Positions 1 through 23,448 of a DNA stretch of 23,448 bases are shown here, one piece after another. Every line of letters starts with the position of its first letter. The first letter of the stretch is position 1. Under the pieces are notes generated by a model. That model did no database searches. It had not been told where the DNA came from and worked only from the letters and a program-made list of their open reading frames with translations. The DNA comes from a virus. The stretch spans positions 1 through 23,448 of IMG/VR virus record IMGVR_UViG_3300038660_000221. One strand, written 5' to 3'. The translations under genes and the position numbers were made by a program.

Positions 1-1629
1 CCGATGCTCGCATACTTCATTGACGGCATTGAAACCGACTGGACTGTCAAGTTCATCAACCGTTCCGTGGTCCCAGTACGGACAATTCTTGAAGACGAGT
101 TGGGGTCAACACGAGCACAGACTGGACCTGTTCCGTGGGCGGAAGCGCGCCAGCCGGAGTACGACTTGCCCCGCGACGTGTCTTTGATCTACACCGACGT
201 TGATCGGGATTACCAGCAAGGTTCAGCACACAAGAAGCGGACATCTGCGCCGACGGCGGCAATGTACGCGAAGAAGAACCAGACTATTGAGATGCCGATT
301 GTCTTCAACGAAGTGGAAGCAAGAGACATCGCTGAACGTCTTTTGTTCCAATCGTGGATGTCGCGCGACAGCGCCAAGGGAAAGCTCCCGTGGACGCACC
401 TCGACCTCGACCCCACAGACGTCGTAAACTTCTCGTTTGACAGTGGGCAGTCGCGTGTAACGACAGACCGTATTGCAAAAACCGACGTCGGCGCAAACTT
501 CGAGATTGACGTTGCGGTGATCCGATCCGGTGATCCAGTTTACGTTTCCACTGACGCAGCCGCTGTTGTTGGAAACGGTGTTCCGGGAACCAGCATCATC
601 ACGCCGGTATACTCTAAGACGTTCGTTTTCGATATTCCGCTTCTGGAAGACTACCACGATGTGTCTCGCACGTCGCAGCGCTACTATGCGGCGGTTGGAT
701 CAGATACGACTTCTTGGATGTCTGCCGAGTTGTATGATTCTCTCGACAACACATCTTTCGGTAACTTTGGCAGCGCCAATGTGGATGTCACTTGGGGACA
801 AATTATTGGTACGCCGCTTCTTCCCCCACGCGCGTTGTTTACCACAGACAAAGAGAATTCCATCACGGTGAATCTTTCTGTTGACAACGGCGACATTACC
901 TCGCAGACCCGCGATGCCATGGCGGCGTCCTACAAGCTCAACCGCGCCCTGATCTGGAATCAGTCCACCGGCTTGGCGGAGATTATCCGGTTCCAAGACG
1001 TTGTGGTGAACCCGGACAACACCGTCACGCTGAGCACGTTCCACCGTGGATTGCGCGGAACAGATTACATGGTGGACCGACACTCCGCTGGTGAATACTT
1101 CATCATGTTGTCCGACTCCGCCATCCTTCCGCAGTTGAACATTCTGGCGCTGATCGGAACGACAAAATACTACAAGGCCGTATCGCGCGGCGCACTGGTC
1201 GCCAGTGCCACATCCATCACTGTTCCGACTGTTGGTCGTGATCTGAAACCGCACGCGCCGGGTCAATTCCGCCGCGAGGATGACGGAACTGATTTGACCT
1301 TCCGGTGGAACCGTCGGACACGTATTGGCGGAGAGTGGAATGCTGCGGTCGGAACCGGAAACCCTGAAACCGTGCCGCTGAATGAAGACAGTGAAGCATA
1401 CGAGTTCTACTTGCTGCCCAACACCCCGACAGCTTTGGATGACTTCGATCCGGGGAACCCATCTACATTCTCCGACTTCCAGACTGTTGGTGTTGAAGAA
1501 GCGGTTGTTCCGGCAGCCACACTTACGGCGGCGGGGTACACGCTGGAAGACGATGTCTTTGCGGCTGTGTATCAATTGAGCGCCCAAGTTGGACGGGGCT
1601 TTGCACGCATCGGCACTTTGGCCGGATGA
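1..1629 (+). CDS. GTA gp15-like phage tail hub/tip protein, 5' partial
   Basis: The frame is open from base 1, so the ATG at 4 is probably internal and the N-terminal part lies outside the window; 542 codons are visible before TGA. The sequence resembles the C-terminal half of the Rhodobacter gene transfer agent gp15 / putative phage tail protein family. An early segment contains LPRDVSLIYTDVDRDYQQGS. A C-terminal segment contains RTRIGGEW followed by VPLNEDSEAYEF, which I recognise from the fibre-binding end of that family. In GTAs this protein forms the central hub/baseplate and anchors receptor-binding fibres. Location fits: it is immediately followed by fibre-like genes. There are no signal peptides or membrane segments. 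Family assignment is from recall of motifs; the exact domain borders are not resolved. Confidence 0.8.
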   Translation, partial: PMLAYFIDGIETDWTVKFINRSVVPVRTILEDELGSTRAQTGPVPWAEARQPEYDLPRDVSLIYTDVDRDYQQGSAHKKRTSAPTAAMYAKKNQTIEMPIVFNEVEARDIAERLLFQSWMSRDSAKGKLPWTHLDLDPTDVVNFSFDSGQSRVTTDRIAKTDVGANFEIDVAVIRSGDPVYVSTDAAAVVGNGVPGTSIITPVYSKTFVFDIPLLEDYHDVSRTSQRYYAAVGSDTTSWMSAELYDSLDNTSFGNFGSANVDVTWGQIIGTPLLPPRALFTTDKENSITVNLSVDNGDITSQTRDAMAASYKLNRALIWNQSTGLAEIIRFQDVVVNPDNTVTLSTFHRGLRGTDYMVDRHSAGEYFIMLSDSAILPQLNILALIGTTKYYKAVSRGALVASATSITVPTVGRDLKPHAPGQFRREDDGTDLTFRWNRRTRIGGEWNAAVGTGNPETVPLNEDSEAYEFYLLPNTPTALDDFDPGNPSTFSDFQTVGVEEAVVPAATLTAAGYTLEDDVFAAVYQLSAQVGRGFARIGTLAG

Positions 1630-1640
1630 CCATCTAACCC

Positions 1641-1669
1641 TTGACATGCGGTACTCAATACCGTACAAA
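1641..1669 (+). promoter_or_regulatory. sigma70-like promoter before the fibre genes, with internal inverted repeat
   Basis: A perfect -35 TTGACA (1641-1646) is followed after 17 nt by TACAAA (1664-1669), which matches the -10 consensus at 4 of 6 positions. The spacer holds a short inverted repeat CGGTA-ctcaa-TACCG (1649-1663), which could be an operator. It lies in the 61-nt gap after the hub gene, and AGGAG (1680-1684) sits 6 nt before the next ATG. This would allow fibre genes to be expressed separately from the upstream tail operon. Confidence 0.55.
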
Positions 1670-1690
1670 AAGGCACACTAGGAGACGAGC

Positions 1691-3088
1691 ATGACGCTTG
1701 GTAACACAGAGTTTTTGGCCATCGAGACGATGGCTCCGAACGACAACGACAAGTACCTGATTTTCAATGATGGAATTCAGACGCTTGAGGATTCGTTCAA
1801 TCGGAAGATTGTTGTGGATACCTCTGCTGGCAACGTCACCCTGTTGCAGTCCGAACTGGTCGGAAACGTTTTCTTTGAGTGCACCGGTCACGTGGTCCCG
1901 CGCACACTTTTCGTACCGATTGAAATTGTTGGGTTCACCACAAACCCGACCAAGCGAACGTTGTTTGTCAAAAACGACGGCACACAACCGCTTACCATTG
2001 ACCACGTTGGTTCACCCGGAACCGACACCGTTCTCCAACCAACCGAGACCGGACTCATCTATGCCGACGGTACTGACATCATCACGGTGGCGACAGGCAA
2101 TCCAGCCGCTGGTGGTTCCACAGATTTTCTGGGCCTAACCGACACACCCGGAGCTTTTGTTGCCGGTAACAACGTTCGCGTAAACGTTGCCGGAACAGAC
2201 CTCGAATTTACGGATGAAGCGGCGGTACCTACTCTTGGTTCCGCGAACGAACAGTTGCGCGTGAACGGTGCAGGGACGGCGCTTGAATTCTTTTCGCAGA
2301 GCATTCACGACAACTCTGACACACCGGCGTCCATAGGCACCGCCGGGCAGATTCTTCAAGTCAACCCCGCCGCGACCGCTCTCGAATATGCCGCTCTGCC
2401 CGCCGTCTACACTACCGAGGTACAAGACGAAGGCGCTGCCGAAGTCACTGATCCTACGTTCTTCAACTTCATCGGGGCAGGTGTAACCGCCGCAATAAAC
2501 GGGGCAGGTGTTGACATCACGATCCCCGGCGGAGGGGCTTTCACCACACTCAGTGACACGCCAGCGAACTACACAGGCGCGGGTGGACAGAGTGTTCGCG
2601 TGAACGTGGGTGAGACCGCCCTCGAATACTTCACTCTTCCGCCCGGCGCGGCATCCATTGAGACGCAAGACGAAGGTGTACAGATCGTCGCGGCGACTGA
2701 TACGCTGAACTTCACTGGAACGCCGGTTACGGTAACGAACCCAGCCGCGAACGTCACCGAGATCAATATCGTTCCAACTCTTGTTCCTCTTGATTTTGTC
2801 ACCGATGCCGCAGCCAATCGGGTTGCGTCGAACTCGGATTTCAGCGGCGTAAGAATCATCGACTTCAACAGTGCATCGCCACAGACTTACACGGTCAATA
2901 CAGGCCTCACGGCCTCACAACCGGTGACTATCGTTCGCGCAGGTGCGGGCACACTAGAAGTCGTTGCAGGAGTCGGTGTGACAATCCAGTCTGCGCTTGG
3001 CAACACAGAACTTTCTGAGCAATTTTCGCACGCGGTGTTGACCCCACGCGGGCCGGATGTTTTCTACCTTGCAGGCGACTTGAGCTAA
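1691..3088 (+). CDS. tail-fibre protein with SDTP/ALEF repeats
   Basis: A 465-residue protein with a good ribosome site (AGGAG, 6 nt before ATG). It has an N-terminal region (about 1-140) likely to attach to the tail. A middle region carries imperfect repeats built on SDTP/TDTP, then AG..(V/L)RVN, then TALE(F/Y), at about residues 144-173, 181-200, 205-233 and 283-313. Between them are two copies of a second unit starting with QDEG (residues 245 and 326). Repeats of this kind are frequent in phage and bacterial surface adhesins and tail fibres. The C-terminal 100 residues look beta-rich and have no recognised enzyme motif. The stop codon overlaps the next start (TAATG), which suggests translational coupling. 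Function as a fibre or tip-associated adhesin is inferred from repeats and position. Confidence 0.7.
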   Translation: MTLGNTEFLAIETMAPNDNDKYLIFNDGIQTLEDSFNRKIVVDTSAGNVTLLQSELVGNVFFECTGHVVPRTLFVPIEIVGFTTNPTKRTLFVKNDGTQPLTIDHVGSPGTDTVLQPTETGLIYADGTDIITVATGNPAAGGSTDFLGLTDTPGAFVAGNNVRVNVAGTDLEFTDEAAVPTLGSANEQLRVNGAGTALEFFSQSIHDNSDTPASIGTAGQILQVNPAATALEYAALPAVYTTEVQDEGAAEVTDPTFFNFIGAGVTAAINGAGVDITIPGGGAFTTLSDTPANYTGAGGQSVRVNVGETALEYFTLPPGAASIETQDEGVQIVAATDTLNFTGTPVTVTNPAANVTEINIVPTLVPLDFVTDAAANRVASNSDFSGVRIIDFNSASPQTYTVNTGLTASQPVTIVRAGAGTLEVVAGVGVTIQSALGNTELSEQFSHAVLTPRGPDVFYLAGDLS

Positions 3089-3570
3089 TGTTCCACGTAT
3101 ACTCGGGGATATATGCATCTAGCGGCAGCATACCGCCACTGCCTCCCATCGTGGGTGCGCTGTCGTACCGTGCGCAGGTGCGCGCGAACTTCACTGCTGG
3201 TCCAACGATTATCGGCAGTGGGGCGTTCCCGCCAACCGTACTGAACTGGAACAGCCCCGTCATTGACGAGAACTGGAACTGGACACCGACCAGTGCTTTC
3301 GTCATACCTAATAACGTTCGCGTCGTGACGGTTTCTTCCGTCGTATATTTCGGGTCGGTTGCCGCAGATGCCGGTATGCTTATGGTATACAAGAACGGAA
3401 ATGAAGTGACCCGAAGAACGGTTGACAACCAGTTCCGGTTGCTCAACAGTGACCGTACGGTTCTCAGCGTACGGCCCGGCGATGAGGTAGAGATTTACGT
3501 GGCACTTCAAGCCAACAGAATCTTGGACCAGACACAGTCGTTCGTGCATATCGTAGGATACGGCCCATGA
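3088..3570 (+). CDS. small beta-sandwich virion protein, unknown
   Basis: A 160-residue protein with TAATG coupling to the preceding fibre gene and only a weak Shine-Dalgarno, so translation probably depends on the upstream gene. The C-terminal half reads V.YFGSV....GMLMVYKNGNEV...(V)RPGDEVEIYVAL. This resembles C1q/TNF-like jelly-roll modules, in which a KNG turn and a PGD turn are separated by strands. Similar KNG/PGD spacing occurs twice in the next gene, so the two proteins probably share a module. No catalytic residues or membrane segments are evident. The likely role is a small fibre head or accessory tip protein; the specific fold is inference. Confidence 0.55.
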   Translation: MFHVYSGIYASSGSIPPLPPIVGALSYRAQVRANFTAGPTIIGSGAFPPTVLNWNSPVIDENWNWTPTSAFVIPNNVRVVTVSSVVYFGSVAADAGMLMVYKNGNEVTRRTVDNQFRLLNSDRTVLSVRPGDEVEIYVALQANRILDQTQSFVHIVGYGP

Positions 3571-5504
3571 GCCTCACAATTATGAGCTTGACAGCCAACC
3601 ACGTCACCGGTGGTACGATCTCTACCATTGAGTGGGGGTCGGCTATTGAAGACGGTGGTGGGTTCTGGACAGAGCAAACTCCGACACGTGTGTATGCCCC
3701 CGTAGGTGTGCGCTATATGGAGCCGTTCTTCCGTGCGAACGACACAACCGATGTAGGTCTGGTGGATCAACAGGTGCGACTTCTGTTGAATGGGGTCGCA
3801 GTCGCGGACCTGATCCAAGACGACAACAATCACTCCGCTTATGGTATATCGTTCGGACTGTTCGAGGTGACGGCTGGGGACTACTTCGAAATCCAGACTC
3901 GGTCTTTTTCAACATCGTCCACGTACCAGCCCGGCGAAGCTTCCTTTGCACTGTCGTCACAAGAGCGCTTTGGTTTCGTTGCCGCCGACTTGGATGGGGA
4001 CACGGCACTAAGCGGAACCGAGACCACACTGTCGTGGCTGGCGCTGGACCCGGCTCTCGACAGCTTGGTAACCCACGATGGTACCACCGGGTTTGTTGCA
4101 CCATCGGAGTGCGCCTACGCCGTTGTCACCCTCAACGCGTCACTGGTATCGTTCAACGGAACGAACGGAGAACACCGACTCTACAAGAATGGCGTTGACA
4201 CCGGAGCTAGATTTGAGGATGCTACATCCCTTTGGGCACCCGGTGCGTGCTTCGGAATTATTGAGGCGGACCCCGGCGACACGATCACGGTGCGCTCTAT
4301 TGGAGCAGGGTCACTTGACGCGACCTATACACGCCTTACTATCGAATGGATTCGGTCTGCACAAGGTCAGGACACCACAGGCTTTAACGGGTTCGCCGCG
4401 AACTTGACACCAGTAGGTTCTTGGGGTACACTGCGCCGTAACTCTGCCTACTCTGGTCCAGCCATTGCCGTGGATAACAACATTTCCCCCGGCAGCCCAA
4501 TTGACGTGTTCTTCCAAGACGACGGCAAAGTCCGTGGCCCAATTCCGTACGGGGCCAATGGGCGAGTTGTTACAATATATGACCAGTTCGGTTCCGCAGA
4601 CCTTCTCGGGGCAACTTCCGACGACGTCCGAATCGTGCGGGAAGACGGGGCCGAGTACGACACTTGGCAGCTTAGATTTATTAGTGCATCATCAGACCAA
4701 CTGGCGACGACCGAGACCACAAGCGGCGATCTGATAACGCCAGCATCCTTCGAGCTTCCGACACTTCTGTTTGCGGCGAGCATCCGACAAGCTGATGAGT
4801 TTCAGGCGTTCGACTCTGGAATTTTTGGTGTAGAAGGGGGTGCTGCGCAGTATGCTTATGCTCTTATTTCAGACTGGACTAATGCTAGACGCGGCCTGAA
4901 ATGGGAACTTGACGACAACGGTGTGTCCGTGTTCAACAATGGCAACCCGGCAACAAGTCCGATTGCCGGTGGGCACCTCTGTGTAATCGGCGACCTGACC
5001 CAAGGAGTCAATTTCGCATACGGATACCTTAACGGAGAACTTGGAAACTCATACGCATACAACCGACCGATTAGCTACCCGGTAGGGGCACCACTTCAAT
5101 TGGGGGACACCGCTGGCAACAATGCGTGGCGCGGACGGTTCATTGAGTTGAACATCTTTGACCACACAACACCCGCTACGGCGCAGAACATCGCCGACCT
5201 GAACGAAGCCTTGAAAGAATTCGGATACCGCAATCGTGAAGGTGTCAGAGTCAAGGAACAAAACGCTTACGCAGTGACTGGAACACCAGCCACTGGCGTT
5301 GTAGCGCGAGAACAGTACGGGTATGTTCTTACCGGATCAGCGGGGGCTGGTGTCGGTGTGCGGGATCACCTTAACTATGTCGTAACTGGGGCGGCTGCCG
5401 CAGGAATCTCTGTACCAGAAGACCTCGGATACGTGGTAGTTGGTGCCAGCCCGACAGGACTTAGTTCGCCCAGACAGCGCATACACGCAATCATCGTACC
5501 ATAG
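3567..5504 (+). CDS. large multidomain fibre/lectin-like protein with 18-residue C-terminal repeats
   Basis: A 645-residue protein overlapping the previous gene by ATGA, with AGGA 8 nt before the start. Two jelly-roll-like modules are seen at about 40-130 (LLLNGVAV ... VTAGDYFEIQ) and 135-265 (LYKNGVDTG ... ADPGDTITV). Residues about 290-375 (AYSGPAI ... FFQDDG ... VVTIYDQFGS) resemble the lectin-type module seen in many phage fibres that carries a YDQSG-like motif. Residues about 395-555 look like a concanavalin A/LamG-type domain ending with ELNIFD and a short helix. Residues 559-645 are five tandem units, four of exactly 18 residues and a shorter last one. It is probably a receptor-binding or fibre component; domain calls are by eye. 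Confidence 0.65.
   Translation: MSLTIMSLTANHVTGGTISTIEWGSAIEDGGGFWTEQTPTRVYAPVGVRYMEPFFRANDTTDVGLVDQQVRLLLNGVAVADLIQDDNNHSAYGISFGLFEVTAGDYFEIQTRSFSTSSTYQPGEASFALSSQERFGFVAADLDGDTALSGTETTLSWLALDPALDSLVTHDGTTGFVAPSECAYAVVTLNASLVSFNGTNGEHRLYKNGVDTGARFEDATSLWAPGACFGIIEADPGDTITVRSIGAGSLDATYTRLTIEWIRSAQGQDTTGFNGFAANLTPVGSWGTLRRNSAYSGPAIAVDNNISPGSPIDVFFQDDGKVRGPIPYGANGRVVTIYDQFGSADLLGATSDDVRIVREDGAEYDTWQLRFISASSDQLATTETTSGDLITPASFELPTLLFAASIRQADEFQAFDSGIFGVEGGAAQYAYALISDWTNARRGLKWELDDNGVSVFNNGNPATSPIAGGHLCVIGDLTQGVNFAYGYLNGELGNSYAYNRPISYPVGAPLQLGDTAGNNAWRGRFIELNIFDHTTPATAQNIADLNEALKEFGYRNREGVRVKEQNAYAVTGTPATGVVAREQYGYVLTGSAGAGVGVRDHLNYVVTGAAAAGISVPEDLGYVVVGASPTGLSSPRQRIHAIIVP
5241..5501 (+). repeat. 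coding repeat: 18-residue (54-nt) units in the large fibre protein
   Basis: Residues 559-576, 577-594, 595-612, 613-630 and 631-645 align without gaps. The pattern is a start glycine, often glutamine at position 7, an aromatic at position 10 (9-10 region), a hydrophobic triplet, then glycine at 14 and a small/Pro-rich turn. Examples are GVVAREQYGYVLTGSAGA and GISVPEDLGYVVVGASPT. The same pattern ends the protein at 6515-7894. DNA identity between units is modest, so they are old or diversified repeats and not recent copies. Confidence 0.85.
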
Positions 5505-5513
5505 GATACTGAC

Positions 5514-6515
5514 ATGGCAATTCTTATCGCAACAAACTCCCCTCTTGAAATTGGTGGAACGCTTTCAACAGCCGCCACAGGTCGCGACAGTGACTTTGCG
5601 CCTACCGCTGTTTCGGTACTCATCAACGATGATGGTGGTGGTAATCCGTTTGGCCTCCAAACCGACGAAGGCGCAACAGACACAATCTGGACACACTTCA
5701 CGTTTCTCTCTAACAACGATGGGTTTATCAACCAGAACGCCAGCGGTTACATGATGACCATGTACGATGCGCAAAACCGTATCATCGCAAGAGTTGACTG
5801 GAACGGTGGAGCCCGCGCGCAGGTGTACCAAGCAGGGACTCCGACGGTTTCTGATCAGTTGATCAACTTTACGCAGGACCTGATATTCACTTTCGACGTC
5901 CGCGTCATTGTGAACCCGACCGAGATCACGATGGACATCTTCATCAACGGAAGCTCTGTTTCACTGTCGCGTGCAACCGTCCCGAACACGGAAAACAAGA
6001 CTGTTCCGAATAAATTCATTTGGGATAATTTTGACCTTTCGTGGGACCTTGCTATTCCGGCAACATTCTACTACTCGGAATTCATCATCACCGACGGTGA
6101 GGACACACGCGGGTGGCGTTTGGCTACACTGGAACCGAACGCTGTCGGCGGCGAGACTGGATGGATTGGCGATTGGAACGAACTGGGGGATCGTAACGGG
6201 TCAACCGCCTCGACCAGTGATGTTGACGCCGCCCGTGTATCGTCGAACCTAACACCATACGGTGGTGGTGTGGGTGCTGCCGGTATTCGCGCAGTGATCC
6301 CGACGGCAATCGCCCAACGGGGCACAACGGGTGTGTCCCAATTGACACAGTTCGTCAGAATTGGTGGAACAAACTACGACGGTACCCCAGTGTCTCTGGT
6401 GGCGGGAGAACGCGGAAACTTCCGAGAAATTTACGAGGTTAACCCCGCAACCGGACTTGCTTGGTCAACGGGAGACCTCGCTGCACTTGAAATTGGACTG
6501 CTGGTCAACACCTAA
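5514..6515 (+). CDS. tandem paralog 1, lectin-like/TDGEDTR virion protein
   Basis: 333 residues; AGGA (5503-5506) lies 7 nt before ATG and overlaps the stop of the preceding gene region. It starts MAIL..(N)SP and has GRDSDFAP near residue 25, as do its three neighbours. The N-terminal ~190 residues look like a concanavalin A-type beta sandwich, closing with YYSEFIITDGEDTRGWRLAT (motif Asp194). The C-terminal domain has the signature IAQRGTTGVSQLTQFVRIGG, then NPAT..AW, then LEIGL. It resembles a widespread phage structural domain with an ADEDTR motif followed by RG..G.Q.L.......GGTDY. The molecular function of that family is unknown to me; a fibre or receptor-binding role is inferred from context. 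The stop overlaps the next start (TAATG). Confidence 0.65.
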   Translation: MAILIATNSPLEIGGTLSTAATGRDSDFAPTAVSVLINDDGGGNPFGLQTDEGATDTIWTHFTFLSNNDGFINQNASGYMMTMYDAQNRIIARVDWNGGARAQVYQAGTPTVSDQLINFTQDLIFTFDVRVIVNPTEITMDIFINGSSVSLSRATVPNTENKTVPNKFIWDNFDLSWDLAIPATFYYSEFIITDGEDTRGWRLATLEPNAVGGETGWIGDWNELGDRNGSTASTSDVDAARVSSNLTPYGGGVGAAGIRAVIPTAIAQRGTTGVSQLTQFVRIGGTNYDGTPVSLVAGERGNFREIYEVNPATGLAWSTGDLAALEIGLLVNT

Positions 6516-7894
6516 TGGCTATTCTTTTTGTATCAAACTCTGCGGACGAACTGGGGGCAGCGCTCCCAACCACGTCCGCCGTCGGTCGTGACAGCGACTA
6601 TTCCCCCAACAGTGTTTACATTGATGGGATTCGGTCTCTGCCGTACGACAAAGACCGGTACATACAAATAGAACTTGACCCGGCAGTCGGCGATCTGTGG
6701 GTTCACTACAGGGTCAAACTTGGCGACAACGCCGACGACGGTAGCGCCGATGGATACTACATGCAGTTTTTGGATGCGGACAGCAGCCGTGTCGCATACC
6801 TAGATGCCAACAACGGTGACCTTCGCGCCGCAGCGGACGGCGATACCGTGGTACTCGGATCACCCTTGTTCATTGTCGCTGCTGGGGGTGAATACACCAT
6901 CGACATGCGTGTATCTGTTGGGGCAAACATCGAGATGGACCTGTACGTGGATGGAGCATTTGTCCACGCAACAGCCATTGCAGCCAACACCGGCGGTAAG
7001 GGTGTTCCTGTTCTTCTCAGCTTTGACCATGTGGACGTCGCCAGAAACAGCATCATTTTCGACACCGTCTATTATTCGGAAGTCATCATCACGGACGGTG
7101 AGGACACACGCGGGTGGCGTTTGGCAACACTTGACCCTGACGCGGTCGGCGGTCAAACTGATTGGACTGGCGGTTTTGCAGAACTCGGGGACATCGACGG
7201 TTCGTCGTGGATCAACACAAATGTTGACGGCGCACGCGTGTCTTCAAATATCTCAGCTTACACCGGTGAACCCGCCCCGACAAGTGTGCGCGCAGTCATT
7301 GCATCAGCTACGGCACAGCGTGGGCAATCTGGCGTCGCGGACTTGGCTCAGTTCTTGCGCATTGCTGGCACAGATTACGACGGGGCGCTTAACGAATTCG
7401 TCATAGGTGAGCGCAAGTTTATCCAAGAGGTATGGGGTGACAATCCCAACACCGGGTCGAGTTGGGTTGTTGCCGATCTGGCGTCTCTTGAGGTTGGACT
7501 TGTCGCAACGAACACACCGCCCACACCAATCGAACTTCAAAACCAGCGCATGTTTGGCGTTGTCACACCACCACCTGTACCAGTGGAGTTGCAAAACCAA
7601 CGAATGTTTGGTATTGTAGGCGGACTACCATCCGATGTGGCTCTTGCGCAGCAGCGGATGTACGGAATCCTCGGTAGCATCGTTGCAGACGTGGGACAGG
7701 CACATCAGAGACTGTTCGCAATCGTCGGTTCACCGGCAACCGGTTTCAAAGTGCAGACTCAAGATACCTTTGCCATCGTTGGTGGACCACCAACTGGCGT
7801 CATGGGTAGTACCCAAGAAAACTACGTTGTCGGGGGCAGCACTAGCTCTGGCATATTCACCACATCCCAAGAAACTTACGTGATCGTGACATAA
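6515..7894 (+). CDS. tandem paralog 2 with added 18-residue repeat tail
   Basis: 459 residues. The first ~335 are colinear with paralog 1 (MAIL start, GRDSDYSP, TDGEDTRGWRLATL with Asp194 at the same residue number, RGQSGVADLAQFLRIAG, NPNTGSSW, LEVGL). Where the other copies stop after the final NT/KT, this one continues into seven 18-residue units (338-459), like those ending the protein at 3567-5504. A 32-nt stretch around the TDGEDTR motif is identical to paralog 1 (6093-6124 and 7094-7125), pointing to duplication or gene conversion. The start is coupled to the preceding stop (TAATG) and has no clear Shine-Dalgarno. It is probably a virion adhesin or fibre component; the repeat tail may form a stalk or attachment segment. 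Confidence 0.65.
   Translation: MAILFVSNSADELGAALPTTSAVGRDSDYSPNSVYIDGIRSLPYDKDRYIQIELDPAVGDLWVHYRVKLGDNADDGSADGYYMQFLDADSSRVAYLDANNGDLRAAADGDTVVLGSPLFIVAAGGEYTIDMRVSVGANIEMDLYVDGAFVHATAIAANTGGKGVPVLLSFDHVDVARNSIIFDTVYYSEVIITDGEDTRGWRLATLDPDAVGGQTDWTGGFAELGDIDGSSWINTNVDGARVSSNISAYTGEPAPTSVRAVIASATAQRGQSGVADLAQFLRIAGTDYDGALNEFVIGERKFIQEVWGDNPNTGSSWVVADLASLEVGLVATNTPPTPIELQNQRMFGVVTPPPVPVELQNQRMFGIVGGLPSDVALAQQRMYGILGSIVADVGQAHQRLFAIVGSPATGFKVQTQDTFAIVGGPPTGVMGSTQENYVVGGSTSSGIFTTSQETYVIVT
7526..7891 (+). repeat. coding repeat: seven 18-residue (54-nt) units at the C-terminus of paralog 2
   Basis: Units begin at residues 338, 356, 374, 392, 410, 428 and 446. The first two are nearly identical (ELQNQRMFG in both) and also similar in DNA, so they duplicated recently. 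Later units drift toward the style of the 3567-5504 protein (GFKVQTQDTFAIVGGPPT). Gln at position 7, an aromatic at position 10 and Gly at position 14 are the best conserved residues. Confidence 0.85.
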
Positions 7895-7896
7895 AA

Positions 7897-8883
7897 ATGG
7901 CAATCCTCTTCGTTAACAACTCACCGCTGCTCTTCGGCAACTACCTCACGACGTCCACGCTGGAACGGGACTCCGCATACTCGCCTTACGGGATCATAAC
8001 AGACGCTGTATTTGACAATCAGTCGTCCTCTCCGATGCGCCCGAATGTATTTATTGACGCAGCAGTCGGTGACCTGTGGGTACACTTCCGGGCGCGTTCT
8101 TCGGGTGACGTATTTGACTCTGACTCCGACGGCGACCTTTTTGAAGCCTACGACGCAAACGGGGACCTTGTGGCGAGGTTGGACGCAACCAACGGTGACT
8201 TCCGCGCGGAAGCCATCGGGGACACGAATGTTTTTGGGGCGTCTACTTTCACGTGGGCGGACAACCAGAACAAAACAATCGACATGCGCATTGCCGTTGG
8301 GGCAAACGTCGAGGTGTTTGTCTACGAAAATGGTACATTGGTGTCTTCTGCAAGCGCCGCGAACACCGGGGCAAAATTGATCCCGGTTGATTTGATCTGG
8401 CGCGTTGTTGACTTGAACGACGTCTCCAACCCCGGTGAATGGTACTTCTCTGAATTCATCGTCACTGACGGGGAAGACACACGCGGCTGGCGATTGGCGA
8501 CACTGGAAGCCGCCAGCGCCGGTTTCTACACGGATTTTGTGGGTGACTTCAACCAACTGGGAGATCGACAACTGGTATCCGGCGCTGCGTCGGCTACTGA
8601 TGGTGATCGAGTATCGTCCGGACTTTCCGCTTATGGTGGCGCTGCATCCACCGTGCGGGCTGTCGTGAACGTTGCAAATGCCCAGCGCGGTCCAGCGGGG
8701 ATATCCCAACTGACTCAGTTCCTTCGGATTGGTGGTACGGATTACAGTGGTGCGACAGAAACTTTCGCCACAGGTGAGAAGAAACAACTAATTCAGGTAT
8801 GGAACGATAACCCAGCAACGGCGGTGCCGTGGGTTACCGGCGATCTCGCTACACTCGAAATGGGCCTGTTGGCTAACACATAA
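7897..8883 (+). CDS. tandem paralog 3, lectin-like/TDGEDTR virion protein
   Basis: 328 residues, starting 2 nt after the previous stop with no Shine-Dalgarno, so expression likely depends on re-initiation. It has MAILFVNNSP, ERDSAYSP, GDLWVHFRAR, then an N-terminal beta-sandwich ending in FSEFIVTDGEDTRGWRLATL (motif Asp191). The C-terminal domain has AQRGPAGISQLTQFLRIGG, then NPATAVPW, then LEMGLLANT. It is closest by eye to paralogs 1 and 2. It ends at the family's domain border and lacks the repeat tail. Function is unknown beyond a probable virion surface role. Confidence 0.65.
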   Translation: MAILFVNNSPLLFGNYLTTSTLERDSAYSPYGIITDAVFDNQSSSPMRPNVFIDAAVGDLWVHFRARSSGDVFDSDSDGDLFEAYDANGDLVARLDATNGDFRAEAIGDTNVFGASTFTWADNQNKTIDMRIAVGANVEVFVYENGTLVSSASAANTGAKLIPVDLIWRVVDLNDVSNPGEWYFSEFIVTDGEDTRGWRLATLEAASAGFYTDFVGDFNQLGDRQLVSGAASATDGDRVSSGLSAYGGAASTVRAVVNVANAQRGPAGISQLTQFLRIGGTDYSGATETFATGEKKQLIQVWNDNPATAVPWVTGDLATLEMGLLANT

Positions 8884-8895
8884 GGATAAACACAA

Positions 8896-9882
8896 ATGGC
8901 TATTCTAGCAGTAGCAGCGCTCGCAAGCGACTTCGGCGGCACAGCAACCAGCACAACCACAGCGACAGGTCGAGACGCGGCTTACTCTCCAAGCAACATC
9001 GACATACCAGTCTCTTCTGAGACATCCACGTTCTTGGCGTTGGACAGAATCGACGTTGCAGCTTCCGGTGTTGTATGGGTACACTTCCGCCTGCGCTGGG
9101 GGGATACTGTCGATGCGCAAGCCGGCGGTAATCTGTTCACCGCTCGCGATGCAGGCGGCAATGCCGTCGCGAAAATTGACATGGTGAACCAGCAAGTCAG
9201 TGCCGTGGCTTTTGGGGACAGCACGGAAACCGGTGTGTATAACACCGTAACCTCTAACCAAGAGGTAACGTATGACCTGATGATCGACAGGTCTGGCGCA
9301 ACCACGATTGTATCCCTGTACAAAGATGGATCGAACTTCCCAGAGTCAACCGCTGAGGCGGCGAACTTCGTTGGGTACGGGGTCCCCCGAGACCTGATCT
9401 GGGAATTTGACGACGTCACAAATGCTTCCAGCACCATGTACATGAACGAGGTCATTGTCACCGACGGTGAAGACACCCGTCTGTGGCGTCTGGCGACGCT
9501 GGAACCGGACACCAATGGCACGTACAATGCGTGGACCGGGGACGTGACTGAGCTTGGCGACCTTGATCCACTGACTGTTGCCACCGCCGACACCGATGGT
9601 TTGCAACAATCTTGGAACCCCTCCGCCTACGGCGGCACCGTCGGACCTCTTCGCGCTGTCTGTGTGGGCGGACGAGTGAAGCGCGGACTTGTTGGGCTCT
9701 CGCAGGTTGAACAGTTCATCCGTGTTGGTGGAACCGACTACCCCGGTACTGTTCAAGGACCAGCAAGCGGTGGCGGGTCTCTGACCGTTCTCGACGTCTG
9801 GGATACAAACCCAGCCACACTGGCACCGTGGGCGTCATCCGCTCTGGCAACAATCGAGGGTGGAGTAACCGCGAAAACTTGA
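8896..9882 (+). CDS. tandem paralog 4, most divergent copy
   Basis: 328 residues with its own ribosome site (AAGGA 8882-8886, 9 nt before ATG). The start is MAILAVAALASDFGG, with GRDAAYSP near residue 26. The motif is NEVIVTDGEDTRLWRLATLE (Asp190), with Leu in place of the Gly found in the other copies. The C-terminal domain keeps KRGLVGLSQVEQFIRVGGTD and NPATLAPW. The final strand reads IEGGVTAKT. It is the most different of the four and last in the array, and a terminator-like hairpin follows. Like its neighbours it is probably a tail-tip or fibre component; no enzyme motif was recognised. Confidence 0.62.
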   Translation: MAILAVAALASDFGGTATSTTTATGRDAAYSPSNIDIPVSSETSTFLALDRIDVAASGVVWVHFRLRWGDTVDAQAGGNLFTARDAGGNAVAKIDMVNQQVSAVAFGDSTETGVYNTVTSNQEVTYDLMIDRSGATTIVSLYKDGSNFPESTAEAANFVGYGVPRDLIWEFDDVTNASSTMYMNEVIVTDGEDTRLWRLATLEPDTNGTYNAWTGDVTELGDLDPLTVATADTDGLQQSWNPSAYGGTVGPLRAVCVGGRVKRGLVGLSQVEQFIRVGGTDYPGTVQGPASGGGSLTVLDVWDTNPATLAPWASSALATIEGGVTAKT

Positions 9883-9893
9883 CCCTTTGTTAA

Positions 9894-9914
9894 CACAATC
9901 TTTGTGCTTTTTTT
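9894..9914 (+). terminator. weak intrinsic terminator after the fibre array
   Basis: A short hairpin CACAA-tct-TTGTG (9894-9906) is followed by C and seven T residues (9908-9914). The stem is only 5 bp and AT-rich, so termination may be partial. It lies between the last paralog and the endolysin gene, separating fibre and lysis modules. Confidence 0.5.
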
Positions 9915-9947
9915 GTTAATGCTTAATCAACCTCAAAAGGAAACACC

Positions 9948-10739
9948 ATGACCTCCATCCGAAACCACGTCGTAGAGTTTGCGGTCGATGCCCCATCACC
10001 CAATCGTAGTGGTTTGATCACGCCCAAGTTCATCGTCATGCACTACACCGCAGGCTGGACAGCCCGCAGTGCAGTCAACACGCTCACGAACCCGGCGTCG
10101 CGCGTCAGCGCGCATGTGACAATTGATCAGAATGGTGTTGTGTATCAGCACGTTCCGTTCAACGTGAAGGCGTGGCATGCTGGTCCGTCTTCCCACATGG
10201 GATACAGTGGGCTGAACAGCCACTCTGTCGGCATAGAGATCGTGAACCCCGGATACCTGACGCGGGTTGATGGAAATCGTTTCCGTGACGCTTACGGTCG
10301 CGTGCACACCGCCGCGAACGTCGGTCCTGTTGTCGAGTCCCGGCACGCACGTGTCGGCAGCGGCACGTACTTCTGGCCCGTCTACCCCGAGGCGCAGCTT
10401 GAAGCTGTCGAAGAACTTACGCAGGAACTGTTGCAAGAATACAACATTCTCGACATCGTGACCCACGAAGAGATCGACACACGCGGCTGGAAGACAGACC
10501 CCGGCCCGGCGTTCCCGATGAACCGTTTCAAGCGTCACCTCGGTCACCGCGATCTGGACGGCGACACCTACCAAGTGACCGCCAGTGTCTTGAACGTGCG
10601 CGGTGGACCCGGATCGAATTACTCCGTCGAGGGGCAAGTGAAACGCGGTGACGTTGTCACTGGCACCGACAAAAACGGGGACTGGGTGAAGATCGACGAA
10701 GACGGCTGGGTCCATGGGGGATACCTGCGCCGCATCTGA
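9948..10739 (+). CDS. endolysin: N-acetylmuramoyl-L-alanine amidase (Amidase_2) with SH3b domain
   Basis: 263 residues with AAGGA 6 nt upstream of ATG. It would cleave the amide bond between N-acetylmuramic acid and L-alanine in peptidoglycan. The Amidase_2 core is clear: FIVMHYTAG (candidate zinc ligand His32), WHAG (His77), NSHSVGIEIVNPG, THEEI (His173) and KTDPGPAF (Lys182, Asp184). The spacing is that of zinc amidases of the T7 lysozyme/AmiD type. Residues about 208-263 are a bacterial SH3 wall-binding domain (VTASVLNVRGGPG ... GDWVKIDEDGWVHGGYL). There is no signal peptide or TM segment, so release should need a holin, for which a candidate lies at 11495-11830. Confidence 0.93.
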   Translation: MTSIRNHVVEFAVDAPSPNRSGLITPKFIVMHYTAGWTARSAVNTLTNPASRVSAHVTIDQNGVVYQHVPFNVKAWHAGPSSHMGYSGLNSHSVGIEIVNPGYLTRVDGNRFRDAYGRVHTAANVGPVVESRHARVGSGTYFWPVYPEAQLEAVEELTQELLQEYNILDIVTHEEIDTRGWKTDPGPAFPMNRFKRHLGHRDLDGDTYQVTASVLNVRGGPGSNYSVEGQVKRGDVVTGTDKNGDWVKIDEDGWVHGGYLRRI

Positions 10740-10748
10740 GGATGGTGA

Positions 10749-11063
10749 ATGATAACGACAACCGTGGTGATTGCCACCACAGCCGCAACTGTCGTACGCG
10801 CGCGCCGCAAGGGGGTACCATGGCTCGACATCGCATCATTCCCGTCCCAGTGGTTTAACTGGGTCGTAACGGGGCGCGAGTTTTCAGAACCCTTCTGTGC
10901 ATTCGTGGGATATAACGTAAGAGAGGGCGTGCCACCGGTCAGGTTTTGGCGCGCCATTTGCCTGATTATAGACGTGGGTTTTTGGGCGCGAGAATGTGCT
11001 CATTGTGCCGCGTCTTTGGACAGATTGGAAAACATAAACCGTGGTAGTAGCAAACATCCTTGA
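10749..11063 (+). CDS. small hypothetical protein in the lysis cassette
   Basis: 104 residues with GAGGA 6 nt before ATG, 9 nt after the endolysin stop. The N-terminus is a short hydrophobic stretch (MITTTVVIATTAATVV) followed by a basic cluster RARRKG, which could be a membrane anchor. The C-terminal half is rich in Trp, Phe and Cys (FWRAICLIIDVGFWARECAHC). It vaguely resembles small phage proteins with an ISAR..WR and a Cys motif that lie near lysis genes. That resemblance is weak, and no function is assigned. Its place between endolysin and holin allows a lysis-accessory role. Confidence 0.5.
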   Translation: MITTTVVIATTAATVVRARRKGVPWLDIASFPSQWFNWVVTGREFSEPFCAFVGYNVREGVPPVRFWRAICLIIDVGFWARECAHCAASLDRLENINRGSSKHP

Positions 11064-11505
11064 CGATGAAGGCGACGTGCACAACGTCCGCATGGCTATG
11101 ATCCGGATCAAGGCGACGCTGAACGTTGCGTCATACGATTACGCCCACGCAGCACTGGGTGCCGCGCAGGAGGCCTACACAGCCGCCAGAAGCGCTGCAC
11201 CGTGTTCTCAGGTGTGGAGACACATGATCGAGTCCCAGACGCTTCTAAAGAAGTCTGGGGATGCTTTGCAGGCCTGTCTCAGCGCGACGGCGATGCTGTT
11301 GAACGCAGAGGAAACCGGGGACGACTACATAGACGGTGTCAACGCCGAAGTGAAGGTCGAGACGATTGAACAGCACGTCATCTCAGCGATGATGGAAGGA
11401 GCCAACTCGCGGCTCAAAATGACGCAGGCGATGTTGCCTGACCACCCGGCTCCGGGCGCACGGTGCCAGCCGGAGAAACTTGGAGGTGTCCCCAATGGCG
11501 GATAA
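11041..11505 (+). CDS. hypothetical helical protein, GTG start
   Basis: 154 residues from a GTG at 11041 that overlaps the upstream gene by 23 nt. Later in-frame ATGs at 11092 and 11098 are alternatives, and no start has a strong Shine-Dalgarno. The sequence is mostly predicted helix (long Ala-rich stretches, e.g. YAHAALGAAQEAYTAARSAA), with a hydrophilic C-terminus that overlaps the holin start by 11 nt. No family was recognised. It sits inside the lysis cassette but nothing in the sequence shows a lysis function. Confidence 0.55.
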   Translation: MVVANILDDEGDVHNVRMAMIRIKATLNVASYDYAHAALGAAQEAYTAARSAAPCSQVWRHMIESQTLLKKSGDALQACLSATAMLLNAEETGDDYIDGVNAEVKVETIEQHVISAMMEGANSRLKMTQAMLPDHPAPGARCQPEKLGGVPNGG

Positions 11506-11830
11506 CCCTGATCCACAGAGCACCGCACCATCCGGGCAATCCCCGGTTGATCGCCCGCGCCGGTTTTGGTTCGTCTCCCGCGTGGTGGCGTTCTGTCTGG
11601 TCACGTCCGGTCTTCTGGTTTTCACCAGCGGCTGGGGCGTTCTTCTTACTTCGACACTGATCGACATGTATGTAGAAAGTCTGTTGGGGCTTGCAACCGC
11701 TGTCTCTTTGGCTTATATTGGTGGATCAGTCGTTGACTACAACGGCGGCTTCGGAAACATGTTCTCGCGAAATCAGTCTGGTGGGTACCAGTCTGGTGGA
11801 TACGACGGCGACAACGCGCCGAGAGGATAA
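11495..11830 (+). CDS. putative holin, two transmembrane segments
   Basis: 111 residues. The start at 11495 is fixed by a strong GGAGGT (11482-11487) 7 nt upstream; an upstream TTG would lack it. The N-terminus is short and hydrophilic with PRR. Two hydrophobic segments follow at about 24-51 (FWFVSRVVAFCLVTSG...) and 58-80 (ESLLGLATAVSLAYIGG). The tail is Gly/Ser/Tyr-rich (SGGYQSGGYDG) and hydrophilic. Size, TM layout and position just before the spanins and after the endolysin fit a holin that permeabilises the inner membrane. There is no specific family signature, so this is an inference from architecture. Confidence 0.6.
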   Translation: MADNPDPQSTAPSGQSPVDRPRRFWFVSRVVAFCLVTSGLLVFTSGWGVLLTSTLIDMYVESLLGLATAVSLAYIGGSVVDYNGGFGNMFSRNQSGGYQSGGYDGDNAPRG

Positions 11831-11833
11831 GAC

Positions 11834-12196
11834 ATGCTTTCTGCACTGAGCTTTCGGGCGAACCCAAAGGTCCTGATTCGGGGCGCGATCATAGTTCTGG
11901 CGCTGGTTATTGGCCTCAAGGTTTGGGGCTTTGTTGAGACCGCGATTGAGAACCAGAATCGAATCATCGAACAAGAAGTCGTGATCCAGTTGAAGGATGA
12001 CGAAATTGAAACGCTTCAAGGTGTGATCGAGCAGAACGCAGAATCTGTTCGCATTGCCGAAGAGGCAGAAGCTGAGATAGAGGCGCTGGAAGCGGAGCTT
12101 GAAACGATCCGAGACCGCGCCCTGACAGCAGGAGATGATAGAGATGGCCCACTGGCTCCCGTCCTACAAGACACTCTTCGCGCTCTGCGCGATTAG
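11834..12196 (+). CDS. i-spanin (Rz-like)
   Basis: 120 residues with AGGA 6 nt before ATG, 3 nt after the holin stop. A single N-terminal TM segment (about 14-34, LIRGAIIVLALVIGL...) is followed by a long charged coiled coil (about 36-98) with heptad-like E/I/L spacing. The C-terminal DGPLAPVLQDTLRAL is typical of Rz-type inner-membrane spanins. It would pair with the overlapping o-spanin to fuse inner and outer membranes in the last step of lysis, as expected for a Gram-negative host. Confidence 0.82.
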   Translation: MLSALSFRANPKVLIRGAIIVLALVIGLKVWGFVETAIENQNRIIEQEVVIQLKDDEIETLQGVIEQNAESVRIAEEAEAEIEALEAELETIRDRALTAGDDRDGPLAPVLQDTLRALRD

Positions 12197-12455
12197 TGTT
12201 CTCGTCGCATGCGGGGAACCCCCGGCGGTGCGGGCACCCGTTATCCAGACGGAAGTCGTGATTCCGAATGTCGATCCGCGCGCACTGGTGTGCCCACAGA
12301 TTCCAATTCCACCGGACCCTGACACGGCAACGCAGCGCGACGTCGCAGCATACATCCCAACATTGATCGAGGTGGCAGAACACTGCCGTCGTGATCTCGC
12401 GACCGTACGCCGTACGTTGGAAGCGGCAGCAGCGTCGGCAGCTAATCGCTCCTGA
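12144..12455 (+). CDS. o-spanin (Rz1-like) lipoprotein overlapping the i-spanin
   Basis: 103 residues, starting inside the i-spanin gene in another frame (overlap 53 nt). Two in-frame ATGs exist, at 12135 and 12144. GGAG at 12131-12134 abuts the first and is 9 nt from the second, so 12144 is preferred. The N-terminus is a signal with a lipobox LVAC, giving lipidated Cys23. The mature part contains Pro-rich PQIPIPPDPD and a helical tail. A short lipoprotein encoded out of frame within or beyond Rz is the classical Rz1 arrangement. Confidence 0.8.
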   Translation: MAHWLPSYKTLFALCAISVLVACGEPPAVRAPVIQTEVVIPNVDPRALVCPQIPIPPDPDTATQRDVAAYIPTLIEVAEHCRRDLATVRRTLEAAAASAANRS

Positions 12456-12601
12456 TGGAACACATTGTGCTTTGGGTCGTTGGTGCGAGCTTCGCGTTCG
12501 CCCTCATAGTTTTCCTGTTCGTAGACACAAACGAACCGCCTGACGGCGGTTCGAAGGAAGTTCCATGGAAAGATAGTGAGGACGATCTACCGCCCAGTTG
12601 A
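12455..12601 (+). CDS. 48-residue membrane protein at the end of the lysis cassette
   Basis: ATG overlaps the o-spanin stop by one base (TGATG), suggesting coupled translation; TGA is at 12599-12601. One TM segment (about 4-23, IVLWVVGASFAFALIVFLF) precedes an acidic, Pro-rich tail (DTNEPPDGGS ... DSEDDLPPS). The 3' end overlaps the convergent dUTPase gene by 15 nt. No family was recognised. The coupling and topology make it a believable gene; a lysis-regulatory role is possible but unproven. Confidence 0.5.
   Translation: MEHIVLWVVGASFAFALIVFLFVDTNEPPDGGSKEVPWKDSEDDLPPS
12532..12553. repeat. perfect 9-bp hairpin at the convergent junction
   Basis: CGAACCGCC-tgac-GGCGGTTCG is a perfect 9-bp stem with a 4-nt loop, lying inside the 48-residue gene and 34 nt beyond the dUTPase stop. 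There is no T tract on the + side; the - side has TTTGTGTC. It may help end either convergent transcript. A 15-nt core (12535-12549) recurs inverted at 13175-13189. Confidence 0.6.
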
Positions 12602-13036
12602 TCCGAACCCGCCGTCACCGCGACCGGCTTCCGGAAGCTCGTCCTGAACGATTGTCATTGGGCTCGCCATTTCACATGGCGTGATGATCATCTGAGCGAT
12701 GCGATCACCGTGCTTCACGACAAAGTCTGCGTTGCCGAAGTTGATCAGGATAATCCCGATGTCTCCACGGTAGTCGTTGTCGATGACCCCAGCCAGAACG
12801 TCGATGCCATGCTTGTATGCCAGCCCGGAACGCGGGGCAATCCGCCCGTAGTATCCCTCCGGAATTGCGGCGGCGATTCCAGTTTTGAAAAGCTTGCGAG
12901 CGCCCGGTTCGAGGTTGTATGCTGAACCCGGCTCATCGCCAAAGTTCGCACACAGGTCCATCCCGGCGGCAGTGTCGCTACCATATGTCGGTAGGGTAGC
13001 GTGTTTGTTGAGAAACTTTATCGGGAGACGGATCAT
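12587..13036 (-). CDS. dut: dUTPase (trimeric dUTP diphosphatase)
   Basis: 149 residues. The ATG at 13036 overlaps the previous stop (TAATG); an upstream GTG at 13048 is less likely. It hydrolyses dUTP to dUMP and pyrophosphate, keeping uracil out of DNA and feeding ThyX. All five family motifs are present: AAGMDL (23-28), PRSGLA (68-73), GIDVLAGVIDNDYRGD (77-92, with Asp79 and Tyr89), GDRIAQMI (110-117) and RGDGGFGSTG (139-148). The length is normal for a homotrimeric enzyme. It is last in the leftward block. Confidence 0.95.
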   Translation of the reverse strand: MIRLPIKFLNKHATLPTYGSDTAAGMDLCANFGDEPGSAYNLEPGARKLFKTGIAAAIPEGYYGRIAPRSGLAYKHGIDVLAGVIDNDYRGDIGIILINFGNADFVVKHGDRIAQMIITPCEMASPMTIVQDELPEAGRGDGGFGSTGR

Positions 13037-13149
13037 TACTTGAACCACCCTTTGACGTATTCAACGCCAGCTTTGACGAACGCACGCGCTGTCGGTTCCA
13101 GATATGCACCAACGGCGACGCCGATGACAAATCCAATTGCAAACCACAT
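13036..13149 (-). CDS. 37-residue membrane peptide before dUTPase
   Basis: ATG at 13149 follows AGGAG by 8-9 nt, and the TAA overlaps the dUTPase ATG by one base. The product starts MWFAIGFVIGVAVGAYLEP, a single hydrophobic segment with a small-residue GxxxG-like pattern, then an amphipathic Lys-containing tail ending KGWFK. Similar short WF-starting TM peptides are common in phage early regions. Function is unknown. The tight coupling and good ribosome site support its being translated. Confidence 0.55.
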   Translation of the reverse strand: MWFAIGFVIGVAVGAYLEPTARAFVKAGVEYVKGWFK

Positions 13150-13170
13150 TTCAAAATCTCCTGAGTTGAT

Positions 13171-13192
13171 GATGCCGCCGTCAGGCGGTGTC
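13171..13192. repeat. hairpin enclosing the glutaredoxin stop, inverted partner of the 12532-12553 hairpin
   Basis: CCGCC-gtca-GGCGG (13175-13188) extends by two wobble and two Watson-Crick pairs to 13171-13192. In the leftward mRNA the glutaredoxin UGA lies in the loop. The 15-nt core on the minus strand equals 12535-12549 on the plus strand. On the + strand a T-rich run (13196-13204) follows, so it might also stop rightward transcripts. Confidence 0.6.
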
Positions 13193-13456
13193 AAGGTTTC
13201 TTTTTAGCACATCCGGTGCCTCGTTGTCAAGATATATGACGAGTTCTGTGTACCCACCGACGAGGCGGACACCGTGGTATATGATGGGGATGCTCGACAT
13301 CTTTGCGTGCGCCGCTTCCTCAAGAAGTTGTGACTTCGTAAGGGTGCGGATGCTGTACGGCAGCCCCCGCGCGTCAAGCGCCTCGATTGCCTTGGTACAC
13401 CAAGGGCAATCGAAGTGGGCTTGTTTGATGATCGTGTATCCTATCGAATCGGGCAT
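13181..13456 (-). CDS. glutaredoxin
   Basis: 91 residues; the ATG lies inside the end of the RNR gene (overlap 16 nt) with GAGGG about 7 nt upstream. It has a thioredoxin fold with active site C17-P-W-C20, cis-proline region SSIPIIY (Pro57) and GGYTEL (67-72). The CPWC centre is near the classic CPYC and fits a dithiol glutaredoxin. Directly downstream of RNR, it may re-reduce the reductase's C-terminal cysteine pair (Cys677/Cys682), using host glutathione or thioredoxin reductase. The physical link suggests this; the partner is not proven. Confidence 0.88.
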   Translation of the reverse strand: MPDSIGYTIIKQAHFDCPWCTKAIEALDARGLPYSIRTLTKSQLLEEAAHAKMSSIPIIYHGVRLVGGYTELVIYLDNEAPDVLKRNLDTA

Positions 13457-15498
13457 GCGCCGCCCTCACAATCGTCGAGGTCCAGCATCTCTGCACTGTC
13501 TGTTCCTGTGAAATCCACCGGCAGAAGGTTGTCCGCATAGGCGCGGAAGGATGCTTCGGTCACCGGTGTTTGTGGGAGATACTGGTAACCCAGCTTCTTC
13601 GCCACGCCCGCCGGGTCCCGGACCATTGCGACCGGGTCCGGGCGGTACAGGAAGGACACGCCGACGTAGCTGTCCCAGTTCTCCGCCAACCAATCGACGA
13701 TCTCTGTCACTTCATCCGGGCTGTAGTAGATGGTGATCGAGCAGTTGTGATCGACGTAGTTCTCTTGCAAGAGCTTGTAGCGCTCAAGCTGTGCGACAGC
13801 CGTTTCCTGATTGACCTCGACGGTGGTTCCGTCAACGTCAACCTTGTCGAAGTCCATGTTGTTGTACTCGACCGGGATCACGACCAGCATGGACTCGGCG
13901 TTGTTCGGCACGGGCTCAATGCGGTATCCCGCGTCCGTGCAAGCCTTCAACAATGGGTCCTTCAAAGGAATGATGACCCGGATTTCCAAGAACCGACCCA
14001 GCGGCAGGTGCGCCCCCGGCGCGACCTCATCCCCGATCAGGCCAAACACTTTCGACTGTGTTCCCGACGGCTTGATGGTGGTTACGAGTTGAGGACGAGG
14101 CGTCCCCAGTTCGTCAGCCATGCCGTTGGCCCCGTCCTGTGCGGCCTTACGAAGGTCCCGAAGTGCGTCTGCATCCTTGTGGAATTCCCAACCCACGATG
14201 CCGGTAAGCCCGACGCCGCACAGGCGGAGAAATTCATTCAGTTCGTGCCACGTGCGCTGCAAGACACCGTCGTCGAGATTGACGCAGGTCTGGCGGTAGT
14301 TGGCGCGTGCGACCAACCATGCCGCGCGGTGCAGCCCGTCTTCGTTCCCGTTGAACCGGTTGACGGCGATCTCGACAAGGTTACAGAACGACTTGTCGCC
14401 CAGCAGAATCTCGGCACAAGGGTTGACGCCTTTGAAGTACGGCGCGCGTTCTAGCGCCGCGAGTGCGTTGATGAAGCCCGGCTCGGAGCCGCCGCCCTTC
14501 TGGATGATCTTGAAGATTTTGTGCAGTTCGCGCTTGGTTGGCTTGTGGTAAAAAAGCAACGAATTGTTCGACATCGACCGGTGCCACTTACCGTTTTCGT
14601 TGTGATCTTTCTTCGCCAACGCGAAGTCTTCCCACTCGGGCTCGCCGTATGGGTACAGCGCGATCTCAGCGGAACGACGGCTGGACAGAATTGTTCCCAA
14701 CCAGTTCTCGATGTCGAGGATGTCGATTGCCGTCAGGAGCTTTCCTGCGGACTTGTTCATGACACCGACGATGCCTTCGAGGGCGATGACAAGTTGCCCG
14801 TCGCCAGACGAAATCCAACCGTACCCGGACAGGCGGTATCCTGCTGGACGAATTTCAGAGAGGTCGATGATCAGTTTTGTCGCGCGGCCTTTGAACGCCA
14901 AGAGCTTGCCGAACAGCTTTGCCCATGCTTCCGCACTGTCTCCGACCTTGATGGTCCAGACGCCAGTGATCTTGTCAAAAGTTTCAACGTTGTCTGCGTG
15001 CCCTTTGAGGGCCGGGTCCGAAATCGGATTGCCGTCGGCGTCATGCTCAAGGACTTTCGATGAGCGGATGATGTCGATCTCGTCGATGTGTTGCGTGAAG
15101 CCGTTGAGAACGCCGACATTTGCTTTGAACCCGACGCCGCAGCCTTGTAGCAAGAGCCAGATCGTGTCAACAACATCGTGAACGGTTTGCACTTCGCCGA
15201 AGGCACAGTTGAACTGTGACGCTTCGCGAGACTTGGCGATGTCTGTGCCACCAAGCCACCGGGTCCGCCCGGATACGGTGACCTTGCGGTCCATGAAAAG
15301 ATCGTAGAGTTCTTCGAGTTCCGCCTTCTGCATCAGGTCGAGAGGGGCGTTCTGTGCTCGTTCCCACAGCCATGTCTGGTGTTCGATAACACGCCGCCAT
15401 GCTTGCTCGGGAGTTTCAAATTCTGTACCATTGGCATTCAGGGGGCGAAGGTAGGTGCGGCGCTCAACGATTTGAGCGAGTACGCTTTGTTGCGTCAT
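13441..15498 (-). CDS. nrdJ: class II (adenosylcobalamin-dependent) ribonucleoside-triphosphate reductase
   Basis: 685 residues from ATG 15498, supported by GGAG about 8 nt upstream; an in-frame ATG at 15588 gives an implausible Cys-rich leader. It reduces ribonucleoside triphosphates to dNTPs. NPCAEILL (Cys361, Glu363) with Cys372 eleven residues on, and a C-terminal C-EGGA-C pair (677/682), reproduce the spacing of the Lactobacillus leichmannii-type monomeric enzyme (radical cysteine, its Glu and the redox pair). FNCAF (Cys98) is the likely partner cysteine. Somewhat shorter than the ~740-residue prototype. No small-subunit or activase gene is needed. It implies the phage relies on host B12. 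Monomeric, oxygen-independent class II enzymes are common in roseophages. Confidence 0.93.
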   Translation of the reverse strand: MTQQSVLAQIVERRTYLRPLNANGTEFETPEQAWRRVIEHQTWLWERAQNAPLDLMQKAELEELYDLFMDRKVTVSGRTRWLGGTDIAKSREASQFNCAFGEVQTVHDVVDTIWLLLQGCGVGFKANVGVLNGFTQHIDEIDIIRSSKVLEHDADGNPISDPALKGHADNVETFDKITGVWTIKVGDSAEAWAKLFGKLLAFKGRATKLIIDLSEIRPAGYRLSGYGWISSGDGQLVIALEGIVGVMNKSAGKLLTAIDILDIENWLGTILSSRRSAEIALYPYGEPEWEDFALAKKDHNENGKWHRSMSNNSLLFYHKPTKRELHKIFKIIQKGGGSEPGFINALAALERAPYFKGVNPCAEILLGDKSFCNLVEIAVNRFNGNEDGLHRAAWLVARANYRQTCVNLDDGVLQRTWHELNEFLRLCGVGLTGIVGWEFHKDADALRDLRKAAQDGANGMADELGTPRPQLVTTIKPSGTQSKVFGLIGDEVAPGAHLPLGRFLEIRVIIPLKDPLLKACTDAGYRIEPVPNNAESMLVVIPVEYNNMDFDKVDVDGTTVEVNQETAVAQLERYKLLQENYVDHNCSITIYYSPDEVTEIVDWLAENWDSYVGVSFLYRPDPVAMVRDPAGVAKKLGYQYLPQTPVTEASFRAYADNLLPVDFTGTDSAEMLDLDDCEGGACPIR

Positions 15499-15605
15499 TC
15501 TTATGTCTCCAAGACAAAAAGGGACATGCACGCAAGGGAAGCATTTCGCTTGCGCAGCGATGTGATTACAGGAGTTTTGGGAGTCCATGCATTGGACGTC
15601 TCAGC

Positions 15606-15634
15606 ACCATAGCGGATGTGCCTTTTCGTGTCAA
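15606..15634 (-). promoter_or_regulatory. promoter for the RNR-glutaredoxin-dUTPase unit
   Basis: On the minus strand TTGACA (15634-15629) is followed after 17 nt by TATGGT (15611-15606; 4 of 6 -10 matches). A second TTGACA occurs at 15651-15646 but has no fitting -10. The leader to the RNR start would be about 100 nt and contains a small hairpin TCGCT-tgcgc-AGCGA (15546-15560). The 172-nt gap between the HTH gene and RNR holds no ORF of note. Confidence 0.55.
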
Positions 15635-15650
15635 TGCGGATACCCTGTCA

Positions 15651-15664
15651 AGACCATGCGGTCT
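15651..15664. promoter_or_regulatory. 14-nt palindrome, possible operator
   Basis: AGACC-atgc-GGTCT is a perfect 5-bp inverted repeat touching the upstream TTGACA and lying 6 nt downstream of the HTH gene stop. There is no T tract, so an operator is more likely than a terminator. Its centre CATGCGGT also occurs at 1645-1652 inside the other good promoter. Confidence 0.35.
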
Positions 15665-15670
15665 CTAAAT

Positions 15671-16024
15671 TTATTCTTCGTCCTTGAATTTTAGCCCAGC
15701 CGCATGGATCACGGCGCGCGATGATGCGTGCCGCCCGTCGAGCACGTAACCAACGTGACGCTTCTCTGTGAGGCGGTCACCGAGGATTTTGAAAGCCCGC
15801 TCCATGATGGTCATACCGTCGTCTGGCTCGGCGATGATTTCACCAAGTCGTGACAAGTGTGACGGTTCTTTGTAGCGTACCTGTTTGCTCGGTCGCGGGA
15901 TGTTGAGTTCCTTGATCCAGCGCCGTACGGTGGTGAGACTCACATCGTAGTGTTCTGCAATCTGCTCGCGTGTGAGGCCTTGCTTTTCGCGCAAGTCTAT
16001 GATTTCTTCACGAGTCGGTGTCAT
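15671..16024 (-). CDS. helix-turn-helix DNA-binding protein
   Basis: 117 residues, overlapping the upstream gene by 17 nt. An N-terminal helix-turn-helix is plain at about residues 17-41: LTREQIAEHYDVSLTTVRRW, the pattern of homeodomain-like/resolvase-type HTHs. The C-terminal half (GYVLDGRHASSRAVIHAAG) is not recognised and may bind DNA or oligomerise. It is immediately upstream of the RNR promoter, so it could regulate that unit, or guide early-to-late switching. This regulatory target is inference. Confidence 0.7.
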   Translation of the reverse strand: MTPTREEIIDLREKQGLTREQIAEHYDVSLTTVRRWIKELNIPRPSKQVRYKEPSHLSRLGEIIAEPDDGMTIMERAFKILGDRLTEKRHVGYVLDGRHASSRAVIHAAGLKFKDEE

Positions 16025-16271
16025 CGTTTTTCTTTTCCTGAAACGCGGCCAATACGCAGTCTTCCGGCGCTCGGCCTTCGCTGATACCCTTGAGGGCAGC
16101 TTGGCCCGCTCGCGCGAGCATGCCGTTGTTGAACATGGCTTTGGTTGCCATCGCCAAAATCACAGCGGGTGTGGGTTTATCGTAGGATACTTCGTCCTTC
16201 GAAAAGTCAATGTCGGATTCCATGGAAACGCTTTGGGCACCATGATCCATGAAAGTGATCTTCGCCTTCAT
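16008..16271 (-). CDS. hypothetical protein, 87 residues
   Basis: The ATG overlaps the upstream stop (ATGA) and AAAGGTG lies 8 nt before it. The N-terminus is beta-like (KAKITFMDHG), the middle a predicted helix (PAVILAMATKAMFNNGMLARAG) and the end acidic (EKKNDDTDS). No family was recognised. It sits between two other small unknowns and the HTH protein. The overlaps on both sides support it as a translated early gene. Confidence 0.6.
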   Translation of the reverse strand: MKAKITFMDHGAQSVSMESDIDFSKDEVSYDKPTPAVILAMATKAMFNNGMLARAGQAALKGISEGRAPEDCVLAAFQEKKNDDTDS

Positions 16272-16576
16272 GAGAGGAACACCTTTACGACTTGATCTCG
16301 CAGATCATCGTTCACGAAATCACAAGGGGTGTGCGTCAATGCTTTCCACGTCTTCGCCGCTTTGAGCAGTGATGAAATCACATGGGACTCGACAATCTGT
16401 TCGAAGTGAGGAAGGTTCTTGTCGATGTCAACGCGGATGCTGAACACCTCTTCCTTACCACATTTGGTACGCACAGGGACGTCACAACGGACAGAGTGGC
16501 AAATGTCATCGTGTACGCGCAGGACAGTGGTTTCGCCCACCACCTGCGCATTCCGGTAATCAGTTTCCGAAGTCAT
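16268..16576 (-). CDS. hypothetical protein, 102 residues
   Basis: The start at 16576 lies in the last codons of thyX (17 nt overlap), with GGGAGG 6 nt upstream, so the start is well supported. It ends ATGA with the next gene. The first half has scattered cysteines and beta-like alternation (VLRVHDDICHSVRC); the second half looks helical (EQIVESHVISSLLKAAKTW). No domain or catalytic motif was identified. Confidence 0.6.
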   Translation of the reverse strand: MTSETDYRNAQVVGETTVLRVHDDICHSVRCDVPVRTKCGKEEVFSIRVDIDKNLPHFEQIVESHVISSLLKAAKTWKALTHTPCDFVNDDLRDQVVKVFLS

Positions 16577-17528
16577 TCAGACCCTCCCAAGAATCCTGAC
16601 ACTCGCCGGGGAGCATCTTGCGGAATTGCTTCCATCCGCCGGTCAGGTTGCCAGCGAGGTGCGGGCTGGACCATTCTGCCAGTTCCGCCGCGTTCCAGAT
16701 CGGGCTGTCTGGGGTTGCTTGGTGTTCCGCCGGTGACGCGTGCAGGGGCACAGAGCCAACCAGACGCTCGTACAGGGCCAAGTCCTTCGATAGTTGTGGG
16801 TGCTCACCATCGTGCGTCAGGTAGCTCACACGGGCGCAGCGGGAGACGCTGGCCTTGATCAGGTCATCGAGAGACAGCGGAATTGGATCGTGAAGAAGGT
16901 TTTCTTTGCTGTACAGGAATTGCAGTTCATCCGGTTGGATGTAGGGCAGGTGCCATTCGCCTTCGCGAAGCTCGGTCGGGGTCGATGCTTGCATTGCCTC
17001 AAACATGACATCTGCCAGAACCTTGATCTCCGGTTGGGCGTCTGGGTGGCGACGGAGAGCAAAGAAGTTGTCGTACTGCGTCGAGGTGCAGACCACGGAG
17101 ATGTGTGAGAACGGTTCAAGGATGCGATTGACCGCCTGCTTGTGGTAACCGGCTTCGACGAACGCGCGGGCAGCCTCGACTGCTTTGAAACCGGCGTGTG
17201 TCCAAGCACCCTCAGCGTCCGCTTTGAGCGGCTTGTCCAGCCCGTCATGACGCCACCAACTCGGCAAATGAACGAGAGTGTTGTTTTCTTCTTCCGCCTG
17301 CATGCCGCGCTGGTTCTTGCCCCAGTGGATGGGCATCGCCATGTCTTCCAGCAGCATGTCGATCTGCTTCTCGACCGGGATTGCCCGCGACGAGGATGCG
17401 TTCCGGCTGAACTGCCGGTGCGTCATGAATTCCGCATGGATGAAGCGCGGGTAGCGCAACTGGAATGTGGTTAGGCGGCGAGCCTTGCCGCTGGTGCTGT
17501 CGGCGATTACTTTTGCTTCAATTGACAT
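16560..17528 (-). CDS. thyX: flavin-dependent thymidylate synthase ThyX
   Basis: 322 residues from ATG 17528 (an earlier in-frame ATG at 17615 adds an unlikely basic leader). It makes dTMP from dUMP with FAD, methylenetetrahydrofolate and NADPH. The ThyX signature RHRxxSxNxxSxR appears as THRQFSRNASSSR (36-48): His37, Arg38, Ser41, Asn43, Ser46 and Arg48 are kept, while the first Arg is Thr36. I recall this variant in other phage ThyX proteins. Long for ThyX (many are 220-260), with extra C-terminal sequence. Together with dUTPase and RNR it completes dTTP synthesis. Confidence 0.92.
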   Translation of the reverse strand: MSIEAKVIADSTSGKARRLTTFQLRYPRFIHAEFMTHRQFSRNASSSRAIPVEKQIDMLLEDMAMPIHWGKNQRGMQAEEENNTLVHLPSWWRHDGLDKPLKADAEGAWTHAGFKAVEAARAFVEAGYHKQAVNRILEPFSHISVVCTSTQYDNFFALRRHPDAQPEIKVLADVMFEAMQASTPTELREGEWHLPYIQPDELQFLYSKENLLHDPIPLSLDDLIKASVSRCARVSYLTHDGEHPQLSKDLALYERLVGSVPLHASPAEHQATPDSPIWNAAELAEWSSPHLAGNLTGGWKQFRKMLPGECQDSWEGLNDFGN

Positions 17529-17787
17529 CTTCGGTTCTTTCCTTCGGTGTTCCGCGCCCGTCTCCGGTGCGCTCCCAGTTTTGTTCAGTTTGCCAGCGAC
17601 GCCCGCAAAGGCCACACTTGTGTTCGGCCCAGTAGCTGTCCTGTCCTCGGTCCCAGTTTCCGGTGTCTCCCTTGTTCACGGTCTCGCGAACTACCAACGG
17701 GTGACTGCACTGTTTCTGGATCAGGATGATGCGGTCGTGGATTGCGTCAGCCTCAGCTTCCAGCCGTTCAACTATCGTCTGTTGCAT
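17518..17787 (-). CDS. small CSH/CxxC zinc-finger-like protein, copy 2
   Basis: 89 residues from ATG 17787 with GGAG 8 nt upstream. A short N-terminal helix (QQTIVERLEAEADAIHDRII) leads to QCSHPLV. A linker follows, then HKCGLCGRRW. The four likely metal ligands (Cys/His of CSH and CGLC) suggest a small zinc ribbon. It is a paralog of the next gene to the right, with matching order of helix, CSHP, CGLCG and Trp. The C-terminal tail is charged. The 20-nt and 11-nt overlaps with its neighbours imply coupled translation. Role unknown; it may bind nucleic acid or protein. Confidence 0.62.
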   Translation of the reverse strand: MQQTIVERLEAEADAIHDRIILIQKQCSHPLVVRETVNKGDTGNWDRGQDSYWAEHKCGLCGRRWQTEQNWERTGDGRGTPKERTEDVN

Positions 17788-18019
17788 TGTCCTCACTCCA
17801 TTCGTGTCCGCACAGGCCGCAGGTGTAGACAGTGGTCTTGACCCAGTTGTCCACCATGCAGCCGACGTACCCATCGTCGCTGTCTTCATAGACACGATCA
17901 TTGCGACCGCCCTCACGGGCGTAACGTCCCGCCTCGGGATGTGAGCACTCTTCCTGAATTGCCAAGACGAGCTTCCGGGCAGCTTCCATCTGCGCGTAGG
18001 TTTCTGCGATCACACTCAT
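17768..18019 (-). CDS. small CSH/CxxC zinc-finger-like protein, copy 1
   Basis: 83 residues from ATG 18019 (GGAGA 6 nt upstream; overlap ATGA with the preceding gene). N-terminal helix AQMEAARKLVLAIQEECSHPEAG, an acidic linker with EDSDDGYVGCM, then VYTCGLCGHEW. It shares the CSHP...CGLCG...W frame with the gene to its left, so they are tandem duplicates that have diverged strongly. Similar zinc-binding small proteins occur in many phages without known function. Confidence 0.62.
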   Translation of the reverse strand: MSVIAETYAQMEAARKLVLAIQEECSHPEAGRYAREGGRNDRVYEDSDDGYVGCMVDNWVKTTVYTCGLCGHEWSEDNATDDS

Positions 18020-18486
18020 GCCATCTCTCCGCGTTTTCCTGCATTGCGCAGCATCGAAACCACCAGACCCCACGACGGTTGATCCTTGTCGCGCTTTGGC
18101 GCTTGGATCACGGTGCGCACCTTGAGGTACGGTTCGCCGCGCGGGGTTGTCGTCCACTCAATTTCCATGAGCCCGGCCCAGTCCGGGACCTCTTCGTGCG
18201 GGATCACACCCTTCGGCGCGATGTACCAGAAGTGGTCCGAGTACAGACGTGCTCCGCGTTGTTTGCGGTGATTGTCCCGCCGGAAGTCTGCACGGCTCAC
18301 CTTGATCTCGTACGCGGTGCACCGGTTGCCTGTTGAAGGCGCGATGTTCATCGCCAGAAAGTCAACACGACCTTCAAGCTCGAAGCCTGACGACAAGCGC
18401 AGGTCAACAAAGCAGAAGTCTTTCGCGTGCTTCTTCAACAGAACGTCTTCGATGTCGCCCGTTACTATGGTGTCATTTCGATACAT
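18016..18486 (-). CDS. MmcB-like PD-(D/E)XK family protein
   Basis: 156 residues; the ATG overlaps the previous stop by one base (TGATG). The core motif is RVDFLAM (Asp42), then YEIKVSRADFRRD (Glu60-x-Lys62), then LYSDHFWYIAPKG. This order and spacing is that of the MmcB/DUF8-type branch of the PD-(D/E)XK nuclease fold, in which a SRADF segment follows the E-x-K. Catalytic residues seem intact. It may act in DNA repair or in processing host or phage DNA; the substrate is not apparent. It lies between nucleotide-metabolism and zinc-finger genes. Confidence 0.7.
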   Translation of the reverse strand: MYRNDTIVTGDIEDVLLKKHAKDFCFVDLRLSSGFELEGRVDFLAMNIAPSTGNRCTAYEIKVSRADFRRDNHRKQRGARLYSDHFWYIAPKGVIPHEEVPDWAGLMEIEWTTTPRGEPYLKVRTVIQAPKRDKDQPSWGLVVSMLRNAGKRGEMA

Positions 18487-19175
18487 CAGGCGTTGGCGTG
18501 GTTCGGTCGCCCACCACCGGTGAGGTGCGGTGCGCCCTTGAAGTCGAGACTGCGGTCGCGGTGATCATTTGGCACATCCTTCTGAGGGTGATGACCAGTG
18601 ATCTGCAAGCCCATCGACACGTAGTCGTAGACAGCGTTGCGCAGGTCCTGAATTGTTCCGTCGTTCTCGATGTCCAAGTCTGTCGGCACTTCATTGATGG
18701 ACGTCTCGGAGATGTGTGCCGATGCGCCATCGTTCACGGCGTCAGCCGTGGGCCGTGTGATGCGGTACTTGATTGCGTCAAGATTGTCGAGCGTCTTTCC
18801 CTCGTGCAGGAACCGGTAGTCGGAGCACGCGATGCGATCACCAAGATTCCCGCTCTGCACGGCTTTGGTGAACATGTTCGACCAGAGGTCTTGGTTGATC
18901 AGGTCACGCCATTCGGTGCCCAGCGTCTGCATGGCGTAGCGCGGTGTCTTGCCCATGAGCCAGTCACACGGCTCTTCTTTCAGGTCGCCCTCGATCTTGC
19001 GCTCGATGGTTTCGTCATCGACGCCACACGTCCGGTACATTGCCCGGAGCATGTTCTTGAGAGGATCAGCGAACTTCAATTCGTGGAAGTCCAGCTTGTC
19101 GATCAGTACCTTGACGGCTTCGGACTTGCCGCTGCCGCGCTTGCCTGTGAATGCTACTACGATTGGTTGTGCCAT
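18486..19175 (-). CDS. deoxynucleoside monophosphate kinase
   Basis: 229 residues from ATG 19175, with AGGTGA 5 nt upstream; an earlier in-frame ATG at 19226 would run through the promoter region. Walker A GKRGSGKSE is at 11-19. Phage-type dNMP kinase segments follow: LKFADPLK, GKTPRYAMQTLGTEWRD and NQDLWSN. It phosphorylates dNMPs to dNDPs with ATP. The C-terminus after about 195 is His/Asp-rich and probably disordered. It follows a promoter-like sequence and leads a unit that includes ThyX. Confidence 0.85.
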   Translation of the reverse strand: MAQPIVVAFTGKRGSGKSEAVKVLIDKLDFHELKFADPLKNMLRAMYRTCGVDDETIERKIEGDLKEEPCDWLMGKTPRYAMQTLGTEWRDLINQDLWSNMFTKAVQSGNLGDRIACSDYRFLHEGKTLDNLDAIKYRITRPTADAVNDGASAHISETSINEVPTDLDIENDGTIQDLRNAVYDYVSMGLQITGHHPQKDVPNDHRDRSLDFKGAPHLTGGGRPNHANA

Positions 19176-19196
19176 GAAATCACCTTTTGTCACACG

Positions 19197-19226
19197 TGTA
19201 TAACCCCCGAAGGGTTTGTTTGTCAA
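19197..19226 (-). promoter_or_regulatory. promoter-like sequence with inverted repeat before dNMP kinase
   Basis: On the minus strand TTGACA (19226-19221) is followed after 18 nt by TATACA (19202-19197). An inverted repeat AACCC-ccgaa-GGGTT (19202-19216, + strand reading) fills the spacer and could be an operator or a weak terminator of the upstream gene. Confidence 0.5.
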
Positions 19227-19228
19227 GC

Positions 19229-19441
19229 TTAATCTGCTACGAGAATGAAGAGGAACATGTCGCCAGCCTCAACCATCCGCATGTCACCGCCGTTGTAGAC
19301 ATACTCGTATGCCTCCGTGACGTCGAACGTTTCTTGTCCGTGCTCATTGAACATGTTCTCAACCGGGCGGTCGGTCTCGCCGCCGCGCCGGATGATGATG
19401 TCCCATGTGCGGGTGCCGTCGGGTCCTTTGATGTCGATCAT
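19229..19441 (-). CDS. hypothetical protein, 70 residues
   Basis: The start at 19441 overlaps the helicase stop by four bases (ATGA), so the longer frame reaching 19552 is not needed. The product begins MIDIKGPDGTRTWDIIIRRG and ends AGDMFLFILVAD. It is small, acidic and beta-rich by eye, and no family was recognised. It is the last gene before a promoter-like gap, so it likely closes the helicase unit. Confidence 0.55.
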   Translation of the reverse strand: MIDIKGPDGTRTWDIIIRRGGETDRPVENMFNEHGQETFDVTEAYEYVYNGGDMRMVEAGDMFLFILVAD

Positions 19442-20859
19442 GTCACTACCACCGTAAGTTCTTTGGCTGCGCGGGTGACCCCGGTGTACAGCCAGCGTTG
19501 CCCCTCGCCCCGGAAGACTCCACTCTCGTCGTGCAGAACAACATTGTCCCACTCGGAGCCTTGGGATTTGTGTACCGTCAGCACGTGTCCGAAGTCGATC
19601 TGTTCACACTGCTTCTTCGCGGCGAACGCAAGCTTCGGCGGCGCGGAGTACGCGTTCTGCTTCCGGTACATGTGCTCTTCGAAGATTGCTTGCGCACCTT
19701 CGAGATCGTATTGGACACCGTTCGCGTCGTCGTCAAAGATGGTCATCTCAAGACGGGCGTTGCCTTTTTGCAACACACCGATATCGGTGCCACAGCGAAC
19801 GATTGATCCGTTAACCAGCGAAGGATATTTCTGCGAGTTTTTGACGATCAGCAACGGCTCATCCATCATCGGGCCGGTCTCAGTGATACCCAGAGCTTCT
19901 CGAATCTTCTTGGTCAACCGCCAGCGAGTCTTGTGCGTTCCACACAGCACCATGGCTTCTCGGTCCATGTCGAGTGTGACATTATCGTCACGGCGACTGA
20001 TGACCCGCACCCCGTCCCCGTAATCCCCAATCTCAAGCTCTTTGCCCTCTCGGGCCATGGTCGCCAGATGGATGATGGGATTGTCCGCAGCTTGCCGGTG
20101 AATCTCGGTCAAGAACACGTCCGGGTTCTCAAGGTTGAACCCCCACTTCCCGGCGACGGGTGGAAGCTGTCCGGGGTCACCGATTGCCAGCACGGGCTTC
20201 CCGAACGACGCGAGGTCGGTGGCAAGGTCCATGTCAACCATCGACGTCTCATCGACACAGAACAGGCGGATGTCGGAATCCAACTGGTCCGGGTGCTTCA
20301 ATGCAAACGACGGACCATCTGAATGTTGCAGTTCGTCCAGCGCCGCTTCAAGGTCCGAGTCCAGACGATCCAGCTTCTTCGTGATCTCTTGCGCGGACAT
20401 GTTATATCCGGGGCTGCCATCTGGTAGACGGTCGGCGTAGTCGTCGTTGAATGCAGTTTCGATGCGCCACTCTAGGTGGGCTTCGAGTTGCTCGATCTTG
20501 TGCTGGATAGCGTCCGCACGCTGTCTCTTCGGAGTGTAGATGGCACTGTGGATAGTGGTCGCGCCCCGGTCCCAGCCGTCAGCACGCAGCTTATCAGACA
20601 GGACCTTCGCGGCTTTGCCTGTCGGGGCCATGAAGCCCACTTCCTCTGGCTTTAGGCCGAGCTTTTCGATCATCGCCGCAACGCATGTGGATTTACCGGA
20701 ACCGGCATATCCGCAGAACGTGAACGACTGTCCATTTGTGAGGTGGTTCGATCCAAAAGAACGCCGCTCAAAATCAGAGCGCCGCCGATTGGCTTCTTGA
20801 TACCATTCGGCGACTTCTTTGACAGCGGAGAACTGGTGATCGGTCAGGGTGACCGCCAT
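19438..20859 (-). CDS. RecD/Dda-type SF1B DNA helicase
   Basis: 473 residues; ATG follows AAGG by 8 nt. All SF1 motifs are present: Walker A GYAGSGKST (50-58), motif Ia APTGKAAK (78-85), motif II VDETSMVD (202-209), motif III GDPGQLPP (227-234), arginine-containing EIHRQ (252-256), motif V TVHKSQGSEWD (428-438) and motif VI YTGVTRA (458-464). Order and length match RecD2/Dda-like 5'-3' helicases used by phages in replication or recombination. A helical insertion separates motifs Ia and II (about 110-195). Neighbouring exonuclease and possible ssDNA-binding genes suggest a recombination/replication module. Confidence 0.92.
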   Translation of the reverse strand: MAVTLTDHQFSAVKEVAEWYQEANRRRSDFERRSFGSNHLTNGQSFTFCGYAGSGKSTCVAAMIEKLGLKPEEVGFMAPTGKAAKVLSDKLRADGWDRGATTIHSAIYTPKRQRADAIQHKIEQLEAHLEWRIETAFNDDYADRLPDGSPGYNMSAQEITKKLDRLDSDLEAALDELQHSDGPSFALKHPDQLDSDIRLFCVDETSMVDMDLATDLASFGKPVLAIGDPGQLPPVAGKWGFNLENPDVFLTEIHRQAADNPIIHLATMAREGKELEIGDYGDGVRVISRRDDNVTLDMDREAMVLCGTHKTRWRLTKKIREALGITETGPMMDEPLLIVKNSQKYPSLVNGSIVRCGTDIGVLQKGNARLEMTIFDDDANGVQYDLEGAQAIFEEHMYRKQNAYSAPPKLAFAAKKQCEQIDFGHVLTVHKSQGSEWDNVVLHDESGVFRGEGQRWLYTGVTRAAKELTVVVT

Positions 20860-20862
20860 GTT

Positions 20863-21186
20863 TTATGCCTTATTCTGAGTGTGCCCGGCGTTCGCCTTCT
20901 GTGCAGGCTTCATCGAACCAACGTCAGGAACGTCGGGGGACAGCAATGCGTCAAGCTTTTCGAGCAGGCGTGTTGCGGCGACGTCTTCGGACGTGGCAGC
21001 GTTGATCACGGTGGACTCAGCTTTCTCGGTCGTTTCCAGCGCGCGGCGCGCGGTGTCGATCTTTGACTGGGCGTCGGATGCTTTCTTCTTCTGCGCAGAG
21101 CGTACCGCTTTCAGGTTCTCTTGCACTTTCTTGAAAGGCGCGATAGCCTGTTCAACGGTTGTCGGGGTCGGGGAAAAAACGCTCAT
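20863..21186 (-). CDS. coiled-coil hypothetical protein
   Basis: 107 residues with GGAG 6 nt before ATG. The middle (about 12-85) is highly charged with heptad-like hydrophobics (VQENLKAVRSAQKKKASDAQ), so probably a coiled coil. The C-terminus is short and polar (AQKANAGHTQNKA). No known domain. It lies 3 nt from the helicase gene and after a promoter-like region with a strong palindrome. It could be a structural partner of the helicase or of the upstream DNA-binding candidate, but this is unsupported by motifs. Confidence 0.6.
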   Translation of the reverse strand: MSVFSPTPTTVEQAIAPFKKVQENLKAVRSAQKKKASDAQSKIDTARRALETTEKAESTVINAATSEDVAATRLLEKLDALLSPDVPDVGSMKPAQKANAGHTQNKA

Positions 21187-21203
21187 TTCGGTCTCCGGTA
21201 AGG

Positions 21204-21268
21204 ATTATATGCTGGGGGTAGGCCCCCCGCGTTAGGCCTACCCTAGTTTCTTATATTGCAGGTGTCAA
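21204..21268 (-). promoter_or_regulatory. promoter region before the coiled-coil/helicase unit
   Basis: Two halves that do not fit one another are seen on the minus strand. A perfect -10 TATAAT (21209-21204) has no -35 at normal spacing. A perfect TTGACA (21268-21263) with only TAGGGT 17 nt later starts in the end of the upstream gene. The palindrome at 21216-21243 lies between them, where a -35 for TATAAT would be. Confidence 0.45.
21216..21243. repeat. perfect 9-bp inverted repeat, operator or RNA hairpin
   Basis: GGGTAGGCC (21216-21224) and GGCCTACCC (21235-21243) are exact reverse complements with a 10-nt spacer. No T tract follows on the minus strand, so a simple intrinsic terminator is unlikely. 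Its position beside TATAAT fits a regulator site or an RNA structure ending the upstream message. Confidence 0.65.
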
Positions 21269-22137
21269 CCTACATTTGCCCCGCGTGCACCACGACGACC
21301 GCGACGGCCTGTGGGTGCTGGGGTGTCTTCTGCCGGAGCGTCATCCGCCGGGGCGTCATCTGCTGGTGCAGCGTCTTCCTTCGGCTTTGCAGTGCGGCGC
21401 GCCTTCGGCTTTTCTTCTTCCGGCGCGGCGTCCTGCGTGGTGTCGGGCTCATCGTAGTCGTCCGGGTTGTCCCCAGCCATGGAAATCAGGTCTTCTTCTG
21501 ACGCCCACTCGACGATCTTCAACGAAGGTGCCCAGCGCTTCTTGCCAGCGTTCTTCGCCTTGGGTTCGTAGGACGTTGCCGTCACTTCGATGATCGGCAG
21601 CATGCCTTCCTTGGTCTTGTAGACCCGCCCGAAAGACTTCCGCAGCGCGTGGAACGAGTTCATCGCCACGCCTTGGTTCAGCTTGATGCAGAACTGCTCG
21701 TCTTCGCCGTCAATGGTGCGACCATTGAAGGATGCCTGCACAGACCAACCGTCGCGGAAGTTTGCGGGGTCGTCTTTGCGTGCCTGCATGATCTCTTCGA
21801 TGGTCATGTCGATGACACCTTCCGGGTCCTCGGGCAATTCCATCGGCGGGTTGTCGTAGGACAACGGGTTCTCTGTCAGAGAATCGTTGAACTGCTCCAT
21901 GACCTCACCGTCCCACCAGAACGTCCAAATCCATTCGGCGTTGAACATGTCGATGGCCAGCTTGGTGCCGTGCTCCAACACGTCATCGTCTTGACCGAAG
22001 GTGAAGAGACCGGTTGCGCCGGTGAACTTCACGTACTTCACGCTGCCGGATGCCCCTTCGGAGCCCTGTGCAGCAAACGGATCAGCAACCTCTGTCGAGG
22101 GTGCGGACTGGCGTGCCTTTGCGATTGCATTCGTCAT
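21265..22137 (-). CDS. possible ssDNA-binding / DNA-metabolism protein with acidic then basic tail
   Basis: 290 residues from ATG 22137, placed about 9 nt after AAGGA; an upstream in-frame ATG is less favoured. Residues about 33-215 form a globular region starting KYVKFTGATGLFTFGQDDD and containing WIWTFWWDGEV. I recall similar phage proteins that lie by RecB-like exonucleases and are sometimes labelled ssDNA-binding. The tail after 222 is low complexity: acidic DNPDDYDEPD, then KPKARRTAKPK, then DDAPADDAPAED and a basic RRGRRGARG end. An SSB-like role is suggested by the tail and neighbours, and is uncertain. Confidence 0.5.
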   Translation of the reverse strand: MTNAIAKARQSAPSTEVADPFAAQGSEGASGSVKYVKFTGATGLFTFGQDDDVLEHGTKLAIDMFNAEWIWTFWWDGEVMEQFNDSLTENPLSYDNPPMELPEDPEGVIDMTIEEIMQARKDDPANFRDGWSVQASFNGRTIDGEDEQFCIKLNQGVAMNSFHALRKSFGRVYKTKEGMLPIIEVTATSYEPKAKNAGKKRWAPSLKIVEWASEEDLISMAGDNPDDYDEPDTTQDAAPEEEKPKARRTAKPKEDAAPADDAPADDAPAEDTPAPTGRRGRRGARGANVG

Positions 22138-22236
22138 TTCATTGTTTCCTTGTTTCATTGTGTGTCCGTGCGTAGTGTTAGCTGCCGAAAGAGCACGAAC
22201 TCCCTTTTGGCACATGCGCTCTGATGAGCGATGTTC

Positions 22237-22533
22237 TTATGCGACTGTGCCCATTTCCTTGGCGATGCCGTACCATTTCTCGACCTTGGTCGCCTTGGCG
22301 ACGCGAAGGTCATCATCGGGCTTCACAAGGGCCTGACCCAACTGTCGGTTCAACATGTCGATCACGCCGAGGATGTCATTGAATTCCCCGTTCAGGCGTT
22401 CCACATTGCTGACACCATTGGCGTTTCCGAAGACATGGTAAGAGCCGAATTGCTGGCACTTGATTGCCTCTTGTGCAAGCTCACCACACTCTTCTGCAAG
22501 CTTGCCCCAAAGGTATTGTTCTCGTGTCATCAT
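22237..22533 (-). CDS. MazG-like nucleotide pyrophosphohydrolase
   Basis: 98 residues; ATG overlaps the exonuclease stop (ATGA). The all-alpha NTP-pyrophosphatase signature is visible: EECGE (Glu14, Glu15, Glu18) and, after the loop, EFNDILGVIDML (Glu50, Asp53). This is the E-E-x-x-E and E-x-x-D metal-binding pattern of MazG/HisE-type enzymes. Length suits a single-domain phage version. It would hydrolyse NTPs or dNTPs to monophosphates, perhaps cleansing the pool or altering ppGpp signalling as proposed for marine phages. A 99-nt gap follows (22138-22236) with a small inverted repeat at 22217-22230 and no clear promoter. Confidence 0.75.
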   Translation of the reverse strand: MMTREQYLWGKLAEECGELAQEAIKCQQFGSYHVFGNANGVSNVERLNGEFNDILGVIDMLNRQLGQALVKPDDDLRVAKATKVEKWYGIAKEMGTVA

Positions 22534-23448
22534 TTTGATGCCGTTACCGTGAGCTTTTCAAAGCCCGAGCCTTCACTCATGAAATCTGCTGGATCGAGAC
22601 CGGCTTCAATCATCAGGTCCTTGCTGATGGTCTTGCGGCCCTTCTGTGCGGTGTAGGCGATCTTCCAGTCGCTGCCAGCCGCGCGGCTTTGTCCGTGTGT
22701 GATCAGCGCTTGTCTGATCTGTTCGTTGACGCCTTCCAGCGCGGCCTCAGCTTCTTTCTTGTTGGCTTTGAGCGCGGAGTGGTCCGTCACCAGCCGGTCG
22801 AGCATCTCGACCATCTGTGTGTCCTGTGCGGCGATGTCTGCGGCCTTCAAGGCGTCGCGGGACTTCGGTACGCGTCCGACAGAAACCTTGTTGCACGAAC
22901 CGACGTATTGGCAGTAGTCACACATGCCGTCGAGCTTTCCTTCGGCGTGCAACAGCTTGGGGTCATCAGTTGCAAAGACTTTCTCGTTGCGGGCACGCCC
23001 CAGCTTGTATTCGTCTTCCTCGTAAGGGATGATGAACACGCGAATGTCGTCCAGCCAAGACGCGTTGATGTAAAGCAACACGGCAAAGTTGGGGCGGTAG
23101 TCGGTTGTGTCCCGGACCATGCCCATCTGCATTTGTGTCTGCCCACGGTGGACAGGCTTTTCGTGTTGCAACGTCAGGCGCGGATCGAAAGACTTCATCT
23201 CAAGAACGAATTCGTCAGACCCAATGTCGTCGATGCCGTAGTATGCCAGAACGTCGCGCGGTGCGTTGATTACCAGACCGTCGAGTGTGGCGGAGTGGAT
23301 GCCGTCGATGATCGTGTCTTGTCCGTCACCAGCCATGATCAATTCCATGCCGCGCCGTTTCAAGCCTTCTTCGACCGCCGGAACGATGTAGCTGTTCTCG
23401 ATGATATTCCCGCGCTCCATGGCACCCCACGAATCTTCATAGTAGGGG
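22530..23448 (-). CDS. RecB/Cas4-like PD-(D/E)XK exonuclease, 5' partial
   Basis: The frame runs open to the window edge, so the N-terminus is outside; the ATG at 23420 is probably internal. About 305 residues are seen. Counting from that ATG, the nuclease core has TLDGLV (Asp47), LEMKS (Glu74-x-Lys76) and a Gln helix QTQMQMGM (94-101). This is the typical order of RecB-family/YqaJ-like exonucleases. CDYCQYVGSC supplies three cysteines (167, 170, 176). With one more from the missing N-terminus they could bind an iron-sulfur cluster as in Cas4/AddB. The C-terminal ~90 residues are helical and end in FEKLTVTASK. It is probably a recombination or replication exonuclease working with the nearby helicase. 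Confidence 0.8.
   Translation of the reverse strand, partial: PYYEDSWGAMERGNIIENSYIVPAVEEGLKRRGMELIMAGDGQDTIIDGIHSATLDGLVINAPRDVLAYYGIDDIGSDEFVLEMKSFDPRLTLQHEKPVHRGQTQMQMGMVRDTTDYRPNFAVLLYINASWLDDIRVFIIPYEEDEYKLGRARNEKVFATDDPKLLHAEGKLDGMCDYCQYVGSCNKVSVGRVPKSRDALKAADIAAQDTQMVEMLDRLVTDHSALKANKKEAEAALEGVNEQIRQALITHGQSRAAGSDWKIAYTAQKGRKTISKDLMIEAGLDPADFMSEGSGFEKLTVTASK

Follow-up and report, generated by a model that had tools for sequence, protein, structure and literature searches.

A row of four paralogous tail-adhesin-type genes beside a repeat-ended fibre gene in a marine bacterial virus

Introduction

Chi is a classic flagellum-hunting phage. In the Chi-like phages (Casjensviridae), four or five adhesin-type paralogues stand in tandem, as in Chi (chi_072-075), Enc34 (ORF33-36) and JS26 (phrog_2448 / 10924), and a separate gene after the row encodes a repeat protein of 630-707 aa (phrog_7226) with a unit of 25-26 aa. 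The structural gene of the Chi-like long fibre has been reported as not experimentally shown (PMC10399903).

Roseophages carry closer counterparts of the genes described here. Their PHROG 6368 proteins (DSS3P8 gp055, gp048 and gp014, RcXuper gp70 and gp63, and those of MD18 and DSS3_MAL1) belong to the same family, end to end, as the copies in our window, and DSS3P8, RcXuper, MD18 and MAL1 each have one family gene at the corresponding place, between fibre and amidase. In the N4-like roseophages RPP1 and RLP1 the family member gp82 was detected in virions by mass spectrometry in both phages (PMC4193335), and the repeat-bearing neighbour in RPP1, gp81, is also a virion protein by mass spectrometry (PMC4193335, Table 4).

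Here we describe a phage tail-adhesin-type gene row in a marine bacterial virus, consisting of four uninterrupted open reading frames at 5514-9882, all on the + strand. The window, i.e., the whole stretch analysed, is a 23,448-base fragment of a viral record, and the copy count of four refers to this fragment.

Results

The row lies in a tail-tip/fibre operon (Table 1), as originally predicted, and the gene order of the window matches that of DSS3P8 and RcXuper. Short DNA matches were to RcXuper, MAL1, RpAliso and Caulobacter phage Seuss, and not to Chi-like phages. The tail hub gene (Pfam E 9e-26 and 1e-13; phrog_4271 E 4e-116) matches positions 801-1307 of the 1309 of the phrog_4271 profile, so that the window lacks its 5' part. 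The row was described earlier as adjoining the hub; in fact, three genes (1691-5504) intervene. The product of the first is 31% identical to DSS3P8 gp053 (E 5e-53), the second has no counterpart at this place in the compared relatives, in which a gp053-like gene is directly followed by a gp054-like gene, and the third, the 645-aa carrier, matches DSS3P8 by tblastn (E 1e-21) and has a weak, sub-threshold LamG-like match (Laminin_G_3, E 8e-4). Within the row the genes are tightly packed, and the stop codon of copy 1 overlaps the ATG of copy 2 (TAATG). A promoter/terminator scan found terminator-like sites at chance level (13 versus 11.7) and none on the + strand inside the array. The endolysin gene opens the lysis cassette after the array.

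Table 1. Annotated features of the tail-tip/fibre region of the window
Feature	Position	Strand	Evidence
Tail hub protein, 3' part	1..1629	+	RcGTA gp15-like; Phage-tail_3 + Rcc01698_C; phrog_4271
Fibre-like protein, homologue of DSS3P8 gp053 (DUF2793-like)	1691..3088	+	phrog_18179 E 1e-30
160-aa protein	3088..3570	+	ORF
645-aa fibre / carrier protein	3567..5504	+	residues 273-535 homologous to DSS3P8 gp054
About five 18-aa repeats, carrier C-terminus	5232..5501	+	lag-18 autocorrelation; profile matches
Paralogue 1, 333 aa, phrog_6368	5514..6515	+	E 2e-66
Domain-junction motif DGEDTRGWRLATL, copy 1	6093..6130	+	sequence comparison
Paralogue 2, 459 aa, phrog_6368 and repeat tail	6515..7894	+	E 9e-68
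Domain-junction motif, copy 2	7094..7131	+	sequence comparison
Copy 2 C-terminal tail, about seven 18-aa repeats	7511..7891	+	lag-18 autocorrelation; profile
Paralogue 3, 328 aa, phrog_6368	7897..8883	+	E 2e-74
Domain-junction motif, copy 3	8467..8504	+	sequence pattern
Paralogue 4, most divergent, 328 aa, phrog_6368	8896..9882	+	E 4e-63
Domain-junction motif DGEDTRLWRLATL, copy 4	9463..9500	+	alignment
Endolysin (amidase + SH3)	9948..10739	+	Amidase_2 E 2e-29, SH3_3 E 1e-11

The kinship of the four genes was confirmed. PHROG 6368, a family of unknown function, matches all four copies over its full length (E 4e-63 to 2e-74, with roughly positions 1-327 of the 328 covered), their end-to-end alignment has about 80 invariant columns at pairwise identities of 33-48%, and all share the MAIL start, RD..(F/Y)(S/A)P, TDGEDTR and NPxT. 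The pattern D.E.T.GWRL..L occurred three times in the window and never in 100 shuffles, which shows that the likeness of the copies is not due to chance. In a tree with relatives the window copies form one clade, and the proposed division into copies 1-3 and a divergent copy 4 was recovered (UFB 94/aLRT 85); the designation of the first three as near copies did not hold, since they share 40-48% identity. Recent duplication was rejected on account of nearly saturated synonymous sites. The closest sequenced relatives carry three copies, dispersed over an early tRNA region, a place between DUF2460 genes and a place after the fibre, unlike the four in tandem here, and their early and mid copies each form an own clade. 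The assumption that most phages carry one such gene is only roughly right: relatives hold one to three copies, the viral genome L056 a tandem pair, and Chi-like phages four or five remote homologues in tandem. Single-protein IMG/VR scans with copy 3 and with the mid class yielded no relatives, and a GTDB genome scan with the narrow A2 pattern gave none that was confirmed.

Residues 1-332 of copy 2 were modelled by AF2 mostly at pLDDT 70-96, and the model has as neighbours in the PDB ConA/CBM-like structures, with partial and mixed matches, in BFVD phage proteins with TM-scores (target length) of up to 0.89, and a member of the JS26 row (TMt 0.74). This prediction and its neighbours lend support to the shared fold anticipated earlier, i.e., a predicted variable lectin-like N domain followed by a conserved C domain. 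The window copies are 33% identical to one another in the N domain and 50% in the C domain; for the early and mid orthologue classes the figures are 49% and 73-76%, and in each class it is the N domain that varies more. The invariant columns (W62, D130, T198, G212, G219, N310, P311, T313, W317, G328) lie mostly in the linker and the C domain.

The homologue in RcMenchie is annotated as a glycoside hydrolase, as are those in RcKickapoo, RcTiptonus and RcDurkin, and an enzymatic role in glycan hydrolysis might be read from these annotations. We consider it highly improbable, given the few invariant columns, their location mostly at the linker and C domain, and the partial, mixed nature of the PDB matches. 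Pfam and NCBIfam gave no hydrolase match in the window copies, nor did Pfam in 37 family members, and the glycoside hydrolase reading was rejected for want of profile support. A comparison of the family profile with PDB sequences returned only chance-level matches of the 2S albumin type.

Another use of the same fold would be structural, with the paralogues capping or stabilising different sites of the fibre or the tail tip and their lectin-like fold serving assembly instead of host recognition. Lectin-like sandwiches are common structural folds, and the mid copy of DSS3P8 and RcXuper sits between two DUF2460 distal-tail genes, from which it follows that family members accompany several tail parts. 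A decorative or structural role nevertheless appears doubtful to us, as a single structural function needs no four divergent copies at one place, and the variability of the N domain in every class is what is expected of a surface-exposed recognising part.

A trace of recombination was found at the domain junction, where positions 6093-6124 of copy 1 and 7094-7125 of copy 2 are identical over 32 bases, with an identical 10-codon run whose length was reached in one of 2000 simulations. The C-domain tree pairs copy 1 with copy 2 and keeps the window copies together (91/95), while the N-domain tree pairs copy 2 with copy 3 and does not keep them together. The row might accordingly be a cassette reservoir of alternative adhesins, one or two of which are used per particle, with exchange at the linker reshuffling the N-terminal heads over evolutionary time. 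Against the junction identity and the differing sister pairs, which agree with such reshuffling, stand the nearly saturated synonymous sites elsewhere in every pair, the poor resolution of the N-domain trees, which fits fast evolution equally well as swapping, and the completeness of all four open frames, among which there is no silent truncated cassette. The recombination reservoir of the original prediction therefore retains one footprint, at the junction of copies 1 and 2, together with the conflict between the N and C trees, and we regard it as unlikely.

Copy 2 departs from the single domain pair earlier ascribed to every copy by its tail of about 126 residues, composed of 18-aa repeats of the same type as those closing the carrier. 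The autocorrelation of the carrier array peaks at lag 18 with a score of 1.85 against a shuffled maximum of 0.36, and that of the copy 2 tail scores 2.15 at the same lag against -0.08; the repeat profile matches this tail with E 4e-34, its training set having included units from both arrays. The units show 18-aa periodicity with alternating hydrophobics and Gly, following in the carrier the pattern Y-[AV]-V-x-G ... G-V, and the carrier array closes with a terminal strand-like stretch. The first reading of this DNA had overlooked the repeat common to copy 2 and the upstream fibre gene.

A narrow pair profile missed the more divergent repeats of RPP1, RcMenchie, MD18 and MAL1, and was replaced by a position-specific matrix applied with one genome left out at a time. 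The best-scoring repeat ORF then adjoined a family gene in 14 of the 19 record sets, the second-best did so in three and none in two, the units having initially been chosen by eye in genes next to family genes, on which most of the loci are centred. Over the whole of DSS3P8, the top two of 1834 ORFs by repeat score both adjoin family genes. The association spans different operons and phage types. Repeats also lie immediately ahead of DUF2460 distal-tail domains or at their N-terminus (DSS3P8 gp049, RcXuper gp64, Polewnik gp56), form the N-terminus of the next gene in the viral genome L058, and number only two units in DFL12phi1 orf48. No repeat-bearing neighbour was seen in Loktanella, in L060, at the other N4-like position (RD-1410W1-01 type) or in the UViG group L073-L087. 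The carrier scan gave only L098, a baseplate-like locus that shares the lectin-like domain and has neither a family gene nor repeats.

Self-assembly of the repeats into a short trimeric shaft, similar to a triple beta-spiral, would account for the periodicity with alternating hydrophobics and Gly, and would leave the shaft disordered in a monomer model, as residues 340-446 were in the first AF2 model of copy 2; adjacency to family genes would then simply reflect a shared fibre operon. The two-unit array of DFL12phi1 orf48 speaks against a shaft, which is also hard to picture beside the DUF2460 domains and in L058, and so does the association across operons and phage types, leaving the shaft with a rather low probability in our judgement. 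In the first model of copy 2 the last repeat was placed as a strand with low confidence; a second model, from a smaller alignment, was of poor quality with a pLDDT of 58.5, and the docking did not recur in it.

Discussion

Membership of the paralogues in the virion tail module is well supported, and published mass spectrometry places a homologue in the virion. We give about even chances to the proposal that the row represents a single virion protein of the tail module in four diverged versions, providing alternative or co-displayed adhesin heads with a conserved socket, mounted through repeats. The basis of this proposal is paralogy, co-directional packing with one overlapping start, the place in the operon, the predicted fold of copy 2, the contrast in conservation between the N and C domains, the repeat common to the carrier and copy 2, and the published finding of a homologue and of a repeat-bearing neighbour in virions. 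The C domain would be the common socket, joined by the conserved DGEDTRGWRLATL linker to a fast-changing N-terminal sandwich acting as the surface-recognising head; the lectin-like fold and the variability of the N domain hint at receptor binding, which we infer for the paralogues. The heads would mount on the fibre via the strand-like 18-aa repeats that close the carrier, with the repeats as putative docking sites, and the repeat tail of copy 2 would serve as a branch point mounting further heads. Against such mounting count the family members that lack a repeat-bearing neighbour and the low-confidence strand placement in copy 2, which the second model did not reproduce. A virion could then display several heads at once, perhaps all four, or use alternative heads from one row, in either case with wider or stronger adsorption; joint use of all four paralogues is plausible.

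In this view, proteins so far labelled hypothetical become a module open to testing, comprising a row of heads (variable lectin-like half, conserved socket half) and a repeat partner. Should heads be mounted by the repeats, their number and mixture could be deduced from sequence, and, if true, the arrangement would account for the display of several specificities together on one phage and would offer concrete candidates for the Chi-like long fibre.

Among roseophages, a family copy beside a repeat-ended fibre gene is found as in the window, and a repeat tail fused to a family copy, as in copy 2, was seen in none of the copies of the compared roseophages. RPP1 and RLP1 are podoviruses with a single family copy at the gp82 place, unlike the row described here. 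The viral genome L056 resembles the window in that a carrier ending in three repeats is immediately followed by a pair of neighbouring family genes, and differs in copy number and in gene surroundings.

The earlier view that arrays of four are unusual is not supported, as Chi-like phages carry in the same position a tandem row of four or five genes whose products share the overall fold. Their rows share with the window the overall fold, the place after hub/fibre and before lysis genes, and an adjacent repeat protein. The homology is remote (hhalign 96.6%, E 6e-10, about 190 columns) and is bridged by Loktanella pCB2051-A; the window copies had no match to phrog_2448 and were not filed as its members. 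The Chi-like repeats of 25-26 aa show the same arrangement as the 18-aa repeats of the window, without demonstrated sequence homology. A scaffold in which a repeat polypeptide is dressed with paralogous heads, one per repeat, would in Chi combine the 630-aa repeat protein and four paralogues into the single long curly flagellum fibre. As a speculative piece of arithmetic, 630 residues at about 0.34 nm add up to about 214 nm, close to the 220 nm reported for the Chi fibre. That strand-repeat scaffolds bearing several lectin-like heads represent a general and as yet undescribed fibre design, common to roseophages (including the N4-like ones) and flagellum-binding Chi-like phages, is a tentative idea that we hold to be improbable at present. 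Tandem adhesin-type rows are already known from Chi-like phages, and a well-diverged row beside a repeat-ended fibre, as analysed here, suggests the modular mounting of different heads.

Family membership and genomic setting of the four paralogues

Each of the four consecutive genes (copies 1-4) matched PHROG 6368 (phrog_6368) across the full profile length, and about 80 columns were invariant in their alignment, which upholds the reading frames and the paralogy of the original prediction. Pairwise identity was 33-48%; third positions agreed in only about 39-54% of codons for identical residues, so the array duplications are old. In a tree of 28 proteins copies 1-4 formed one clade (support 95/93; present in 98% of bootstrap trees); copy 4 branched outside the other three (94/85), in line with its description as the divergent member. 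Nine bases separate copy 1 from the upstream fibre-like carrier, copies 1 and 2 overlap in TAATG, gaps of 2 and 12 bases follow copies 2 and 3, and a scan of the window revealed no terminator-like sites on the plus strand within the array. Transcription as a single operon would be the natural reading of this sequence arrangement.

Coordinates of the features discussed
Locus	Position (strand)	Feature
Window	3088-3570 (+)	160-aa gene between both fibre genes; counterpart absent there in compared relatives
Window	3567-5504 (+)	Carrier, 645 aa
Window	5514-6515 (+)	Copy 1
Window	6515-7894 (+)	Copy 2
Window	7897-8883 (+)	Copy 3
Window	8896-9882 (+)	Copy 4
Window	11834-12455 (+)	Two short genes overlapping in different frames; second, 12135-12455, matches Rz-like spanin family
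Window	12455-13048	Rz-like genes followed directly by dUTPase, nothing between
Window	13441-15588 (-)	Ribonucleotide reductase, single 715-aa gene (phrog_367)
L058	2074-6836	Family domain fused to a preceding domain; next gene, a 923-aa tail gene, opens with repeat units
L098	7551-8867	Carrier's lectin-like domain amid baseplate-like genes, without family gene or repeats
L099	6007-10264	Chi-like row: four or five unannotated paralogues and 630-707-aa repeat protein
L100 (phage Chi)	29-1921	Chi-like row, as L099
L096		Chi-like row, as L099
L097		Chi-like row, as L099

The window, a virus record of 23,448 bases, is probably a fragment. Its gene order (tail hub, DUF2793-like fibre, fibre/carrier, family genes, amidase, Rz-like spanin and, on the opposite strand, dUTPase, thioredoxin-like protein, ribonucleotide reductase, thymidylate synthase and dNMP kinase) matches that of the 146-150 kb roseophages DSS3P8, RcXuper, MD18 and DSS3_MAL1, the first of which was described as CbK-like (PMC4961962); its DNA gave short matches to phage records, at 77-86% identity. 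The single ribonucleotide reductase gene, in place of the annotated alpha and beta subunit genes of DSS3P8, RcXuper and MAL1, may encode another enzyme class. In relatives, an integrase and a repressor-like gene separate the lysis genes from dUTPase, whereas the window has neither at this place and may represent a strictly lytic lineage. Its two short overlapping genes may form a spanin pair.

DSS3P8, RcXuper, MD18 and MAL1 each hold three widely separated family genes. One, the early copy, lies near tRNA genes; another, the mid copy, belongs to the tail-tip module; the third follows the fibre. The count is two in RpAliso and one or two in N4-like phages. The early class and the mid class each formed one clade at 100% in the 28-protein tree; the relatives' fibre-position copies formed no single resolved clade. 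The unknown protein reported to separate the two gene-12 homologues of DSS3P8 (PMC4961962) is gp048, the mid family copy. One compared locus (L056) has a tandem pair of family genes behind a carrier with three repeats, compared with four tandem genes in the window. Four tandem copies in one place are thus unusual within phrog_6368; the broader claim that such arrays are unusual is not supported, as Chi-like phages have four or five consecutive genes.

Predicted fold and a probable exchange between copies 1 and 2

An AlphaFold2 model of copy 2 from 37 sequences (pTM 0.70) was beta-rich and mostly well predicted over residues 1-332, with a largely disordered repeat tail and the last strand at low confidence; another prediction, from 10 sequences, was of poor quality and lacked this strand. 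The model matched solved ConA/CBM-like structures partially and, among predicted viral proteins, the whole domain pair of a Roseovarius phage, Vibrio VpV262 and Serratia JS26, with a weaker match to a Hafnia Enc34 protein.

Identity among copies 1-4 was 33% in residues 1-185 (N domain) and 50% in residues 186-328 (C domain), a difference with a 95% interval of 9-25 points, and the orthologous classes gave 49% vs 73% (early) and 49% vs 76% (mid). This contrast is consistent with an exposed head that varies and a socket that is conserved. Window copies grouped together in the C-domain tree (91/95) and not in the N-domain tree, and the sister pairs conflict (copies 1+2 and 2+3, respectively). At the domain junction, 32 bases are identical between copies 1 and 2; a run of at least 10 identical codons was reached in 1 of 2000 simulations based on codon usage. 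We read these observations as the footprint of one exchange or conversion, not as proof of routine swapping.

The 18-aa repeat and virion evidence

The original description of domain-pair paralogues overlooked the tail of copy 2, about 126 additional residues built from an 18-aa repeat (score 2.15 at lag 18, at most -0.08 after shuffling). The carrier ends in the same repeat type (lag 18, 1.85 vs shuffled 0.36), typical units being QNAYAVTGTPATGV and QRLFAIVGSPATGF. When 19 record sets were searched with a matrix whose training left out the genome being scored, the top repeat-array ORF directly adjoined a family gene in 14 (window, DSS3P8, RcXuper, MD18, MAL1, RPP1, DFL12phi1, RcMenchie, RpAliso, Polewnik and loci L016, L056, L058 and L089), with units initially spotted by eye beside family genes, most loci centred on these genes and weak scores in RpAliso, L089 and L057. 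The second-best ORF did so in L018, L057 and L061, and neither the best nor the second-best in Loktanella and L060. Among 1834 ORFs of the whole DSS3P8 genome, the two highest scores belonged to gp054 and gp049, each adjoining a family gene. Some family groups are without the repeat. Repeat and family genes tend to go together across genomes, and the arrangement in L058 provides an independent link.

Mass spectrometry of RPP1 and RLP1 virions (Chan et al. 2014; PMC4193335 Table 4) detected gp82 in both and gp81 in RPP1; judging by its annotation and sequence, gp82 belongs to the family, and gp81 on the same grounds bears the repeats. We are confident that the window paralogues belong to the tail-module virion class. 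Together with family and paralogy, this part of the original interpretation stands, and we have moderate confidence in adhesin heads sharing a socket domain. Such heads may be mounted on the 18-aa repeats, and all four may be displayed jointly on the virion.

Comparison with Chi-like phages

The fold matches of the copy 2 model led to rows of five (JS26) and four (Enc34) consecutive genes of this kind (316-427 aa), located between hub/fibre and lysis genes or in an equivalent place. After the row comes a protein of 707 or 668 aa with a period of 25-26 aa. In Salmonella phage Chi, chi_072-075 and a 630-aa protein (lag 25) precede the lysis genes. One JS26 row member matched 163 phage records, in most at three places among the matches listed. 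The row corresponds to phrog_2448/10924 and the repeat protein to phrog_7226. Profile comparison with the window family (hhalign 96.6%, E 6e-10, 192 columns), together with a Loktanella pCB2051-A family member matching both, supports a remote homology.

Chi possesses a single curly fibre of 220 nm (PMC4342425); according to a published report (PMC10399903), experiments had not shown which gene forms it. We speculate that row and repeat protein build this long flagellum-binding fibre, as candidates for its parts. The tandem row with an adjacent repeat protein is an architecture common to Chi-like phages and the window, but the Chi-like repeat has a 25-26-aa period and its own gene after the row, whereas the 18-aa repeat of the window ends the carrier and copy 2.
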